Source: an uncultured Bacteroidota bacterium (lineage in GTDB: Bacteria; Bacteroidota; Bacteroidia; Flavobacteriales; Flavobacteriaceae). Taken from it: DNA of 64,000 bases. The translations under genes were made by a program, and so were the position numbers. Positions within the stretch are counted from its first letter, which is position 1. Each line of letters starts with the position of its first letter. Positions 1-64,000 of the stretch are shown here, one piece after another. Location: contig CAIMMM010000166.1 in the NCBI GenBank assembly GCA_903842575.1, forward strand, positions 1 through 64,000, read 5' to 3'. Under the pieces are notes generated by a model. That model saw nothing but the letters and a program-made list of their open reading frames with translations. It ran no database searches and was not told where the DNA came from.

Positions 1-634
1 ATACATGTGTTACAAATCATAAAATGCTATAAAATTCTGTCTTAATTGCATTAAATATTTGCTTTTAATTTCATAAAATCATTCAATTTTGGAATACAAA
101 AGATCTTTTTATAGCATAAATGAAGAAAAAATAACTAGGAAAAGGAACAAGTTGGAGAATGGAAGAATAAACACGAAGAAAAAGCTCCTCATATATATTA
201 TAAACTAATATTAATAATGACTAGCTAAACAATAATAAATGGTATCAAATGTGACTCTGACTTCAGTGTAAGAAAATTTGATTACTCCATTAGTAAAAAG
301 CATGTCGACAACCAATTTCAAATTAGCAGTTTGTTCTTTACGAATATGCTTCGCAGGAAAACCATACATACTGATGAAAGTTTCGGAAGAAATAATATTT
401 TATTAGAAAGTGTAGCGGTGTAAATCTTTCTTAAATCAGGGTTGTTCCATAGTTGAGTTCTGTCTGAACCACTGACAATTTTTGTTGGTATTTAATTTTA
501 TTGTATAAAACCTGTCTATTATTTATTATAAAAAAAGGATAAATTTCCTTTGCAAGGTTCTCCCCTGCTGGAATAATGCAGCTAATCGGTTTTTATATAA
601 TTATAACCCGTTGGGTATAATTGTTTTTTATGGT
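1..634. other. Gene-free window edge
   Basis: No intact coding region is visible in this stretch. On the minus strand a 52-codon open frame runs from an ATG at 369 to a stop at 211, and another reading frame just upstream of it (about 400-480) contains a short run that reads like protein (LWNNPDLRK). Neither resembles a family I know. The base composition is that of the chromosome, and the frames are interrupted by stops, so this may be the decayed remains of a minus-strand gene; that is an inference only. Confidence 0.4.
599..629 (+). terminator. Possible hairpin terminator
   Basis: The arms AATTATAACCC and GGGTATAATT flank a 3-nt loop and are followed on the plus strand by G and six T. The orientation suits a transcript arriving from the left. 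On the minus strand, where psuG ends at 635, the hairpin is not followed by a T run, so its use by psuG is doubtful. Confidence 0.35.
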
Positions 635-1549
635 TTATCTACACAAAGCCACCGCAATTTTCGAAGCAACTCGAGCATTATGTTTTATCAAAGCAATATT
701 GGCTTCCAAACTTTCTCCTTTTGTATTGGATGCAATAAATTTCAATAAAAACGGTGTTACTTGTTTGCCATTAACGTTTAATTTCGCAGCTTCTGCAAGT
801 GCATTAGTAATGTGTTTTTCTATGGAGGTGGAATCCATTTCATATTCAGCAGGGATTGGGTTGGCAATTAATACCGCCCCATTTATTCCTAACTCCCATT
901 TTGATTGTAATAAAAGTGCCATCTCCTCGGGTGTGTCTAATCGCAAGGGAGAATTGAATCCGCTTTTGGAAGAATAAAAACTAGGAAATTCATCCTGACC
1001 ATAAGTAACCACAGGCACTCCCATAGTTTCCAAATATTCCAATGTCAATCCAATATCCAAAATAGATTTGACACCGGCAGCCACAACCGCTACATTGGTA
1101 TTTGCCATTTCGATTAAATCGGCCGAAATATCCATCGTTACAGCTGCTCCTCGATGCACACCACCTATGCCTCCGGTAGCAAATATCTTGATACCTACCA
1201 TAGAAGCAATACGCATAGTAGCGGCAACGGTTGTAGCTCCTGGTAATTTTTTGGAAATCACATAGGGCATATCTCGTAAACTAACTTTCCATACATCATT
1301 GGCTTGACCAAAATAATCAATATCATCTGAAGATAAACCTACCAAACATTTACCGTCTCTTATAGCAATAGTAGCAGGAATTGCTCCATTTTTTCTAACC
1401 TCATCTTCCACCAATTTTGCCGTAATCGCATTTTGCGGCCATGGCATTCCATGGGAAATAATGGTGGATTCCAAAGCTACAATTGGCATGTTATTATCTA
1501 AGGCATGTTGCACTTCGGGATGTATTATGATATAATCTTTTTTATTCAT
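635..1549 (-). CDS. psuG: Pseudouridine-5'-phosphate glycosidase
   Basis: The 304-residue protein is a full-length member of the PsuG/indigoidine synthase A-like family (PF04227). PsuG reversibly splits pseudouridine 5'-phosphate into uracil and ribose 5-phosphate in the cytoplasm. Family hallmarks are visible: ALESTIISHGMP with the conserved glutamate near residue 27, the glycine-rich block ATGGIGGVHRG, and the segment AAGVKSILD that carries the catalytic lysine. Its start overlaps the end of the kinase gene psuK by 8 nt, so the two are translationally coupled and cotranscribed. Together they salvage pseudouridine from RNA turnover. Family assignment is firm; no unusual residues were noticed. 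Confidence 0.95.
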   Translation of the reverse strand: MNKKDYIIIHPEVQHALDNNMPIVALESTIISHGMPWPQNAITAKLVEDEVRKNGAIPATIAIRDGKCLVGLSSDDIDYFGQANDVWKVSLRDMPYVISKKLPGATTVAATMRIASMVGIKIFATGGIGGVHRGAAVTMDISADLIEMANTNVAVVAAGVKSILDIGLTLEYLETMGVPVVTYGQDEFPSFYSSKSGFNSPLRLDTPEEMALLLQSKWELGINGAVLIANPIPAEYEMDSTSIEKHITNALAEAAKLNVNGKQVTPFLLKFIASNTKGESLEANIALIKHNARVASKIAVALCR

Positions 1550-2468
1550 GATAATAAGTATTTTTTATTTTATACAATCTTTCTTTGTTAATCGTGAAGT
1601 CCACCGATCCTTTTATTTTTAATACTTCAAAAGCCAAAGCATGACCCAATTGAAGACAAGCTAATTCTTCTTCCCTATGAACATACCCATATACCCAGCC
1701 TGCCAATGCCGCATCTCCAGCACCTGTACTATCTATGATTTTTATGTGTGGAACGGATAAAGCCGTTACATAATTTTCTTCATGAATTTTCGAACCTTGA
1801 TTGCCTTTTCGAAGCCAAATCTTTGTAACGCCTCGTTGGTGTAATGCATCGATAGATGAAATTTCGTTCTTCATTTCTATTGAATTCATAACCAATAGTT
1901 CCTCTTCATTTGGAGTTATCATATAAACACCATCCAAATTTAAATCTGCTAATTTAGAAGCTTTGGGCACAGAAACTGGTTCAATAATAAGTTTTAGATG
2001 GTTTGTTTTGGCAAAATTAATTACCCACTGAATGGTATTGGAAGCTAAATTGGTATCGATAATAATCAAATCGAAATGACGCATTACATCTACTTTCGAT
2101 TCCAAAAATGGAATAGTGATATATTTAAAACTGATATCTTGACAAACAGCAACGTTCAAAGTCCCATCGGGATTGAGAATGGAAACATATTTTCCCGTTG
2201 AGTCTTCGGCTACAATAGAATCACCTAAAGCAATACCCATTTTTTCGAAACTACTGGTAATAAATGTAGCATCATTATCCGAACCTAAAGCTGTAATTAG
2301 AGATACATTAATATCGAGTAAAGCAAGATGTTGTATGACATTACTAATTACACCACCAATGCTAGTTGATTTTTGAGCGGGGTTGGAAGAATTTGGAACA
2401 ATGGCATCCTCACAGAAATACAATTCATCTACAAGTGTAGCGCCAATACATAATACCGATTTAGCCAT
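1542..2468 (-). CDS. psuK: PfkB-family pseudouridine kinase
   Basis: This ribokinase-like (PfkB, PF00294) protein of 308 residues begins with the first beta strand of the fold (KSVLCIGATLVDEL) and contains the C-terminal PfkB signature DSTGAGDAALAGWVYG with the catalytic aspartate. Its overlap with psuG identifies the substrate as pseudouridine, which it phosphorylates for PsuG. I place the start at the ATG at 2468: a longer frame reaches 2510, but the extra 14 residues precede the conserved core and the promoter -7 box TATATTTG at 2473-2480 lies inside that extension. The box is only 4 nt from the ATG, so the mRNA is probably leaderless. Confidence 0.9.
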   Translation of the reverse strand: MAKSVLCIGATLVDELYFCEDAIVPNSSNPAQKSTSIGGVISNVIQHLALLDINVSLITALGSDNDATFITSSFEKMGIALGDSIVAEDSTGKYVSILNPDGTLNVAVCQDISFKYITIPFLESKVDVMRHFDLIIIDTNLASNTIQWVINFAKTNHLKLIIEPVSVPKASKLADLNLDGVYMITPNEEELLVMNSIEMKNEISSIDALHQRGVTKIWLRKGNQGSKIHEENYVTALSVPHIKIIDSTGAGDAALAGWVYGYVHREEELACLQLGHALAFEVLKIKGSVDFTINKERLYKIKNTYYHE

Positions 2469-2472
2469 AAAA

Positions 2473-2480
2473 CAAATATA
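2473..2480 (-). promoter_or_regulatory. -7 box of the psuK-psuG promoter
   Basis: TATATTTG on the minus strand matches the Bacteroidota -7 consensus TAnnTTTG exactly. A TTG lies 15 nt upstream, shorter than the usual 17-21. The start codon follows the box after only four T, which implies transcription starting at or next to the ATG. Confidence 0.6.
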
Positions 2481-2531
2481 AACATTTCTGGATTGCAAAA
2501 ATGCTAGCAATTACAAATCTATTGTTTGGCT

Positions 2532-4166
2532 TTATTTCAGTAAAACTTTGAAGGTCTTTGTTTGATTATTATTTGATAAAGTGATAAAATATAATCCTTT
2601 GGAATTGTTAGAAATATCAATACTATCACTGGTAACATCCGATTTGATAACTTGGCCTAAACCATTATAAATTAAATAATTGTATGTTTTATGTTCAGGA
2701 TTTGAAAAGTAAACATAATCATTTGTAATCGTTGGATAAACTATTAAACCAGCATGTGAATTCTCATTTTCATTAACCGATAAAACACCTCCAGCTTCTT
2801 GATATAGATTAATAAAAGCTTGATAATATTGATTGGTTATATTCGCATCGTGAACGATTAGAGTGTTTTCATCATTTTTGGTTTCGGCAGATGTACTCCA
2901 ATTGTGTGAACCAACTACCACCTGAGGATCGGAAGCGCTATTAAAATTATCAATAACCATAAACTTGTGATGCATAAGTCCTCCAAGATTATATATTTTA
3001 GCATGGTTTGACAATATTCCTGCTTGTATGATTGGAAAATCATTTCCGGAAGGATTTTGATAACTTACAACTAAATTTATATTTGTAAATCCCGCATTGA
3101 ATTTATTTAGTAATGCAGTTGTAATATCATCTCTGGTTATAAGCATGGTAGCAATGTTAATATCTGAATCAGCAGAATTAATGGCATCAATTATTTTTGA
3201 ATTGGCACCATCGCTTGGGCTGAAATAACTATTTACAGTTTTACCTCCAATGAGGTATGTGTGTGGTGTATTATCGGTTTTGTAAGAACCAAATTTGGAA
3301 GCCACTGAATCGGGTGTAGCAGTAGCACTACCCCACATTTCGTTAAACTCAAGGGTATACCCAAGGGCTAAAGCTTGGTCTTGGATAGCAATAACACTGT
3401 TTTTATCGGGGCCGTCTATTTGAGCAACTGTCCAATTGGTGGAACCAGTCCAAACAAAAGGTTTATTTGCATCAATGTTATTTGCATCAAAAATCACAAA
3501 CTTATTGTGCATAAGTCCATAATTAGAACCTTGAGCGCTTGGCCAAATAGGTATACCAACATTTAATAATGGTATCATACTGCTACTACTACTTGGATCA
3601 TAAATTACTCTTATCTGAACTCCCCTGTTAAAAGCGGCATTAATGGCACCGGCAATTCCTGTAGTGGCACTTGGAGAATCGGAATTGTAAATAGCAATAT
3701 CCAATTTACTCACACACGCATTAATATAAGTAATAAGCATATCATCAAGGGTGTTTCCTAAATTCACAGCATTTTGAATTTGTGCTACTGAAGTATTTAC
3801 TGGGTGATTAAAATAAACATTGATAGCTCCCGTTGATTCGGATTGTGTGGCCACATAACTCGATTCAACAGTAGTACTTCTCCCTAACAAACCATAATTA
3901 AGCTTTAAAATTTTTCCTGAAGACACATTGCTTAATAAATAGGCATTGGATTTATTGTGCTCAACGATAAAAGGTATTGCTGTACCACTGAATGCATCAT
4001 GAATACTAAGATCTACTAGAGTATCAAAAACCAATTCAATATTTTTATCAAGGTAATTGATTGTATAATCTTTCTCTTTTATAGTTTGACTATAAAAATT
4101 TATTGTAAAGCAAAAAGCAATGCACAATAAAGCGAACTGCCTTACGAAAAGTAGCTTTCGAATCAT
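2532..4166 (-). CDS. Secreted phospholipase-D-fold protein with T9SS sorting domain
   Basis: This 544-residue protein has an N-terminal signal peptide (about residues 1-27, ending NFYSQ), a PLD-like pair of domains in the middle and a type IX secretion sorting domain (type A) over the last 75 or so residues, ending FITLSNNNQTKTFKVLLK. Both HKD motifs are intact: HNKFVIFD and HHKFMVID, each followed by a GS/GSHNW block typical of the fold. It is therefore probably an active phosphodiesterase that is exported across the outer membrane. The substrate cannot be told from sequence: phospholipid, nucleic acid and other phosphodiesters are all possible. It stands alone, with no immunity-like partner beside it. 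Confidence 0.85.
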   Translation of the reverse strand: MIRKLLFVRQFALLCIAFCFTINFYSQTIKEKDYTINYLDKNIELVFDTLVDLSIHDAFSGTAIPFIVEHNKSNAYLLSNVSSGKILKLNYGLLGRSTTVESSYVATQSESTGAINVYFNHPVNTSVAQIQNAVNLGNTLDDMLITYINACVSKLDIAIYNSDSPSATTGIAGAINAAFNRGVQIRVIYDPSSSSSMIPLLNVGIPIWPSAQGSNYGLMHNKFVIFDANNIDANKPFVWTGSTNWTVAQIDGPDKNSVIAIQDQALALGYTLEFNEMWGSATATPDSVASKFGSYKTDNTPHTYLIGGKTVNSYFSPSDGANSKIIDAINSADSDINIATMLITRDDITTALLNKFNAGFTNINLVVSYQNPSGNDFPIIQAGILSNHAKIYNLGGLMHHKFMVIDNFNSASDPQVVVGSHNWSTSAETKNDENTLIVHDANITNQYYQAFINLYQEAGGVLSVNENENSHAGLIVYPTITNDYVYFSNPEHKTYNYLIYNGLGQVIKSDVTSDSIDISNNSKGLYFITLSNNNQTKTFKVLLK

Positions 4167-4475
4167 TCGTTGTGGTTTAAGTCTAAGGACAATTATTAAT
4201 AAATGCTCTACAAAATTACTTCAATCACTTGGATTTTTTTGCTTTTCACATACATGTTATCGACTAATGCTTGATATTTTTGTTTTTTGCTGTATTTTTC
4301 TTATGGAATAAAAGCACTTACTCCTTAATTCTCCTTGAAATAAAACAAAAGTGTTTAATCTAGTTTTTGGAGATTATAATCATTATATTTTGTATTGGAC
4401 TTTTACACCTTAAAACCTCCAGAATACATAAATTTTGAATAAATTAGCACCTTCAAATTTTAAACATCTTTAACA
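4167..4475. other. Divergent intergenic region before gcvT
   Basis: There is no gene in these 309 bases. A CAAAATTA at 4211-4218 reads TAATTTTG on the minus strand and could be the -7 box for the PLD-fold gene, with a leader near 40 nt. A perfect 10-bp palindrome GATTATAATC lies at 4372-4381 and could be an operator for gcvT. I looked for the conserved cores of a glycine riboswitch and did not find them. Confidence 0.4.
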
Positions 4476-5558
4476 ATGAAAAATACAGCACTTACACACA
4501 TACATGAGAGTTTGGGAGCTAAAATGCTTCCGTTTGCCGGATACAATATGCCTATTTTATATGAAGGTGTGAATGCCGAACACGAAACGGTACGCAATGA
4601 CGTAGGTGTTTTTGATGTTTCACACATGGGCGAATTTTTACTTTCAGGTAAAAATGCATTGGCTTTAATACAAAAAGTTAGTTCCAACGATGCTTCTACC
4701 CTAACCATTGGAAGAGCACAATATTCCTGCTTACCAAATAATGATGGAGGAATTGTAGATGATTTGATTATTTATAAAATGAAAGAAGAGCAATATATGT
4801 TGGTTGTTAACGCCTCAAATATTGATAAAGATTGGGATTGGATTTCTAGCCATAATGATTTAGGAGTTGAAATGAAAAACCTTTCAGATGATTATTCTTT
4901 ACTAGCTATTCAAGGTCCAAAAGCAGTAGAAGCGATGCAATCCTTATCTTCAATTGATTTATCCGCAATTCCTTATTACCATTTTGAAGTTGCCGATTTT
5001 GCCGGATTTCCAAATGTAATCATTTCCGCAACAGGCTATACCGGTTCTGGTGGATTTGAGATTTATTGCAAAAACTCGGAAGTAGAAACTATTTGGAACA
5101 AAGTTTTTGAAGCGGGAGCATCATTTGGAATTAAGCCAATTGGTCTAGCTGCACGTGATACTTTGCGTTTGGAAATGGGCTTCTGTCTATATGGCAATGA
5201 TATAAACGACACAACCTCCCCACTTGAAGCAGGTTTAGGTTGGATTACCAAGTTTACTAAAGAATTTACTAATTCTGAAAATTTAAAAAAACAAAAAGAA
5301 ACGGGTGTTACTAAGAAACTGGTTGCCTTTGAAATGCAAGAACGCTCGGTTCCAAGACATGATTATGAAATTGTGAATAAAGAGGGAAAAACAATTGGTA
5401 TTGTTACATCAGGAACCATGTCACCATCCATGAATGTTGGGATTGGCTTGGGATATGTAACTATAGAAAACAGTGCAATTGATAGTGATATTTATATTAG
5501 AATTAGAAAAAATGATGTACTTGCCAAAGTAGTGAAATTGCCGTTTTATAAAAAATAA
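4476..5558 (+). CDS. gcvT: Glycine cleavage system aminomethyltransferase (T protein)
   Basis: GcvT transfers the aminomethyl group held on the lipoyl H protein to tetrahydrofolate, releasing ammonia and giving 5,10-methylene-THF. The 360-residue protein has the usual length, with the GcvT folate-binding domain (about 1-260) and the C-terminal barrel domain (about 275-355). Conserved blocks are visible: [29 protein letters not shown] with the catalytic aspartate, [14 protein letters not shown] and [16 protein letters not shown]. The other glycine cleavage genes are not in the window. It is followed after 4 nt by the tail-specific protease gene, so the two are probably cotranscribed. Confidence 0.97.
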
Positions 5559-5562
5559 TCTA

Positions 5563-7581
5563 TTGAAAAAACAATTTCTTTTACTTGCGTTTTTTCCCTT
5601 TCTCTTTTTTGCACAAAACGAGAAAAATGCATGTGAAACATTGTCAAAAATTAATGCCTTAATTCAATCCAAACATTATAAACCAAAAACGGTTGACGAT
5701 AGTTTATCTGTTTATGTTTTTGATACGTTTTTAAAAGCATTAGACGAAGACAACAGATTGTTTACTGAAATAGAAATCAATACTTTAAAGAAACATCAAT
5801 ACAAAATTGACGATTATATTTTACATAAAAATTGTGCGTTTTTAAATGAGTTTTATACCGTTTACAATGGTGCCATTCTGCGATATAAAAAAACAATTGA
5901 AGATATAAAAAAAGAACCATTTCCTTTTTCAAGTAATGAAACCATTGAGTTTTCAAAGAAGAAGTATCCTTACGCAAAAGATGATGCAGCTTTCAAAATT
6001 CTCTACAAGAAACGCCTTCTATTTCACACTTTAAGAGATATAGCTGAGCTAAGTAAAAACAAAGACTCTCTAGTTGCCAATTTTGATAAAATATCAAAAA
6101 CTTCAAAAGAAAAAATATTCGATACCTTTTCCTGTAAATATTCAAGTTATGAATTGAGTATTAAAGATTTTTATTCCAAATTTTTTGTTGCTTTTTGCTC
6201 CTATTTTGATCCACACACCGAATACCTTTCTGAAAGTGATAAATCCAGTTTTTTATCCAATGTAAGTGCCGACAACTTGACATTTGGGATGATGATTTCC
6301 ATGAATGAAAAGGACGAAATTGTAGTTGATGAAGTAATTCCTGGAAGTTCAGCCTATTTTACAGAAAGAATTGAAGATGGCGACCAAATTATAAAAATCA
6401 AACATCTTAACGACGAGTACACCATCGCTTGTTCCTCTTTGGATAAAGTTGAAGCTATTTTCACTTCAAGTGAGTTCAATAATGTAGATTTTACTTTGAG
6501 AAAAAAAAACGGGGAAATTTACACCGTGAGTCTTACCAAAAAAGTCATGAAAGATTATGAAAATAATGTATATAGTTTCATTTTAGAAAAAGACAATCAA
6601 AAGATTGGCTATATTAAAATTCCAAGTTTTTATGCCACATTTGAAAATGGTAAAACCAATGTTAGTGACGATGTAATTAAAGAAGTTTACAAACTTCAAG
6701 AAGACAATATTAACGGTTTAATCATTGATTTGCAAAACAATGGTGGTGGTTCTATGGATGAAGCCATAAAATTAACTGGAGCCTTAATTGACATCGGTCC
6801 AATTGCCATTATGAACAATAAACAGCAGAAAAAAGAAATCATAAAAGATCCTGAAAGAGGAAGTGTTTACAATGGTCCGATGGTACTCTTAATTAACGGT
6901 TTTTCAGCATCTGCAAGTGAATTTTTCACCAATGCAATGCAAGATTACAACCGTGCCATTATTATTGGAAATCAATCCTATGGCAAAGCTTCAATGCAAC
7001 GAATTCTTCCTTTGAATTATGAAAATCAAGAAGAATTTGTTAAATTAACTATTGAAGAATTTTATAGAATTACAGGGGAGAGTAATCAAACTATAGGTAT
7101 TACACCCGATGTTGAAATACCGTCATTATTTAACAATCAAATACCTAGGGAAAAGGAAGAAAAAACAGCTTTAAAAAATGATGTTATAAAAAGTGTTTTT
7201 AGATCTACAAAATTGCCAAATACAGTAAGAAAATCGGTCATTGAAAAAAGTAAAAATAGAGTGAAAGCGAATGAAGCATTAAATAATATTACTACAATGA
7301 ATGAAAAGATAGATGCGATTTACGATAGTGATTTACCCCCTGTTTTACTCGAATTTAATTCGATTTTTAAAGAGGTAAGCAAAATTAATTCACTTTGGGC
7401 AACCATCAAAGACCTTTCAGAAGTTGAATATCCAATTAAAGTTGAAAGAAATTCTGTAGACATAGAATACCAACAATTTGATAGTTTTTTAAAAAGTAGC
7501 AACACCGAAAAAATAAAAGCTATTAAATGCAACTTACATATTATAGAAGCTATAAATATTATAAATGATTTAAAAGAATAA
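5563..7581 (+). CDS. prc: Tail-specific (carboxy-terminal processing) protease, S41 family
   Basis: The 672-residue protein has a signal peptide (about 1-17, ending FFAQ), a Prc-type N-terminal helical domain, a PDZ domain (about 230-330), an S41 peptidase domain (about 345-530) and the long C-terminal region typical of Prc/Tsp. The catalytic dyad reads as Ser450 in FSASASEFF and Lys475 in SYGKAS, spaced 25 residues apart as in E. coli Prc. It should trim or degrade periplasmic proteins. The start codon is TTG: it gives the complete signal peptide, lies 4 nt after gcvT, and the next in-frame methionine is more than 200 residues further on, inside the folded region. Confidence 0.93.
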   Translation: MKKQFLLLAFFPFLFFAQNEKNACETLSKINALIQSKHYKPKTVDDSLSVYVFDTFLKALDEDNRLFTEIEINTLKKHQYKIDDYILHKNCAFLNEFYTVYNGAILRYKKTIEDIKKEPFPFSSNETIEFSKKKYPYAKDDAAFKILYKKRLLFHTLRDIAELSKNKDSLVANFDKISKTSKEKIFDTFSCKYSSYELSIKDFYSKFFVAFCSYFDPHTEYLSESDKSSFLSNVSADNLTFGMMISMNEKDEIVVDEVIPGSSAYFTERIEDGDQIIKIKHLNDEYTIACSSLDKVEAIFTSSEFNNVDFTLRKKNGEIYTVSLTKKVMKDYENNVYSFILEKDNQKIGYIKIPSFYATFENGKTNVSDDVIKEVYKLQEDNINGLIIDLQNNGGGSMDEAIKLTGALIDIGPIAIMNNKQQKKEIIKDPERGSVYNGPMVLLINGFSASASEFFTNAMQDYNRAIIIGNQSYGKASMQRILPLNYENQEEFVKLTIEEFYRITGESNQTIGITPDVEIPSLFNNQIPREKEEKTALKNDVIKSVFRSTKLPNTVRKSVIEKSKNRVKANEALNNITTMNEKIDAIYDSDLPPVLLEFNSIFKEVSKINSLWATIKDLSEVEYPIKVERNSVDIEYQQFDSFLKSSNTEKIKAIKCNLHIIEAINIINDLKE

Positions 7582-7600
7582 ATATTGACAACAATAAGAT

Positions 7601-7630
7601 TTGTTAAAAAAGAATTATAGCTTATTTTTG
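7601..7630 (+). promoter_or_regulatory. Promoter of the yebC gene
   Basis: TTG at 7601-7603, a 19-nt spacer and TATTTTTG at 7623-7630 fit the Bacteroidota promoter consensus (TTG, 17-21 nt, TAnnTTTG). Transcription should begin near 7637, giving a leader of roughly 70 nt that contains the hairpins at 7677-7697. Confidence 0.7.
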
Positions 7631-7676
7631 CAAACCGAAAAAGGATTTAAATTAGAATTAAATATTAATAAAAATA

Positions 7677-7697
7677 GAATCTGAAATAGATTCAGAT
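7677..7697 (+). promoter_or_regulatory. Two mutually exclusive hairpins in the yebC leader
   Basis: GAATCT (7677-7682) can pair with AGATTC (7688-7693), or alternatively ATCTGAA (7679-7685) can pair with TTCAGAT (7691-7697). The two stems share bases and cannot form together. The structure ends about 11 nt before the ATG, where the ribosome would bind. Any regulatory role is inference. Confidence 0.4.
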
Positions 7698-7708
7698 CAA
7701 GTATAGCA

Positions 7709-8422
7709 ATGGGAAGAGCTTTCGAATTTAGAAAAGGAAGAAAAATGAAACGTTGGTCAGCAATGGCAAAAACGTTTACACGTATAGGGAAAGATATCGT
7801 AATGGCAGTAAAAGAAGGTGGTCCAAATCCTGACGCCAATTCAAGATTGCGTGCTGTGATTCAAAATGCAAAGGCAGCCAACATGCCTAAAGAAAATGTG
7901 GAACGCGCCATAAAAAATGCCAGCAATAAAGACACAGCGAACTATAAAGAAATTCTTTTTGAAGGTTATGCGCCTCACGGAATTGCTATTCTTATAGAAA
8001 CTGCCTCCGATAATAACAACAGAACCGTTGCCAATATCAGAAGTTATTTCAATAAATGCAACGGAACGATGGGAACGCAAGGTTCGGTAGAGTTTATGTT
8101 TGATCATACGTGCAATTTCCGAATTCCAAAAGGCCAATTGGATCCCGAGGAATTGGAATTGGAATTTATTGATTTTGGTGCCGAAGAAGTTTTTGAAGAT
8201 GAAGATGGTATTTTAATCTATGCCCCCTTCGGGAGTTTTGGTGCCATTCAAAAAGAATTGGAAAACCGAGGAATTGAAATTCTATCCTCAGGATTTGAAC
8301 GTATTCCTCAGATGTTAAAAAAACTCAGCGAAGCACACGTTGCCGATGTAGAAAAATTAATCGAAAAAATTGAAGAAGATGACGACGTGATGAACGTGTA
8401 TCATACGATGGAGGAGAATTAG
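7709..8422 (+). CDS. YebC/PmpR-family protein
   Basis: The 237-residue protein covers the complete YebC/PmpR/TACO1 family (PF01709). It opens with the family's standard N-terminus (MGRAFEFRKGRKMKRW in place of MAGHSKW-type starts), followed by TRIGKDIVMAVKEGGPNP and NMPKENVERAIKNA, both strongly conserved. Members act as transcription regulators or, as shown for mitochondrial TACO1 and some bacterial homologues, help ribosomes through difficult peptides. It has its own promoter and a strong shared terminator at 8521-8551. The C-terminal part is acidic, as usual. Which of the two roles applies here cannot be decided from sequence. Confidence 0.93.
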   Translation: MGRAFEFRKGRKMKRWSAMAKTFTRIGKDIVMAVKEGGPNPDANSRLRAVIQNAKAANMPKENVERAIKNASNKDTANYKEILFEGYAPHGIAILIETASDNNNRTVANIRSYFNKCNGTMGTQGSVEFMFDHTCNFRIPKGQLDPEELELEFIDFGAEEVFEDEDGILIYAPFGSFGAIQKELENRGIEILSSGFERIPQMLKKLSEAHVADVEKLIEKIEEDDDVMNVYHTMEEN

Positions 8423-8520
8423 ATTTTTTAGATTTATATACAGAATCCGTTTTGTAAAACCCCCAATAGCGAGGATTCGCATCCGACCGACAGTAAACTT
8501 ACGAAGTAATTCGTGCCCAC

Positions 8521-8551
8521 AAAAAAACTCCAAATTGCTTTGGAGTTTTTT
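8521..8551. terminator. Bidirectional terminator
   Basis: CTCCAAA (8528-8534) and TTTGGAG (8539-8545) form a 7-bp stem with a TTGC loop, flanked by seven A and six T. It can stop both the yebC transcript and the converging cysteine-synthase-like gene. Between 8460 and 8515 there are also small palindromes (GCGAggatTCGC, ACGAAgtaaTTCGT) of unknown meaning. Confidence 0.85.
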
Positions 8552-8573
8552 ATATATCTAAAAGGGGAATAAC

Positions 8574-9614
8574 CTATTTAATAAATTCAATTTTCTGTGC
8601 TTCTTCAGCATTAATGCTATCAAAGAAACCTTGATCATTCATCCATTCATCGCTAAATACTTTGCTCATATATCTTGAGCCGTGATCTGGAAAAATAGCA
8701 ATAACATTACTGTTTTTATCAAACTCACCTTCTTCGGCATATTGTTTAATAGCTTGCATCACTGCACCCGAAGTATATCCTACAAATAATCCTTCTCTTC
8801 TAGCAATTTCTCTAGTGGTATGTGCACTTTCCTCATCGCTCACTTTCATGAAATGATCAATCAAATCAAAATCAGTAGCGGTTGGAATTAAGTTTTTTCC
8901 CAAACCCTCAATTCTATACGGATAAATCTCCGCCTCATCAAACTCTTTTGTTTCATGGTATTTTTTCAATACCGATCCAAAAGCATCAACACCCAAAATT
9001 CTAATGTTAGGATTTTTTTCTTTCAAATACTTCGCGGCACCCGATATTGTTCCACCTGTGCCACTACAAGCAATTAAATGCGTGATTTTTCCATTGGTTT
9101 GTTCCCAAATTTCAGGACCAGTGGATTTGTAATGCGCATCAATATTTAATTGGTTAAAGTATTGATTAATATAAACGGAATTTTTCGTTTCCTCATGTAA
9201 ACGTTTAGCAACATTATAATAAGAACGATCATCATCGGCAGAAACGTGTGCAGGGCAAACATATACCTTAGCACCCAAACTGCGCAACATATCTATTTTA
9301 TCTTTGGATGATTTTGAACTTACAGCAAGAATACAATTGTACCCTTTAATTATACTCACCATGGCTAAACTAAAACCTGTATTCCCAGAAGTAGTTTCAA
9401 TAATAGTATCGCCGGGAGAAAGAATCCCTTGTTTCTCGGCTTCTTCAATAATATATAGTGCTATTCTATCTTTGGTGGAATGACCAGGATTGAATGCTTC
9501 AACTTTAGCATAATAATTTCCTTGTAGAGATTCGGTGATTTTATTAAGTCTAATAAGAGGTGTATTTCCTATTAAACCTAATACATTATCGTATGCTTTT
9601 ATATTTTCTTTCAT
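8574..9614 (-). CDS. PLP-dependent cysteine synthase family protein
   Basis: This 346-residue fold-type II PLP enzyme carries the cofactor lysine at residue 48 in NPGHSTKDR, the substrate-binding SGNTG at 76-80 and the phosphate-binding GTGGT loop. These place it among cysteine synthase and cystathionine beta-synthase enzymes, making cysteine from an activated serine and sulfide, or cystathionine from serine and homocysteine. Its length exceeds the roughly 300-320 residues of CysK/CysM and HSTKDR replaces their usual xSVKDR, which fits the CBS-like branch common in Bacteroidota; the precise substrate is uncertain. It is a single gene with its own promoter and terminator. Confidence 0.88.
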
Positions 9615-9646
9615 AAAATAAATTAGTCAAGGCATTGTTTAAAATC

Positions 9647-9679
9647 CAAAATTACAGACTTCAAAACTCTGCAAATTTA
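9647..9679 (-). promoter_or_regulatory. Tandem -7 boxes upstream of the cysteine-synthase-like gene
   Basis: On the minus strand TAATTTTG (9654 to 9647) and TAAATTTG (9679 to 9672) both match TAnnTTTG. The upstream box can also supply the TTTG of a -33 element for the downstream one, with a 17-nt spacer. Two overlapping start points are possible. Confidence 0.45.
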
Positions 9680-9694
9680 ATAAAATATTTTTAA

Positions 9695-11755
9695 CTAGCT
9701 TTCAATTTTTTCTAAATCTAATAAAAAAGTGAATTCTTTTGCTATTTCCTTTATTGCTTCAAACCTCCCAGATGCTCCTCCATGTCCTGCTTCCATATTG
9801 GTATCCAAGTATAATTTATTAATATCCGTTTTCATAACTCGCAATTTGGCAACCCATTTGGCTGGCTCCCAATATTGTACCTGCGAATCATGCAAACCTG
9901 TTGAAATATAAATATTCGGATAATCCTGAATTTTTACATTATCATAAGGGGAATACGACAACATATAATTATAATATTTTTTTTGGTTGGGATTTCCCCA
10001 TTCGTCATATTCGCCTGTTGTTAAAGGTATCGTATCATCAAGCATAGTGGTAACAACATCCACAAAAGGAACTTGTGCAATCACACCATGATATAATTTT
10101 GGTGCTATATTGACAACAGCACCCATTAACAAACCTCCTGCCGAACCTCCTTCAGCATAAAGATGCTTGCGAGACGTGTACTTTTCCGCAATTACGTGCT
10201 TAGAACAATCGATAAAATCAGTAAAAGTATTTTTCTTCTTCATTAATTTTCCATTATCATACCATGGTCTTCCTAGGTCTTCACCTCCTCGAATATGTGC
10301 TATGGCATAGATAAATCCTCTGTCCAATAAGGTTAATCGCACCGATGAAAAATAACAGTCCATAGTTACACCATAGGATCCATAAGCATATAACAATAAC
10401 GGATTAGTGCCATTCTTCAGTATCCCTTTTTTATAAATCATAGAAATAGGAATTTGAGTACCATCTTTTGCTGTGGCCCAAATACGTTCTTCCTTATAAT
10501 TATTTTTATCAAATTTTCCACCTAGGACTTCATGCTCCTTTAAAACTATTTTCTCTTTGGTTCGCATATTAAAATCAATAACCGAGGAGGGTGTTGCCAA
10601 CGATTGGTAGCTATACCGAAGGATTTCGGTATCAAAGTCGATATTTGTTGTTGTAGAAGCAGTATAGGTTTCGCTTTCAAATGGCAAATAGTACTCCCCT
10701 TTTCCATTCCATGGCATAATCCTAATTTTATTCAAACCATTGGAACGCTCGGAAACTACCAAATAGTCTTTAAAAATATCGATGTCTTCTAACAAAACAT
10801 CCTCTCGATGCGGAATTAAATCTACCCAATTTTCCTTTAAATGCTTATCTTCATCCGTTTTCATTAACTTGAAATTGGTAGCCTTATCTTTGTTTGCAAC
10901 GATGTAAAAACTAGTACCATAATGGGAAATGGAATATTCCAATCCTCTTGTCCTTTTTTGAAAAACTTTAAATTTGGCATCGGGTGTTGCCGATAAAATA
11001 ATTCGATATTCCGAAGTTAAGGTACTGCTCGAATTAATAAGCAAGTATTTTTTCGATTTGGATTTATAAACCGAAACATCATAGGTTTCATCTTTTTCAA
11101 AATAGACTAATGTATCGTCTTCCGATTTGGAACCTAATTTGTGTTTGAAAATTTTATCCGAGCGCAAGGTAACTTCGTCTTTACGAGAATAGAATAATGT
11201 TTTGTTATCACTTGCCCATGTAGCACCTCCAGTGGTGTTTTCTAACTTCACTGGTAGAATTTCACCTGTTTGTAAATTTTTAATTTGTATGGTATATTGT
11301 CTTCTAGAAACCGTATCCACACCAAATGCAATCCATTGATTGTCCTCGCTTACACTCAATCCGGCAAGGTTAAAATAAGTATGTCCAACCGCCATTGCAT
11401 TGCAATCAAACATGATTTCTTCTTTAGCTTCCAAGCTTCCTTTTTTCCGAGAATGAATGGGATAATCTTTGCCTTTTTCAAAGCGCGTGATGTAAAAATA
11501 ACCATTATAAAAATAAGGAACCGATTCATCATCTTCCTTAATTCTGGCTTTCATTTCTTCGAATAATGTTTTTTGTAAATCCTTCGTATGTGCCGTTTCT
11601 TGCTGGTAATAGTCATTTTCTTTATTGAGATAATCTATAACTTCGGGATTTTCTCTATTGTTCATCCAATAATAATTATCCGTGCGCACATGATCGTGCT
11701 TTTCAATGGTACGTGGAATTATTTTGGCTATTGGAGCTGCTGTTTTTTTAGACAT
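9695..11755 (-). CDS. ptrB: Oligopeptidase B-like S9 serine peptidase
   Basis: The protein (686 residues from the chosen start) has an N-terminal seven-bladed propeller domain and a C-terminal alpha/beta hydrolase domain. The catalytic triad can be read as Ser in GGSAGG, Asp in GLHDSQVQYWEPAKW and His in EAGHGGASGR, which is the oligopeptidase B arrangement; such enzymes cut short peptides after basic residues. There is no signal peptide, so it is cytoplasmic. I start it at the ATG at 11755: the longer frame to 11788 would place the initiation codon upstream of the promoter box at 11776-11783. Confidence 0.92.
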   Translation of the reverse strand: MSKKTAAPIAKIIPRTIEKHDHVRTDNYYWMNNRENPEVIDYLNKENDYYQQETAHTKDLQKTLFEEMKARIKEDDESVPYFYNGYFYITRFEKGKDYPIHSRKKGSLEAKEEIMFDCNAMAVGHTYFNLAGLSVSEDNQWIAFGVDTVSRRQYTIQIKNLQTGEILPVKLENTTGGATWASDNKTLFYSRKDEVTLRSDKIFKHKLGSKSEDDTLVYFEKDETYDVSVYKSKSKKYLLINSSSTLTSEYRIILSATPDAKFKVFQKRTRGLEYSISHYGTSFYIVANKDKATNFKLMKTDEDKHLKENWVDLIPHREDVLLEDIDIFKDYLVVSERSNGLNKIRIMPWNGKGEYYLPFESETYTASTTTNIDFDTEILRYSYQSLATPSSVIDFNMRTKEKIVLKEHEVLGGKFDKNNYKEERIWATAKDGTQIPISMIYKKGILKNGTNPLLLYAYGSYGVTMDCYFSSVRLTLLDRGFIYAIAHIRGGEDLGRPWYDNGKLMKKKNTFTDFIDCSKHVIAEKYTSRKHLYAEGGSAGGLLMGAVVNIAPKLYHGVIAQVPFVDVVTTMLDDTIPLTTGEYDEWGNPNQKKYYNYMLSYSPYDNVKIQDYPNIYISTGLHDSQVQYWEPAKWVAKLRVMKTDINKLYLDTNMEAGHGGASGRFEAIKEIAKEFTFLLDLEKIES

Positions 11756-11775
11756 TATAAATTTAATTGTGCTAA

Positions 11776-11783
11776 CAAAAATA
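11776..11783 (-). promoter_or_regulatory. -7 box of the oligopeptidase B promoter
   Basis: TATTTTTG on the minus strand matches TAnnTTTG. No TTG stands at the expected distance upstream. Its position excludes the longer start at 11788 and supports 11755. Confidence 0.5.
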
Positions 11784-11851
11784 GGCAATCCTTAAAGTAA
11801 AATTGAAAAATTTTCATGAAGTTATACACTTAAAATTAACATTGTTTACGT

Positions 11852-11859
11852 TAACTTTG
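11852..11859 (+). promoter_or_regulatory. -7 box of the ybaB promoter
   Basis: TAACTTTG matches TAnnTTTG exactly and lies 25 nt before the ATG of ybaB. A clear TTG at the usual distance is absent. Confidence 0.5.
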
Positions 11860-11884
11860 CAATCAATAATTTAAAATCAGCACT

Positions 11885-12205
11885 ATGGATTTAATGGGAA
11901 TGATGGGAAAACTTAGAGAAACCCAACAAAAACTAGAAGAAACTAAAAAGCGTTTGGATACTGTTTTAATTGACGAACAAAGCAGCGATGGCCTTTTAAA
12001 AGTTACCATAACTGCCAACACAACTATAAAATCCATAACCGTTGACGATGCTTTATTGGAAGACAAAGAACAATTAGAAGATTACATAGTAATGGTAATG
12101 AATAAAGCCATTGAAAGAGCTTCGGCTGTCAATCAAACCGAATTGGATGCCGTTTCTAAAATGGATTTGCCAATGATTCCAGGAATGGAAGATATGTTTA
12201 AATAG
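11885..12205 (+). CDS. YbaB/EbfC nucleoid-associated protein
   Basis: The 106-residue protein has the YbaB/EbfC fold (PF02575): a long N-terminal coiled helix ([18 protein letters not shown]), a central beta sheet ([16 protein letters not shown]) and a C-terminal helix ending in a methionine-rich tail ([10 protein letters not shown]). Members are dimeric DNA-binding, nucleoid-associated proteins. In many bacteria the gene sits in a dnaX-recR operon, but here it is a single gene, with the threonine aldolase gene converging on it and only 2 nt between the ends. No strong terminator lies in that gap. Confidence 0.93.
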
Positions 12206-12207
12206 AA

Positions 12208-13233
12208 TTAAAATTCCATCTTCTCCAAAGTTTCCAATACATAGGTATGCATCACTTCTTTATAATCAAGATGTGTAACCATTCGTAACGAACCTTTGGC
12301 GAGCAAACTTATTGCAATTCCTTTTTGTTTGAGTTTTTCAATGACCAAGTTATCTTCTATATGAGATTGTACGGAGAAAACAATGATATTTGTTTCTACG
12401 GGAGCTACACTTAAAACCCAGGAACATTCGACTAATTTTTTGCCCAATTCCTTAGCTCTTCTATGGTCGTCTTCCAATCTATTGATGTTATTTTGTAACG
12501 CATAAATACCCGCTGCAGCCAAATAGCCCGATTGTCGCATATTACCTCCAAATATTTTCCGGATGCGAATGGCTCTTTTAATGGTAGCCGCGTCAGCAAC
12601 TAAAACGGAGCCAACGGGCGCTCCTAAACCTTTAGAAAAACAAACAGAAATGGTATCGAACAGGGATCCAAATTGTTTTGGATGTTGCTTTTTAGCAATC
12701 AAAGCATTCCAAAGTCGTGCACCATCCAAATGATATTTCAAGTTATTTTCAACGCAAACTTGTTTTATTTTTTGTAATTCTTCTATATCATAACACGCGC
12801 CACCGCCTTTGTTCGTAGTATTTTCAATGCTTACTAATTTAGAAAATGGCGTGTGATAAAACTCAGGATCATTGATGCCATTTTTCACTTGTTCGGCGTT
12901 AATCATTCCTCGATTTCCATCTAACAAATTAAAATTCACGCCACTGTTTGCTGAGGCGCCACCCGATTCATACAAATGAATGTGGGACCATTTATCACAA
13001 ATAATTTGATCGCCCGGATTGGTATGTAGTTTAATAGCCGTTTGATTGGCCATCGTTCCTGAGGGAAAAAACAGTGCCGCTTCCATTCCAAACATATTTG
13101 CAACAATAGCTTCAAATTCGTTTACCGTTGGATCTTGTTTAAACACATCATCACCCACTTTTGCATGAAACATTTGATGTAACATTTCTGGTGTGGGTTT
13201 AGTAACAGTATCGCTTATTAAATTTATTTCCAT
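12208..13233 (-). CDS. ltaE: Low-specificity L-threonine aldolase
   Basis: This 341-residue fold-type I PLP enzyme (beta-eliminating lyase family, PF01212) cleaves L-threonine or L-allo-threonine to glycine and acetaldehyde. Typical blocks are DTVTKPTPEM near the N-terminus, FFPSGTMANQTAI, the active-site histidine segment HIHLYESGG, LDGARLWNA with the PLP-pairing aspartate, and the PLP lysine in CFSKGLGAPVGS. The glycine made here could feed the glycine cleavage system whose T protein is at 4476. It is a single gene; I see no clear promoter upstream of 13233. Confidence 0.93.
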   Translation of the reverse strand: MEINLISDTVTKPTPEMLHQMFHAKVGDDVFKQDPTVNEFEAIVANMFGMEAALFFPSGTMANQTAIKLHTNPGDQIICDKWSHIHLYESGGASANSGVNFNLLDGNRGMINAEQVKNGINDPEFYHTPFSKLVSIENTTNKGGGACYDIEELQKIKQVCVENNLKYHLDGARLWNALIAKKQHPKQFGSLFDTISVCFSKGLGAPVGSVLVADAATIKRAIRIRKIFGGNMRQSGYLAAAGIYALQNNINRLEDDHRRAKELGKKLVECSWVLSVAPVETNIIVFSVQSHIEDNLVIEKLKQKGIAISLLAKGSLRMVTHLDYKEVMHTYVLETLEKMEF

Positions 13234-13250
13234 ATGAAGAATAGATAGTT

Positions 13251-13258
13251 TATTTTTG
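13251..13258 (+). promoter_or_regulatory. Likely -7 box of the prfB promoter
   Basis: TATTTTTG matches TAnnTTTG. A TTG at the expected spacing is missing. If used, it gives a prfB leader of about 140 nt that contains the whole inverted-repeat element at 13273-13373. Confidence 0.4.
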
Positions 13259-13272
13259 CAATCAAATTGAAA

Positions 13273-13373
13273 TTAGCCCCGATAGTAGTGGAAATCCTTT
13301 TTAAGTTTTGTCATCCTGAGCTTGTCGAAGGACACAACTTAAAAAGATTGAAACGGATAGCGGGAATAGCTTC
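13273..13373. repeat. Flavobacterial intergenic inverted-repeat element
   Basis: Two imperfect arms (13273-13310 and 13334-13373) pair through blocks such as CTTTTTAAGTTTTGT with ACACAACTTAAAAAG and CCCGATAG with GATAGCGGG. The tip holds CATCCTGAGCTTGTCGAAGG, itself a small hairpin (TCCT with AGGA). Similar sequences recur between genes in Bacteroidota and translate to the familiar spurious peptide HPELVEG. I recognise it from general knowledge; this window holds only one copy. Confidence 0.65.
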
Positions 13374-13402
13374 AACTAATTATTACAAAACTACATTAAT
13401 TT

Positions 13403-14498
13403 ATGACAAATACCGAACAAATAAAAGGTATTGTGGAGCGTCTTGGTGCGTTGAGGAGGTATCTTTGACATTGATGTCAAGCTTATAGAAATAGCCAACG
13501 AAGAAGAAAAGACTTTTGCACCCGATTTTTGGAACAAAGCTAAGGAAGCAGAAATTCTTGTAAAAAATCTGCGAACCAAGAAAAAATGGGTGGAAGATTT
13601 TGAAAAAGGGAATGCGTTAGCCGAAGAACTTCAAATAACCTACGAATACTTTAAGGAAGGGGATGCTACCGAAGAAGAACTAGACCATCTTTATGAGTTA
13701 ACCAATACCCATATTGAAAATCTGGAATTCAAAAACATGCTTTCCGAAGAGGGAGATATTTTGAGTGCCGTAATACAAATTACAGCTGGAGCTGGTGGAA
13801 CCGAAAGTTGCGATTGGGCAGAAATGCTTACGCGTATGTACATGATGTGGGCAGAAAAAGAAGGTTATAAAATTAAAGAGCTGAATTTTCAAAAAGGAGA
13901 AGCGGCAGGAATTAAAACCGTGACACTTGAAATAGAAGGTGATTTTGCTTTTGGATATCTAAAAGGAGAAAACGGAGTACACCGATTGGTGCGTATTTCA
14001 CCGTTTGATAGCAATGCTAAAAGACATACTTCATTTGTTTCTGTCTATGTATATCCATTGGTTGATGATTCTATTGAAATTGAAATAAATCCAGCCGATA
14101 TCGAAATTATCACCTCACGTTCTAGTGGTGCGGGTGGACAAAATGTAAATAAAGTGGAAACTAAAGTCCAGTTGTTTCATAAACCTACTGGAATTCAAGT
14201 TCAATGCTCGGAAACACGCTCGCAACAAGACAATAGACAACGTGCCATGCAAATGTTGAAATCGCAATTATATGAAATTGAATTAAAGAAACAACAAGAA
14301 CAACGCAGTGATATTGAAGCTGGTAAAATGAAAATTGAATGGGGTTCGCAAATTAGGAATTATGTGATGCAACCCTACAAATTGGTCAAAGATGTCCGCA
14401 CAGGAAAAGAAACTAGTGATGTTGATGGGGTTATGAATGGGGAAATAGATGCTTTTCTAAAAGCCTATCTGATGATGATGGGACAGAAAGAGGAATAA
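13403..14498 (+). CDS. prfB: Peptide chain release factor 2, made by programmed +1 frameshift
   Basis: RF2 ends translation at UGA and UAA. The gene is split between two frames. Frame one starts with ATG at 13403 and meets TGA at 13466-13468 after 21 codons; the sequence around it, AGGAGGTATCTTTGAC, is the classic RF2 shift site: a Shine-Dalgarno-like AGGAGG, the slippery CTT and a TGA followed by C. A +1 slip continues at GAC (13467) with [10 protein letters not shown] and runs to 14498, giving 364 residues. The codon-recognition motif SPF (RISPFDSN) and the catalytic GGQ (GAGGQNVNK) are present. Low RF2 makes the ribosome pause at the TGA and shift, so the protein controls its own level. 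Confidence 0.97.
13454..13469 (+). promoter_or_regulatory. RF2 recoding site
   Basis: This segment holds the frameshift signals of prfB: AGGAGG, then TAT, then CTT-TGA-C. The AGGAGG stands out because Shine-Dalgarno sequences are rare in flavobacterial genes; here it would pair with the end of 16S rRNA inside a translating ribosome. Confidence 0.92.
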
Positions 14499-14530
14499 AA
14501 AAAAGCCAATCGTTATGATTGGCTTTTTTT
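14497..14530. terminator. Bidirectional terminator of prfB and the converging hydrolase gene
   Basis: GCCAATC (14505-14511) and GATTGGC (14517-14523) form a 7-bp stem with A and T runs on either side. Its T run reaches into the last codon of the minus-strand gene, whose stop is at 14529. Confidence 0.85.
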
Positions 14531-15290
14531 ATAATACTTCTTTCAGAAAATCCAGCATCGCATTCCAAGAACGTTTATCGGCTTTTTCATTGTAAGCTAC
14601 CCCTTTAGAATTATCATTTCCAGCATTTTTATCGGTGAAGGAATGTACCGCATTGGCATAATAAATCATTTGCCAATCGGCTTTCCCAGAGCGCATTTCA
14701 TTTTGAAAACTTCTTATTTCATTTTCAGTAGTAAAAAAATCGTCAGCTCCATGAAGGATTAATACTTTTGGTTTTATAAAATCAATGGTTCTATTTTCGT
14801 CGCGACCTAATCCGCCATGAAAAGAAACAATTCCTTTTACTTTCATATTAACTCTAGCGGCTTCAATGGCTCCAGTCCCTCCAAAACAATAACCCATTAC
14901 TACAATTTCATCGGGATTGGCTCCTTGTTTTATTAACTGATCTAACGCAAGTTGAATTCTGCGTTGATAATCAGCAATGTTATTTTTGTAATACGTTGCA
15001 TTTTTACCCGCTTCGGCTGAATTTTTTGGTCTTTTATCTATTCCATAAATATCCGCTACAAAAGTGTAATATCCCAGATTAGCTAATCGTGTAGCACTGT
15101 CTTTAGCATGATCATCAATTCCCATCCAGGCTGGAAGAATTAAAATTCCGGGTTGATTGATTAATGGTTTGGGAGAATTGATGGCAAAACCACTTAATAA
15201 TTGAGCCCCATCATTATATTCCGCTGGTTTTAATTGGGCAAAAGCAACCGAAACAAATAAAAAGCAAACACTTATAAAAAAAAATTTCAT
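14529..15290 (-). CDS. Exported dienelactone hydrolase-family protein
   Basis: The 253-residue protein starts with a clear signal peptide (about 1-18, ending SVAFAQ), so it acts in the periplasm or is a cell-envelope protein. The remainder is an alpha/beta hydrolase of the dienelactone hydrolase family (PF01738): the nucleophile is a cysteine in GYCFGG, the acid an aspartate in LHGADDFF and the base a histidine in ANAVHSFTD. The natural substrate is unknown; family members open lactones or hydrolyse esters. The gene stands alone and shares a terminator with prfB. Confidence 0.87.
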   Translation of the reverse strand: MKFFFISVCFLFVSVAFAQLKPAEYNDGAQLLSGFAINSPKPLINQPGILILPAWMGIDDHAKDSATRLANLGYYTFVADIYGIDKRPKNSAEAGKNATYYKNNIADYQRRIQLALDQLIKQGANPDEIVVMGYCFGGTGAIEAARVNMKVKGIVSFHGGLGRDENRTIDFIKPKVLILHGADDFFTTENEIRSFQNEMRSGKADWQMIYYANAVHSFTDKNAGNDNSKGVAYNEKADKRSWNAMLDFLKEVL

Positions 15291-15447
15291 GGATTAAGAT
15301 TTTAAATTTGGCATAAAGTTACTACAATAAATTAAAATAAAAATCAATAACCTCTGTTTCCAATATTCACTCCTTTAAAAATTAGTTATTTCAACTCTAT
15401 TTGTGTTTATTTGACAATTAAATAAAAACCACAAATCACTATAACCT

Positions 15448-16446
15448 ATGAAATCCTACTCCATCTCAGAAATTAATGATGTTTTAAAAGGTATTATTGT
15501 TGGCAATACATCTGAAAAAATTACTGCTCCAGAACAATTGGATATGGCAAGCAATACAGAAATTTCATTTATTGGACATAAAAAGTATGAAAAATTATGG
15601 GAGCATTCAAAAGCTTGTGTGGCTATTGTAAATGAGGACATTTCTATTGAGCCAGGAGAAAACAGAGCCTTTATAAAAGTAAAAAATGCCGATTTAGCCA
15701 TGTCGCTTGTATTAGACCTTTTTGAATTACCTGCTCCCCAATTTGAAACTAATATTCATCCAACAGCGATTGTAGATAAAACAGCCATTATTGGAAATGG
15801 AACCCGAATTGGAGCTGGAAGTTATATTGGACCAAAAGTTCAATTGGGAGAAAACGTAACTATATATCCAAACGCAACTATACTTGACGAATCTACTGTA
15901 GGCAAAAACACTACTATATGGTCGGGGGCTGTTATTAGAGAACGATGCATTATTGGTAGTCATTGCATTATACATCCCAATGCCACCATTGGCGCTGATG
16001 GTTTTGGATTTCGTCCTTGTCCTGAAAAAGGTTTGGTAAAAATAACCCACATTGGCAATGTAATCATTGGAAATGGGGTTGAAATTGGCGCTAATTCCTG
16101 TGTGGATCGTGGAAAATTTAGTTCAACAATTGTAGGTGATGGATGCAAAATAGACAACTTAGTTCAAATTGGTCACAATAGTAAATTGGGGCGTTTTTGT
16201 ATTATGGCAGGGAATAGCGGATTGGCTGGCTCGGTAACTTTAGGGAATGGTGTAATGATTGGCGGAAGTGCTTCTATAAAAGATCACCTTACTATTGGAG
16301 ATGGTGCCATTGTTGGCGCTGGATCTGGTGTTGCTGCCAATGTGGAAGCTGGAAAAGTTGTTTTAGGCTATCCTGCTGTAGATGCAAGAGATGCCTTGAA
16401 ACAATGGGCTATTTTAAAACGATTGGCAAAAGATGGATCAAAATAA
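15448..16446 (+). CDS. lpxD: UDP-3-O-acylglucosamine N-acyltransferase
   Basis: LpxD adds the second acyl chain, from acyl-ACP, to UDP-3-O-acyl-glucosamine in lipid A synthesis. The 332-residue protein has the N-terminal uridine-binding domain (about 1-100) and then a long left-handed beta helix of hexapeptide repeats (about 105-300), with the catalytic histidine in VQIGHNSKLG and a C-terminal helix. In many genomes lpxD sits beside lpxA/lpxC; here it is a single gene with its own terminator, which suggests an additional paralogue could exist elsewhere. The length agrees with the family. Confidence 0.94.
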   Translation: MKSYSISEINDVLKGIIVGNTSEKITAPEQLDMASNTEISFIGHKKYEKLWEHSKACVAIVNEDISIEPGENRAFIKVKNADLAMSLVLDLFELPAPQFETNIHPTAIVDKTAIIGNGTRIGAGSYIGPKVQLGENVTIYPNATILDESTVGKNTTIWSGAVIRERCIIGSHCIIHPNATIGADGFGFRPCPEKGLVKITHIGNVIIGNGVEIGANSCVDRGKFSSTIVGDGCKIDNLVQIGHNSKLGRFCIMAGNSGLAGSVTLGNGVMIGGSASIKDHLTIGDGAIVGAGSGVAANVEAGKVVLGYPAVDARDALKQWAILKRLAKDGSK

Positions 16447-16474
16447 AAAGACCAACGATTAACGTTGGTCTTTT
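16446..16474. terminator. Terminator after lpxD
   Basis: GACCAACG (16450-16457) and CGTTGGTC (16463-16470) form an 8-bp stem with a 5-nt loop, with A residues before and TTTT after. It serves lpxD and can also act on the converging lysine-rich gene. Confidence 0.85.
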
Positions 16475-16491
16475 AAAATATTTATAAGATA

Positions 16492-17007
16492 TTATTTTTT
16501 CTTTTTGGAATTTGATTTCTTTTTTGCTTTTTTAGCTTTAGCTTTTTTGGCTTTCTCAATCTTTTTTGCTTTTTTCTTTTTCTCTTTGTCTTTTTCTTTT
16601 TGCTTATCCTTTTTAGCTTTCTCTTTTTTCTTAGCTTTTTCTTTTTTCTCTTTTTCCTTTTGTTTGGCTTTAGCTTTTTTAGCTTTTTCTTTGTCCGAAT
16701 CTTTCATTGCTTCTTGATTAGTGGTAACCGCTTCTTCCAAAACTGCTTCCGGTTTAACTTCATTTTTTACTGCTGGTGTTGCAGTTCTGGTTCTTGTGCG
16801 TGTTGCCGTTGCAGTTCTAGGTCTTGTTGCACCCGTTGATGCTGCTGTTCTTGTTCTTGAACGTGTTGGTGTTGGCTTTTCCTCAGATTCACTTACTTCG
16901 GTTTTAGTTGCTACTGGCGTTGAATCTACAACCGTTTCAGTTGTTGATTGATCTTTATTTCCTTCGGCAACTGTTGGTTTACTCACTGCCACTCTTCTTT
17001 TTATCAT
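16492..17007 (-). CDS. Extremely lysine-rich low-complexity protein
   Basis: The 171-residue protein matches no domain I know. It has three zones: a Thr/Ser/Glu-rich N-terminus (1-45), an Arg/Thr/Ala-rich block with repeated RTRT units (about 46-80), and a C-terminal half (about 98-171) made almost wholly of Lys, Ala and Glu in patterns like KEKAKKKEKAKK. The last part would form a long charged helix resembling histone H1-type tails. DNA or RNA binding is plausible, a nucleoid role is only inference. The frame is supported by a good promoter (17062-17090), codon pattern and flanking terminators. It has no signal peptide or membrane segment. Confidence 0.75.
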   Translation of the reverse strand: MIKRRVAVSKPTVAEGNKDQSTTETVVDSTPVATKTEVSESEEKPTPTRSRTRTAASTGATRPRTATATRTRTRTATPAVKNEVKPEAVLEEAVTTNQEAMKDSDKEKAKKAKAKQKEKEKKEKAKKKEKAKKDKQKEKDKEKKKKAKKIEKAKKAKAKKAKKKSNSKKKK

Positions 17008-17061
17008 AATTTTTTTTGTTTATTTAAACTTATGGTTAATTTAATGTAAATTTAATATTAA

Positions 17062-17090
17062 CAAAAGTACAACATAAAAAGTCTCGCCAA
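17062..17090 (-). promoter_or_regulatory. Promoter of the lysine-rich gene
   Basis: On the minus strand TTG (17090-17088), 18 nt and TACTTTTG (17069-17062) fit the consensus. The leader would be near 48 nt. The TTG lies within the left arm of the 17087-17127 hairpin. Confidence 0.65.
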
Positions 17091-17127
17091 TGTTAAGTTT
17101 TCGTTTCTATGAAAATCTTAACATTGG
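17087..17127. promoter_or_regulatory. Strong palindrome overlapping a promoter
   Basis: CCAATGTTAAG (17087-17097) and CTTAACATTGG (17117-17127) are perfect 11-bp inverted arms; the stem continues inward with TTTTC and GAAAA across a one-base bulge, leaving an 8-nt loop. It overlaps the -33 TTG of the lysine-rich gene. It may be an operator, or a terminator or small structured RNA read on the plus strand, where GGGATTTTT follows. Confidence 0.6.
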
Positions 17128-17167
17128 GATTTTTAACTCTTTAATTAAAATGTTTACTGATTTTACA

Positions 17168-17198
17168 TAAAAAAACTCCTAAACAGAAATTTAGGAGT
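17168..17198 (-). terminator. Terminator of the phosphate transporter operon
   Basis: ACTCCTAAA (17175-17183) and TTTAGGAGT (17190-17198) form a 9-bp stem; on the minus strand it is followed by a run of seven T. Confidence 0.88.
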
Positions 17199-17222
17199 AA
17201 TAATTAAAAAAAATAAAATGCT

Positions 17223-18551
17223 TTAAATAACTAGTTTTAAAATATAATATACTATAGCTTCCAATAAAGCAGAAACTGGAATAGTCAATACCCAAGCCCA
17301 TAATAGTTTTACCGTTACACCCCAACGAACAGCAGATACTCTTTTTGTAATACCAACTCCTATAATAGATCCTGTAATGGTATGTGTTGTAGATACTGGT
17401 ATTTTAAAATGTTCTGTAGAAAACAACGTTAAAGCTCCAGCGGATTCAGCTACTACGCCTTCAAAAGCAGTTACCTTAGTGATTTTAGAGCCCATTGTTT
17501 TTACAATTTTCCATCCTCCACTCAAAGTTCCTAATGCAATAACTGTATAACATGTCAATGGAATCCAATTGGGCATATGCGACTTAATTCCTAAATCATC
17601 ATTTGGAAGAACTACATTTAAATCCAACCAACCAGCCGACATATCTACATGCGGATTCAATCTCAAATATACTGCAACAGCTGCTGCTATAATTCCCATT
17701 ACTTTTTGAGAATCATTTCCACCATGACCTAAACTAAAAGCAGCAGAGGATAATAATTGCATTTTCTTTAAAACTTTTTCAGCTTTAGCTGTTGAAAAAC
17801 TACTGAAAAACAAGTTGAAAATTGCTAAACTAAAGAATATGAGTCCTACCAAAAACCATTTTATATTGGACGGTTCACTAAAAAAATACCAAAATGAATT
17901 TTCGAAAAAATATTTATTTGTAGGATCTGGAGTAATATCAAATTTTAAAACACTGGATAAAAACCAAATCACTAAAGCCATTAATACTACCGTCAATATT
18001 TTTGGGTAAATGTTTTTCTTAGAAGAATACATCATCCATAAGGAAATAAAATAGGAAATAATCATTCCTAACAAAGGAGCAAATACAATAAAAATAATTA
18101 CAATCATTACTCCTGAAGGTAAAAGTTCCCCTTCTTTTGCTTGTTTAATCCAATTTACAATTTTAAAACCGGCATGTTCTGGATCAGTAACGCCACTAAA
18201 ACCATGAGCAATAGCTGCACCTGCAAAACCACCAATTAATGTATGAGAAGACGAAGATGGAATTCCTTTCCACCATGTAATTAAATTCCAAATAATTGCA
18301 GCTATGACTCCTGCTAAAATTACCACTAAATCAATGCTACTCGTATTAGCAGTTTTGGCTACCGTATCGGCTACTCCAAAACCAAAAACCCAATAAGCCA
18401 TGAAATTAAAAAAAGCTGCCCAAAGTACCGCTTGAAAAGGCGTTAAAACCTTAGTAGCTACAATGGTTGCTATAGAATTGGCTGCATCATGAAAACCATT
18501 GATATAATCAAATAGTAAGGCAAGAACTATAATTATTATTAGTAAAGTCAT
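17223..18551 (-). CDS. pit: PiT-family inorganic phosphate transporter
   Basis: This 442-residue membrane protein belongs to the PiT family (PF01384), which carries phosphate (often as a metal-phosphate complex) with protons or sodium. The two family signatures are visible near the N- and C-terminal halves: GFHDAANSIATIVATKVLTP and the later block PVSTTHTITGSIIGVG, plus SSSSHTLIGGFAGAAIAHG in the N-terminal half. About ten membrane segments can be read. Downstream lies a strong terminator; upstream, after an 87-nt gap filled by an inverted repeat, is the DUF47 partner gene, forming the common transporter and regulator pair. Confidence 0.95.
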   Translation of the reverse strand: MTLLIIIIVLALLFDYINGFHDAANSIATIVATKVLTPFQAVLWAAFFNFMAYWVFGFGVADTVAKTANTSSIDLVVILAGVIAAIIWNLITWWKGIPSSSSHTLIGGFAGAAIAHGFSGVTDPEHAGFKIVNWIKQAKEGELLPSGVMIVIIFIVFAPLLGMIISYFISLWMMYSSKKNIYPKILTVVLMALVIWFLSSVLKFDITPDPTNKYFFENSFWYFFSEPSNIKWFLVGLIFFSLAIFNLFFSSFSTAKAEKVLKKMQLLSSAAFSLGHGGNDSQKVMGIIAAAVAVYLRLNPHVDMSAGWLDLNVVLPNDDLGIKSHMPNWIPLTCYTVIALGTLSGGWKIVKTMGSKITKVTAFEGVVAESAGALTLFSTEHFKIPVSTTHTITGSIIGVGITKRVSAVRWGVTVKLLWAWVLTIPVSALLEAIVYYILKLVI

Positions 18552-18557
18552 ATCATT

Positions 18558-18631
18558 AGTGTTCAGTGTTCAGTATTTAGTGTTCAGTGTCGGCATTTAG
18601 ATTGCAAACTGACCACTGGCAACTGATCACT
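18558..18631. repeat. Inverted-repeat element between the DUF47 and pit genes
   Basis: The left part (18558-18590) is a run of imperfect AGTGTTCAGT units; the right part (18606-18631, AACTGACCACTGGCAACTGATC) is its rough reverse complement. The element fills nearly all of the space between the two genes, starting 7 nt from the pit start codon, so it forms the ribosome-binding region of pit. Similar GTTCAGT-rich stretches are common between flavobacterial genes. Confidence 0.55.
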
Positions 18632-18638
18632 TTGAAAT

Positions 18639-19280
18639 TTATGAATGTTTAACAGAAATTTGTTCCATTACATTGGAAACACTTTTACATTTATCTGAAG
18701 CCATTTCTAATGCTGAGAGTACTTCTTTGTATTTGATAATGTTTTTTGCATCGGTTTCATTCTCAAATATATCCGCCACGGCTTTATCAAAAACGACATC
18801 CGCTTTACTTTCTAATTTGCTGATTTTTTTGCACGTTTCTTTAATTGCTTTATGGTTCATCTCTTTTAATTCTTTGATACCAACACCAATTAACTGACAA
18901 GCTTCTAAGTTAATTTCTGTTAACTTTCTAATAGATTTAGTGATTTTATCTACTTGATACAAACGAATTCTACTGGCAGCACCATTCATGTTATCCGCTA
19001 CATCGTCAATAGATTTAATCAAAGAATGAATATCTTCTCTATCAAAAGGAGTAATGAAATTTCTACTTAATTCTAGATGTGTTTTATGAGTAAGCTCTTC
19101 AATTGTTGCTTCAAATTCTTCAATTTTACTGAAATATTCTTCTCTTTCTGCTTTAGGCGCATTTACAGCTTCATGCAATGTTTCTGCAAGCAAAATTAAA
19201 TTGCTTGAGGCTTGTTCAAATAAAGGAAAGAACTTTTTATCTTTAGGAACTAAAAACTGGAAAACACTGTTTAATGACAT
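18639..19280 (-). CDS. DUF47-family (PhoU-like) protein, partner of the phosphate transporter
   Basis: The 213-residue all-helical protein belongs to DUF47 (PF01865), related to PhoU. Recognisable features are the N-terminal FLVPKDKKFFPLFEQ, the repeated helices with EIE/EEF clusters that can bind metals, FITPFDREDIHSLIKSIDDVAD, and the mirrored second half. Such proteins sit next to PiT transporters and are thought to control them. Here the gene is the first of a two-gene operon with pit. The start at 19280 follows a consensus -7 box with a leader of about 15-20 nt. Confidence 0.92.
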   Translation of the reverse strand: MSLNSVFQFLVPKDKKFFPLFEQASSNLILLAETLHEAVNAPKAEREEYFSKIEEFEATIEELTHKTHLELSRNFITPFDREDIHSLIKSIDDVADNMNGAASRIRLYQVDKITKSIRKLTEINLEACQLIGVGIKELKEMNHKAIKETCKKISKLESKADVVFDKAVADIFENETDAKNIIKYKEVLSALEMASDKCKSVSNVMEQISVKHS

Positions 19281-19301
19281 CTCTTATAATTTAAAATCAA
19301 G

Positions 19302-19309
19302 CAAAGATA
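19302..19309 (-). promoter_or_regulatory. -7 box of the DUF47-pit promoter
   Basis: TATCTTTG on the minus strand matches TAnnTTTG exactly. I find no TTG at the expected distance upstream. Confidence 0.55.
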
Positions 19310-19446
19310 TTTACTCCACGTTAATAAATCATTAACTAAATAATAATATGAGGTTATTAATTTTTACAATTTGTTAATATTAAAAAAAAAACGCTCTTTT
19401 AAAAACGTTTCGTACATTAGCCACACTAAAAAAACAGCATCATTTT

Positions 19447-21075
19447 ATGGATATCAACTTCAATAAAAACGAAGATCACAACAAACTTTTACTTTCCAAT
19501 TTAAAACAACGCTTTGCCAAAGTAAAATTGGGTGGTGGTGAAAAACGTATTGAAAAATTGCATTCCGAAGGCAAAATGACAGCGCGTGAACGCATTGATT
19601 ATTTATTGGATGCGAAAGCAAAATGTATTGAAATAGGTGCATTTGTTGGTGACGGAATGTATACTGAACACGGCGGTTGCCCGTCGGGAGGTGTGGTGGT
19701 AAAAATTGGGTATATCAAAGGAAAGCAATGTATAGTTGTTGCCAATGACGCTACGGTGAAAGCCGGCGCATGGTTTCCAATTACAGGAAAAAAGAATTTA
19801 CGCGCTCAGGAATTAGCCATGGAAAATCGACTACCCATCATTTATTTGGTGGATTCGGCTGGCGTTTACTTGCCTTTGCAAGATGAAATTTTCCCCGATA
19901 AAGAACATTTTGGCAGAATTTTTAGAAATAATGCGGTGATGAGTAGCATGGGAATTACCCAAATCGCTGCTGTTATGGGAAGTTGTGTAGCGGGTGGCGC
20001 TTATCTCCCTATAATGAGTGACGAAGCCATGATTGTAGATAAAACAGGAAGTATTTTCTTGGCAGGAAGTTATTTGGTGAAAGCCGCCATTGGAGAAACA
20101 ATAGATAACGAAACGCTCGGTGGCGCTACAACGCACTGTGAAATCTCAGGCGTGACCGATTATAAAGCCAAAGACGATGCAGCTGCATTAGATAGAATAA
20201 AAAGTATCGTTGGCAAAATTGGCGATTATGATAAAGCTGGTTTTAACAGAGAAAAAGCAGAGAAACCAGCATTAGATGAAAAAGAAATATTTGGCATTAT
20301 TCCAAAAGCTCGAAACGAACAATACGATATGTATGATATCCTAAAACGTTTGGTGGATAATTCCGAGTTTGATGAATACAAAGGCGACTATGGTAAAACA
20401 TTAATAACCGCATATGCCAGAATTGATGGTTGGGCTGTGGGAATTGTTGCCAATCAACGAAAAGTAGTTAAAACTGCCAAAGGCGAAATGCAATTTGGTG
20501 GTGCTATCTATTCCGATTCTGCTGATAAAGCCACACGTTTTATTGCCAATTGCAACCAAAAGAAAATTCCGCTAGTCTTTGTACAAGACGTTACCGGATT
20601 TATGGTAGGAAGCAAATCAGAACATGGCGGTATTATAAAAGATGGAGCCAAAATGGTAAATGCCGTTTCCAATTCGGTGGTGCCTAAATTCACGGTTATT
20701 ATCGGAAATTCTTATGGCGCTGGAAACTATGCTATGTGTGGAAAAGCCTATGACCCCCGATTAATATTTGCTTGGCCAAGTGCGGAACTCGCCGTTATGG
20801 GCGGAACACAAGCCGCCAAAGTATTGGCACAAATTGAAGCCTCCTCCCTAAAAGCCAAAGGCGAAGTGGTGGATGATAAAAAAGAACAGGAATTGTTCGA
20901 TATCATAAAAGCGCGCTACGACAATCAAGTGAGTCCTTATTATGCCGCAGCTCGTTTGTGGACCGACGCTATTATTGATCCTCTTGATACCCGAACCTGG
21001 ATTTCTATGGGTATTGAAGCAGCCAACCACGCTCCTATTGAAAAGAAATTTAATATGGGTGTGATTCAGGTTTAA
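19447..21075 (+). CDS. Acyl-CoA carboxylase carboxyltransferase (beta) subunit, methylcrotonoyl-CoA carboxylase-like
   Basis: The 542-residue protein consists of two crotonase-like carboxyltransferase domains (PF01039). It carries GGCPSGGVVVKIG, the first oxyanion-hole region VAGGAYLPIMSDEAMI, and in the second half QDVTGFMVG and GNSYGAGNYAMCGKAYDPR. The order of blocks (including LVDSAGVYLPLQDEIFPD and FGRIFRNNAVMSS) resembles methylcrotonoyl-CoA carboxylase beta, in leucine breakdown, more than propionyl-CoA carboxylase; acyl specificity remains uncertain. The biotin-carrying alpha subunit is not adjacent. Its stop codon overlaps the stop of the converging leucine-rich-repeat gene (shared TTAA). 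Confidence 0.9.
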   Translation: MDINFNKNEDHNKLLLSNLKQRFAKVKLGGGEKRIEKLHSEGKMTARERIDYLLDAKAKCIEIGAFVGDGMYTEHGGCPSGGVVVKIGYIKGKQCIVVANDATVKAGAWFPITGKKNLRAQELAMENRLPIIYLVDSAGVYLPLQDEIFPDKEHFGRIFRNNAVMSSMGITQIAAVMGSCVAGGAYLPIMSDEAMIVDKTGSIFLAGSYLVKAAIGETIDNETLGGATTHCEISGVTDYKAKDDAAALDRIKSIVGKIGDYDKAGFNREKAEKPALDEKEIFGIIPKARNEQYDMYDILKRLVDNSEFDEYKGDYGKTLITAYARIDGWAVGIVANQRKVVKTAKGEMQFGGAIYSDSADKATRFIANCNQKKIPLVFVQDVTGFMVGSKSEHGGIIKDGAKMVNAVSNSVVPKFTVIIGNSYGAGNYAMCGKAYDPRLIFAWPSAELAVMGGTQAAKVLAQIEASSLKAKGEVVDDKKEQELFDIIKARYDNQVSPYYAAARLWTDAIIDPLDTRTWISMGIEAANHAPIEKKFNMGVIQV

Positions 21076-22649
21076 TTCTTAACTATTTTATCAAACTTTG
21101 AAGTATTGTTTGAGATAATTTCAAGGACATATATTCCTGTTTGAAGTTCACTTATAGAATTGGAATATGAATTCGCATTGACTAAATTACTCAAAACCAA
21201 TCTTCCATTCATATCATAAATATTGAAGGAATCAATTTTAGAACCACTACTGATATTTAACATAGAACCAACAGGATTAGGGAATATAGTGGGTGCAAAT
21301 TCACAAGTTGCACTTACACCTACGCTACTCATATTCGTAGCAGAAAAAAAAGCGTCATAATTATTAACCTGAAAGTCATCAACACAAGCATACAATAATG
21401 GGTTGTTGTCAAATTTCATAGCTCCCTGGTTGTTTATCAACAAATCATAAGGATTAGCAATAACATGCTTCATGTTAATTGAACTGATTTGATTATTACT
21501 GCAATCTAAGCCTGTTAAGTTTTGAACCCATTCAAGATTTAGAGCCGTAAGATTGTTATTGCTACAATTAATTCCCCTTAGATCAGTTCCCTGAACTTTT
21601 ATTTCTTCCAACAAATTATTTTGACACCCAAGTTGTTTAAATTCATTTCCTAAATTTTCGAAATTTAGTGTTGTGATTTTATTAAAACTGCAGTCTATAT
21701 AGTAAAGTTGATTGGATGCTGGAGTAATGATAAGTTCTTCTATTAAATTATTGTTGCAGGTAGCTTGAACAATTTTAGTTACAGTTGTAAAATCAAGTTT
21801 ATCAATTTGATTATATTCACAATGTAAAGTCACTAAATTACTTAAGCCCGACAAATCGAGTTGTGTTATTTGATTATTGCTACAATCTGCATATGCCAAA
21901 TTGGATAAATTCTGAATATTTAGTGTCGTTAAACCAGTACGATTGCAATACAAATTTGCCAAACTAGATGCGCCTGTGAAATCCAAAGCCAGAAGATTTG
22001 GTTGATTTCTTATCTCTACAAAATTAAGTGCTGTATTTCCTCCGAATTGAGCATTATTTAACATCCCGTTAAACATAAAATTCTGATCAAATCCCCCATT
22101 TAGAATCTCTACTCTTTCCAGTAAAGGCAAACCATTAAAGTTGACAGTTTCCAGTTTACTTTCAGAAGCATAAAACTTTTTTAATGCGAAATTAGTTGTC
22201 AAATCTAAATTTTGAATGCTACTAAGGCCCAGAGTAATGCTTTCTAATGAAGTACAACCATTGACTGTTAAATTCACAATTGGACTAAAGGAAATAGGAT
22301 TCAATGTTCCTCCTGAATTAGCTCCTGAAATTCTAAGATCCTTTAAATTAGTTAAGTTATTTAGGTTTAGTGAAGTTGCTTCGTTAACTAATATCTCAAT
22401 GGACTGAAGATTTGTAAAGTGTTCCAAACCCGTAAAATTAGCAACAGTAGATACACCTCCAACGAAATAATTAAAAGTTGTGAAATTAATTAATGATAAC
22501 GCCTCCTGTTGGCTAACTTCTCCATCTCCATTAGTATCAAGATGATAACCAACTCCAGGTCCAATGAGATAGTTTTTTAAAACTGGGTCGGGTATATTAA
22601 TAATCTGAGAAAATGAAAATATAGGAAATAATAAGAAAAGGTATTTCAT
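21072..22649 (-). CDS. Secreted leucine-rich-repeat protein with T9SS sorting domain
   Basis: The 525-residue protein starts with a short signal peptide (about 1-16), followed by a segment with an EF-hand-like calcium loop DTNGDGEVSQQEA (about 38-50) that usually precedes these repeats. The central part has about 15 leucine-rich repeats of 20-22 residues with a recurring CSNNQI/L core, for example LDCSNNQIS and IDCSFNKIT. The last 75 residues form a type A T9SS C-terminal sorting domain (FPNPVGSMLNIS, GIYVLEI). It is therefore an exported, probably cell-surface protein for binding other proteins or glycans. The target is unknown. Confidence 0.87.
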   Translation of the reverse strand: MKYLFLLFPIFSFSQIINIPDPVLKNYLIGPGVGYHLDTNGDGEVSQQEALSLINFTTFNYFVGGVSTVANFTGLEHFTNLQSIEILVNEATSLNLNNLTNLKDLRISGANSGGTLNPISFSPIVNLTVNGCTSLESITLGLSSIQNLDLTTNFALKKFYASESKLETVNFNGLPLLERVEILNGGFDQNFMFNGMLNNAQFGGNTALNFVEIRNQPNLLALDFTGASSLANLYCNRTGLTTLNIQNLSNLAYADCSNNQITQLDLSGLSNLVTLHCEYNQIDKLDFTTVTKIVQATCNNNLIEELIITPASNQLYYIDCSFNKITTLNFENLGNEFKQLGCQNNLLEEIKVQGTDLRGINCSNNNLTALNLEWVQNLTGLDCSNNQISSINMKHVIANPYDLLINNQGAMKFDNNPLLYACVDDFQVNNYDAFFSATNMSSVGVSATCEFAPTIFPNPVGSMLNISSGSKIDSFNIYDMNGRLVLSNLVNANSYSNSISELQTGIYVLEIISNNTSKFDKIVKN

Positions 22650-22669
22650 AAATGTATAAATTTGAAAAT

Positions 22670-22677
22670 CAAATTTA
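22670..22677 (-). promoter_or_regulatory. -7 box of the leucine-rich-repeat gene
   Basis: TAAATTTG on the minus strand matches TAnnTTTG; a TTTTG lies 22 nt upstream (22700-22704). The leader would be only about 14 nt. Confidence 0.5.
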
Positions 22678-22745
22678 GTTCATTTTTTTAATATCGTAAC
22701 AAAATAAATCTACTCAATAATAACTAAGTACCATTTTAATCAACT

Positions 22746-24365
22746 ATGAAAAAAATCCTCCTACTAAGTTTAATTACAATAGGTATACAAAACCTTAAAG
22801 CCCAAGAAACATTCACACGCAGAGACACGCTGCATGGCGGTTTGCGTTGGGAGCGTACTTGCTTTGATGTATTACATTATGATTTGAATATCAAAATAAA
22901 TCCCGATGAAAAATCCATTGTGGGTTATAATTTTATTACTTTTAAAGTTGTAGAAAAAACAGCCAAAATTCAATTGGATTTATTCAGCAATATGCAAATT
23001 GACAGTATTGTAATGAATGCTCAAAAATTGAATTATACACGAGAATTTGATGCCGTTTTTATCACTTTCCCAAATCCATTAGAAGCAGATTCAAATTCAC
23101 ATTCCATAAAATTTTATTATTCTGGCAAACCTATTATTGCCAAAAATGCGCCTTGGGATGGGGGCTTTGTTTTCAAGAAAGATAGTCAAGGAAAACCATG
23201 GATTGGTGTGGCTGTACAAGGAACTGGAGCGAGTTTATGGTATCCCGTGAAAGACACACAAACCGATGAACCCGATTTGGGTGCTACGATAAAAGTAGCA
23301 GTTCCTAATGGTTTGATTGATGTTTCCAATGGAAGGTTATTAGGAAGTGAAGATTTAAAAAACGGTTACACGCGTTGGGATTGGGAATTAAAAAACCCGA
23401 TAAACAATTATAACATTACAGTGAATATTGGTGATTATGTTCATTTTGGCGAAAACTATAAAGGGTTGGATTTGGATTATTATGTGTTGCGTCAAAACGA
23501 AGTTAAAGCAAAAGCCCACTTTGAACAAGTAAAACCTATGATGGATTGTTATCAAAGTAAATTTGGAAAATATCCCTTTGCCGAAGATGGTTACAAATTG
23601 GTAGAAACACCTTATTTAGGTATGGAACACCAAAGCGCTGTGGCTTATGGTAATAGATACGTGCAAGGTTATCTTGGAAGTGACATGACAGGAACCGGAA
23701 TCGGACTATTATTTGACTATATCATCATTCATGAAAGTGGCCACGAATGGTTTGGCAATAGCATCACTTCAAAAGATACCGCCGACATGTGGATTCATGA
23801 AGGATTTACAAACTATATGGAATGTGTTTATGTGGAATGTCTTTACGGTTATGATAAAGCGATGCAATACACCAATGGACTAAAACGAAGTGTTCAAAAT
23901 GAGGAACCAATTATTGGTGCTTTTGGCGTAAACAAAGAAGGTTCTGGAGATATGTATCCTAAAGGCGCTTTGTTTTTAAACACCTTGCGCCACGTTGTCA
24001 ATAATGACGATATGTGGTGGAAAATTCTATTGAAATATTCCGAAACCTTCCGACATAAGATTATAGATACCGAAACAGTGAATGCCTTTTTTAATCAGGA
24101 ATCAGGAATGGATTTAACGCCTATTTTTAATCAATATTTACGTGAAAAAGCTATCCCTAACTTAAGTTTACGTATCAATAATAATAAGCTTGAGTTTCGT
24201 TGGGAAGCCAATGCAAAAGGTTTTGCCATGCCCATTGACATCAAAATAAATGGAAAAAAAACCAGAATTTATCCAACACAGGATTGGACTAAATCAAAAC
24301 TAAAAATCAGTAAATTAGAAGAGGTTGAAGTTTTGAAAGATCATTTTTATGTAAATGTAATTTAG
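22746..24365 (+). CDS. M1-family zinc metallopeptidase
   Basis: This 539-residue protein has a signal peptide (about 1-19, ending NLKAQ) and an M1 aminopeptidase layout: N-terminal beta saddle, then a thermolysin-like catalytic domain. The zinc site is His329-Glu-Ser-Gly-His333 with the third ligand Glu352 in WIHEGFTNYME, the correct spacing for gluzincins. A substrate-binding GAMEN-like motif appears as YLGMEHQSA, a variant in which the exact GAMEN is not kept. The enzyme is probably periplasmic and trims peptides. It lacks the long C-terminal helical domain of full-length PepN, as is common in Bacteroidota. Confidence 0.9.
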   Translation: MKKILLLSLITIGIQNLKAQETFTRRDTLHGGLRWERTCFDVLHYDLNIKINPDEKSIVGYNFITFKVVEKTAKIQLDLFSNMQIDSIVMNAQKLNYTREFDAVFITFPNPLEADSNSHSIKFYYSGKPIIAKNAPWDGGFVFKKDSQGKPWIGVAVQGTGASLWYPVKDTQTDEPDLGATIKVAVPNGLIDVSNGRLLGSEDLKNGYTRWDWELKNPINNYNITVNIGDYVHFGENYKGLDLDYYVLRQNEVKAKAHFEQVKPMMDCYQSKFGKYPFAEDGYKLVETPYLGMEHQSAVAYGNRYVQGYLGSDMTGTGIGLLFDYIIIHESGHEWFGNSITSKDTADMWIHEGFTNYMECVYVECLYGYDKAMQYTNGLKRSVQNEEPIIGAFGVNKEGSGDMYPKGALFLNTLRHVVNNDDMWWKILLKYSETFRHKIIDTETVNAFFNQESGMDLTPIFNQYLREKAIPNLSLRINNNKLEFRWEANAKGFAMPIDIKINGKKTRIYPTQDWTKSKLKISKLEEVEVLKDHFYVNVI

Positions 24366-24444
24366 CCAAGTAATATTTTCACACTAAACCACATGTATCT
24401 TATTAAATTTTAGTAACTTAGTTTGAATTTTAAACTTAATTATT

Positions 24445-24870
24445 ATGGATACTTCAGTAAAAGGTTTGAATAAATGGGCAAATGCTCATACAAATTACGG
24501 TTTAGATGTATTACGCATAGCATTGGGCTTTTTTTTAATCTACAAAGGCGGGAGTTTTATCACTAACAGCAGAAATTTTGAAGATTTAATTGCTCCATTA
24601 ATCAATTTCATGGGAGGAATGTTAACCTTTCATTATATTGCAGCAGCGCACATAATGGGTGGTATAATGATTGTTTTTGGATTACTAACCCGTTGGGCAA
24701 TTATTGCACAATTGCCTATTCTTTTAGGGGCTGTCATCGTAAACTTTATTGGAGAATTCAACTTAACCAACCTGCTTCTTTCAGGATTAACGCTACTTTT
24801 ATGTTTGTTTTTCTTGTTTTATGGTGGCGGTAAACACTCAGCAGATTATTATTTTAAAATGGAAAAGTAA
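24445..24870 (+). CDS. DoxX-family membrane protein
   Basis: The 141-residue protein has four hydrophobic segments (about 18-38, 55-80, 82-102 and 108-126) and fits the DoxX family (PF07681). The first half contains LRIALGFFLIYKGGSF, typical of the first helix. Members are integral inner-membrane proteins with roles proposed in redox stress, but the biochemical activity here is not known. It is a single gene with a strong terminator that it shares with menE. Confidence 0.82.
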   Translation: MDTSVKGLNKWANAHTNYGLDVLRIALGFFLIYKGGSFITNSRNFEDLIAPLINFMGGMLTFHYIAAAHIMGGIMIVFGLLTRWAIIAQLPILLGAVIVNFIGEFNLTNLLLSGLTLLLCLFFLFYGGGKHSADYYFKMEK

Positions 24871-24886
24871 ACCCATATTGAAATAT

Positions 24887-24925
24887 AAAAAAAGATGCAC
24901 TAAATAAATTTAGTGCATCTTTTTA
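24887..24925. terminator. Bidirectional terminator of doxX and menE
   Basis: GATGCACTAAA (24894-24904) and TTTAGTGCATC (24909-24919) form an 11-bp stem with a TAAA loop, flanked by A and T runs. Its right side contains the stop codon of menE. Confidence 0.9.
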
Positions 24926-25963
24926 TTTAAAACTTTCATTCCTAATTACCTTTCCAAAAGATGTTTCTTTAAATTTTGGAATGAAAATAATTTCCTTAGG
25001 TTTTTCATATTTATCTAAATTCTCGAATAAATTTTCATCCAAATCATATTTCTCGGATTCTATTACTAATACTACTTTCTCCCCTAGCTCTTTATCTTCT
25101 ATAGAGGAAATAAAAAATCGCTCAGTAATTTTACACGATAATTTTTCTTCAATTTGTTCTGGAATTAATTTAATACCTCCACTATTAATAACATTGTCCA
25201 TTCTACCAAGAAAAACAAATTGATTTTCGTTGACTAACTCAACAATGTCGTTTGTATGTATAATTTCATCCGAAATGCTTGGAGCATGGATAACCAAACA
25301 ATTCTTATCATCATAAGAAATAGTGACGTTGGGCAATACAGTATAAGCTTTCTCTCCAACATGTTTTGCGGCAATGTGTGTAATCGTTTCTGTCATACCA
25401 AAGGTTTCCCAAACTTCTGTTTTTAACTTCATCAATGCTTTTTCTAAAGCACTATTGATTTTGGCGCCACCAACAATTAACTTTTTAACTCTTTTTAACT
25501 CTACTAAGGAATTTTGTGCTTGCAAAGGAACCATGGCTACAAAATCATAAACATTTTCATCATGCAACATAGGATGAGAACTTGGAGCAACAAATTCCAA
25601 CTCAAGTCCTAAAATCATAGCACGAATCAACATCATTTTCCCAGCAACATATTTTACAGGCAAACATTGAAGTGCTTTATCCCCGGGATGCAAATCAAAG
25701 AAATCACCTGTTGCCAAAGCAGAGTTTACCATGGCTTGTTTACTTACCGTTATTATTTTTGGTGCTCCAGTTGTACCCGAAGTTTGCATTTCTATATAAT
25801 CTTTACTATCAAACCAATCCAAAAGAAAATCTCCAACTGGTTTTTCAAAATCCTCTCCTTCTTTTATAAAACTATAAGCAACACGGCACAAATCTTCTCT
25901 ATTGAGTTGAAATCCATTCAATTTGAATTGATTATGTACATTTTGGTAGGTTAGACTATTCAT
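24923..25963 (-). CDS. menE: AMP-binding enzyme, probable o-succinylbenzoate-CoA ligase
   Basis: The protein belongs to the ANL adenylating superfamily. Signature blocks are the P-loop-like QTSGTTGAPK, the A5 motif WETFGMTET, the hinge GRMDNVINSGGIKL and a C-terminal lysine in FGKVIRNE. At 346 residues it is much shorter than most acyl-CoA ligases (about 500), as in the short MenE enzymes of Bacteroidota, which make OSB-CoA for menaquinone. The role is inferred from size and motif pattern; no other men gene is nearby. The longer frame to 25972 begins with TTG, so I use the ATG at 25963, which overlaps the upstream CPBP gene by 8 nt. Confidence 0.82.
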   Translation of the reverse strand: MNSLTYQNVHNQFKLNGFQLNREDLCRVAYSFIKEGEDFEKPVGDFLLDWFDSKDYIEMQTSGTTGAPKIITVSKQAMVNSALATGDFFDLHPGDKALQCLPVKYVAGKMMLIRAMILGLELEFVAPSSHPMLHDENVYDFVAMVPLQAQNSLVELKRVKKLIVGGAKINSALEKALMKLKTEVWETFGMTETITHIAAKHVGEKAYTVLPNVTISYDDKNCLVIHAPSISDEIIHTNDIVELVNENQFVFLGRMDNVINSGGIKLIPEQIEEKLSCKITERFFISSIEDKELGEKVVLVIESEKYDLDENLFENLDKYEKPKEIIFIPKFKETSFGKVIRNESFK

Positions 25964-26906
25964 TATTTTCAATATTTTGATTAAACAATTTTTCTTTTAC
26001 TGTTGGTTCTTTCACTTTACCTGATAATTTTTCTCTCCAATTTTTCCATTGGTATTTTTTACTTAAAATATATAACAATATAGGATATGTAATTGCAATA
26101 GAGACAATCATTTCCCATAATATATCAGAGGAGTTCTGCACTTCTGTATATTTAAAAACGGCATCGGTTTGTAATGCCGAAAAATCGCTTGTGATTAAAA
26201 GTGCCGCTACCAAGTTATTTCCCAAATGAAAACCTAAAGCCAATTCTATACCTTCATCCATCAAGGTCATTATTCCTAAAAGCAATCCCGTTCCAATGTA
26301 AAAAATCATAACACTAAAACCCATTTCAGCAACTTCAGGGTTGGCGCTATGAAAAAGCCCAAAAAAAGCGGAAGTAATCACAAGTGGAAGCCATCTATTC
26401 TTAGCAATTATTCCTATTTGTTGCATCAAATAACCACGGAACAAATATTCTTCAAAAGCAATTTGAAAAGGAAACAATAAAATGCTAATTATAAATAAAA
26501 CAGCAAATTTTTCTGGACGAAAATTCCAGATGATATTTGATCCATCGTAATAATAACTAACAAAAAAACATAGTAGTGACATTGAAACGATTAATACTAA
26601 AGAGAATAAAATTCTTTTAAAATCAACTTTTATTCTTGTTGTAGTTAGGGAAAGAATGCTTCTGTTATGAAGGAAATAAACCAAGAAAAATAATACTCCT
26701 AGCAAGAAAACAAAAATACTCAAATTTAAAATTAAAGCTAAATTTTTGTTCATTTCTTTAGCCATGTCATACATTTTATCAATATTTTTTTTTGATAAAA
26801 TCAGGTAGACAATAAAATTTAGTATAAAAATTCCTGTGGTGATTAATGTTGTAATCAATACACGCCACCAAACATTATTTCCTTTATATGCTTGTTCTAT
26901 AAACAT
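25956..26906 (-). CDS. CPBP-family intramembrane glutamic endopeptidase
   Basis: The 316-residue membrane protein has about eight membrane segments. The three CPBP/Abi motifs are intact: EEYLFRG (EExxxR), FGLFHS (FxxxH) and HLGNN (HxxxN), which form the active site of intramembrane proteases such as Rce1. Its substrate is unknown; family roles include prenyl-protein processing, bacteriocin self-protection and membrane-anchored factor cleavage. It overlaps menE by 8 nt, so the two are cotranscribed, though no functional link is evident. A charged tail of about 35 residues follows the last segment. Confidence 0.88.
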   Translation of the reverse strand: MFIEQAYKGNNVWWRVLITTLITTGIFILNFIVYLILSKKNIDKMYDMAKEMNKNLALILNLSIFVFLLGVLFFLVYFLHNRSILSLTTTRIKVDFKRILFSLVLIVSMSLLCFFVSYYYDGSNIIWNFRPEKFAVLFIISILLFPFQIAFEEYLFRGYLMQQIGIIAKNRWLPLVITSAFFGLFHSANPEVAEMGFSVMIFYIGTGLLLGIMTLMDEGIELALGFHLGNNLVAALLITSDFSALQTDAVFKYTEVQNSSDILWEMIVSIAITYPILLYILSKKYQWKNWREKLSGKVKEPTVKEKLFNQNIENNE

Positions 26907-26999
26907 TGTTCATTTTTAAAATTAGGTTTATCAAAAAACTTTTACTTCGCCTAAATTAACTTTTTTTATAACAATATTTAGTACTTTGCAAGAAAAAAT

Positions 27000-27341
27000 A
27001 TGATACAATTATTTCACAACTCAAGATGTGGAAAATCAAGGAATTGCTTGGCTTTTATTGAAAATTCAGAAAAAGAGTTTGAAATTATTAAATACCTAGA
27101 AAACCCACCAACTTTTGAAGAATTAATCATAATTCTCAAAAAACTTCACTTTAAACCATTAGAATTAGTGCGCCAAAAGGAACTTATTTGGATTGAAAAA
27201 TATAAAAATAAACCGATGACCGATGACGAAATTATAAAAGCAATGGTTGAGAACCCAATTCTTATAGAAAGACCTATTATTATCAATGGAGATAAAGCAT
27301 ATATAGCAAGGGATTTAGATAAAATTTGTAGTCTAATTTAG
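27000..27341 (+). CDS. ArsC/Spx-type thioredoxin-fold protein
   Basis: The 113-residue protein has the glutaredoxin-like ArsC fold (PF03960). The catalytic cysteine is residue 10 in SRCGKSRN, matching the CGxSRN of E. coli ArsC, and the three arginines that hold arsenate are recognisable in LELVRQKE, LIERPIII and YIARDLD. It could therefore be a glutaredoxin-linked arsenate reductase, but no arsR, arsB or other resistance genes lie nearby, so the YfgD-like housekeeping branch with unknown substrate is equally likely. It is a single gene. Confidence 0.85.
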   Translation: MIQLFHNSRCGKSRNCLAFIENSEKEFEIIKYLENPPTFEELIIILKKLHFKPLELVRQKELIWIEKYKNKPMTDDEIIKAMVENPILIERPIIINGDKAYIARDLDKICSLI

Positions 27342-27433
27342 AATAGTTCCATTTTTTATTTAACAAACCTTTATGAAGCGTTGTTTAATGTATAAATTAC
27401 TTTTACAATCTATAAGCGTAAGCATTAAAATTC

Positions 27434-29968
27434 ATGAAAAACAGTAAATATTTCGTAACTTTTTTGATTTTGTTAAGTTCCTTTTTAAACTATTCACAAC
27501 AAAAACAAGACAAAGTAAAATTCAAGATAGAAGGTAAAGTTGTAGAAAAATCGATGAATACTCCTCTTGAATATGCTACATTGACATTTGTAAACACCAA
27601 AAACCCAAAAGCTATTTATGGTGGAATTACAAATTCTAAAGGGGAATTCAACATAGAAGTTGCCGAAGGAACTTATAATGTAAAAATTGAATTTATCTCT
27701 TTTAAACCTGTAGAAATAAAAAATAAATCAATCAATAAAAGCATAATATTAGGACTTATCGAACTTGAAGAAGACGCCACGCAATTAACTGAAGTAGTGG
27801 TTCGTGCTGAAAAAACTACGGTCGAAATTAAATTAGACAAAAAAGTGTATAATGTTGGGAAGGATATGATTGTAAAGGGTGGGACAGCCAGTGATGTTCT
27901 TGACAATGTGCCATCAGTAACTGTTGATGCAGATGGAAATGTAGCCCTTCGTGGTAATGAAAATGTTAAAATCCTAATCGATGGAAGACCTTCAAATGCC
28001 ATTAATATTGCCGATGCACTTCGAACAATTTCTGCTGATGCCTTAGATAAAATTGAAGTAATCACCAACCCATCAGCAAGATATGACGCCGAAGGCGGAG
28101 CAGGAATTATTAATGTTGTGCTAAAAAAAGGAAAAAATCAAGGAATCAATGGAACTCTTATTGGAACCGTTGGGGATCCAAAAAATTATAGTTTGGCATC
28201 AAACATAAATTATAAAAGTCAAAACTTCAATATCTTTTCATCATTAGGATACAATGATAGTAAAGCACCTGGAAAATCATTAACCAATACAGATTACTTA
28301 AATCCAGATGGTTCCATACAAAAAACAATAAATGAAAGAAGCACACGTGAAAGAGGTCGGAAAGGCTTTAATTATAACATTGGAATGGATTGGTTTTTAG
28401 ACAAAACCCTTACTTGGACAAATGCATTTACTTATAGAAAAAACAACGGTTCCAATCCGGATAATGTCCTTTTATACAATCATGAATCCAATAATACTTT
28501 TATTCGTAACAGATATAACGACCAATTTACACGAACAAGAGACATTGAATACAGTACAAATTTTACAAAAAAATTCAAAAAAGACGGACACAAACTTACA
28601 GTAGACGCTTCCTTTTCAAGTAATATAGATAATGACTTCTCCACAATAACTGATTTTATAATTGGTCAAGAGAGCTTAGCCACAAAGGAATCTACAAAAA
28701 ATTTACAAACTCAAAATAAAAAATTAATCCAATCCGATTATGTATTGCCCATTGGTAAAGACAGCCAATTTGAAGCAGGATATAAGGGAGATTTCAATGA
28801 ATTACTTACGGATTTTAATGTTGGGAGTTTGGACAATAGTGAAAATTACACTCCTAATTTAAACTACACAAACAAACTGGATTACAAAGAAAAAATAAAT
28901 GCCCTATACACACAATTTGGCACAAAAATCAATAAATTTTCCATGCTTTTTGGTATGCGATATGAAAATTCCAATATTGATATTAATCTTTTGACAACCA
29001 ATAATTTTACCAACAAAAGATATGAAAATTTCTTTCCAAGCGCTTTCTTCACTTATCAAATAAATGAAGAAAGTACGGTTTCGTTAAATTACAGTAAAAG
29101 AATTTCTAGACCACGCTCCCGATTTATTAATCCGTTTTCAAATTATTCAAGTAACGTAAATATTTTTCAAGGAAATCCGAATATAAATCCATCCTTTACA
29201 GATGCTTACGATATTGGATACATGAAAAAATGGAATAAAGTAACCTTCTCAACCTCCATGTATTTTAATACATCTAAAGATGTTTTTCAATTTATTAGAA
29301 GGCCAAATGGAAATTATGTAGTATCGTCTGTTGTGGACGGAGCCGATATTCTGGATGTAAATGGTCAAGTGATACAAGTTGTTGGTGGAGCCGATGTTTT
29401 GACTCCAGTAATATTAGCAACACCCATAAATTTGGCGAGAGAGGATCGATTTGGATTTGAATTTAACATTAATTACACCCCTTATAAATGGTGGAAATTA
29501 AATGGTAATTTCAACTTTTTCCAAAGTAAAACTACGGGAGATTATTCGTATACTTTAGCTAATACTAACGAAGTAATCAATGAAAACTTCGATAAAACAT
29601 CGGCTTCTTGGTTTACTAAAATTTCATCTAAAATAACTTTACCATATGCTATTGAATGGCAAACGAATGCCACCTATAATGCACCGCAAAACAATGCGCA
29701 AGGTAAAAGTTTGGGAGTAATGAGTGCTAATCTAGCTTTTAGTAAAGATGTATTAAAAGATAAAGCAACAATATCTCTTAACATAAGCGATGTATTTAAT
29801 TCCAGAAAAAGAATTAATGAAACCCATTTAGCATCATTAAATTCTTATAGTGAACAACAATGGAGACAAAGACAAATAAATCTTTCTTTTACGTACAGAT
29901 TTAATAAACAGAAAAATGAAAAGGAAAAACCTAAAAAATCACAACAAGATGATAGCGGTGATTTTTAA
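27434..29968 (+). CDS. Outer-membrane beta-barrel receptor with carboxypeptidase-regulatory-like domain
   Basis: The 844-residue protein has a signal peptide (about 1-21, ending NYSQ), a CarboxypepD-reg-like domain (about 28-110), a TonB-dependent-receptor plug (about 125-225, with DVLDNVPSVTVD and NPSARYDAEGGAGIINVVLKKG), and a C-terminal barrel of the OMP beta-barrel 3 family. It ends in a Lys/Gln-rich tail terminating with DSGDF. It is likely a TonB-dependent transporter or related barrel, but no SusD partner, substrate enzyme or regulator is adjacent, so the ligand cannot be guessed. It ends in a strong terminator. Confidence 0.88.
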   Translation: MKNSKYFVTFLILLSSFLNYSQQKQDKVKFKIEGKVVEKSMNTPLEYATLTFVNTKNPKAIYGGITNSKGEFNIEVAEGTYNVKIEFISFKPVEIKNKSINKSIILGLIELEEDATQLTEVVVRAEKTTVEIKLDKKVYNVGKDMIVKGGTASDVLDNVPSVTVDADGNVALRGNENVKILIDGRPSNAINIADALRTISADALDKIEVITNPSARYDAEGGAGIINVVLKKGKNQGINGTLIGTVGDPKNYSLASNINYKSQNFNIFSSLGYNDSKAPGKSLTNTDYLNPDGSIQKTINERSTRERGRKGFNYNIGMDWFLDKTLTWTNAFTYRKNNGSNPDNVLLYNHESNNTFIRNRYNDQFTRTRDIEYSTNFTKKFKKDGHKLTVDASFSSNIDNDFSTITDFIIGQESLATKESTKNLQTQNKKLIQSDYVLPIGKDSQFEAGYKGDFNELLTDFNVGSLDNSENYTPNLNYTNKLDYKEKINALYTQFGTKINKFSMLFGMRYENSNIDINLLTTNNFTNKRYENFFPSAFFTYQINEESTVSLNYSKRISRPRSRFINPFSNYSSNVNIFQGNPNINPSFTDAYDIGYMKKWNKVTFSTSMYFNTSKDVFQFIRRPNGNYVVSSVVDGADILDVNGQVIQVVGGADVLTPVILATPINLAREDRFGFEFNINYTPYKWWKLNGNFNFFQSKTTGDYSYTLANTNEVINENFDKTSASWFTKISSKITLPYAIEWQTNATYNAPQNNAQGKSLGVMSANLAFSKDVLKDKATISLNISDVFNSRKRINETHLASLNSYSEQQWRQRQINLSFTYRFNKQKNEKEKPKKSQQDDSGDF

Positions 29969-29979
29969 GGTTAATCAAA

Positions 29980-30012
29980 TAAAAAAAGTCCTGATAAAAT
30001 CAGGACTTTTTT
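29980..30012. terminator. Bidirectional terminator
   Basis: AGTCCTGAT (29987-29995) and ATCAGGACT (29999-30007) form a 9-bp stem with an AAA loop between A and T runs, serving the receptor gene and the converging small membrane-protein gene. Confidence 0.9.
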
Positions 30013-30031
30013 AGCAAAACATAACTTATTA

Positions 30032-30202
30032 CTAAGCTTGTTCTAATGCTTTCTTTGCTTTTCTTTCTTGTAATAATTCTCTAACACCTCCGAAGATCCA
30101 ATAAGGAACAACGAACGTTAACAAAAACATCATTAACCAAAAACCAATTGTTAAAATGGTCAAGAAAGCTAAGAAACCTAAATACTGTGAAAATTCAAAC
30201 AT
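30032..30202 (-). CDS. Small membrane protein of 56 residues
   Basis: Starting at the ATG at 30202 the protein reads MFEFSQYLGFLAFLTIL and has a hydrophobic span of about 30 residues (10-42, possibly one long or two short helices), then a charged tail RELLQERKAKKALEQA. I do not recognise the family. The frame is convincing because a near-perfect promoter lies at 30230-30260 and a shared terminator follows. A longer frame begins at 30232, but that start lies inside the promoter's -7 box, so it cannot be used from this promoter. Confidence 0.7.
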   Translation of the reverse strand: MFEFSQYLGFLAFLTILTIGFWLMMFLLTFVVPYWIFGGVRELLQERKAKKALEQA

Positions 30203-30229
30203 GTTTTCCGGAATTTTTTGAATTATGAG

Positions 30230-30260
30230 CAAATGTAGAACTATTATTTTTTTTTACCAA
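30230..30260 (-). promoter_or_regulatory. Promoter of the small membrane-protein gene
   Basis: On the minus strand TTG (30260-30258), 20 nt and TACATTTG (30237-30230) match the consensus at every fixed position. The transcript should start near 30224, giving a leader of about 22 nt. Confidence 0.75.
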
Positions 30261-30302
30261 TAAAAACCAAATCATTTTTAAAAAATAGTTTTTATACGTA
30301 AA

Positions 30303-30333
30303 TTTGAACTTGTAAATTTAATATATAATTTCG
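30303..30333 (+). promoter_or_regulatory. Promoter of fumC
   Basis: TTTG (30303-30306), a 19-nt spacer and TAATTTCG (30326-30333) fit the consensus with one mismatch in the -7 box. It overlaps no other gene. Confidence 0.5.
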
Positions 30334-30361
30334 ATACTTATCTAAACAAATCAACAACCAA

Positions 30362-31759
30362 ATGGAATACAGAATAGAAAAAGATACAATGGGAGAAGTT
30401 CAGGTGCCAGCTGATAAATATTGGGGGGCACAAACAGAACGTTCTCGCAACAATTTTAAAATTGGACCATCGGCGTCAATGCCAAAAGAAATTATTGAAG
30501 GTTTTGCTTATTTGAAAAAAGCTGCCGCTTATGCTAATTGCGATTTAGGCGTACTTTCAACTCAAAAACGCGATGCCATTGCACAAGTTTGTGAAGAAAT
30601 TCTAGCCGGAAAATTAGTTAATGAGTTTCCGTTGGTTATTTGGCAAACTGGTTCAGGGACACAAAGTAACATGAACGTGAATGAAGTGATTGCCAATCGT
30701 GCACAAGTCTTAGCTGGTTTTAAAATTGGGGAAGGCCAACCAGTTGTAAAAGCCAATGACGATGTTAACAAATCTCAATCCTCCAACGACACTTTCCCAA
30801 CGGGAATGCATATTGCTTGTTACAAAGCTGCTGTAGAAATCACCATTCCAGGAGTTGAAAAACTACGCGATACGCTGCAAGCCAAAGCCATCGAATTTAA
30901 TACCGTTGTAAAAATTGGCCGTACCCATTTAATGGATGCAACACCTTTGACATTAGGACAAGAAATCTCGGGTTATGTTGCTCAATTGAACTACGGCATT
31001 AAAGCCTTAAAAAACACCTTATCACACCTTTCAGAAGTTGCTCTTGGTGGAACTGCCGTTGGAACAGGGCTTAACACCCCTGATGGTTATGATGTGAAAG
31101 TTGCCGAATATATAGCCAAGTTTACTGGTCATCCCTTTGTAACAGCACCCAATAAATTTGAAGCGCTAGCATCCCACGATGCTATTGTAGAAAGTCATGG
31201 CGCTTTAAAACAATTGGCCGTTTCCTTAAATAAAATTGCCAATGATGTAAGACTTTTAGCCTCTGGACCACGCTCTGGAATTGGAGAAATTATCATTCCC
31301 GAAAACGAACCTGGCTCCTCCATTATGCCTGGAAAAGTAAATCCAACACAATGCGAAGCCCTAACCATGGTTTGCGCGCAAGTTATTGGAAACGATGTAG
31401 CCATCACGGTTGGTGGCATGCAAGGACATTATGAATTGAATGTTTTTAAACCAGTTATGGCTGCCAACTTCCTGCAATCAGCTCGATTGTTAGGTGATGC
31501 TTGTATGTCATTCGACGAACATTGCGCCAGCGGTATTGAGCCCAACCACAAACGAATCAAAGAATTAGTAGATAATTCGCTAATGCTAGTTACCGCTTTA
31601 AATACCAAAATTGGATATTACAAATCGGCTGAAATTGCACAAACAGCTCACAAAAACGGCACTACTTTAAAACAAGAAGCTGTTCGATTGGGTTATGTTA
31701 CTGCCGAAGATTTTGATGCTTGGGTAAAACCCGAAGAAATGGTGGGTAGCCTCAAGTAA
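30362..31759 (+). CDS. fumC: Class II fumarate hydratase
   Basis: FumC interconverts fumarate and malate in the TCA cycle; the class II enzyme is a stable, iron-free homotetramer. The 465-residue protein has the full family length and its signature [11 protein letters not shown] near the middle of the second half, with the catalytic serine loop. Other conserved blocks are [32 protein letters not shown] and [16 protein letters not shown]. It is monocistronic, with its terminator at 31783-31810. The oxygen-tolerant form would suit an aerobic flavobacterium. Confidence 0.97.
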
Positions 31760-31782
31760 TTGTTATTTTATAATTAAAAATT

Positions 31783-31810
31783 AACCTGTAATCATATTGC
31801 AGGTTTTTTT
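31783..31810 (+). terminator. Terminator of fumC
   Basis: AACCTGTAAT (31783-31792) and ATTGCAGGTT (31796-31805) form a 10-bp stem with one G-T pair and a 3-nt loop, followed by five T. The last T is also the first base of the nhaA -7 box. Confidence 0.85.
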
Positions 31811-31817
31811 ATCTTTG
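31810..31817 (+). promoter_or_regulatory. -7 box of the nhaA promoter
   Basis: TATCTTTG matches TAnnTTTG exactly and directly follows the fumC terminator. No TTG stands at the usual distance because the terminator stem occupies that place. Confidence 0.55.
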
Positions 31818-31835
31818 AAATTAACTATACCAACA

Positions 31836-32996
31836 ATGAAAGTAACCAAAATATTTAATAATTTTTTCCAAAGTGAAAAAGCTGGAGGTATAATTTTAAT
31901 CTTTTGTACTTTACTTTCATTAACGCTTGCTAATTCATCCGTGGGTGAAAACTACATGCATTTTTGGCATATTGAAATGGGGGGTCACAGCGTTGGACAT
32001 TGGATTAATGATGGTTTGATGACAATTTTCTTTCTGCTCATCGGACTTGAATTAGAACGAGAAATTTACAATGGTGAACTTTCCGATATTAAAAACGCTT
32101 TGCTACCTATTTCTGCCGCAATTGGAGGTATGATAATTCCAGCTGGTTTGTTTTTACTTTTAAATTTTGGAACGTCAACCCAATCTGGAGCTGGAATACC
32201 AATGGCTACTGATATTGCTTTTGCACTTGGGATATTGTCCTTATTAGGAAATAAAGTGCCGACTTCTTTAAAAGTATTGTTAACCGCATTGGCTGTGATT
32301 GACGACTTGGGCGCCATACTCATTATTGCCATTTTTTATACTGGGGATTTGAATTGGATAAATTTAGGAATCGCATTGTCAATTTTTGGAATACTTTTAA
32401 TTCTAAACCGATTGAAAGTCCACAACTTAATTCCCTATTTAATTGGTGGAGTTTTTATGTGGTATTTTATGTTAAACTCGGGCGTTCATGCCACCATTAT
32501 TGGGGTTTTATTGGCGTTTGCTATTCCGTTTGGTAAAGGAGATGAAAAATCTAGTTCCTATATTTTGCAAAGTTGGTTGCATTTGCCTGTTGCCTTTATT
32601 GTACTTCCACTTTTCGCTTTAGCCAATACAGCTATCGTAATTAATTCCGATTGGCATCATGCCTTGATACAAAAATATACGTTAGGAATTGTATTGGGTT
32701 TAATCCTTGGAAAACCAATAGGAATAGTACTTTTTAGCTATTTATCGGTGAAATTTAAAATTTGTAAACTCCCCGAAGATGTCAACTGGAAAGCGGTAAT
32801 TGGCGTCGGATTTCTAGGCGGCATTGGTTTCACTATGTCCATTTTTATTACACTCCTCGCCTTCTCTGATGCCGAACATATTGACAATTCAAAAGTAATG
32901 ATAATCCTCTCCTCTTTAGTAGCTGGTATTATTGGCTATTTTTATTTGAAAACTGTTTTAAAAACGGATGTTGTAGACGAAATTGAGGAGTTATAA
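31836..32996 (+). CDS. nhaA: Na+/H+ antiporter NhaA
   Basis: NhaA exchanges cytoplasmic sodium for external protons and helps keep pH and sodium levels. The 386-residue protein has about twelve membrane segments and the paired ion-binding aspartates (156 and 157) in ALAVIDDLGAILI, equal to Asp163/Asp164 of E. coli. Typical also are FFLLIGLELEREI near the start and GFLGGIGFTMSIFITLLAF near the end. I use the ATG at 31836; the frame is open to 31797 but that lies inside the fumC terminator and upstream of the promoter box. Confidence 0.95.
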   Translation: MKVTKIFNNFFQSEKAGGIILIFCTLLSLTLANSSVGENYMHFWHIEMGGHSVGHWINDGLMTIFFLLIGLELEREIYNGELSDIKNALLPISAAIGGMIIPAGLFLLLNFGTSTQSGAGIPMATDIAFALGILSLLGNKVPTSLKVLLTALAVIDDLGAILIIAIFYTGDLNWINLGIALSIFGILLILNRLKVHNLIPYLIGGVFMWYFMLNSGVHATIIGVLLAFAIPFGKGDEKSSSYILQSWLHLPVAFIVLPLFALANTAIVINSDWHHALIQKYTLGIVLGLILGKPIGIVLFSYLSVKFKICKLPEDVNWKAVIGVGFLGGIGFTMSIFITLLAFSDAEHIDNSKVMIILSSLVAGIIGYFYLKTVLKTDVVDEIEEL

Positions 32997-33015
32997 TCCG
33001 CTAATTCATAATTAA

Positions 33016-34086
33016 TCAATACCACTTTTTCTTCTTGAAATAATAACCCATTCCCATAAGTAAAAGTAGCATGCCACCAATGATAACGAAATAACCATAT
33101 TTCCAGTGCAATTCGGGCATGTTGTCAAAGTTCATTCCATATACCCCAACAATAAATGTCAAAGGCATGAAGAATACCGAAACAACGGTTAGGGTTTTCA
33201 TTACCTCATTCATTTTGTGATTTTGCGCCGAAAAAAAGAAGTTCGAAGCACTATCAAGTGTGGTCATATCATATTCTATTTGCTCTAAAAGTTCCAAACT
33301 TTTTTGATGCAATCGATCAAAAAAACTATAGTTCTCATTTTCAATGGCATTAAAAACATTATCATCCTTCATGCTTTTTATCGAATATAAAGAATCCCGT
33401 AATGGAACAATGGAACGTTTTATAAAGTTGAAATTATCGCGATGTTTTTCTATATGCTCTAAAATTTCGGGACTTGTATTTGTTTTTGACAAATTGATTA
33501 ATTCCTCTACATTATCTTCTTCGCTTTCAATCGTTACATAAAAATTTTCCATAATGGCATCAAGAAGCAAATACAATAAATAATCCGCTTTCCTTTCTCT
33601 AACAATACCTGAATGAGTTCTGATTCGATCCCGAATGTGTGTAAAAAAATCACTCGATTTTTCTTGAAATGACACCAATATATCATTTTTCAACAAGAAG
33701 CTAATTTGCTCCACTTTAATATTATCTGAGTTTTCAACGGGCAATAACGACTTGATATTAAAAAATAAAACATCATGATATTCATCTAGTTTCGTTCTTT
33801 TAGTGGTATTAAGAATGTCGCTCAACATAAAATCATCCACCTTTAGATAAGAACCAATAGTTTTGATAAGTTCAACATTGTTTAAACCGTGTACATTCAA
33901 CCAATTTACTTTTGAACTGTCCAAACTTGTATGTAGATGAGTACTTTCAAATTCTTTGAATTCTATTAGATCATTGATATCATAAACAAACAATTGCATG
34001 GCTGTTTTAATCTCTTTATGACTACCGGTATATTCCAACAAGGAAGGATGAACTTTCTTCCCTCTTTTATATTTTATTTTTCGCAT
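33016..34086 (-). CDS. corA: CorA-family magnesium/cobalt transporter
   Basis: CorA forms a pentameric magnesium channel. The 356-residue protein has the large cytoplasmic N-terminal domain (about 1-285), then two membrane helices with the signature YGMNFDNMPEL between them (GMN selectivity loop), and a positively charged C-terminal tail KKKKW. The start at 34086 (MRKIKYKRGKK) is preferred over 34113 because it matches the usual basic N-terminus and leaves room for the divergent hutI promoter. No terminator separates it from the converging nhaA. Confidence 0.93.
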   Translation of the reverse strand: MRKIKYKRGKKVHPSLLEYTGSHKEIKTAMQLFVYDINDLIEFKEFESTHLHTSLDSSKVNWLNVHGLNNVELIKTIGSYLKVDDFMLSDILNTTKRTKLDEYHDVLFFNIKSLLPVENSDNIKVEQISFLLKNDILVSFQEKSSDFFTHIRDRIRTHSGIVRERKADYLLYLLLDAIMENFYVTIESEEDNVEELINLSKTNTSPEILEHIEKHRDNFNFIKRSIVPLRDSLYSIKSMKDDNVFNAIENENYSFFDRLHQKSLELLEQIEYDMTTLDSASNFFFSAQNHKMNEVMKTLTVVSVFFMPLTFIVGVYGMNFDNMPELHWKYGYFVIIGGMLLLLMGMGYYFKKKKWY

Positions 34087-34091
34087 TTGTC

Positions 34092-34099
34092 TAATTTTG
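34092..34099 (+). promoter_or_regulatory. -7 box of the hutI promoter
   Basis: TAATTTTG matches TAnnTTTG. It lies only 6 nt from the start codon of the divergent corA gene and gives a hutI leader of about 48 nt. No -33 TTG is visible. Confidence 0.45.
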
Positions 34100-34153
34100 C
34101 TTAAAAATAACAATAATTATTTTTTTCAAACTATTTTTACCAAAAATGATTTC

Positions 34154-35392
34154 ATGACAACCTTAATCACCAACATAAAAGAACTTCTTCAAGTTAGAGA
34201 AACATCAATATCTAAAGTTTCCGGAAAGGAAATGGTGAATTTGCCAACCATCAAAAATGCGTTTCTTTTACTAGAGAATGACGTCATTGCTGCTTTTGGA
34301 ACTATGGAGAATTGTCCCAAAATCAATGCTGATAAAACGATTGATGCTACAGGACGAATTGTATTCCCAACCTGGTGCGATAGTCATACCCATATTGTCT
34401 ATGCTGGCAACCGCGAGCAGGAATTTGTAGACAGAATTAACGGGCTTTCCTATGAAGAAATCGCCAATCGTGGTGGTGGGATTCTCAATTCGGCCAAACG
34501 ATTAAACGAAACTTCCGAAGAAGAAATTTACAACCAATCCAAAGAGCGTTTGGAAGAAATAATGCAACTCGGAACAGGAGCTGTGGAAATTAAATCGGGT
34601 TATGGATTAACGGTAGAAGGCGAATTGAAAATGCTGCGTGTTATCAAAAAACTGGGTGAAAATTATCCTATAAAAATTAAAGCCACTTTCCTAGGTGCTC
34701 ATGCATTTCCCACGGAATACAAAGAAAATCATGCGGCATATATTGATTTAATTATCAACGAAATGTTACCCAAAATTGCCGCAGAAAACCTCGCAGATTA
34801 TATTGATGCTTTTCTTGAAACGGGTTATTTTTCTATAGATGAAACCGAAAAAATTATGGAAGCTGGAAAACAATATGGCTTGCAGGCAAAAATTCACGTC
34901 AATCAATTTACTGCCATTAATGGAATTGCAGCTTGTATAAAACACAAGGCGCTAACAGTTGACCATCTTGAAATTGTTACCGATGAAGATATTGAAGCCT
35001 TAAAAAATAGCGATACAATGGCAGTGGCATTACCAAGTTGCTCCTATTTCATTAGTATTCCCTATACTCCAGCCCGAAAGATGATTGATGCAGGTTTACC
35101 ACTAGCATTAGCCACCGATTTTAATCCGGGAACCACACCGTCAGGAAATATGAATTTTGTGGTGGCAACGGCTTGCATTAAAATGAAAATGACTCCCGAA
35201 GAAGCCATCAATGCAGCCACAATAAATGGTGCGTATGCTATGGGGATTTCGGAAACTCACGGGAGTATTACCGTGGAAAAAAAAGCCAATATCATCATCA
35301 CAAAACCTATAAGTTCCTACTATCAATTACCCTATGCTTTTGGTAGCAATTTGATTGATAAAGTGATTATTGAAGGGAAAACAATCCTATAA
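34154..35392 (+). CDS. hutI: Imidazolonepropionase
   Basis: HutI opens imidazolone-5-propionate to formimino-glutamate, the third step of histidine breakdown. The 412-residue amidohydrolase keeps its metal and substrate residues: HTH in CDSHTHIVYAGNR, KIHVNQF, VDHLEIV, and Asp in LATDFNPGT. The first ATG with good context is 34154; an upstream TTG at 34097 would begin within the promoter box. The next enzyme of the pathway, formimidoylglutamase, lies 1 kb downstream at 36429, separated by a coiled-coil gene on the other strand; hutU and hutH are not in the window. Confidence 0.96.
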   Translation: MTTLITNIKELLQVRETSISKVSGKEMVNLPTIKNAFLLLENDVIAAFGTMENCPKINADKTIDATGRIVFPTWCDSHTHIVYAGNREQEFVDRINGLSYEEIANRGGGILNSAKRLNETSEEEIYNQSKERLEEIMQLGTGAVEIKSGYGLTVEGELKMLRVIKKLGENYPIKIKATFLGAHAFPTEYKENHAAYIDLIINEMLPKIAAENLADYIDAFLETGYFSIDETEKIMEAGKQYGLQAKIHVNQFTAINGIAACIKHKALTVDHLEIVTDEDIEALKNSDTMAVALPSCSYFISIPYTPARKMIDAGLPLALATDFNPGTTPSGNMNFVVATACIKMKMTPEEAINAATINGAYAMGISETHGSITVEKKANIIITKPISSYYQLPYAFGSNLIDKVIIEGKTIL

Positions 35393-35430
35393 AAAAATCT
35401 CCATTCAGAAATTCCGAATGGAGATTTTTT
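35391..35430. terminator. Bidirectional terminator after hutI
   Basis: ATCTCCATTC (35397-35406) and GAATGGAGAT (35416-35425) form a 10-bp stem with a 9-nt loop between A and T runs; it also serves the converging coiled-coil gene. Confidence 0.88.
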
Positions 35431-35448
35431 ACTTTATTAAACTAAATT

Positions 35449-36333
35449 TTATTTTAGTGAAAAACTTGATTTTGAAACCAATTCTCCTTTGTCAAATACA
35501 TTTACAAAATAGGTGCCTTTGGCAAAATCTTTTCCTGGTAAATCTTCTGAAACATCCACCGTTTTGTTTTCATATTTTACTGTAGTAGTAAAACTGTAAG
35601 TCAATGTATTTTCACCTAAAGTAACAGTAGCTTTATCCCCAACAACATTGTTTTTACTGTCGATAACTTGTACATAGTATAATTTATCTCCAGATTTAGC
35701 AATTTTATTCTCGGCGACAGTAAAACTTATTTTCAAAATATCAGTTCTACTTGCTTTTTCTGTAGCAATTTGTTTTCCAGAACTTCTTAATTTATAAGCT
35801 GCTGTTTTTAAATTAGTGATAGCTAATTTAGACCCTTTTTCAACGGTTTTAGCTAATTCTTCATTTTGTCCAACTAAAACTTGATTGTATTTTTTAGAAT
35901 CCTCTAAAATAACTTTTGTACTATCTATTTTTGTAGTTAATGAGGTGTTTTCCTTTTTCAAAACATCAACTTCTTGCATCAAATTTTTCATTTTTTCCTC
36001 AAGAGCATTAAATTGCTGTTTGTATTTTGATAAAGTAGCTACATCTCCTTTAGATTTTTTCAATTCAGCCATTAATTTCACAACTTTATCTCGTTCTGCA
36101 ATTAATTCTTCTGACATGGATGTGTTTTCGGCAATCGCACTATCATACGTAGCTTTAAGTTCCGCTAAATCTTTTAAAACCGCTTCTTTTTCAGATTTTG
36201 TGTCCTTAATTTCTGTTTGCAATGTTTTGGCATCAGTTGTTAATTTAAATATGTAAACCAAACTTCCCACCAACGAAAAGATTAATATTGCTATAATTGC
36301 CTTTAATTTTGAATTGTTATTCGGATTTTCCAT
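35449..36333 (-). CDS. Single-pass membrane protein with long coiled coil
   Basis: The 294-residue protein has a short cytoplasmic start (MENPNNNSKLK), one membrane helix (about 12-29), a long coiled coil (about 32-170) with heptad-like Leu/Lys/Glu spacing, and a C-terminal beta-rich domain (about 195-294, for example KLYYVQVIDSKNN and KGTYFVNVFDKGEL). I do not recognise the family, but the layout suggests an anchored protein whose coil and small beta domain lie in the periplasm. It sits between hutI and hutG on the opposite strand and has its own promoter, so a role in histidine use is not implied by operon structure. Confidence 0.8.
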   Translation of the reverse strand: MENPNNNSKLKAIIAILIFSLVGSLVYIFKLTTDAKTLQTEIKDTKSEKEAVLKDLAELKATYDSAIAENTSMSEELIAERDKVVKLMAELKKSKGDVATLSKYKQQFNALEEKMKNLMQEVDVLKKENTSLTTKIDSTKVILEDSKKYNQVLVGQNEELAKTVEKGSKLAITNLKTAAYKLRSSGKQIATEKASRTDILKISFTVAENKIAKSGDKLYYVQVIDSKNNVVGDKATVTLGENTLTYSFTTTVKYENKTVDVSEDLPGKDFAKGTYFVNVFDKGELVSKSSFSLK

Positions 36334-36355
36334 AAATTATTATTTTTTTATTAAA

Positions 36356-36363
36356 CAAATTTA
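36356..36363 (-). promoter_or_regulatory. -7 box of the coiled-coil gene
   Basis: TAAATTTG on the minus strand matches TAnnTTTG, 23 nt before the start codon. No TTG at the expected distance. Confidence 0.45.
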
Positions 36364-36404
36364 ATAATATTTATTTTAGTAACGATAGATAAACAATTAT
36401 ATTA

Positions 36405-36412
36405 TATTTTTG
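36405..36412 (+). promoter_or_regulatory. -7 box of the hutG promoter
   Basis: TATTTTTG matches TAnnTTTG and lies 17 nt before the ATG. The two divergent -7 boxes (this and 36356-36363) are about 40 nt apart. Confidence 0.45.
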
Positions 36413-36428
36413 AACAATAGATTTTTTT

Positions 36429-37463
36429 ATGGAAAAACTGATTCCTTTTACAATATCTGACTTAGCCAAGCTTACTAGCCACCGAAGTGGTGAGGTAAAA
36501 TTTGGCGAAAAAATGATTACCATTCCAAAAGAAGAAAACAAAATTGAATTTCTAAAAAAAAGTGATGCAAAATATGTCCTTTTTGGAATCCCCGAAGATG
36601 TGGGCGTTCGTGCCAATTTTGGTCGTCCAGGAACAGCCTCTGCGTGGGAAAGTGCCATTAACAGTATTGCCAATATTCAACACAATCGATTTTGCAAAGG
36701 AAGTCAAATCATTATTTTGGGCACATTGGATGTATCCGAAGAAATGGAGGAAGCCAAAGATTTGGACTTTCATTTAACTACAGACCGTCAAAAACTAAAT
36801 ACTTTAGTTGAAAACATAGATAAAGAAGTCGTACATATTGTCACTTCCATTATAAAATGCGGTAAAACACCTATCATTATTGGTGGCGGACACAACAATG
36901 CTTACGGCAACATTAAAGGAACTGCTTTAGGATTGGGCAAACCTATAAACGCCATCAACTTTGATGCGCATTCCGATTTTAGAATCCTGGAAGGAAGACA
37001 CAGCGGGAATGGCTTTTCCTATGCGTATGAAGAAGGATTCTTGAAAAAATATTTCATTTTTGGACTGCATGAAAATTATACCTCCAAAAACGTATTGGAT
37101 ATCTTAAAGAAAATTGAAGACCGCGTAACTTTTAATACTTATGATGAAATAAAAGTTAGGCAGGAGAAGAACTACCAACAAGAAATGAATACCGCTTTGG
37201 AATTCATAAAAAATGATGCCTACGGAATTGAAATTGACTTAGATTCGCTACCCAACATTGCCACCAGTGCTATGACCATGAGTGGTTTTTCGGTGGAAGA
37301 ATTGCGACAGTTTATTTCCTTTTTTGGCAAAAACCCCAACGCCGCCTATTTGCATATCTGCGAAGGTGCTCCCGAACTGGGAGAAGAAAAAAACAACCAC
37401 CTCATCGGAAAATTAATTGGCTACCTGATTACTGATTTTATTAAGTCGAGAAAAGAGGTCTAG
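36429..37463 (+). CDS. hutG: Formimidoylglutamase, arginase-fold family
   Basis: The 344-residue protein is an arginase/agmatinase-fold metallohydrolase. Metal ligands appear in IIGGGHNNAYG, NFDAHSDFR and IEIDLDSLP, the last a shortened form of the usual SxDxDxxDP. With hutI nearby, the likely reaction is hydrolysis of N-formimino-glutamate to glutamate and formamide, the last step of histidine breakdown. The N-terminal 60 residues differ from agmatinases, as is usual for this flavobacterial branch. The specific substrate rests on synteny, the fold on motifs. Confidence 0.87.
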   Translation: MEKLIPFTISDLAKLTSHRSGEVKFGEKMITIPKEENKIEFLKKSDAKYVLFGIPEDVGVRANFGRPGTASAWESAINSIANIQHNRFCKGSQIIILGTLDVSEEMEEAKDLDFHLTTDRQKLNTLVENIDKEVVHIVTSIIKCGKTPIIIGGGHNNAYGNIKGTALGLGKPINAINFDAHSDFRILEGRHSGNGFSYAYEEGFLKKYFIFGLHENYTSKNVLDILKKIEDRVTFNTYDEIKVRQEKNYQQEMNTALEFIKNDAYGIEIDLDSLPNIATSAMTMSGFSVEELRQFISFFGKNPNAAYLHICEGAPELGEEKNNHLIGKLIGYLITDFIKSRKEV

Positions 37464-37492
37464 AAAGGGAATATTCATTTGATTTTTGACTT

Positions 37493-37524
37493 TTGCCATT
37501 TGACGAACAAAAACCCTATCTTTG
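37493..37524 (+). promoter_or_regulatory. Promoter of the DEAD-box helicase gene
   Basis: TTG (37493-37495), a 21-nt spacer and TATCTTTG (37517-37524) match the consensus. The leader is about 26 nt. Confidence 0.65.
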
Positions 37525-37556
37525 ACCCGACTTGCACTTAATCGTAAGTCTATTTT

Positions 37557-38810
37557 ATGTTATTCGAAGATTTATCATTATCCAAAAGTATCCAGAGAGC
37601 CGTTTATGAAGAAGGATACACCACTCCAACACCTATTCAGGAAAAATCCATTCCGATAATTTTAGCGGGAAAAGATTTAGTGGGTTGTGCCCAAACAGGT
37701 ACCGGGAAAACAGCCGCTTTTGCTATTCCCATTATACATAACCTTCATAGAATGATAGGTTCGTCCAAAAAAATGAAAGACATCCGTTGTTTGGTGGTAA
37801 CGCCAACACGCGAATTGGCGGTTCAAATTGGCGAGAGTTTTGACACCTATGGGAAATATACCAACCTGAGACAAGTTACCGTTTTTGGTGGTGTTTCTCA
37901 AGTTCCCCAAGTAGATCAGTTGAAAAAAGGAATTGATATTCTGATTGCGACGCCAGGAAGATTATTGGATTTACACAAACAAGGTTATATCGATTTCGAT
38001 AACCTGCACTATTTGGTTTTAGACGAATCGGATTTGATGCTCGATATGGGTTTTATCAATGATGTTCGAAAGATTGTGAAATTAGTACCGTCAAACCGTC
38101 AAACGCTTTTGTTTTCGGCAACGATGCCAATGGCAATTCGGGAATTGGCAGACACTTTTTTAAACAAGCCCGAATATGTATCGGTAACTCCTGTTTCATC
38201 GACTGCCGAAAAAATTGAGCAACATATTTATTTTGTCGACAAAGAAAACAAACGCAGTTTACTTTATCATTTGATTCGAAATGAAAACCTAAAAGATGTT
38301 TTGGTTTTTGTGAGAACCAAACACGGTGCGGATAATGTGGTAAAAGCATTAAAAAAGCACGGTGTCATTGCGGAAGCCATTCACGGTGACAAATCGCAAA
38401 ATGCGCGACAACGCGTTTTGGACAGTTTTAAAAACAAAGAAATTACCGTTTTGGTAGCAACCGATATTGCAGCTAGAGGAATTGACATTGAAAGTTTGCC
38501 TTATGTTATCAATTTTGATTTGCCTAATATTCCAGAAACCTATGTGCACCGAATTGGAAGAACAGGACGTGCTGGAAATGGCGGAATTTCGATTTCATTT
38601 TGTGCCAAAGATGAAGAACCTTACTGGAAAGACATTCAGAAATTGATAAAAGTGGATGTGAAAACGATAAAAGACCATCCTTATCCTTGGTCCAATGCAG
38701 CACCAGATCCAGAAGCAAAACCCGATTTGAGAAATAAAAATAAGCCGCAAGCTGAAAACAATTCTAGAAAATCGGAAGCATCCAAAAAGAATAAAAAACG
38801 TTGGTATTAA
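37557..38810 (+). CDS. DEAD-box RNA helicase, RhlE-like
   Basis: The 417-residue protein has the two RecA domains of ATP-dependent RNA helicases. Motifs in order: Q motif TPTPIQEKSIP, Walker A QTGTGKTA, PTRELAVQ, TPGRLLDL, motif II as DESD (VLDESDLMLDMGF), SAT, FVRTKHGA, DIAARGID and HRIGRTGRAG. Motif II is DESD instead of DEAD; the DExD pattern is kept, so ATP hydrolysis should be possible. The basic tail (about 380-417) ends KKNKKRWY. It probably remodels structured RNA or ribosome precursors, with RhlE as nearest group. Its stop overlaps that of the converging histidine kinase. Confidence 0.93.
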   Translation: MLFEDLSLSKSIQRAVYEEGYTTPTPIQEKSIPIILAGKDLVGCAQTGTGKTAAFAIPIIHNLHRMIGSSKKMKDIRCLVVTPTRELAVQIGESFDTYGKYTNLRQVTVFGGVSQVPQVDQLKKGIDILIATPGRLLDLHKQGYIDFDNLHYLVLDESDLMLDMGFINDVRKIVKLVPSNRQTLLFSATMPMAIRELADTFLNKPEYVSVTPVSSTAEKIEQHIYFVDKENKRSLLYHLIRNENLKDVLVFVRTKHGADNVVKALKKHGVIAEAIHGDKSQNARQRVLDSFKNKEITVLVATDIAARGIDIESLPYVINFDLPNIPETYVHRIGRTGRAGNGGISISFCAKDEEPYWKDIQKLIKVDVKTIKDHPYPWSNAAPDPEAKPDLRNKNKPQAENNSRKSEASKKNKKRWY

Positions 38811-38824
38811 TCAACGTTTTTTTT
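38793..38824. terminator. Bidirectional terminator formed by the ends of two converging genes
   Basis: AAAAACGTTG (38794-38803) and CAACGTTTTT (38812-38821) form a 10-bp stem whose 8-nt loop contains the overlapping stop codons of the helicase and kinase genes. T runs follow in both directions. The arms are coding on both sides. Confidence 0.85.
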
Positions 38825-41014
38825 ATGAAGTTGATTGGAAATAACTTGAAATAATTTAGTAGGTTCAAATGGTTTCACAATAATATCGTTCATTCCAGCT
38901 GAGAAAGCTTCTTCCGCTATTTCTTGTTGGTCAAAAGCCGTAAGTGCTATAATTGGAATGGTGATTCCTTTTGCTCTAATTTTTCGAGTAGTTTCAAAAC
39001 CATTAATTAAAGGCATATTGATATCCATTAAAATAATATCAAACATTTCTCTGTCCAATGCTGCCATTGCAGCATAGCCATCATCAACTATAGTAGATTT
39101 TAAATTACTTTTATCAATGATTTTTTTGGTTACCATTTGATTGATTTTATTGTCTTCAACAACTAATATATTAAACAATTGTCCGTCGGATAAATCAACA
39201 GTTATATTATTAATAATCTCTCTTGATTTTTCTTCATCAAACTCAAAACCTATTGTAAACGTAAAAGTAGTTCCAATATTTTCTTGACTTTCTAAATGAA
39301 TTTTGCTGTTAAAAAGTTCAATTAATCTTTTCACAATGGACAAACCCAATCCGGTCCCTTGATAATCTTCTTCCTTTCGCTCTATTTGAACGAATTTATC
39401 AAAGATTTTTTCTTGGTCTTCTTTTGCAATACCAATTCCGTTGTCGGATACTTTAAAGGTGATATAGTTCATTGTTCCTTCGGTACGATCTAAATCAGCA
39501 CAGATTGTAACAATTCCGTTTTTGGTAAACTTTAAAGCATTCCCTACCAAATTCATAATAATTTGAGACAAGCGCAATTTATCACCAATTAAGAATTCAG
39601 GAATAGCCGTGTCAATTTCAACTACAAGCTCATTATTTCCGCGGTTGCTAATAAAATACAAAGAATTTTTAATTGTAGTGATTTCGTCTGTTAAATTAAA
39701 AATCAAATTTTCTAAAACGATTCTTTTTTCTTCAATTTTATTGATTTGCAATATATCATTTACTAAAGAAAGCAAATATTTAGCAGAGAATTTTAACGAA
39801 ATTAAATGAGGGCTATTAGCAAGTTCTTTATGCTCGTCTAATAAAATATTAGTTATACCAATTACTCCATAAAGAGGAGTTCGCAATTCGTGAGTAATTG
39901 TTGATACAAATTGTGTTTTTAATTGGGAAGCTTCTTCCGCCTTTTCATTTGCCAGTTTCAATTCCTCATTGGTACTTTTTAATTTCAAGTTGGCAATTTC
40001 TCTGTTTTTAACATTCTTGTAAAGTGTCAATAACAATAAAATTAGAAAAATAAAAACTACTACAAATAAAACAACAATTAACTTTGATTTCTTTAAGATA
40101 TTTTGTTGAAGTTTCATTTCTCCTTCAATTTTCACAATTTGCCTTTTGTATTCGTCCAATTCAATATGAATCCCTACTGTTTTAATTTTTTCAATTTTTT
40201 CTTCACTAAATATTTTATCCTGCAATGAATCATGAATTGACAAATAATAATTGGCTTTTTTGAAGTTTTTTAGTCTTTTATAATGTTTTGAATAATCATA
40301 ATATACATTACAAATTGAAGAAGCAGCTATTGCTGATTTATTTTGCATCCCAAAGGCGATTGCTTGATTAAAATATTTTTCAGCATTAATAGTATCTCCC
40401 AAATGACTATAATAAGAGCCATAACTATTGGATAATGAAATTTTTGCCTCAAGGCTTCCTTTTTTTGTTACATACTTACTGCAATGATGAAGAACTTCAA
40501 TCCCTTTATTATATTCTTTATTAGCAAAATAAGCTCGTGAAATATTTAATTGAGTAGAAGCAATCGCAACAGAATCTTTAATCTTTACACAATAAAACAA
40601 AGCGGTTTTATAATATTTAATAGCGGTTTTAAAATCACTTAATTTATAAGAATAAAAGTTTCCTAAATTAAAGTAAACGCTATTTTGTACGGTATCGTTT
40701 TGGGATAAATTGGCATGTTTTAAAGCTTTAGCAAAATAAGACGAAGCCTGTTTTACATCTAAGTACTCTTGAAAATTTAGGGCAATAATATTGTATGCTC
40801 TGGAAATTGATGCTTGATCATTTATTTTATATGCTTCTGAAAGGGCTTTTTTTGCAAGAATCAATGATTTTTCACATTCCAAATTATAAAAATATTCATC
40901 CGATTTGGATAACATATTCTTAATTTCTTTTTTTGTTGGAGTTGTATTTTGAGAAAAACTAATCTGAAAAAGGAATAGTAGAAAAAAAAATAAGATGGAT
41001 TTATTACTTTTCAC
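38807..41014 (-). CDS. Hybrid sensor histidine kinase with periplasmic TPR domain
   Basis: The 735-residue protein has a signal peptide (about 1-21), a periplasmic region of tetratricopeptide repeats (about 30-290), one membrane helix (about 312-333), a coiled linker, a HisKA domain with the phospho-accepting histidine in STITHELRTPLYG, an ATPase domain (NALKFTKNG, DNGIGI, GTGLGLSI) and a C-terminal receiver domain (about 608-728) with the acceptor aspartate in ILMDINMPLING. No DNA-binding domain is present, so it must pass phosphate to another protein. The TPR sensor suggests it detects a protein or peptide partner; the signal is unknown. No partner regulator gene is adjacent. Confidence 0.92.
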   Translation of the reverse strand: MKSNKSILFFFLLFLFQISFSQNTTPTKKEIKNMLSKSDEYFYNLECEKSLILAKKALSEAYKINDQASISRAYNIIALNFQEYLDVKQASSYFAKALKHANLSQNDTVQNSVYFNLGNFYSYKLSDFKTAIKYYKTALFYCVKIKDSVAIASTQLNISRAYFANKEYNKGIEVLHHCSKYVTKKGSLEAKISLSNSYGSYYSHLGDTINAEKYFNQAIAFGMQNKSAIAASSICNVYYDYSKHYKRLKNFKKANYYLSIHDSLQDKIFSEEKIEKIKTVGIHIELDEYKRQIVKIEGEMKLQQNILKKSKLIVVLFVVVFIFLILLLLTLYKNVKNREIANLKLKSTNEELKLANEKAEEASQLKTQFVSTITHELRTPLYGVIGITNILLDEHKELANSPHLISLKFSAKYLLSLVNDILQINKIEEKRIVLENLIFNLTDEITTIKNSLYFISNRGNNELVVEIDTAIPEFLIGDKLRLSQIIMNLVGNALKFTKNGIVTICADLDRTEGTMNYITFKVSDNGIGIAKEDQEKIFDKFVQIERKEEDYQGTGLGLSIVKRLIELFNSKIHLESQENIGTTFTFTIGFEFDEEKSREIINNITVDLSDGQLFNILVVEDNKINQMVTKKIIDKSNLKSTIVDDGYAAMAALDREMFDIILMDINMPLINGFETTRKIRAKGITIPIIALTAFDQQEIAEEAFSAGMNDIIVKPFEPTKLFQVISNQLHKKNVD

Positions 41015-41065
41015 AAATGATTATTATAGCGTTGCAATCATGGACATTAAATATTGCTTAAAAGT

Positions 41066-41096
41066 AAAAAAAAATCCTGATTAACTCAGGATTTTT
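41066..41096 (-). terminator. Terminator of ettA
   Basis: ATCCTGA (41074-41080) and TCAGGAT (41086-41092) form a 7-bp stem; on the minus strand the run after it is nine T. Confidence 0.85.
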
Positions 41097-41107
41097 ATCT
41101 ATTTAGA

Positions 41108-42802
41108 TTAGTTTCTAATCAATTTTCTATACTTCAAACGTTTTGGTGTCAAATCGCCACCCAAGCGTTTCTTCTTATTTTCTTCATAATCAGAAAAACC
41201 GCCTTCAAAATAATACACTTCAGAATTGCCTTCGAAAGCTAAAATATGTGTGCATATTCTATCTAGAAACCATCTGTCGTGAGAAATTACAACAGCACAG
41301 CCAGCAAAGTTTTCCAATCCTTCTTCCAAAGCACGAAGCGTGTTAATGTCCAAATCATTTGTTGGTTCATCCAATAATAAAACATTACCTTCTTCTTTCA
41401 GAGTCATGGCAAGATGCAAACGGTTTCGTTCCCCACCTGAAAGCATGGACACTTTTTTATTTTGTTCGCCACCGCCAAAATTAAAACGAGATAAATAGGC
41501 TCTCGAATTTACTTGCTTTCCTCCCATCATTATTAATTCCTGACCATCGGCAAAATTTTCCCAAATAGATTTTTCAGGATTAATATTAGAATGTGCTTGA
41601 TCAACATAGGCAATTTTAACGGTGTCGCCAATTAAGAACTCGCCACTATCGGCTTTTTCTTCACCCATTATCATTCTAAAAATGGTGGATTTACCAGCGC
41701 CATTTGGTCCAATAATTCCAACAATTCCAGCTTGTGGCAAAGTGAAATTTAAATTGTCATATAATAATTTATCTCCATATGCTTTGGAGACATTCTTTGC
41801 TTCAATAACATTGGTTCCTAATCGAGGGCCATTTGGAATATAAATCTCTAAATTTTCATCTAATTGTTTTTGATCTTCATTCAAGAGTTTGTCATAGTTT
41901 TGTAAACGTGCTTTTTGTTTGCTTTGTCTCCCTTTGGCACCTTGACGTACCCAATCTAACTCCCGTTCTAAAGTCTTTCTACGTTTGGAAGCTACTTTCT
42001 CTTCCAAAGCCATACGCGATGATTTTTGTTCCAACCAAGAAGAATAGTTTCCTTTCCAAGGAATGCCTTCTCCTCTATCTAATTCCAATATCCAGCCTGC
42101 AACGTTGTCAAGGAAATATCTATCATGGGTTACAGCTATTACTGTCCCAGCATATTGTGCCAAATGTTGTTCTAACCAAAGGACACTTTCTGCATCCAAG
42201 TGATTCGTTGGTTCGTCTAAAAGCAATACATCTGGTTGTTGCAACAACAATCTGCAAAGCGCAACTCTTCTGCGTTCACCTCCCGATAAATTTTTGATAG
42301 GAGTATCACCTTCTGGAGTACGCAATGCATCCATGGCAATTTCTAATTTAGTGTCTATTTCCCATGCACCAAGCGCATCAATTTTATCTTGTAAATCCGC
42401 TTGACGGTCCATGAGTTGTTGCATTTTATCTGCATTTTCATATACTTCAGGCAAACCAAAACTATCATTAATTTTGTTGAATTCATCTAATACTGCCATA
42501 GTTTCGGCAACACCTTCTCGAACAATTTCAATAACGGTTTTACTATCATCCAATTGTGGATCTTGTTCTAAATAACCAACAGTGTAACCCGGTTGAAAAA
42601 CAACATCACCTTGGTAATTTTTATCTACGCCAGCAATAATCTTCAATAAAGAAGATTTTCCCGAACCATTTAATCCTAGTATACCAATTTTAGCTCCGTA
42701 AAAGAAACTCAAATAAATATTCTTCAACACTTGTTTATCACTGCTTGAGTAGGTTTTACTCAACTTTTGCATCGAAAATATTACTTTCTTATCATCTGAC
42801 AT
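41108..42802 (-). CDS. ettA: Energy-dependent translational throttle protein, ABC-F ATPase
   Basis: The 564-residue soluble protein has two ABC ATPase domains joined by the interdomain linker that touches the ribosomal P site. Walker A motifs are GLNGSGKSS and GPNGAGKST; both ABC signatures are LSGGER, followed by LLLDEPTNHLD and LLLDEPTNDLD. The arm insertion (about 95-140) and the basic linker (KVASKRRKTLERELDW) have the EttA size rather than that of antibiotic-resistance ABC-F proteins. EttA binds the ribosomal E site and gates early elongation according to ATP/ADP level. It is a single gene with a strong promoter and terminator. Confidence 0.94.
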   Translation of the reverse strand: MSDDKKVIFSMQKLSKTYSSSDKQVLKNIYLSFFYGAKIGILGLNGSGKSSLLKIIAGVDKNYQGDVVFQPGYTVGYLEQDPQLDDSKTVIEIVREGVAETMAVLDEFNKINDSFGLPEVYENADKMQQLMDRQADLQDKIDALGAWEIDTKLEIAMDALRTPEGDTPIKNLSGGERRRVALCRLLLQQPDVLLLDEPTNHLDAESVLWLEQHLAQYAGTVIAVTHDRYFLDNVAGWILELDRGEGIPWKGNYSSWLEQKSSRMALEEKVASKRRKTLERELDWVRQGAKGRQSKQKARLQNYDKLLNEDQKQLDENLEIYIPNGPRLGTNVIEAKNVSKAYGDKLLYDNLNFTLPQAGIVGIIGPNGAGKSTIFRMIMGEEKADSGEFLIGDTVKIAYVDQAHSNINPEKSIWENFADGQELIMMGGKQVNSRAYLSRFNFGGGEQNKKVSMLSGGERNRLHLAMTLKEEGNVLLLDEPTNDLDINTLRALEEGLENFAGCAVVISHDRWFLDRICTHILAFEGNSEVYYFEGGFSDYEENKKKRLGGDLTPKRLKYRKLIRN

Positions 42803-42861
42803 TTTAACTATATGTTTTTGTTAATTAATATTTTATACCATTATAGGTATTAATAAGGCTG

Positions 42862-42891
42862 CAAAGATAGTTCTAAATAAAAAGAACGCAA
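42862..42891 (-). promoter_or_regulatory. Promoter of ettA
   Basis: On the minus strand TTG (42891-42889), 19 nt and TATCTTTG (42869-42862) match the consensus fully. The leader is about 52 nt. Confidence 0.78.
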
Positions 42892-42954
42892 AAGAGGATA
42901 CTGAAATTGTAATTAAAAACACCCCATTATTTAAAGTTGTGAACTTGTTTCCTT

Positions 42955-45672
42955 CTAATTTTTATAACTCCCTTTGCTCTTGCGAATATGTACGGCAACC
43001 ACTTTATATTCGGGACAAAGCGCTTCGCTGTCATGTTCATCGCTAGTAATAATATTTAACATCAAGTCTGGAAAATGGAAAGTGGTGCTCAAAATACCTG
43101 GCTTTACTTCGTCGGTAATTTTCGCTTTTATATCTACTTTTCCTCGAGGAGATGTAACACAAACCATATCACCATTAGTAATAAAGTGTTGTTGTGCATC
43201 GGATGGATGAATTAGCAAGACATCTTCTGTTAGAATTTCTACATTACCCGTTCTTCTAGTCATTGTGCCAGAATTGTAATGTTCTAATTCTCTGTTGGTG
43301 GTGATAATGTATGGAAATTTCGTTTTGTTCTCAACGGTTTCATTCGACTCCTGATAGTCAAAATAATGAAACTTCCCTTTTCCATTTTGGAAAGTTTCTA
43401 GATGCAAAATTTCAGTATCTATCCCACCTGTTTTTACAGGCCATTGCTTACCATTGATTCCTAAATTATCCCATTTTGCACCAGCAAAGAAAGGAACAAT
43501 TTTGGAAATTTCTTCAAGCATCGTGTCTGGTTCAAAAGGCGCTTGGGCATAACCCATTTTATTCATAATATCCACCATAATTTGACCGTCAGATTTTGTG
43601 CCTTCTATTGGTTCTACTACTTTATTCACCCGCTGAATGCGTCTTTCACCATTGGTAAAAGTGCCGCTTTTCTCTAAAAATGAAGCGCCCGGCAAAATAA
43701 CCGTTGCATATTTTGCCGTTTCCGTTATGAATAATTCTTGTAATACAAGTAATTCTAGGTTTTCCATGGCGGCAATTACTTTGTTGGTATTCGGATCGGT
43801 TTGAACAACATCCTCTCCCATCAACCAAAGAGCTTTTAGATTACCATCTATTGCGGAGTCAAACATTTCTGGAATTTTCAATCCTTTTCCTATTGGGATT
43901 TTTCTATCATAAAAAGCCTCATATTGCTTATTAATTTCAGGATCGTAAGCGTTCATGTAACCAGCTCCTTGGTGTGGCTGACACCCCATGTCGGCGGCTC
44001 CTTGCACGTTGTTTTGTCCCCGAAGTGGGTTTACACCAACCCCTTTTCGCCCAATATTCCCAGTAATTAGTGCCAAATCCGAAATAAGCATCACCGTGAA
44101 TGACCCTTGCGAATGTTCGGTAACTCCTAATCCATGGAATGACATTGCGTTAGGCGCTTTGGCATATGCTATGGCAGCGGCTCTAACCAAATTCTTATCC
44201 ACTCCAGTTATTTCTTCTAAATCAGTAATGTTAAGTTTCAAGATTTGATTGCAAAAATCATTGTACCCTTCGGTACGATTTTCTATAAATGATGTATCTT
44301 CCAATCCTTCGGCGATAATGTAATAAAGCATCATGTTCAACAGCGCTACGTTGGTTCCAGGTTTCAATTGAAGATGATAGGTAGCATATTTTGCTATTTC
44401 TATTCTTCTAGGATCAATCACTATAGACACTTTTCCCTTCATAGCAAATTGCTTCAACTTAGCTCCTGTAACAGGATGTGCATCAGTAGGATTAGCGCCG
44501 ATAACTAAAATACAATCGGTATGTTTAATATCTTCAATAGAGTTGGTTGCTGCCCCTGTTCCAAAGGCACGTTGCATTCCAATAGCAGTTGGAGAATGAC
44601 ACACACGGGCACAGCAATCGATGTTATTGGTGCCTATGACGGCACGAATAAATTTTTGCATCAAATAATTTTCTTCGTTGGTGCAACGAGCGGATGAAAT
44701 TCCAGCGATGGCATCAGCCCCATGTTTTTGTTTGATTTCAATAAGTTTGGTAGCAATAAAATCATAAGCTTCATCCCAAGTAGCAGGTTCCAACTGTCCA
44801 TTTCTTCTAATTAGTGGTGTTTTTATTCGGTCTGGATGATTGTAAAAAGAAAAAGCATACCGTCCTTTTAAGCACGTATGACCTTCATTTACTTCCGCAT
44901 TATAGGGTGCTTGAATTGATTTTACTTTCCCGTTCACAACTGCAACTTCTAAATTACAACCCACGCCACAATACGTACAAATGGTTCTCACTTTTTTATC
45001 AGCAACAATTGATTTTGATTCAAAAATATCAGATATAGCGGAGGTTGGACAAGCTTGGGCGCAAGCACCACAACTCACACAATCGGAATCAAAAAAGGTG
45101 CTTTCGAAACTCTTTACAATATGGCTATCAAAACCTCTACCAGCCATACTAAGAACAAATTCACCTTGCACTTCGTCGCAAGCTCTTACGCATCGGAAAC
45201 AATTGATACATTTTGAAAAATCGGAAGTCATGTAGGGATGACTTAAATCTTTGGTTTTGTCAAGATGATTTTTACCTTCTGGATAACGTACATCTCTTAT
45301 GCCTACTCGTGCCGCAACGGTTTGCAACTCACAATTGTTATTGACTTCGCAAGTAAGACAATCCAAAGGATGATCGGTAAGAACCAACTCAACAATATTC
45401 TTACGTAATTTTTTTATTCGATCACTATCGGTATATATATAAGAATTGGGAATCACAGGCGTATGACAAGATGCTTGTGCTTTTGCAACACCATTTTCAA
45501 CCAAAGCAACATCGACACTGCAAACTCTACAGGAACCAAAAGGCTCTAGATTGGGTGCATCACATAAGGTTGGAATCCAATCTTGACCTAAATGTCTTCT
45601 AACAAATTGAAGGATGGTTTCTCCATCTTTGAAAGCGAATTGTTTATCGTTTATATGGGCTACTTGCATCAT
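42955..45672 (-). CDS. fdsA: Molybdenum formate dehydrogenase, catalytic (alpha) subunit
   Basis: The 905-residue protein oxidises formate to CO2 (or the reverse). In order: a NuoG-like 2Fe-2S domain (CRVCSVD and CHTP cysteines), a His-Cys 4Fe-4S segment (HPLDCLTCEVNNNC), two ferredoxin-type clusters (CINCFRCVRAC and CVSCGACAQAC), the 4Fe-4S site CTYCGVGC of the catalytic part, then the bis-MGD molybdopterin domain and a C-terminal molydopterin-binding domain. The molybdenum ligand is cysteine in ARVCHSPT, where E. coli FdhF has selenocysteine. No Tat signal exists, so it is cytoplasmic. It is last in a gene run after fdsB; the accessory fdhD and Moco genes lie upstream. Confidence 0.94.
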   Translation of the reverse strand: MMQVAHINDKQFAFKDGETILQFVRRHLGQDWIPTLCDAPNLEPFGSCRVCSVDVALVENGVAKAQASCHTPVIPNSYIYTDSDRIKKLRKNIVELVLTDHPLDCLTCEVNNNCELQTVAARVGIRDVRYPEGKNHLDKTKDLSHPYMTSDFSKCINCFRCVRACDEVQGEFVLSMAGRGFDSHIVKSFESTFFDSDCVSCGACAQACPTSAISDIFESKSIVADKKVRTICTYCGVGCNLEVAVVNGKVKSIQAPYNAEVNEGHTCLKGRYAFSFYNHPDRIKTPLIRRNGQLEPATWDEAYDFIATKLIEIKQKHGADAIAGISSARCTNEENYLMQKFIRAVIGTNNIDCCARVCHSPTAIGMQRAFGTGAATNSIEDIKHTDCILVIGANPTDAHPVTGAKLKQFAMKGKVSIVIDPRRIEIAKYATYHLQLKPGTNVALLNMMLYYIIAEGLEDTSFIENRTEGYNDFCNQILKLNITDLEEITGVDKNLVRAAAIAYAKAPNAMSFHGLGVTEHSQGSFTVMLISDLALITGNIGRKGVGVNPLRGQNNVQGAADMGCQPHQGAGYMNAYDPEINKQYEAFYDRKIPIGKGLKIPEMFDSAIDGNLKALWLMGEDVVQTDPNTNKVIAAMENLELLVLQELFITETAKYATVILPGASFLEKSGTFTNGERRIQRVNKVVEPIEGTKSDGQIMVDIMNKMGYAQAPFEPDTMLEEISKIVPFFAGAKWDNLGINGKQWPVKTGGIDTEILHLETFQNGKGKFHYFDYQESNETVENKTKFPYIITTNRELEHYNSGTMTRRTGNVEILTEDVLLIHPSDAQQHFITNGDMVCVTSPRGKVDIKAKITDEVKPGILSTTFHFPDLMLNIITSDEHDSEALCPEYKVVAVHIRKSKGSYKN

Positions 45673-45674
45673 AA

Positions 45675-47327
45675 TTATTTTTTAAAATATCCTTCTAATT
45701 CAGTGTCAAAATATTTTAGCGCATTTTTTATAGGTAAGGGTAATCCACCACCTAATGCGCAAAGCGAACCTGTTTCTAATGTTTCTAAAAGGTCATTCAT
45801 TAAAGCTTTGTCTATTTTATAATTTTCATTTTTAGCTTTAGCAATCATCTCATAACCGCGAGTAGAACCAATGCGGCAAGGAAAACATTTTCCACAACTT
45901 TCGTGTGCCGTAAATTGAAATAAATGTTCAATATAATCAATCAAAGGATAAACTGTGGGAATACAAACTATGGAAGCATGACCCAACAAAAATCCTTCTT
46001 TTGCAAAGGAATCATAGTCAATGCTTAAGTTATCTATTTTAGAAATAGGAACCAAGCCACCTAGTGGACCACCAATATGCATGGCTTTTACGGGTTTGCG
46101 AAAACCTCCTCCTAAATCATAGATTACTTTGCTTAAAGGTGTTCCCATATCGACTTCATAAATACCAGGATTGTTAAAATAGCCATCAAGTGAAATGAGC
46201 TTTGTTCCTGTTGATTTTGGTGTACCAATAGCAGCATATGATTTTCCGCTATTTTTTATGATAAATGGGAGGTTTGCCAATGTTTCTACGTTATTAACAA
46301 CCGTTGGTTTATTAAACAATCCTTGTTGGGTAGGATATGGCGGTCGCACTCTCACTTCTGGACGTTGCCCTTCTATAGAAGAAAGTAGAGCAGTTTCTTC
46401 TCCACAAATGTAGGCGCCTTGTGCTTTTATCACTTTGAAATCAAAGGAGAAATTAGAATTTAGGATGTTTTCCCCTAAAAGTTTATTGTTTCTTAAATAG
46501 TCAATCGCTTCGTTTACGATTGCTACCGATTCGGGGTATTCGCCACGGATATAAACGACGCCATGTTGCGCTCCGACAATATAGCCAGAAATCATCATAC
46601 CCATTAACATACTGTGTGGGCGATGCTCCATAATATAGCGGTCGGAATAAGCTCCTGGATCACCTTCGTCGGCATTGCAGACAATAAATTTGGTTTCGTT
46701 AGCTACGTTTTTGCACGATTCTAATTTGAAAGCCATTGAAAACCCTGCACCACCGCGACCTCTCAAACCAGAGTCACGCAATTCAGTCAAAAGGGTATCT
46801 GGTTTTTTTGTTAAACAATCGGTAAAAATTTTATAAAAATTTTCTACATTTCCATAATCACTTGTGAGAATTGGTGTTCCAATAGAAGCCACATTATAGG
46901 TTTCTTTTGAAATGGTATTTTCAGATTTTATTTGAGCAATAGCATCTATATCTTTTCCGGAATAATTTTTATCATTTGTATGAAAGGCGCTATTTTCATG
47001 GCATCTTCCTAAGCAACACATTTCGCCAATTTCTTCTTTTGAGTACTGATTGCTTAATTTTTTATGAACTTCATTTTGAGTTCCGGCTGTCATACAGGCA
47101 CTTCCACTACAAACATATACTTTCTTGCCTCTGTTTTCGGGTTTCAAAAAATCATAAAAAGAAACTGCTCCATAAGCAGTTGATTTTCCAACTAGAAATT
47201 CATTTCTTAGTTTTTCTAGTGCATCAACATCAGGAGTTCCTGTGGCTTTTGCTAAGTTGCCATATTCTTCAAAAAGGTTTTTTGTTAGTCCTTTACGACC
47301 CGATAATTCACTTAAATTTTTTGACAT
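45675..47327 (-). CDS. fdsB: Formate dehydrogenase NAD-linked subunit, NuoE-NuoF fusion
   Basis: The 550-residue protein joins a NuoE-like thioredoxin-fold 2Fe-2S domain (about 1-130; CSGSACMTAG and CCLGRCHENS hold the four cysteines) to a NuoF-like domain (about 180-550). The latter has the FMN/NADH loops GLRGRGGAGF and NADEGDPGAYSDR, and the 4Fe-4S site ESCGKCFPCRIG with a final cysteine in GSLCALGG. It would pass electrons from FdsA to NAD+. In many FDH operons the two parts are separate FdsG and FdsB proteins. The start at 47327 lies 4 nt after fdhD; the frame is open to 47390, which would overlap fdhD. Confidence 0.92.
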   Translation of the reverse strand: MSKNLSELSGRKGLTKNLFEEYGNLAKATGTPDVDALEKLRNEFLVGKSTAYGAVSFYDFLKPENRGKKVYVCSGSACMTAGTQNEVHKKLSNQYSKEEIGEMCCLGRCHENSAFHTNDKNYSGKDIDAIAQIKSENTISKETYNVASIGTPILTSDYGNVENFYKIFTDCLTKKPDTLLTELRDSGLRGRGGAGFSMAFKLESCKNVANETKFIVCNADEGDPGAYSDRYIMEHRPHSMLMGMMISGYIVGAQHGVVYIRGEYPESVAIVNEAIDYLRNNKLLGENILNSNFSFDFKVIKAQGAYICGEETALLSSIEGQRPEVRVRPPYPTQQGLFNKPTVVNNVETLANLPFIIKNSGKSYAAIGTPKSTGTKLISLDGYFNNPGIYEVDMGTPLSKVIYDLGGGFRKPVKAMHIGGPLGGLVPISKIDNLSIDYDSFAKEGFLLGHASIVCIPTVYPLIDYIEHLFQFTAHESCGKCFPCRIGSTRGYEMIAKAKNENYKIDKALMNDLLETLETGSLCALGGGLPLPIKNALKYFDTELEGYFKK

Positions 47328-47331
47328 ACCA

Positions 47332-48162
47332 TTAAAATTTAACCTGACCCGCTGCCCAATTTTGAAAATCATGGGCAACTTGGTTAGCATTGGAGTAAAT
47401 AGTTAATTTATTATTTCTACAAAAAGCCAGTAATGTAATTCCGCTTTGCTCTGCCATATCAACAGCTAGTGTTGAAGGCGCAGATACCGAAGCCAGAAAA
47501 GGGATGCCTGCCTCTTTTGCTTTATTTACAATTTCATAGGAGACACGTCCACTTACAGTCAAACATTTGACTTTATCTAGTGCCTTATTTTGAATCAGGG
47601 AACCAATCACTTTATCTACAGCATTATGCCTTCCAATATCTTCTTGAATTGAAAGCAATTGGCCATCGATAGTAAAAGCGCCAGCAGCATGTGTTCCACC
47701 TGATTGTTGAAATGCTTTTTGTTTTTCGCTGACTTGCTGAAACATTTTTGCAACAAATGAAGGATTAAGTACGGCATCATTTGCTATTTTAATTTCATCA
47801 AAAGTATCCAATTCGGTTTTACCACAAACGCCACAAGACGAGGATGAAATCACATTGCGATTCCCCGAAAAATCCTTTAAAATAAAATGGTTAGGAGTTT
47901 TAACATTTAAGGAATTAATAAAACCTGCTTCATTAATTCCTGTAATTTCAATCTCAAGATTTTCGGGAGCGGTTTGAATTATTTTTTCGGTAAACAATAA
48001 TCCTATTGCCAATTCCTTTTCATTGCCTGGCGTTTGCATGGTAAGTGTAAAAGGAATACTATTGACTGCAATACGCAATGCTACTTCAACGGCTAGAAAA
48101 TCTTCAACAGGTGAAAATTTCTGGTCATTATAAAATAACCCTTTGTATTGTTTTACACTCAT
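47332..48162 (-). CDS. fdhD: Formate dehydrogenase accessory sulfurtransferase
   Basis: FdhD moves sulfur from a cysteine desulfurase to the molybdenum cofactor before it is inserted into formate dehydrogenase. The 276-residue protein contains the catalytic CxxC loop in [13 protein letters not shown] and the conserved blocks [23 protein letters not shown] and [12 protein letters not shown]. It lies between fhs and fdsB with gaps of 5 and 4 nt, clearly in one operon with its client enzyme. Nothing is unusual in length or motif. Confidence 0.95.
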
Positions 48163-48167
48163 AAAAT

Positions 48168-49838
48168 TTAGCTAAGTCCTACAATTTTTCCGTTATTATC
48201 AATATCCATATGTTCTGAGGCAGGAACGGCTGGCAATCCCGGCATACGCATCATGTCGCCCAAAATTGGAATTATAAAACCCGCTCCAGCTGCAAATTCA
48301 AACTCACGAACATTAATAGTAAATCCTTTTGGTCGACCAATTACGGTTTCTTTATCGGATAATGATTTTTGCGTTTTTGCCATGCAAATGGGTAATTTAT
48401 CATAACCTAAATCGGTTATCATTTTTAATTGAGTGTGTGCTTTTGAAGAATATTCAACACCATCAGCACCATAAATTTCGGTAGCAATTCTGTTGATTTT
48501 ATCTTCTACACTCAAACTCCAATCATACAGCGGTTTGAAGTTGTTTTTACCACTTTCTATGACCTCTAAAACCGCTTGCGCTAGTTCTTTCGTTCCTTCT
48601 CCTCCTTTTGCAAAACCATGAGAAACAACAGCTTTCACATTTAACTTAGCACAATGTAATTGCACATAATCTACTTCTTCATCCGAGTCGGTTGGAAAAT
48701 TATTGATAGCTACAACGGGCGTAATTCCAAATTTTTTGCAGTTTTCGATATGTTTTTCAAGATTTTGAAACCCTTTGATAACGCGTTCCATACTTGGTGT
48801 GTTGTATTCTTCTTTTTTAGCACCGCCATGATGGCGCAACGCTCTAATTGTTGCTACTAAAACAATGGCATTGGGAGCAATTCCTGCATAACCACATTTG
48901 ATATTCATGAATTTTTCGGCACCCAAATCGGCTCCAAAACCAGCTTCAGTAACTACAAAATCCCCTAACGACATTCCCATTTTAGTGGCTAAAATAGTAT
49001 TGGTACCTTGAGCAATATTAGCAAAAGGACCTCCGTGTAAAATGGCAGGATTTCCTTCTAATGTTTGTACCAAATTAGGTTTAATAGCATCTTTCAATAA
49101 AAGTGCCATCGCCCCTTGAGCCTTCAAATCACGTGCGTAAATGGCTTTTTTATCAAAAGTAAATCCGACGAAAATATTACCTAATCTTACTTTTAAATCA
49201 TCAATATCTTTCGACATACAAAGAATAGCCATTACTTCAGAAGCAGGTGTAATATTGAAACCGTCTTCACGAGGTATGCCATTAGTAGTTCCGCCAATAC
49301 CTATAATAATTTGGCGCAAAGCACGGTCGTTCATATCCATAACCCTTTTCCACTTGATGGTTCTTGGGTCAATGTTTAAATTATTTTGCTTGTTTTGTAA
49401 GTTGTTATCGATGAGTGCGGCTAAAAGATTGTTGGCTTTTTCAATGGCACTAAAATCACCTGTAAAATGCAGATTAATATCTTCCATTGGGATAACTTGG
49501 GAGTAGCCTCCACCGGCAGCGCCTCCTTTTATTCCGAAAACGGGACCCAGTGAAGGTTCACGCAAAACCACTATCGATTTTTTCCCAATTTTATTTAGGC
49601 CTTCATTTAAACCAATAGAAACAGTAGTTTTTCCTTCGCCAGCAGGAGTGGGATTTATAGCGGTAACCAATATCAGTTTGCTTTTTTTGATTTTTTGTTC
49701 ATCAATTAGATGTAACGGAAGTTTTGCTTTATATTTTCCATAATATTCTAAATCGTCTTCGTGAATATCTATTTTACTTGCAATATGTTTGATGTGGCTA
49801 ATTTCAGCTTTTTGGGCAATGTCTAAATCGGATAGCAT
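48168..49838 (-). CDS. fhs: Formate-tetrahydrofolate ligase
   Basis: The enzyme makes 10-formyl-THF from formate, THF and ATP. The 556-residue protein is full length, with the nucleotide-binding loop [29 protein letters not shown] and the conserved [10 protein letters not shown] and [14 protein letters not shown] blocks. Its place directly before fdhD and the formate dehydrogenase genes links folate charging of formate with its oxidation; this is functionally sensible but not seen in every organism with fhs. A promoter candidate lies at 49882-49914. The product may feed purine synthesis or, through other folate enzymes, serine. Confidence 0.96.
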
Positions 49839-49881
49839 ATTTTTTTATTTATAAAGTTCTTTTCTTGCTTTAGTGAAGTTA

Positions 49882-49914
49882 TAAATGTAGAAAAAAATAT
49901 AGGACTTAATCAAA
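49882..49914 (-). promoter_or_regulatory. Candidate promoter of the fhs-fdhD-fdsB-fdsA unit
   Basis: On the minus strand TTTG (49914-49911), 21 nt and TACATTTA (49889-49882) fit the consensus with one mismatch in the -7 box. It lies in the only gap above 100 nt in the cluster, so the formate genes may be transcribed separately from the Moco genes. Confidence 0.4.
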
Positions 49915-49978
49915 AAAATCAAATGTTATTTTCTAAGCGTTCTTATTTATATCCTAAACTTTTACAATCAGTAATTTT

Positions 49979-50890
49979 CTATTCGTGTTGTTTCCCTTCA
50001 ACAACTCTAAAAACATGTAAGAGTGAAGGAAATAAAGCGTCCATTGACTCTTGTGCTCCTTTGGTCGAACCTGGCAATGTCATCAAAAGAGTTTTACCTT
50101 TCATTCCAGCAATGCCTCGTGATAACATTGAGAAGGGGGTTCTGTCTTGTCCGTAATTGCGTGCAGCTTCCATAATACCGGGAATTTCTCTATCCAAAAG
50201 CGGTTTTATGGCTTCGGGTGAATTATCCCTTGGGGAGAGTCCTGTGCCACCCGTTAAAATAATTAAGTCGAAATTTTTAGCATATAAATCCAAAACTTTT
50301 TCTTGTATTCCTAAGATATCGTCTGAAATTACGGAGTAATCGGCGATGTCAATTTGGCAAGATGCTAATTTTTGGATAATCATTTTTCCTGCTTTATCCA
50401 TTTTTTTGCCGGCAGAAACACTATCTGAACACACAATTACGGCCGCTTTTAAATCGGCACGGAATTTATCTGTAAAATCGGATTTTCCGCCTTTTTTTTC
50501 CAACAATTTGATAGAATGAATTTCAATTCCTTTATCAATAGGTTTTAGCATGTCATACATTGTTAACGCAACAACCGATGCGCCATGCATTGCTTCCACC
50601 TCAACACCTGTTTTATAAATGGTATGTACTTCCATTTCGATGGTGATTTCTAACTCATTTATAGCATAACGAACTGCTGTAAATTCAACAGGAATAGGAT
50701 GACAATCTGGAATGATGTCACTCGTTCGCTTCACTGCAAAGAGTCCTGCCGTTTTTGCCATTTCAAAAACATCCCCCTTAGGAACCGTTTTGTTTACTAT
50801 GGCAGCTATGGTTTCTTTTTTACTGACTTTTAAAATTGCTTGAGCCTTTGCTGTGCGAAGGGTACTTAATTTGGATGTTATATCTACCAT
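49979..50890 (-). CDS. moaCB: Fused MoaC-MoaB/MogA molybdenum cofactor protein
   Basis: The 303-residue protein has two parts. Residues 1 to about 148 are MoaC, cyclic pyranopterin monophosphate synthase, with [24 protein letters not shown] and the lysines in KKGGKSD. From about 150 on it is a MoaB/MogA-type molybdopterin adenylyltransferase domain with [39 protein letters not shown]. The fusion puts an early and a late step of cofactor synthesis in one chain; MoeA and MoaA genes are further up in the cluster. It is followed by a 140-nt gap before fhs. Confidence 0.93.
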
Positions 50891-50924
50891 TTTTGAATTT
50901 TAAATTTATGAAATAGTTTCTTAA

Positions 50925-51368
50925 TTATACATTTTCTTTCCAAGCAAAAGAGTCATCTTCAAAGATTTCTTTCCCCCAGATGGGTGTCATCGCCTTTATT
51001 TGCTCCACAATTTCTTGACACGCATTAAATACTTCTTTGCGGTGTTTTGAAGAAACAAAAACAAACAAGCAAACTTCTCCCGCCTTTACTACTCCAAGAC
51101 TATGATAAATGTGCATGCACACTAAATTATATTTAGCAAACGCCGCTTCTCGTATCTCGTGAAAAAGTTCTTCAGCCATTTCTTGATAGGCAGCATATTC
51201 AATGGCTACCACTATTTTTTTGTCAATTATATCGTTTCGCACTTGTCCTAAAAAAATATCGTGTGCGCCAATATCAGTTTTTAAACTATGTTTGGCAATA
51301 CTATTGGCAATAAAATCTGGCGTTATTGGGCCATTGACAAAAACGGTATGCTTTTTTTTCTCTGCCAT
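50925..51368 (-). CDS. moaE: Molybdopterin synthase catalytic subunit
   Basis: MoaE pairs with MoaD to place two sulfurs on precursor Z, making molybdopterin. The 147-residue protein has family blocks FLGQVRND, AIEYAAYQEMAEE, HSLGVVKAGE, SSKHRKEVFNACQEIVEQIK and the substrate-site lysine in MTPIWGKEIFEDDS. It lies 12 nt after moeB and 34 nt before moaCB in the cluster. Its partner moaD is two genes upstream. The N-terminal basic stretch AEKKKHTVFVNGP is slightly longer than in E. coli MoaE. Confidence 0.94.
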   Translation of the reverse strand: MAEKKKHTVFVNGPITPDFIANSIAKHSLKTDIGAHDIFLGQVRNDIIDKKIVVAIEYAAYQEMAEELFHEIREAAFAKYNLVCMHIYHSLGVVKAGEVCLFVFVSSKHRKEVFNACQEIVEQIKAMTPIWGKEIFEDDSFAWKENV

Positions 51369-51380
51369 AATTAGTTGTGT

Positions 51381-52496
51381 TTAATAATGATTATTTTTCC
51401 AAGCTTCAATGCCTCCAGCTAAACTATAGGCTTGACAATTAGGAAATATCTCTTTTAATATTTTTACAGCTTGCATGCTGCGTTGCCCTGATTTACAATA
51501 AATTACAACCTTATTTTCAATCGGAATGGTTGAAGCTAAACTTTCAAATTCATGTAACGGAATAAATATAAAGGGAAATTCGTCCACAGAAGGAAGCTCC
51601 CCTTTTTCACGAACGTCAACAATTGTAATTGTTTCAAGGCTTCTTAAAACGTCAAATTCTAGAACCGAAAGTACTTCAATATTTAAATTTTTGTTGCAAA
51701 ACCATTCATAATCATATGCTAAAAATGCTATTTTGTTTTTTGGAAAATCGATTGATTTGTCTGATTTCACATCCATTTCGAAAGCATAAAATGAATTTTC
51801 TAAAGCATTGTAGCACATTATTTTATTAGACAATGGTTTTCCAATTCCCGTAATAATTTTTATAGTTTCAATTGCTTGCATGGTTCCAATAATTCCAGGA
51901 ATCACACCTAAAACGCCAACATCATTGCAAGATAAAGTTGAATCCGAAGGTGGCTCTGGAAATAAATCACGGTAATTGGTTTTGATATTGGACTGATTAT
52001 CAGTAAGATTAAAAACACCAATTTGTCCTTCGAAACGCAGGACAGCGCCATATATTAGCGGCTTTTCTAATAATACGCAAGCGTCATTAACGAGATAGCG
52101 GGTGGCAAAATTATCCGATCCATCGATGACAATATCATATTTCGCTAGAATCTCAAGAGCGTTATTATTCGTGATTTGAAAATTATAGGGTAGAATTGAT
52201 ATGTTTGGATTAAGAGTTTTTAATCTTTTAGCGGCAGTAATGGCTTTTGATTTACCTATATCATCCACGGTATAAAGTATTTGACGTTGCAGATTTGACA
52301 TTTCTACTACATCAAAATCGGCAATTCCAATTGTACCTACTCCAACTGCGGCAAGGTATTGCAGAGCAGGACAACCCAAACCGCCAGCGCCTATGACCAG
52401 TACGCTAGACTGCGCTATCTTGTCTTGACCAACGTGCCCAAACTCCTTGAGCTGTATTTGTCTTTGGTATCGATTATTTGTATTATCTGAATTCAT
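51381..52496 (-). CDS. moeB: MoeB-type adenylyltransferase with rhodanese domain
   Basis: The protein (371 residues) adenylates the C-terminal glycine of MoaD and its C-terminal rhodanese domain (about 280-371, active cysteine in VIYCKSGQRS) can then deliver sulfur to form the thiocarboxylate, as MoeZ and Uba4 do. The ATP-binding motif VIGAGGLGCPALQYLA, DFDVVEMSNLQRQ and the catalytic aspartate in DGSDNFATRY are present. Oddly the zinc-binding cysteines are missing: where relatives have CYRCLFPEPP this one has NYRDLFPEPP, and no second CxxC occurs near residue 240. It lies between moaD and moaE in the cluster. Confidence 0.92.
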   Translation of the reverse strand: MNSDNTNNRYQRQIQLKEFGHVGQDKIAQSSVLVIGAGGLGCPALQYLAAVGVGTIGIADFDVVEMSNLQRQILYTVDDIGKSKAITAAKRLKTLNPNISILPYNFQITNNNALEILAKYDIVIDGSDNFATRYLVNDACVLLEKPLIYGAVLRFEGQIGVFNLTDNQSNIKTNYRDLFPEPPSDSTLSCNDVGVLGVIPGIIGTMQAIETIKIITGIGKPLSNKIMCYNALENSFYAFEMDVKSDKSIDFPKNKIAFLAYDYEWFCNKNLNIEVLSVLEFDVLRSLETITIVDVREKGELPSVDEFPFIFIPLHEFESLASTIPIENKVVIYCKSGQRSMQAVKILKEIFPNCQAYSLAGGIEAWKNNHY

Positions 52497-52503
52497 ATTT
52501 CAT

Positions 52504-52737
52504 TTAACCTCCTGAAAATGGTGGAAGTAGCGCTATTGTGTCATTCTGATGGAGCATTGTATTCTCTTGTATCACTTTTTTGTTTACGGCAATAGAAAAA
52601 TTAATTTTGGATAATTCAGGGAATTCTACTTCCAAGTATTTTATTAACGCATCTGTATTTTCTATTACTGACATTTTCCAATCCGATTTACCTGTAATAT
52701 AGGCAATTTGTCCAAAAGCAAGTAGGTTTATTTCCAT
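52504..52737 (-). CDS. moaD: Molybdopterin synthase sulfur-carrier subunit
   Basis: The 77-residue protein has the ubiquitin-like MoaD fold and ends in the essential double glycine (PPFSGG), the site of thiocarboxylation by MoeB-rhodanese. Residues ALLPPFSGG fit the family pattern near the C-terminus. Its stop is 7 nt from the start of moeB and its start 1 nt after the stop of mobA, so translation is coupled. Its partner is MoaE. Confidence 0.94.
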   Translation of the reverse strand: MEINLLAFGQIAYITGKSDWKMSVIENTDALIKYLEVEFPELSKINFSIAVNKKVIQENTMLHQNDTIALLPPFSGG

Positions 52738-52738
52738 T

Positions 52739-53326
52739 TTAAATTAAGTTAAAAATATTTTTAAAGTCCTCTTTTGTATTGATATTCTTGAAAATGGATT
52801 CTTTAAAGATATTGTTATTTTCTACGGGAATTGTTTTTAGTTTGAAATGCTTCGCCATTTCCATTAATTTAATATTTTTTTGCTCAATAAGTTCCAACCA
52901 AATTTTCAAGCAATCTTTTGCATAAATGCCAAATAATGGTTCGAATTTTTCTTGGTGGACAGGAAGCACAATTTGCGATTCATCGGTATTTCTACAAATA
53001 TACACGATAGCTTCTTTAGTTATAAATGGCATATCGCAGCTCACAATAAAATTAAATTTAGCATCCGAATGATTCAAAGCAGTGTAAATTCCGCCTGCAG
53101 GTCCTATATTTTTAATCAAATCTGGAATCACTTCCAATCCAAATTTTTCATATTCGGGATTGTTGGAAACAATAAACAAGTTACTAAAAAGAGGTTGCAT
53201 TTTTTCGATTACATATTGCACCATTGCTTTTCCTTCGATGAGCATTAGTCCCTTATCTTCACCCATTCTTGCGCTGTTTCCGCCTGCTAGAATATATCCA
53301 TTTGTATTTTTTATTTCGGCTTCCAT
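52739..53326 (-). CDS. mobA: Molybdenum cofactor guanylyltransferase
   Basis: MobA adds GMP to Mo-molybdopterin, giving the bis-MGD form used by formate dehydrogenase of this type. The 195-residue nucleotidyltransferase-fold protein carries the GTP-binding loop GGNSARMGEDKG near the N-terminus, and SCDMPFI (D-x-P metal site) further on. Its presence agrees with FdsA needing bis-MGD. It is next to moaD, with a 1-nt gap, and a TauE/SafE gene directly precedes it. Confidence 0.92.
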   Translation of the reverse strand: MEAEIKNTNGYILAGGNSARMGEDKGLMLIEGKAMVQYVIEKMQPLFSNLFIVSNNPEYEKFGLEVIPDLIKNIGPAGGIYTALNHSDAKFNFIVSCDMPFITKEAIVYICRNTDESQIVLPVHQEKFEPLFGIYAKDCLKIWLELIEQKNIKLMEMAKHFKLKTIPVENNNIFKESIFKNINTKEDFKNIFNLI

Positions 53327-53329
53327 AAT

Positions 53330-54061
53330 TTAAGTAATAATTAGTTTTATGGAAGCAATAAACAAAACAATGGCCAATAATTTGTTTAGAAATTCACTTT
53401 TAAATTTATTGGCTCCTAAATAGGAACCCATAATTCCACCTAATAATGCAAGGAGTATCATCCAGCTCATTTCGGATTTAAATTCAAGACCTTGGGCAAA
53501 AAGACCTGCTAATCCAGCTAATGAATTTACAAAAATAAATAATGCAGAAACCGCGGCTGTTTTTTTTATCTTAGCCCAATGCAGCAATAAAATGAGTGGG
53601 CTTAAAATAATGCCTCCGCCTATTCCTATCATTCCTGAAAAAAAGCCAATGACTGCACCAATTATTAGGGCTAGGAAAATATTTTGTTTTACTTCAATGG
53701 TTGTCATTTTAATTTTAAATCCTAATAAATTAAGTACCGAAAAGAGTAAAAGTATGGCGAGTATTTTTTTATATAAACCGCCATCAATAGCAATCATCCC
53801 GCCAATAAATGCCGCAGGAAAAGAAGTAATAGCAAAAGGCCAGAACAAATTCCATTTAAAATGTCCTCCTCTATAATATTGAATAAAAGCTATTAAAGAA
53901 ACAAAAACATTGAGCAATAAAGCTGTTGGACGCATGGTTTCGGGAGCAAAAGAAAAGAATGCCATCAATGCCAAATACCCGCTAGCACCACCGTGGCCAA
54001 CTGATGCATACAAAAATGCAACTAGCACTAACAATACATAAAATATTATTATTGAATCCAT
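53330..54061 (-). CDS. TauE/SafE-family membrane transporter inside the Moco cluster
   Basis: The 243-residue membrane protein has about eight hydrophobic segments and the typical repeated motif SVGHGGASGYLA near the N-terminus and GMIGIGGGIILSP in the middle, which mark TauE/SafE (PF01925). Known members export sulfite or sulfoacetate and similar anions. Here it lies between moeA and mobA with gaps of 6 and 3 nt, so it is made together with molybdenum cofactor enzymes. Its cargo could be sulfite, molybdate, formate or another anion; the location alone does not decide. There is no ModABC or FocA gene in the window. Confidence 0.85.
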   Translation of the reverse strand: MDSIIIFYVLLVLVAFLYASVGHGGASGYLALMAFFSFAPETMRPTALLLNVFVSLIAFIQYYRGGHFKWNLFWPFAITSFPAAFIGGMIAIDGGLYKKILAILLLFSVLNLLGFKIKMTTIEVKQNIFLALIIGAVIGFFSGMIGIGGGIILSPLILLLHWAKIKKTAAVSALFIFVNSLAGLAGLFAQGLEFKSEMSWMILLALLGGIMGSYLGANKFKSEFLNKLLAIVLFIASIKLIIT

Positions 54062-54067
54062 TGCTTA

Positions 54068-55243
54068 TTAAATAATCATACTACAATTTACTAAGTCTCC
54101 TTTTTTAAAAATTTCCTTATTTTCTTCCAATTCCACCAAGCAATCTGCTACTGCAAAAGAATTGAGCTTGTAGCTTTCTTGATTGTCTAACAAAACTACT
54201 GCATTTTCATGTGTTTTTCCTTTAAGAAAATGGGTAAGTCCTGCTTTTTTATTAAAATCAAAAGCCAATGGAAGTTGCATTTTATTGAAATATTTTTTTT
54301 GAGTAAAGTTGCTGATAGCCAGTACAACATATTCATAAAAACAACTCATTGCTGCAGCAGGATTACCCGGCAAGGCAAATATGAGTGTGTGGTCTTTTTT
54401 TCCAAAATAAAATGGTTTTCCGGGTTTCTGTTTTATTGTATGAAATATTTTTTGCACCCCACATTTTTCTAATGAAGCGGGGACTAAATCATAATCGCCT
54501 ACTGATACTCCACCAGTTAGAATTAGAATATTGGAACTTAATTGATTGGATATAGCCCTTTCTATTTCAACTTCGGTATCATCAACCACCTCAACAGAAA
54601 CTGGGAAAATATCTAATTGGTGTAATGCTGCTATCAAACCAATAGAATTGGATTCAAATATCTTTCCTTTGGTAATATTACTATCTGCTTTTATGAGTTC
54701 TTTACCGGTTACAATAATACTAATTGTTGGTTTTGAATATACTTTAACCTCATTGATACCAATTCCTGCTAAAAAAGAAATGGCAACAGGTGTCAGCAAC
54801 TGTCCTGTCTGCAAAGCGATGTCTCCTTTTTTAGTTTGGGACCCTTTCTCACGAACATTTGTTCCTCTTACAAGAAAAGCATCTTGAACTTGAATAGTAT
54901 TGCCGTTTTTAATAATTTTTTCCTGCATAACAACCGTATCAGCTCCAGGCGGTGTAGGAGCTCCTGTATAAATACGAACGGTTTCGTTTGACAATATTGG
55001 ACTATCGGAATAAGTGCCTGTTTGGATTTCACCAATTACAGTTAAATTGCTTTTTTTATCCCATTTTTCATAAGAAAAAGCATAACCATCCATAGCAGAT
55101 TGATCAAAAGGAGGCGTATCAATTACCGCGTAAATAGGTGCTGCCAAAATGCTTCCATTGGCTTCTAACAATGTGGAAGTTTTTACTTTTAATGCAGCGC
55201 AGTTTTCATTGATTAGTTGTTTTGCCTCTGTAACATTTATCAT
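54068..55243 (-). CDS. moeA: Molybdopterin molybdotransferase
   Basis: MoeA inserts molybdate into adenylated molybdopterin. The 391-residue protein shows the usual domain order, with DTPPFDQSAMDGYAF near the N-terminus, RIYTGAPTPPGADTVVMQE, the molybdate/nucleotide-binding loop TGGVSVGDYDLVP and KPGKPFYFGKKDHTLIFALPGNPAAAMSCF. The substrate for it is made by the MogA-like half of moaCB. It lies between moaA (31 nt upstream) and the TauE/SafE gene. Family length and motifs give no surprise. Confidence 0.95.
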   Translation of the reverse strand: MINVTEAKQLINENCAALKVKTSTLLEANGSILAAPIYAVIDTPPFDQSAMDGYAFSYEKWDKKSNLTVIGEIQTGTYSDSPILSNETVRIYTGAPTPPGADTVVMQEKIIKNGNTIQVQDAFLVRGTNVREKGSQTKKGDIALQTGQLLTPVAISFLAGIGINEVKVYSKPTISIIVTGKELIKADSNITKGKIFESNSIGLIAALHQLDIFPVSVEVVDDTEVEIERAISNQLSSNILILTGGVSVGDYDLVPASLEKCGVQKIFHTIKQKPGKPFYFGKKDHTLIFALPGNPAAAMSCFYEYVVLAISNFTQKKYFNKMQLPLAFDFNKKAGLTHFLKGKTHENAVVLLDNQESYKLNSFAVADCLVELEENKEIFKKGDLVNCSMII

Positions 55244-55274
55244 TTTAATGCTTATTTTCTATATACCAAAAGAA

Positions 55275-56255
55275 CTATCCTCCTATGTTTATCATACTTC
55301 TATTGACAATTTTTGTGGCGTCTATCTTTTTATAATCTCCTTCAAACTGCCCTCCCAATGATTCCGCTTTAGTCGCCAAACATTGTTGGATGAGCGGAAC
55401 AATATCTTCTGAATTTCTTAATGCTGTTAAAATATCTGCTTCCCCTTTTGAAAACAAACAATTTTTCATTTTGCCATCTGCTGTCAATCGCATTCGGTTA
55501 CAGTTACTGCAAAAAGGAGCACTCATTGTACTAATAACTGCAAAAGTACCTTTGTAATCAAGGGGCTTGAATTTTTTTGCCGTTTCGTTTAGCGTATCTT
55601 TCATTCTGATGAAACTATATTTAGATGCTGCCACATCTAAAATCTCTTGATAAGTAAATACTTTTTGTGTGTGCCATTGGTTTCCTTTAAAAGGCATAAA
55701 CTCTATAAATCTCACATGAACGGGTTGGTTTTTTGTCCATTCAATAAAATCAAGAATTTCATCATCATTAACACCACGCATTATAACCGTATTTATTTTT
55801 ACGTGAAATTCTTGGTCAATAAGTTGCTGTATGTTGCTCCATACTTTTTCAAAAACATTGCGTTTAGTTATACTGAAAAATTTATCATTGTCAAGTGTGT
55901 CAAGGCTTACATTTATAGATTTTATCCCAGCTTTTTTAAAAATAGGAATAAATTCATTTGTTCTTAATCCGTTTGTTGTTAAAGTAAGTTCGATAGGATA
56001 TTTTGAAAGTGCTAATAGGATTTTTTCGGCATCTTTCCTCACCAAAGGTTCTCCTCCTGTAAGCCGTATTTTTTTGACCCCCATTTTCACAAATTCGCGA
56101 GCAATAGTATCTATTTCCTCAACCGACATCAAATTGGAGGAAGGCATAAAAGAAGCATTTTCATCTGGAATGCAATACTGACATCTGAAATTGCAAACAT
56201 CCGTGAGCGAAATACGAAGGTAATCGTGTACCCGTCCAAAATTATCTTTTAGCAT
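55275..56255 (-). CDS. moaA: GTP 3',8-cyclase, radical SAM enzyme
   Basis: MoaA performs the first step of molybdenum cofactor synthesis, converting GTP to 3',8-cH2GTP with radical SAM chemistry. The 326-residue protein has the SAM cluster motif CNFRCQYC near residue 17-24, LTGGEPLVRKD, and the second 4Fe-4S site near the C-terminus in FCSNCNRMRLTADGKMKNC. It ends with a double glycine (NIGG), important for activity in known MoaA. It is the first gene of the minus-strand cluster, with a 154-nt upstream gap that contains a hairpin. Confidence 0.95.
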   Translation of the reverse strand: MLKDNFGRVHDYLRISLTDVCNFRCQYCIPDENASFMPSSNLMSVEEIDTIAREFVKMGVKKIRLTGGEPLVRKDAEKILLALSKYPIELTLTTNGLRTNEFIPIFKKAGIKSINVSLDTLDNDKFFSITKRNVFEKVWSNIQQLIDQEFHVKINTVIMRGVNDDEILDFIEWTKNQPVHVRFIEFMPFKGNQWHTQKVFTYQEILDVAASKYSFIRMKDTLNETAKKFKPLDYKGTFAVISTMSAPFCSNCNRMRLTADGKMKNCLFSKGEADILTALRNSEDIVPLIQQCLATKAESLGGQFEGDYKKIDATKIVNRSMINIGG

Positions 56256-56310
56256 AATCTTTTTTTTCTGATTTTAATCTTCATTGGATTATGAACTTTT
56301 ATAAATTTAC

Positions 56311-56348
56311 TTATTCCATGGTCCAAACCTTTCATCAGTTCATGGATT
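56311..56348 (-). promoter_or_regulatory. Hairpin in the moaA leader region
   Basis: On the minus strand ATCCATG and CATGGAAT enclose a 20-nt loop that itself can form a small GGT/ACC stem. It lies 56-93 nt before the moaA start. It could be a regulatory leader, but it does not match the Moco riboswitch core I know of and the stem is short. Confidence 0.3.
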
Positions 56349-56409
56349 ATTTTGTTGTTAAATAGTTCTAATTGAAAATAAATGTTTTATTTTTTTTTTT
56401 AAATTTGAT

Positions 56410-56592
56410 TTACAATCGTCCTTTAAGCGAGCTAAACACCCATGCATTAGCTAAAAAACCTAAGCCCGTTGCTGCAAAACCCCAACCTGCGGTTTCATCA
56501 TAGCGGAAAGCACCTAAAGCAATTAGCAATAACCCCATGATAATCATTAGTAAAACGGCCCATCCTAAAACAGTATTTTTATTCATTCCCAT
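56410..56592 (-). CDS. Small two-helix membrane protein (60 residues)
   Basis: The protein starts MGMNKNTVLGWAVLLMI and has two hydrophobic helices (about 9-28 and 37-54) separated by the polar turn RYDETAGWG, ending in a basic tail SSLKGRL. It resembles short conserved flavobacterial membrane proteins (I recall a family named after a Gramella gene, CAL67264), but I cannot verify that. It lies between holA and moaA on the same strand, with 85-nt and 154-nt gaps, so it is likely its own unit. No function is known to me. Confidence 0.65.
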   Translation of the reverse strand: MGMNKNTVLGWAVLLMIIMGLLLIALGAFRYDETAGWGFAATGLGFLANAWVFSSLKGRL

Positions 56593-56677
56593 ATTTTGTG
56601 TTATTAAATTTTAATCCCAATTCTCAATTTTGAAAACGGGGAAACAAATGTCGTGAATTTAAATTAAGTGAAAATGA

Positions 56678-57682
56678 TTAATTAAAAATTCCCACCAACA
56701 TTTCTTTAAATAAATCATGACTTGGTAATGCATTGGCACCAACTCCTTTACTCTTCACATCAATAGAACGCATAGTCGTAACTATTTGGCTTACTTTTTT
56801 CATTGGGTAATTTTTCAGAGCAAGATCGTAATCTTTTAAAAAATAGGGATTCACACCCAAAACAGACGCCACATTCTTGGGGTTTTTATCTTTTAAACCG
56901 TGGTATTTTAAAAGTTTGACAAAAAAACCAAAAACCGTGCTTGTTGTAACTATTATTGGGTTTGCCTTTTCGTTTTCTGAAAAATATTGAACAATTTGGT
57001 AGGCTTTTAATTGGTTTTTAGAACCTAAAGCATTTAGTAATTCGAAGTTATTAAAGTCTTTACTAAAACCAATATTCTCTTCTATATGTTTGGCAGCAAT
57101 TGCACTTCCTTTGGGTAAAATAATCTGCAATTTTTCAAGTTCATTATTAATTTTACTCAGATCATTTCCTAGAAACTCTACCAACATTGCGTTGGCTTTA
57201 GGTTCTATAGTATATCCTTTTCCTTGTAAAACACGAGTTATCCATTGCCCAACTTGATTCTCGTATAATTTTTTACTTTCAAAAACAACCCCGATTTTAT
57301 CTATTAATTTCACTAATTTCTTGCGCTTGTCAAGTGTTTTGTATTTATAACAAATTACCAAAACAGTTGATAACATTGGATTTGAAACATATTTTTCTAA
57401 ATCATCAATGGTCTTGGCTAAATCTTGCGCTTCTTTCACAATCACCACTTGACGTTCGGCCATCATTGGATAACGCATAGCCGTTGAAGCGATATCTTCA
57501 ATGGCTACATCTCGACCGTATAAAACGGTTTGATTAAATGCTTTTTCATCTTGAGTTAAAATAGTATCTTCAATATATTCCGATAATTTATCAATATAAT
57601 AGGGTTCTTCCCCCATCAAAAAATAAATAGGCTTTATGTTTCCTGATTTTATATCGTTTATTATTTTTAGTATTTCGTCCAT
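56678..57682 (-). CDS. holA: DNA polymerase III subunit delta
   Basis: The delta subunit opens the sliding clamp within the clamp loader. The 334-residue protein has the AAA+-like fold of HolA (PF06144) with its N-terminal block PIYFLMGEEPYYIDKLSEYIE, a middle stretch with MRYPMMAERQVVIVKEAQDL and a C-terminal helical collar. Clamp-loader delta has no working Walker A, and none is seen. The divergent gene at 57733 encodes an HsdR-N-like nuclease-fold protein, with 50 nt between the starts. I could not find a clear promoter for holA in that gap. Confidence 0.92.
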   Translation of the reverse strand: MDEILKIINDIKSGNIKPIYFLMGEEPYYIDKLSEYIEDTILTQDEKAFNQTVLYGRDVAIEDIASTAMRYPMMAERQVVIVKEAQDLAKTIDDLEKYVSNPMLSTVLVICYKYKTLDKRKKLVKLIDKIGVVFESKKLYENQVGQWITRVLQGKGYTIEPKANAMLVEFLGNDLSKINNELEKLQIILPKGSAIAAKHIEENIGFSKDFNNFELLNALGSKNQLKAYQIVQYFSENEKANPIIVTTSTVFGFFVKLLKYHGLKDKNPKNVASVLGVNPYFLKDYDLALKNYPMKKVSQIVTTMRSIDVKSKGVGANALPSHDLFKEMLVGIFN

Positions 57683-57720
57683 TATTATTTTGAAATTTAC
57701 GAATTTTCAATTTTTCAATT

Positions 57721-57728
57721 TATATTTG
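57721..57728 (+). promoter_or_regulatory. -7 box immediately before the HsdR-N-like gene
   Basis: TATATTTG matches TAnnTTTG and is followed after CTTC by the ATG at 57733. The transcript should start at or within a few bases of the ATG, as for psuK. Confidence 0.55.
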
Positions 57729-57732
57729 CTTC

Positions 57733-58179
57733 ATGCAACAACTCAATTTTCCAACTTATTCCTTTCGCTTCAAAAATAGTGAAAATAAAGTGGCAATCTT
57801 TGATGAAATCAGGAAAAAATTTATCATCCTCACACCCGAAGAATGGGTACGTCAGAATACCATTCAATTCCTATTGCAACATAAAAAATACCCGAAATCC
57901 TACCTCAACGTTGAGAAATTAATAAAAATAAATGACTTAAGTAAACGTTACGACATCATTGTTTTTCAACCTAATGGAGCAATATTTCTTTTAATTGAAT
58001 GTAAAGCACCGGAAGTTCCTGTCACACAAAATACTTTTGACCAAATTGCTCGATATAATCTTACTCTAAAGGCTGAATACCTTATGGTAACCAATGGACT
58101 TAATCATTACTTTTGTCAAATGGATTTTGAAAAAGAGAAATATATTTTTCTAGATGAACTCCCTGAATTTAGTAAATAG
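57733..58179 (+). CDS. HsdR N-terminal-domain-like protein (PD-(D/E)xK fold)
   Basis: The 148-residue protein corresponds to the type I restriction enzyme R-subunit N-terminal domain alone (HSDR_N_2, PF13588). The nuclease core reads RYDIIVF, then LLIECKAP, giving the D and ExK residues of the PD-(D/E)xK site, so it could be active. There is no HsdM or HsdS and no helicase domain, so it is not a restriction system. It is followed with no gap by a glycosyltransferase gene and is divergent from holA. Its role is unknown; a DNA repair or replication role is a guess from context. Confidence 0.82.
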   Translation: MQQLNFPTYSFRFKNSENKVAIFDEIRKKFIILTPEEWVRQNTIQFLLQHKKYPKSYLNVEKLIKINDLSKRYDIIVFQPNGAIFLLIECKAPEVPVTQNTFDQIARYNLTLKAEYLMVTNGLNHYFCQMDFEKEKYIFLDELPEFSK

Positions 58180-59181
58180 ATGATGGATAAAAAAATTGCA
58201 GTTGTAATATTAAATTGGAATGGAGCAAAATTGTTAGAACAATTTTTGCCTTCCGTTGTGGCATATTCAAATGATGCCTCTATATATCTTGTAGATAATG
58301 CCTCTACCGATAATTCCATTAATGTAATTCAATCCAAATTTCCAACGGTAAAAATTATTCAAAATACCAATAATTTTGGTTTTGCCAAAGGTTATAATGA
58401 AGCATTACAACAAGTTGAAGAAGAATATTATGCCTTAATAAATTCAGATATTGAAGTTACTCAAAATTGGCTTACTCCTATCCTATCCATCTTTGAAAAA
58501 GAACCCAACACTGGCATTATTCAACCCAAAATTTTAGATTACAAGAACAAGGATTATTTTGAATATGCTGGAGCAGCTGGCGGTTTTATTGATAAATATG
58601 GTTATCCCTATTGTCGCGGACGACTTTTTGAAACCCTAGAAAAAGACAATAATCAATATAATGATGCATGTGACATATTTTGGGCTTCAGGTGCCTGTTT
58701 CTTCATTAGAAAAGAAATTTACAGAAAACTCGACGGCTTTGATGATGATTTTTTTGCCCATCAAGAAGAAGTTGATTTATGTTGGCGAGCGTTTAATTTG
58801 GGTTACAAAGCAAAATACACTTCGAAATCTACCGTGTTTCATGTTGGTGGCGCTACCTTAAACGAAAGTAATCCAAAAAAGACTTTCTTGAACTTCAGAA
58901 ACTCCTTATTGATGCTTGTAAAGAATTTACCCAAGAATAAACTTTTCCAAATCCTATTCATAAGACTCCTGTTGGATGGTATTGCGGGAATTCATTTTAT
59001 TTTTCAAGGGAAATTTAAACATTGCTTTGCCATTGTAAAAGCACATTTTTATTTTTACCATTTGATTTCTAGAAACTTAAAGAAAAGAAGCGATTTCCAA
59101 TCTAATAAATACTATAAAGCAGATAGTATTGTGCTTCAATATTATGTTAAGAACGGCAAGGTATTTGAAAACGGAAATTAA
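58180..59181 (+). CDS. Family 2 glycosyltransferase
   Basis: The 333-residue protein is a GT2-type glycosyltransferase with an N-terminal GT-A domain (about 1-230): VVILNWNGAKLL, DNASTDNS, NNFGFAKGYNEAL, the metal-binding INSDIEV and the later block DDDFFAHQEEVDLCWRA typical of rhamnosyltransferase-like enzymes. The last 90 residues include hydrophobic stretches that may touch the membrane. It probably adds sugars to surface polysaccharide or glycolipid. Its ATG directly follows the stop codon of the HsdR-N-like gene, so the two share an mRNA. No other polysaccharide genes lie near. Confidence 0.9.
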   Translation: MMDKKIAVVILNWNGAKLLEQFLPSVVAYSNDASIYLVDNASTDNSINVIQSKFPTVKIIQNTNNFGFAKGYNEALQQVEEEYYALINSDIEVTQNWLTPILSIFEKEPNTGIIQPKILDYKNKDYFEYAGAAGGFIDKYGYPYCRGRLFETLEKDNNQYNDACDIFWASGACFFIRKEIYRKLDGFDDDFFAHQEEVDLCWRAFNLGYKAKYTSKSTVFHVGGATLNESNPKKTFLNFRNSLLMLVKNLPKNKLFQILFIRLLLDGIAGIHFIFQGKFKHCFAIVKAHFYFYHLISRNLKKRSDFQSNKYYKADSIVLQYYVKNGKVFENGN

Positions 59182-59227
59182 CAATAGTTTATGTACATAT
59201 AAGACTATTAGTAACTAAAATAATTTG

Positions 59228-59235
59228 TAATTTTG
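59228..59235 (+). promoter_or_regulatory. -7 box of the OmpA lipoprotein gene
   Basis: TAATTTTG matches TAnnTTTG, 22 nt before the ATG. No TTG at the usual distance. Confidence 0.45.
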
Positions 59236-59257
59236 TCAAAAATTTAATCATTTATCC

Positions 59258-60094
59258 ATGAAAAAAGTATTTTTAACCCTTGCAATCGTTACCTTAACAT
59301 TAACATCTTGTGGTACTAAGAAAAAAATTGCTGCATTAGAAGCACAAAATAAAGAATGTCAGGACTTATTAAACTCAACAACCGTTAAGTTAAATTTATG
59401 TTTATCCGAAAAAGACGCACTATTAAAGCAAACTGACTATTTAAAACAAAATAATTCAGATTTAATAAACAGCTCTAAGGAAATGACTATTTTATCTACT
59501 AAAGGAGCTCAAAACATTGAGAAAGCATTAGAAACCATCAAAGAAAAAGATTTGAAAATTACAAGAATGCAAGACGCGTTGACTAAAAAAGATAGCGTTA
59601 CTTTAGCATTAGTAACTTCATTAAAAAGTTCGGTTGGAATTTCGGATCCAGATATTGAAATCAATGTGGAAAAAGGGGTTGTATTTATTTCAATTGCCGA
59701 CAAATTATTATTTAAAAGTGGTAGTTATGTGGTGAGCGAAAGAGCGAAAGAAGTTTTAGGAAAAGTTGCGAAAGTAATCAATAGCCGACCAACATTTGAA
59801 TGTATGGTGGAAGGTCACACAGACAATGTTCCGTTCACTGGAAATGCTGTTTTATTAGACAACTGGGATTTGAGCGTGAAACGTTCTACCGCAATTGTTA
59901 GAGTTTTAACAAAAGATTTAGGGGTAAAACCATCCCAATTAATTGCAGCTGGACGAAGCGAATTTATCCCGTTAGTGGATAATAATTCTGCAGATAACAG
60001 AGCAAAAAATAGAAGAACACGCATTGTGGTTTTACCAAAAATTGACGAGTTCTATGAAATGATTGAGAAAGAAATGAAAGGTCAGAAGAAATAG
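59258..60094 (+). CDS. OmpA-family outer-membrane lipoprotein
   Basis: The 278-residue protein begins with a lipoprotein signal ending in LTSC, with Cys18 as the lipidation site. A coiled coil follows (about 22-130), then a C-terminal OmpA domain (about 145-265) that binds peptidoglycan, with VEGHTDNVPFT and NRRTRIVVLPK. It would sit at the inner face of the outer membrane and tie it to the cell wall. This is a common flavobacterial arrangement, here as a single gene with its own terminator. Confidence 0.93.
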   Translation: MKKVFLTLAIVTLTLTSCGTKKKIAALEAQNKECQDLLNSTTVKLNLCLSEKDALLKQTDYLKQNNSDLINSSKEMTILSTKGAQNIEKALETIKEKDLKITRMQDALTKKDSVTLALVTSLKSSVGISDPDIEINVEKGVVFISIADKLLFKSGSYVVSERAKEVLGKVAKVINSRPTFECMVEGHTDNVPFTGNAVLLDNWDLSVKRSTAIVRVLTKDLGVKPSQLIAAGRSEFIPLVDNNSADNRAKNRRTRIVVLPKIDEFYEMIEKEMKGQKK

Positions 60095-60119
60095 TGTTCT
60101 GTAATTATTGATTATAAAA

Positions 60120-60154
60120 TAAAAAACGTTCCAAGAAATCGGGACGTTTTTTTT
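60120..60154. terminator. Bidirectional terminator
   Basis: ACGTTCC (60126-60132) and GGGACGT (60141-60147) form a 7-bp stem with one G-T pair, flanked by A and T runs, between the OmpA gene and the converging YciO-type gene. Confidence 0.85.
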
Positions 60155-60173
60155 ATGCATTACTATCTATTTT

Positions 60174-60794
60174 CTAAAATATATCTATATCCCCTTTTCC
60201 TTCACGAACAATAACAGGCTCATATCCTGATAAGTCAATAATAGTGGAACCCACATTATCGCCATAACCACCATCAATAACCAAATCGACTAGGTTTTGC
60301 CATTTCTCGAAAATCAATTCCGGATCGGTGGAATATTCCAATACGGCATCTTCATCATGTATGGATGTAGAAACAATTGGGTTTCCCAGCATTCTTACAA
60401 TCTCTAAAGCAATATTGTTATCGGGTACACGAATACCAACGGTTTTCTTTTTTCGAAACTCGCGTGGCAAATCATTATTACCAGGCAAGATGAACGTATA
60501 AGGTCCAGGCAGAGCGCGTTTTAATATTTTGAAGGTTGCAGTGTCAATTTGCTTTACGTAATCGGAAATGTTGCTCAAATCGCTACACACAAAAGAGAAA
60601 TTGGCTTTCTCTAGCTTGATGCCTTTTATCTTGGCAATGCGTTCCAAAGCCTTGGTATTGGTAATATCACAACCCAAACCATAAACTGTATCGGTTGGAT
60701 AAATAACCAAACCGCCATTACGCAAAACATCCACTACCTTTTTGATAGCCGCTTCGTTGGGTTTGTCTTCGTAAATTTTTATGAATTCTGACAT
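60174..60794 (-). CDS. YciO-type member of the Sua5/YrdC family
   Basis: The 206-residue protein has the YrdC-fold (PF01300): GGLVIYPTDTVYGLGCDI, KANFSFVCSDLSNIS, PGPYTFILPG, VGIRVPDN and STSIHDEDA. These sites bind threonine, bicarbonate and ATP to form threonylcarbamoyl-AMP for tRNA t6A. The length and the C-terminal blocks VDLVIDGGYGDN and PVIVREGKGDIDIF resemble E. coli YciO more than TsaC, so it may be the second, less understood member of the family; a separate TsaC could exist elsewhere. Automatic pipelines would call it L-threonylcarbamoyladenylate synthase. Confidence 0.85.
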   Translation of the reverse strand: MSEFIKIYEDKPNEAAIKKVVDVLRNGGLVIYPTDTVYGLGCDITNTKALERIAKIKGIKLEKANFSFVCSDLSNISDYVKQIDTATFKILKRALPGPYTFILPGNNDLPREFRKKKTVGIRVPDNNIALEIVRMLGNPIVSTSIHDEDAVLEYSTDPELIFEKWQNLVDLVIDGGYGDNVGSTIIDLSGYEPVIVREGKGDIDIF

Positions 60795-60800
60795 TTTTTA

Positions 60801-60900
60801 GAATATAGATGAAAGAGTAAAGATGAAAGACTCTATTATTATAATTTGATATTTATATCTCAAAGCAAAGTCTTTTTTCTTTGCTCTTTATTCTTTGTTC
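60801..60900. repeat. Purine-rich inverted-repeat element
   Basis: The left arm (about 60801-60832, with GATGAAAGAGTAAAG) and the right arm (about 60869-60900, CTTTGCTCTTTATTCTTTG) are imperfect reverse complements around a 36-nt centre. Inside lie smaller stems: GAGT/ACTC at 60815-60833 and AGCAAAG/CTTTGCT at 60864-60885. The right arm ends directly at the pcrA stop codon. Elements rich in AAAGA units of this kind are frequent between flavobacterial genes. The transcript end of pcrA may lie here. Confidence 0.5.
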
Positions 60901-63228
60901 TTAGCCAATGATATCCAACTTCGCAAATCGCAATAACAATTTCTTTATACCTCCTACTTCAAATCGTATCTCGGCCTTTTTATCGGCACCAATTCCTTCG
61001 AGGTTTAGCACTTCTCCTTTTCCAAAACGTTCGTGCATCACCACATTGCCAACCGTGAGTTTACTGTCAAATAAATTGGCATTGGATGGTGCATTCCCAA
61101 CAGGTTTTAATTTACGGATATTTACCGAAGAAACAGGTTCATCTGAAAAACCTTTTGGAGGTATTCCGGCAATAGGTTTTGCCAAACGCAGTTTCGACTT
61201 ATCAATATCTCCAAAAATATCCAAATCCATCATGGGTTTATACCGATAGTTTCCATTATCTGTTCCATTAATATATTCCAAATATTCGGGGTTAATTTCT
61301 TCAATAAATCGGGATGGATCACTATCTGTTAATTTTCCCCAACGATACCGCGATTGGGCATAGGATAAATAAGCCTGGTGTTCGGCACGTGTTAAAGCTA
61401 CATAAAACAAGCGGCGTTCTTCTTCCAATTCACTTCGCGTATTCAAACTCATGGCGCTTGGAAACAAATCTTCCTCCAAACCAACAATAAATACATACGG
61501 AAATTCCAAACCTTTCGCCAAATGGATTGTCATCAAAGCTACTCTGTCTTCGTCGCTGGTGTCTTTATCCAAATCGGTAGCCAAGGCCACATCTTCCATA
61601 AATTCCGCCAACGAACCACGAGCGCCATCAATTTCCTTTTGTCCTTCGGTGAAATCTTTGATACCGTTTAATAATTCTTCTATGTTTTCTATTCGGGCAA
61701 TGCCTTCGGGTGTTCCGTCTTTTTTGAGTTCCTGTACCAACCCTGTTTTTTTGGTCACATGATCGGTCAAATAAAAAGCATCCTGGTTTTCATTAATGAC
61801 TTGAAAACTTCGAATCATCGTCACAAAATCTTCCAGTTTTTGTTTGGTCCCCGAATTTAATTTCAAATCAATCTTATCGATGTTTTGCATCACTTCAAAA
61901 ACCGAACGTTTGTAATGATTGGCAGCAACCGTTAATTTTTCCACAGTAGTATCCCCAATGCCTCGTGCCGGATAATTGATTACACGAATTAAGGCTTCTT
62001 CATCTTTTGGATTAATCACCAATCGCAAATAGCACAACACATCTTTAATCTCTTTGCGCTGATAAAATGACAAACCACCATAAATTCGATACGGAATATC
62101 GCGCTTGCGCAACGCATCTTCCATCGCACGGGATTGCGCATTGGTGCGATATAAAATAGCAAACTGTCCGTTCAGCATTTGATGCTGCATTTTTTGTTCC
62201 CAAATGGTGCTTGCCACAAATCGCCCTTCTTCACTATCAGTAATGCTGCGGTTGACTTTTATCTTGGAACCAAAATCATTGGCGGTCCAAACCACTTTGT
62301 CGAGTTTGGTTTTGTTCTTATCAATAATCGAATTGGCAGCTTCTACAATATTCTTGGTGGAGCGATAATTCTGTTCCAATCGGTAGGTTTGCACATTTTC
62401 ATAATCCTTTTGGAAGTTCAGAATATTGTTGATATTGGCACCACGAAAAGCATAAATACTTTGCGCATCATCGCCCACCACACAAATATTTTGAAACTTA
62501 TCGGATAAAGCTCTTACTATCAAATACTGCGAATGATTGGTATCTTGGTACTCATCTACGAGTATGTATCTAAAACGATTTTGGTATTTTGCCAACACAT
62601 CGGGAAAACGGTTTAAGAGTTCGTTGGTTTTCAACAGCAAATCGTCAAAATCCATCGCGCCCGCTTTAAAACAACGGTCTACATAATTTTGATAAATCTC
62701 TCCCAAACGCGGCTTCTTACTCATGGCATCTGCTTCCTGCAGTTCGGGATTGTTGAAATAAGCTTTTACGGTAATCAAACTATTTTTATAAGACGAAATC
62801 CGACTTAAAACCTGTTTGGGTTTGTAGATATCTCTATCCAACTGCATTTCTTTGATAATCGCCGAAATCAATCGAACACTATCCTGCGTATCATAAATGG
62901 TAAAATTGGATGGATAACCAAGTTTATCGGCTTCACTTCTTAGAATTCTGGCGAAGACCGAGTGAAACGTTCCCATCCAAAGATTTTTGGCTTCCGCCGA
63001 ACCCACAATATCCGAGATACGCTTTTTCATTTCACGTGCCGCTTTGTTGGTAAAGGTCAGTGCCAAAATGCTAAAAGCATCCACGCCCAAACTCATCAGA
63101 TACGCAATACGAATAGTTAAAACACGCGTCTTTCCAGAACCCGCACCCGCAATGATAATCATAGGTCCGTCTTTCTGTAAAACAGGTTCTTGTTGCGCTG
63201 CGTTAAGTTGGCTAATGTGTTTTTGCAT
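60901..63228 (-). CDS. pcrA: UvrD/PcrA-type superfamily 1 DNA helicase
   Basis: The protein (775 residues from the ATG at 63228) contains the SF1A motifs: Walker A AGAGSGKTR, motif II VDEYQDT, GDDAQSIYAFRGA, the fourth-motif region QNYRSTKNI, TIHLAKGLEFPYVFIVG and RRLFYVALTRAE. It unwinds DNA 3' to 5' in repair and removal of replication blocks. The C-terminal tail (about 650-775), with a Tudor-like HERFGKGEVLNLEG, matches the UvrD/PcrA C-terminal domain. The frame reaches 63234 with TTG, but the ATG two codons later is the better start. A divergent promoter pair lies between it and the gene at 63333. Confidence 0.95.
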   Translation of the reverse strand: MQKHISQLNAAQQEPVLQKDGPMIIIAGAGSGKTRVLTIRIAYLMSLGVDAFSILALTFTNKAAREMKKRISDIVGSAEAKNLWMGTFHSVFARILRSEADKLGYPSNFTIYDTQDSVRLISAIIKEMQLDRDIYKPKQVLSRISSYKNSLITVKAYFNNPELQEADAMSKKPRLGEIYQNYVDRCFKAGAMDFDDLLLKTNELLNRFPDVLAKYQNRFRYILVDEYQDTNHSQYLIVRALSDKFQNICVVGDDAQSIYAFRGANINNILNFQKDYENVQTYRLEQNYRSTKNIVEAANSIIDKNKTKLDKVVWTANDFGSKIKVNRSITDSEEGRFVASTIWEQKMQHQMLNGQFAILYRTNAQSRAMEDALRKRDIPYRIYGGLSFYQRKEIKDVLCYLRLVINPKDEEALIRVINYPARGIGDTTVEKLTVAANHYKRSVFEVMQNIDKIDLKLNSGTKQKLEDFVTMIRSFQVINENQDAFYLTDHVTKKTGLVQELKKDGTPEGIARIENIEELLNGIKDFTEGQKEIDGARGSLAEFMEDVALATDLDKDTSDEDRVALMTIHLAKGLEFPYVFIVGLEEDLFPSAMSLNTRSELEEERRLFYVALTRAEHQAYLSYAQSRYRWGKLTDSDPSRFIEEINPEYLEYINGTDNGNYRYKPMMDLDIFGDIDKSKLRLAKPIAGIPPKGFSDEPVSSVNIRKLKPVGNAPSNANLFDSKLTVGNVVMHERFGKGEVLNLEGIGADKKAEIRFEVGGIKKLLLRFAKLDIIG

Positions 63229-63247
63229 TATCAATTTTATAAGACCC

Positions 63248-63278
63248 CAAATTTAATGTTAGTTGACATCAATTACAA
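63248..63278 (-). promoter_or_regulatory. Promoter of pcrA
   Basis: On the minus strand TTG (63278-63276), 20 nt and TAAATTTG (63255-63248) match the consensus. The leader would be only about 13 nt. Confidence 0.7.
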
Positions 63279-63301
63279 GTTACATTTTAGCAATATTCTA
63301 T

Positions 63302-63309
63302 TATATTTG
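63302..63309 (+). promoter_or_regulatory. -7 box of the gene at 63333
   Basis: TATATTTG matches TAnnTTTG exactly, 23 nt before the ATG. No TTG at the usual distance upstream. Confidence 0.5.
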
Positions 63310-63332
63310 TCAACAATTTTAAAACACAAAAA

Positions 63333-63854
63333 ATGAATAACGATAAAATCCTCGAATTGTTATTTTACACCTTGCCAGCTTTGATTACGGGCGGTGTGGC
63401 TTATTATTTATTCAACGCTTATTTTACCGACCAACAAAACACCCGACGCTGGTTGGTTCAAAAAGAAAACCAAAAACTGGGTTTGCCCTTGCGTTTACAG
63501 GCTTATGAAAGATTAGCTTTGTTTTTGGAACGCATTAATCCCAACAAATTATTGCTTCGTATTGCGCCATTGAGTGACGATAAATATGCCTATGAGAGTT
63601 TACTGATTCATCATATTGACCAGGAATTCGAACACAATTTGGCACAGCAAATTTATATTTCTGATGCATGTTGGACGATTATCCTCACCGCCAAAAACAC
63701 CATCATTCAAAACATTAGAAAAACCACGATGAATGAAAGTGTCGCCGATGCACACAAACTAAGAGAAACCATTCTCAACGATTTGTATGATAGCGAATCC
63801 GCAACTACAGTAGCTTTGAGTTATTTGAAAAATGAAGTAACTAGTTTTTTATAA
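63333..63854 (+). CDS. Hypothetical membrane-anchored protein
   Basis: The 173-residue protein has one N-terminal membrane helix (about 8-28, LLFYTLPALITGGVAYYLF) and then a soluble alpha-helical part with QKENQKLGLPLRLQAYERLALFLERINP and later blocks HHIDQEFEHNLAQQIYISD. I know similar conserved flavobacterial proteins but no function for them. It is divergent from pcrA, and its stop codon overlaps that of the truncated gene at the window edge. Length and good upstream promoter support that it is real. Confidence 0.8.
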   Translation: MNNDKILELLFYTLPALITGGVAYYLFNAYFTDQQNTRRWLVQKENQKLGLPLRLQAYERLALFLERINPNKLLLRIAPLSDDKYAYESLLIHHIDQEFEHNLAQQIYISDACWTIILTAKNTIIQNIRKTTMNESVADAHKLRETILNDLYDSESATTVALSYLKNEVTSFL

Positions 63855-64000
63855 AACAGCATCACTCTTGTTTTTGGCATATTCATATCCTTGACGCCAC
63901 CATTGCTTCATTTTTTCTTTATTGAATATCAAGGCATTGGTTGTTAATTCGCTTGGCGTATAATACATATTTAATTTGATGTTTTTACCCTTTGCTGCTA
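63849..64000 (-). CDS. Truncated gene at the window end, possibly patatin-like phospholipase
   Basis: Only the last 50 codons are inside the window; the gene continues beyond 64000. The readable C-terminus includes MYYTPSELTTNALIF, followed by NKEKMKQWWRQGYEYA. This resembles the C-terminal end of flavobacterial patatin-like phospholipases, from memory, and cannot be checked without the rest. The frame ends with TAA read from 63851 to 63849 and shares a palindromic TTATAA with the stop codon of the converging gene. Confidence 0.55.
   Translation of the reverse strand, partial: AAKGKNIKLNMYYTPSELTTNALIFNKEKMKQWWRQGYEYAKNKSDAVL

Follow-up and report, generated by a model that had tools for sequence, protein, structure and literature searches.

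A TauE/SafE permease of the molybdenum cofactor operon as a predicted one-protein molybdate importer in Bacteroidota

The gene at positions 53330..54061 (minus strand) of the window, that is, of the whole 64,000-nucleotide stretch of Bacteroidota DNA that was analysed, encodes a TauE/SafE (TSUP) permease of 243 aa which, judged from sequence, very probably imports molybdate, and perhaps also tungstate, as a one-protein carrier in place of ModABC. This reading was preferred because nearly all genomes with molybdenum cofactor (Moco) synthesis carry a member of the same TauE clade, ModB or a MOT1-like protein, and rarely more than one of them. A single-polypeptide TSUP secondary carrier would thus bring molybdate (perhaps tungstate too) across the inner membrane and supply MoeA, encoded by the adjoining gene, taking over the ModABC job in a genome without ModABC. 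Transport would be directed inwards, a prediction of the same standing as that of the substrate, and would probably be coupled to an ion gradient, since no ATPase gene accompanies tauE. An oxyanion importer in the TauE family is credible, as a Pseudomonas TauE homologue imports sulfate, a molybdate analogue (PMC11535334). While the TSUP family is known, the assignment of molybdate as substrate, and of a function replacing ModABC, appears to be new: no earlier proposal of a TauE-type molybdate carrier was found in a search of open-access papers, bioRxiv not included, and an earlier proposal elsewhere is possible.

The gene, its operon and its genome

The ORF begins with ATG, and its product matches PF01925 (TauE) at an E value of 1e-34; the score is 120.7 bits, the cut-off being 32.6, and no other Pfam family was found at E<=0.001. 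The match lies above the gathering score and covers nearly the full length (residues 10-240 of 243), which places the protein in the TSUP family. On the minus strand, the run of genes opens with moaA (55275..56255; TIGR02666, 343.8 bits, above cut-off) and moeA, for molybdenum insertion (54068..55243; MoeA_N, MoCF_biosynth and MoeA_C), followed by tauE and by the gene of a mobA-like NTP transferase (52739..53326; PF12804, 124.5 bits). There follow a moaD-like ORF of 77 aa with a GG end (52504..52737; called as an ORF, with matching small ORFs in relatives), moeB with a C-terminal rhodanese domain (51381..52496; ThiF and Rhodanese), moaE (50925..51368; PF02391) and a moaC-moaB fusion (49979..50890; NF002947, 398.5 bits, above cut-off). 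The last part comprises the genes of formate-tetrahydrofolate ligase, FTHFS (48168..49838; profile match), and of the formate dehydrogenase accessory protein, fdhD (47332..48162; TIGR00129, 168.2 bits, above cut-off), an fdhB-like ORF (45675..47390; named from reading the ORF only) and fdhA, for the formate dehydrogenase alpha subunit (42955..45672; TIGR01591, 799.5 bits, above cut-off), a molybdenum enzyme whose gene closes the run that holds tauE. The FTHFS gene thus lies inside the formate dehydrogenase and Moco run, with fdhD and moaC-moaB on either side, and ties formate to C1 metabolism. The ORF coordinates bear out the earlier note, tauE being flanked by moeA, 6 nt away, and by mobA, 3 nt away. 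In the region 42000-60000 no Rfam match, either to the Moco riboswitch or to any other RNA, was obtained at gathering thresholds, and no ModE-type gene was seen in the operon.

The genome is 95.6% complete, in 178 contigs. The lack of ModABC and FocA, pointed out before for the window, extends to the whole genome, where no match was found for ModB (E<=0.001), ModA (E<=1e-10) or FocA (E<=1e-10). Neither was MOT1 (PF16983) found at E<=1e-15, the weak matches reaching at most 25.4 bits for a cut-off of 30. The protein itself does not match PF16983 at E<=0.001 and so is not a MOT1 protein; nor does it belong to ModABC, as it matches PF01925 only and stands in a genome without ModB or ModA matches. 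Three more PF01925 proteins are encoded elsewhere in the genome, none of them with a Moco gene in the surrounding stretches (L199-L201).

Clade, motifs and predicted structure

In an even draw of genomes across the phylum, homologues fell into a main clade, at 200 bits or more, and a sister clade, at 154-185 bits; among the ORFs fetched, the bands were at least 234 bits for the main clade, 154-185 for the sister clade and at most 83 for other TauE proteins. A tree of 86 rows, built without the two characterised proteins (the sulfite exporter TauE and TK06_RS10770), sets the main and sister clades together apart from other TauE with a support of 99/99, and supports the sister clade with 95/73, some long branches leaving the details unsure. 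Support for the main clade by itself is modest (70/60), which counts against the molybdate reading. As ModB is lacking in 16 of the 17 sister-clade genomes, this clade was counted in, and the survey totals given below take both clades together.

The motif [VI]GH[GA]GASGY occurs in 132 of 133 distinct main-clade ORFs, and VG[FLM]GGGSSY in 15 of 17 sister-clade ORFs. In the window protein, alignment, model and motif count place the main-clade signature, VGHGGASGY, at a helix break (residues 21-29; codons 53975..54001, minus strand), while its counterpart in the second half, the glycine motif GIGGG, comprises residues 146-150 (codons 53612..53626, minus strand; alignment and model). The structure model (mean pLDDT 84.5) consists of five plus five helices, interrupted at VGHGGASG and at GIGGG; the predicted structure thus has the two repeated halves, with a glycine-rich motif in both, that characterise TSUP membrane proteins. 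H23, K98 and K166 are invariant in 15 aligned sequences; they may bind the anion, and would form an oxyanion site together with the two glycine motifs. No solved relative was found by sequence at E<=1, and a fold search with Foldseek gave no match at E<=0.001, the top match being BacA (E 0.03) and the YeeE thiosulfate carrier reaching an E of 1.1 only.

Linkage to Moco genes in other genomes

A set of 60 near-relative genomes, counting the window's own, contains 16 with a close homologue (identity 48% or higher, E<1e-60); all 16 have MoaA and none has ModB above cut-off. MoaA occurs in 19 of the 60 (18 above cut-off, plus a partial one in G031) and ModB above cut-off in two (G015 and G038); the three MoaA genomes that are not carriers are these two, with ModB, and G059 (83% complete), with neither. 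In the 41 relatives without MoaA no close homologue was found, a weaker TauE match being present in 30. The gene is close to Moco genes in 14 of the 16 carriers and between moeA and mobA in 11 of them (own genome included in both counts; in G030 some 5 kb off moeA). In G003, G052 and G053 it is on the side of moeA, mobA being at another site, undetected or past the contig end; G005 and G031 have it outside the Moco cluster. Two of the checks that the earlier note had proposed, the conservation of the gene beside moeA/mobA and the lack of modABC in carriers, turned out in favour of molybdate import, and the opposite genomic outcome, a modABC set elsewhere with no synteny in relatives, was looked into and is not what the genomes contain. 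As for the relatives without a close homologue, moeA directly adjoins mobA in G015, with modABC elsewhere (L054); a ModE-type gene lies between moeA and mobA in G059, and a ModE-type gene plus one further gene in G038.

Beyond the near relatives, the best 80 named loci of at least 290 confirmed were considered; 74 of these 80 are presumably from Bacteroidota, judged from organism names. At least one of moaA, moeA, mobA, moaC and moaE lies within about 8 kb in 71 of these best 80, and none of the five in 9, a count that holds in part by construction, since the search patterns included the main-clade motif; the genomes of the phylum draw were not motif-chosen. A Moco gene is found within 1.5 kb of 110 of 133 main-clade ORFs, 7 of 17 sister-clade ORFs and 2 of 18 other TauE ORFs. 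As members of the clade sit by Moco genes in many distant genomes, the placement in the Moco operon is more than chance. Against the molybdate reading, 12 of 13 main-clade genes selected for being distant from MoaA or on another contig have no Moco gene in the fetched stretch (the exception being G091), and only 8 of the 17 sister-clade genes have one there.

Two further features of these loci were observed. In L037:9017-9814, L040:8410-9198, L042:11116-11907 and L044:8567-9352 a methyltransferase-like gene, which from reading is taken to encode uroporphyrinogen-III C-methyltransferase, separates mobA from moaD; the window lacks such a gene there. In addition, a second, unrelated TauE paralogue lies near the clade member in Mangrovimonas and G103 (L158:4792-5583 and L183:7091-7888).

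Of 133 main-clade ORFs, 28 have a ModE-type gene within 1.5 kb, as against none of the sister-clade (0/17) or other TauE ORFs (0/18). The four ModE-type proteins scanned (109-124 aa) consist of the DNA-binding part only and score 77-87 bits, below the TIGR00637 cut-off of 98.5, and this also weighs against the reading. In the two genomes of the window's genus where tauE is away from the Moco cluster, G005 and G031, the copies group with those of Spirosoma and Emticicia (100/99), which fits replacement by a foreign copy; moeA and mobA are closed up in G005. It looks as if the operon TauE was lost and a Spirosoma-like copy gained, presumably in that direction and order. A porin-like gene precedes TauE in both (L046:7457-10157 and L048:1524-3421; Alginate_exp match from G005), with a ModE-type gene ahead of it in G005 (L046) and none seen in L048; the link between porin and TauE, coming from two genomes, is weak.

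Exclusion among molybdenum importers across the phylum

The draw comprised 345 genomes, and the thresholds were E<=1e-30 for the TauE clade (profile A1), 1e-50 for MoaA, 1e-30 for ModB and 1e-15 for MOT1-like proteins, the first three having been fixed before the counts and the last after the first MOT1 matches. The TauE clade was found in 68 genomes, MoaA in 198, ModB in 134 (114 above the curated cut-off) and MOT1-like proteins in 17. Within the 198 MoaA genomes, 66 have the TauE clade only, 106 ModB only and 14 a MOT1-like protein only, so that exactly one importer kind is present in 186, as compared with a mean of 98.8 (SD 6.7, maximum 123) in 5000 shuffles. With the main clade alone, the same genomes comprise 50 with TauE only, 107 with ModB only, 14 with a MOT1-like protein only, 2 with ModB and MOT1-like and 25 with none. 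Two sets of MoaA genomes speak against the molybdate reading: nine with none of the three importers (G120, G124, G132, G205, G209, G228, G245, G292, G350) and three with two kinds, namely ModB plus MOT1-like in G070 and G074 and TauE plus ModB in G236, where TauE is of the sister clade and far from moaA. In the 147 genomes without MoaA the TauE clade was found once, ModB 25 times and a MOT1-like protein once, and the near-absence of the clade there argues that molybdate is the selected substrate. The single case, G346, where the 5.9-kb contig stops just past the gene, and the 25 ModB genomes without MoaA also stand against the reading.

Since shuffles ignore relatedness, the comparison was also made within families. 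Seven families contain TauE genomes as well as ModB genomes, and in none of them do the two occur in one genome; the counts of TauE to ModB are 23/4 in f1, 1/3 in f17, 5/1 in f18, 2/2 in f19, 7/1 in f22, 4/3 in f37 (plus one genome with neither) and 5/3 in f43. Multiplied together, the chances come to 6.3e-11 (1.4e-5 for the main clade alone), values which treat the genomes of a family as independent and are uncorrected for the selection of these families. A TauE genome (G138) and a ModB genome (G195) share a genus, and in the window's genus many TauE carriers are found alongside G015, G227 and G259 with ModB. Importer swaps thus recur within seven families, that of the window included.

Moreover, a search for ModA (E<=1e-10) failed to find it in 75 of 76 carriers, the exception being G236, which has ModB too, but found it in all 4 ModB controls. 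A MOT1-like gene occurs in 14 of the 23 MoaA genomes that have neither the TauE clade nor ModB, whereas the 68 TauE-clade genomes of the draw are without one. With ModA absent from carriers and MOT1-like genes filling gaps, molybdate supply is therefore the factor common to all three groups. As an observation on the MOT1-like genes themselves (loci L164-L167), which stand in for ModABC and the TauE clade in those 14 genomes, they lie by coordinates within about 100 bases of moaA in G182, G190, G197, G328 and G336. Bacterial MOT1 is not listed in the table of a published survey, though PF16983 proteins of sulfate reducers have been noted in another paper (PMC5840216).

Alternative explanations

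Four other readings of the gene were rejected on the strength of the few carriers with formate dehydrogenase, of moeB-rhodanese occurring without TauE in G015 and G038, and of the exclusion tied to MoaA. Sulfate resembles molybdate as an anion, and the sulfate importer of E. coli (cysA) can carry molybdate. Import of sulfate by the window protein, or a broad oxyanion carrier with molybdate as a mere side substrate, is highly unlikely: sulfur is required by every organism, whereas the clade is practically confined to MoaA genomes, where it swaps with molybdenum importers. What favours it are the import of sulfate by a TauE homologue in E. coli and the similarity of both anions, as given in PMC11535334 and PMC5840216, respectively.

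A carrier of formate, nitrate or nitrite for a molybdoenzyme encoded nearby would suit the formate dehydrogenase at the end of the window run, the lack of FocA in this genome (its absence from the window had led the earlier note to suggest a possible formate role) and the related molybdoenzyme genes near by in many relatives. However, just 11 of 80 carriers have a formate dehydrogenase scoring above the family cut-off, and in 35 of the 80 nothing matches even at E<=1e-120, so that the linked enzyme varies while tauE stays with the Moco genes. FocA is missing in 48 of 50 carriers but also in 10 of 10 ModB genomes; being so rare (2 of 60 genomes, both carriers; E<=1e-10), its absence carries no information. 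Such a role gives no reason to exclude ModABC either, and can be given very little credence.

Equally little can be given to the export of sulfite, or another sulfur anion, arising from sulfur handling by MoeB-rhodanese, MoaD and MoaE, which agrees with the family name, with the moeB-rhodanese gene of the operon and with the sulfite exporter role given for a Cupriavidus TauE (as cited in PMC3597751). Genomic context speaks against this as the main role, as G015 and G038 retain moeB-rhodanese yet have ModABC and no such TauE, and exclusion with ModABC and MOT1-like carriers is not predicted by it. An operon passenger without any molybdenum-related role is the least credible of all, since, despite the relatives where tauE lies away from Moco genes, its presence even there tracks MoaA and excludes ModB, and other TauE ORFs are seldom beside a Moco gene (2/18 vs 110/133). 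In summary, of the three roles offered beforehand, molybdate import is upheld by synteny, exclusion and ModE-type neighbours, while formate transport and sulfite removal are not supported.

Significance and comparison with known systems

The clade probably represents an additional class of molybdate importers in bacteria. Consisting of one TSUP protein, repeatedly swapped with ModABC and MOT1-like proteins, and accompanied in part by a ModE-type regulator and in two genomes by a porin-like gene, this importer would provide molybdenum to a large share of the Bacteroidota without ModABC. It is a concrete one-gene candidate for molybdenum import; if confirmed, the sulfite exporter annotation would be corrected in many genomes, and a route of molybdenum entry named for many Bacteroidota that use nitrate and formate. 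A further one-protein route is suggested by the MOT1-like genes found next to moaA in this phylum.

With the TauE/SafE proteins (TSUP, PF01925) the window protein shares the family by profile, a model of two five-helix halves and, by prediction, oxyanion transport. Unlike the sulfite exporter TauE and the sulfate importer TK06_RS10770, it belongs to a clade with VGH[GA]GASGY, tied to Moco genes and with molybdate as the predicted substrate. The best fold match, the undecaprenyl pyrophosphate phosphatase BacA/UppP (Z 10.6, rmsd 4.5 over 229 residues), spans nearly the whole model, so that TSUP carriers and this phosphatase may share a fold; nevertheless, BacA/UppP is an enzyme, identity is 10%, and mostly helical models can reach such a Z without kinship. 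ModABC is alike in predicted substrate and genomic role, and is mutually exclusive with the TauE clade, whereas the window protein is of an unrelated family and consists of one protein, with no ATPase and no binding protein. Finally, MOT1 (PF16983) is also a one-protein carrier, with the same predicted substrate and likewise mutually exclusive with the TauE clade; the window protein differs from MOT1 in matching PF01925 only.
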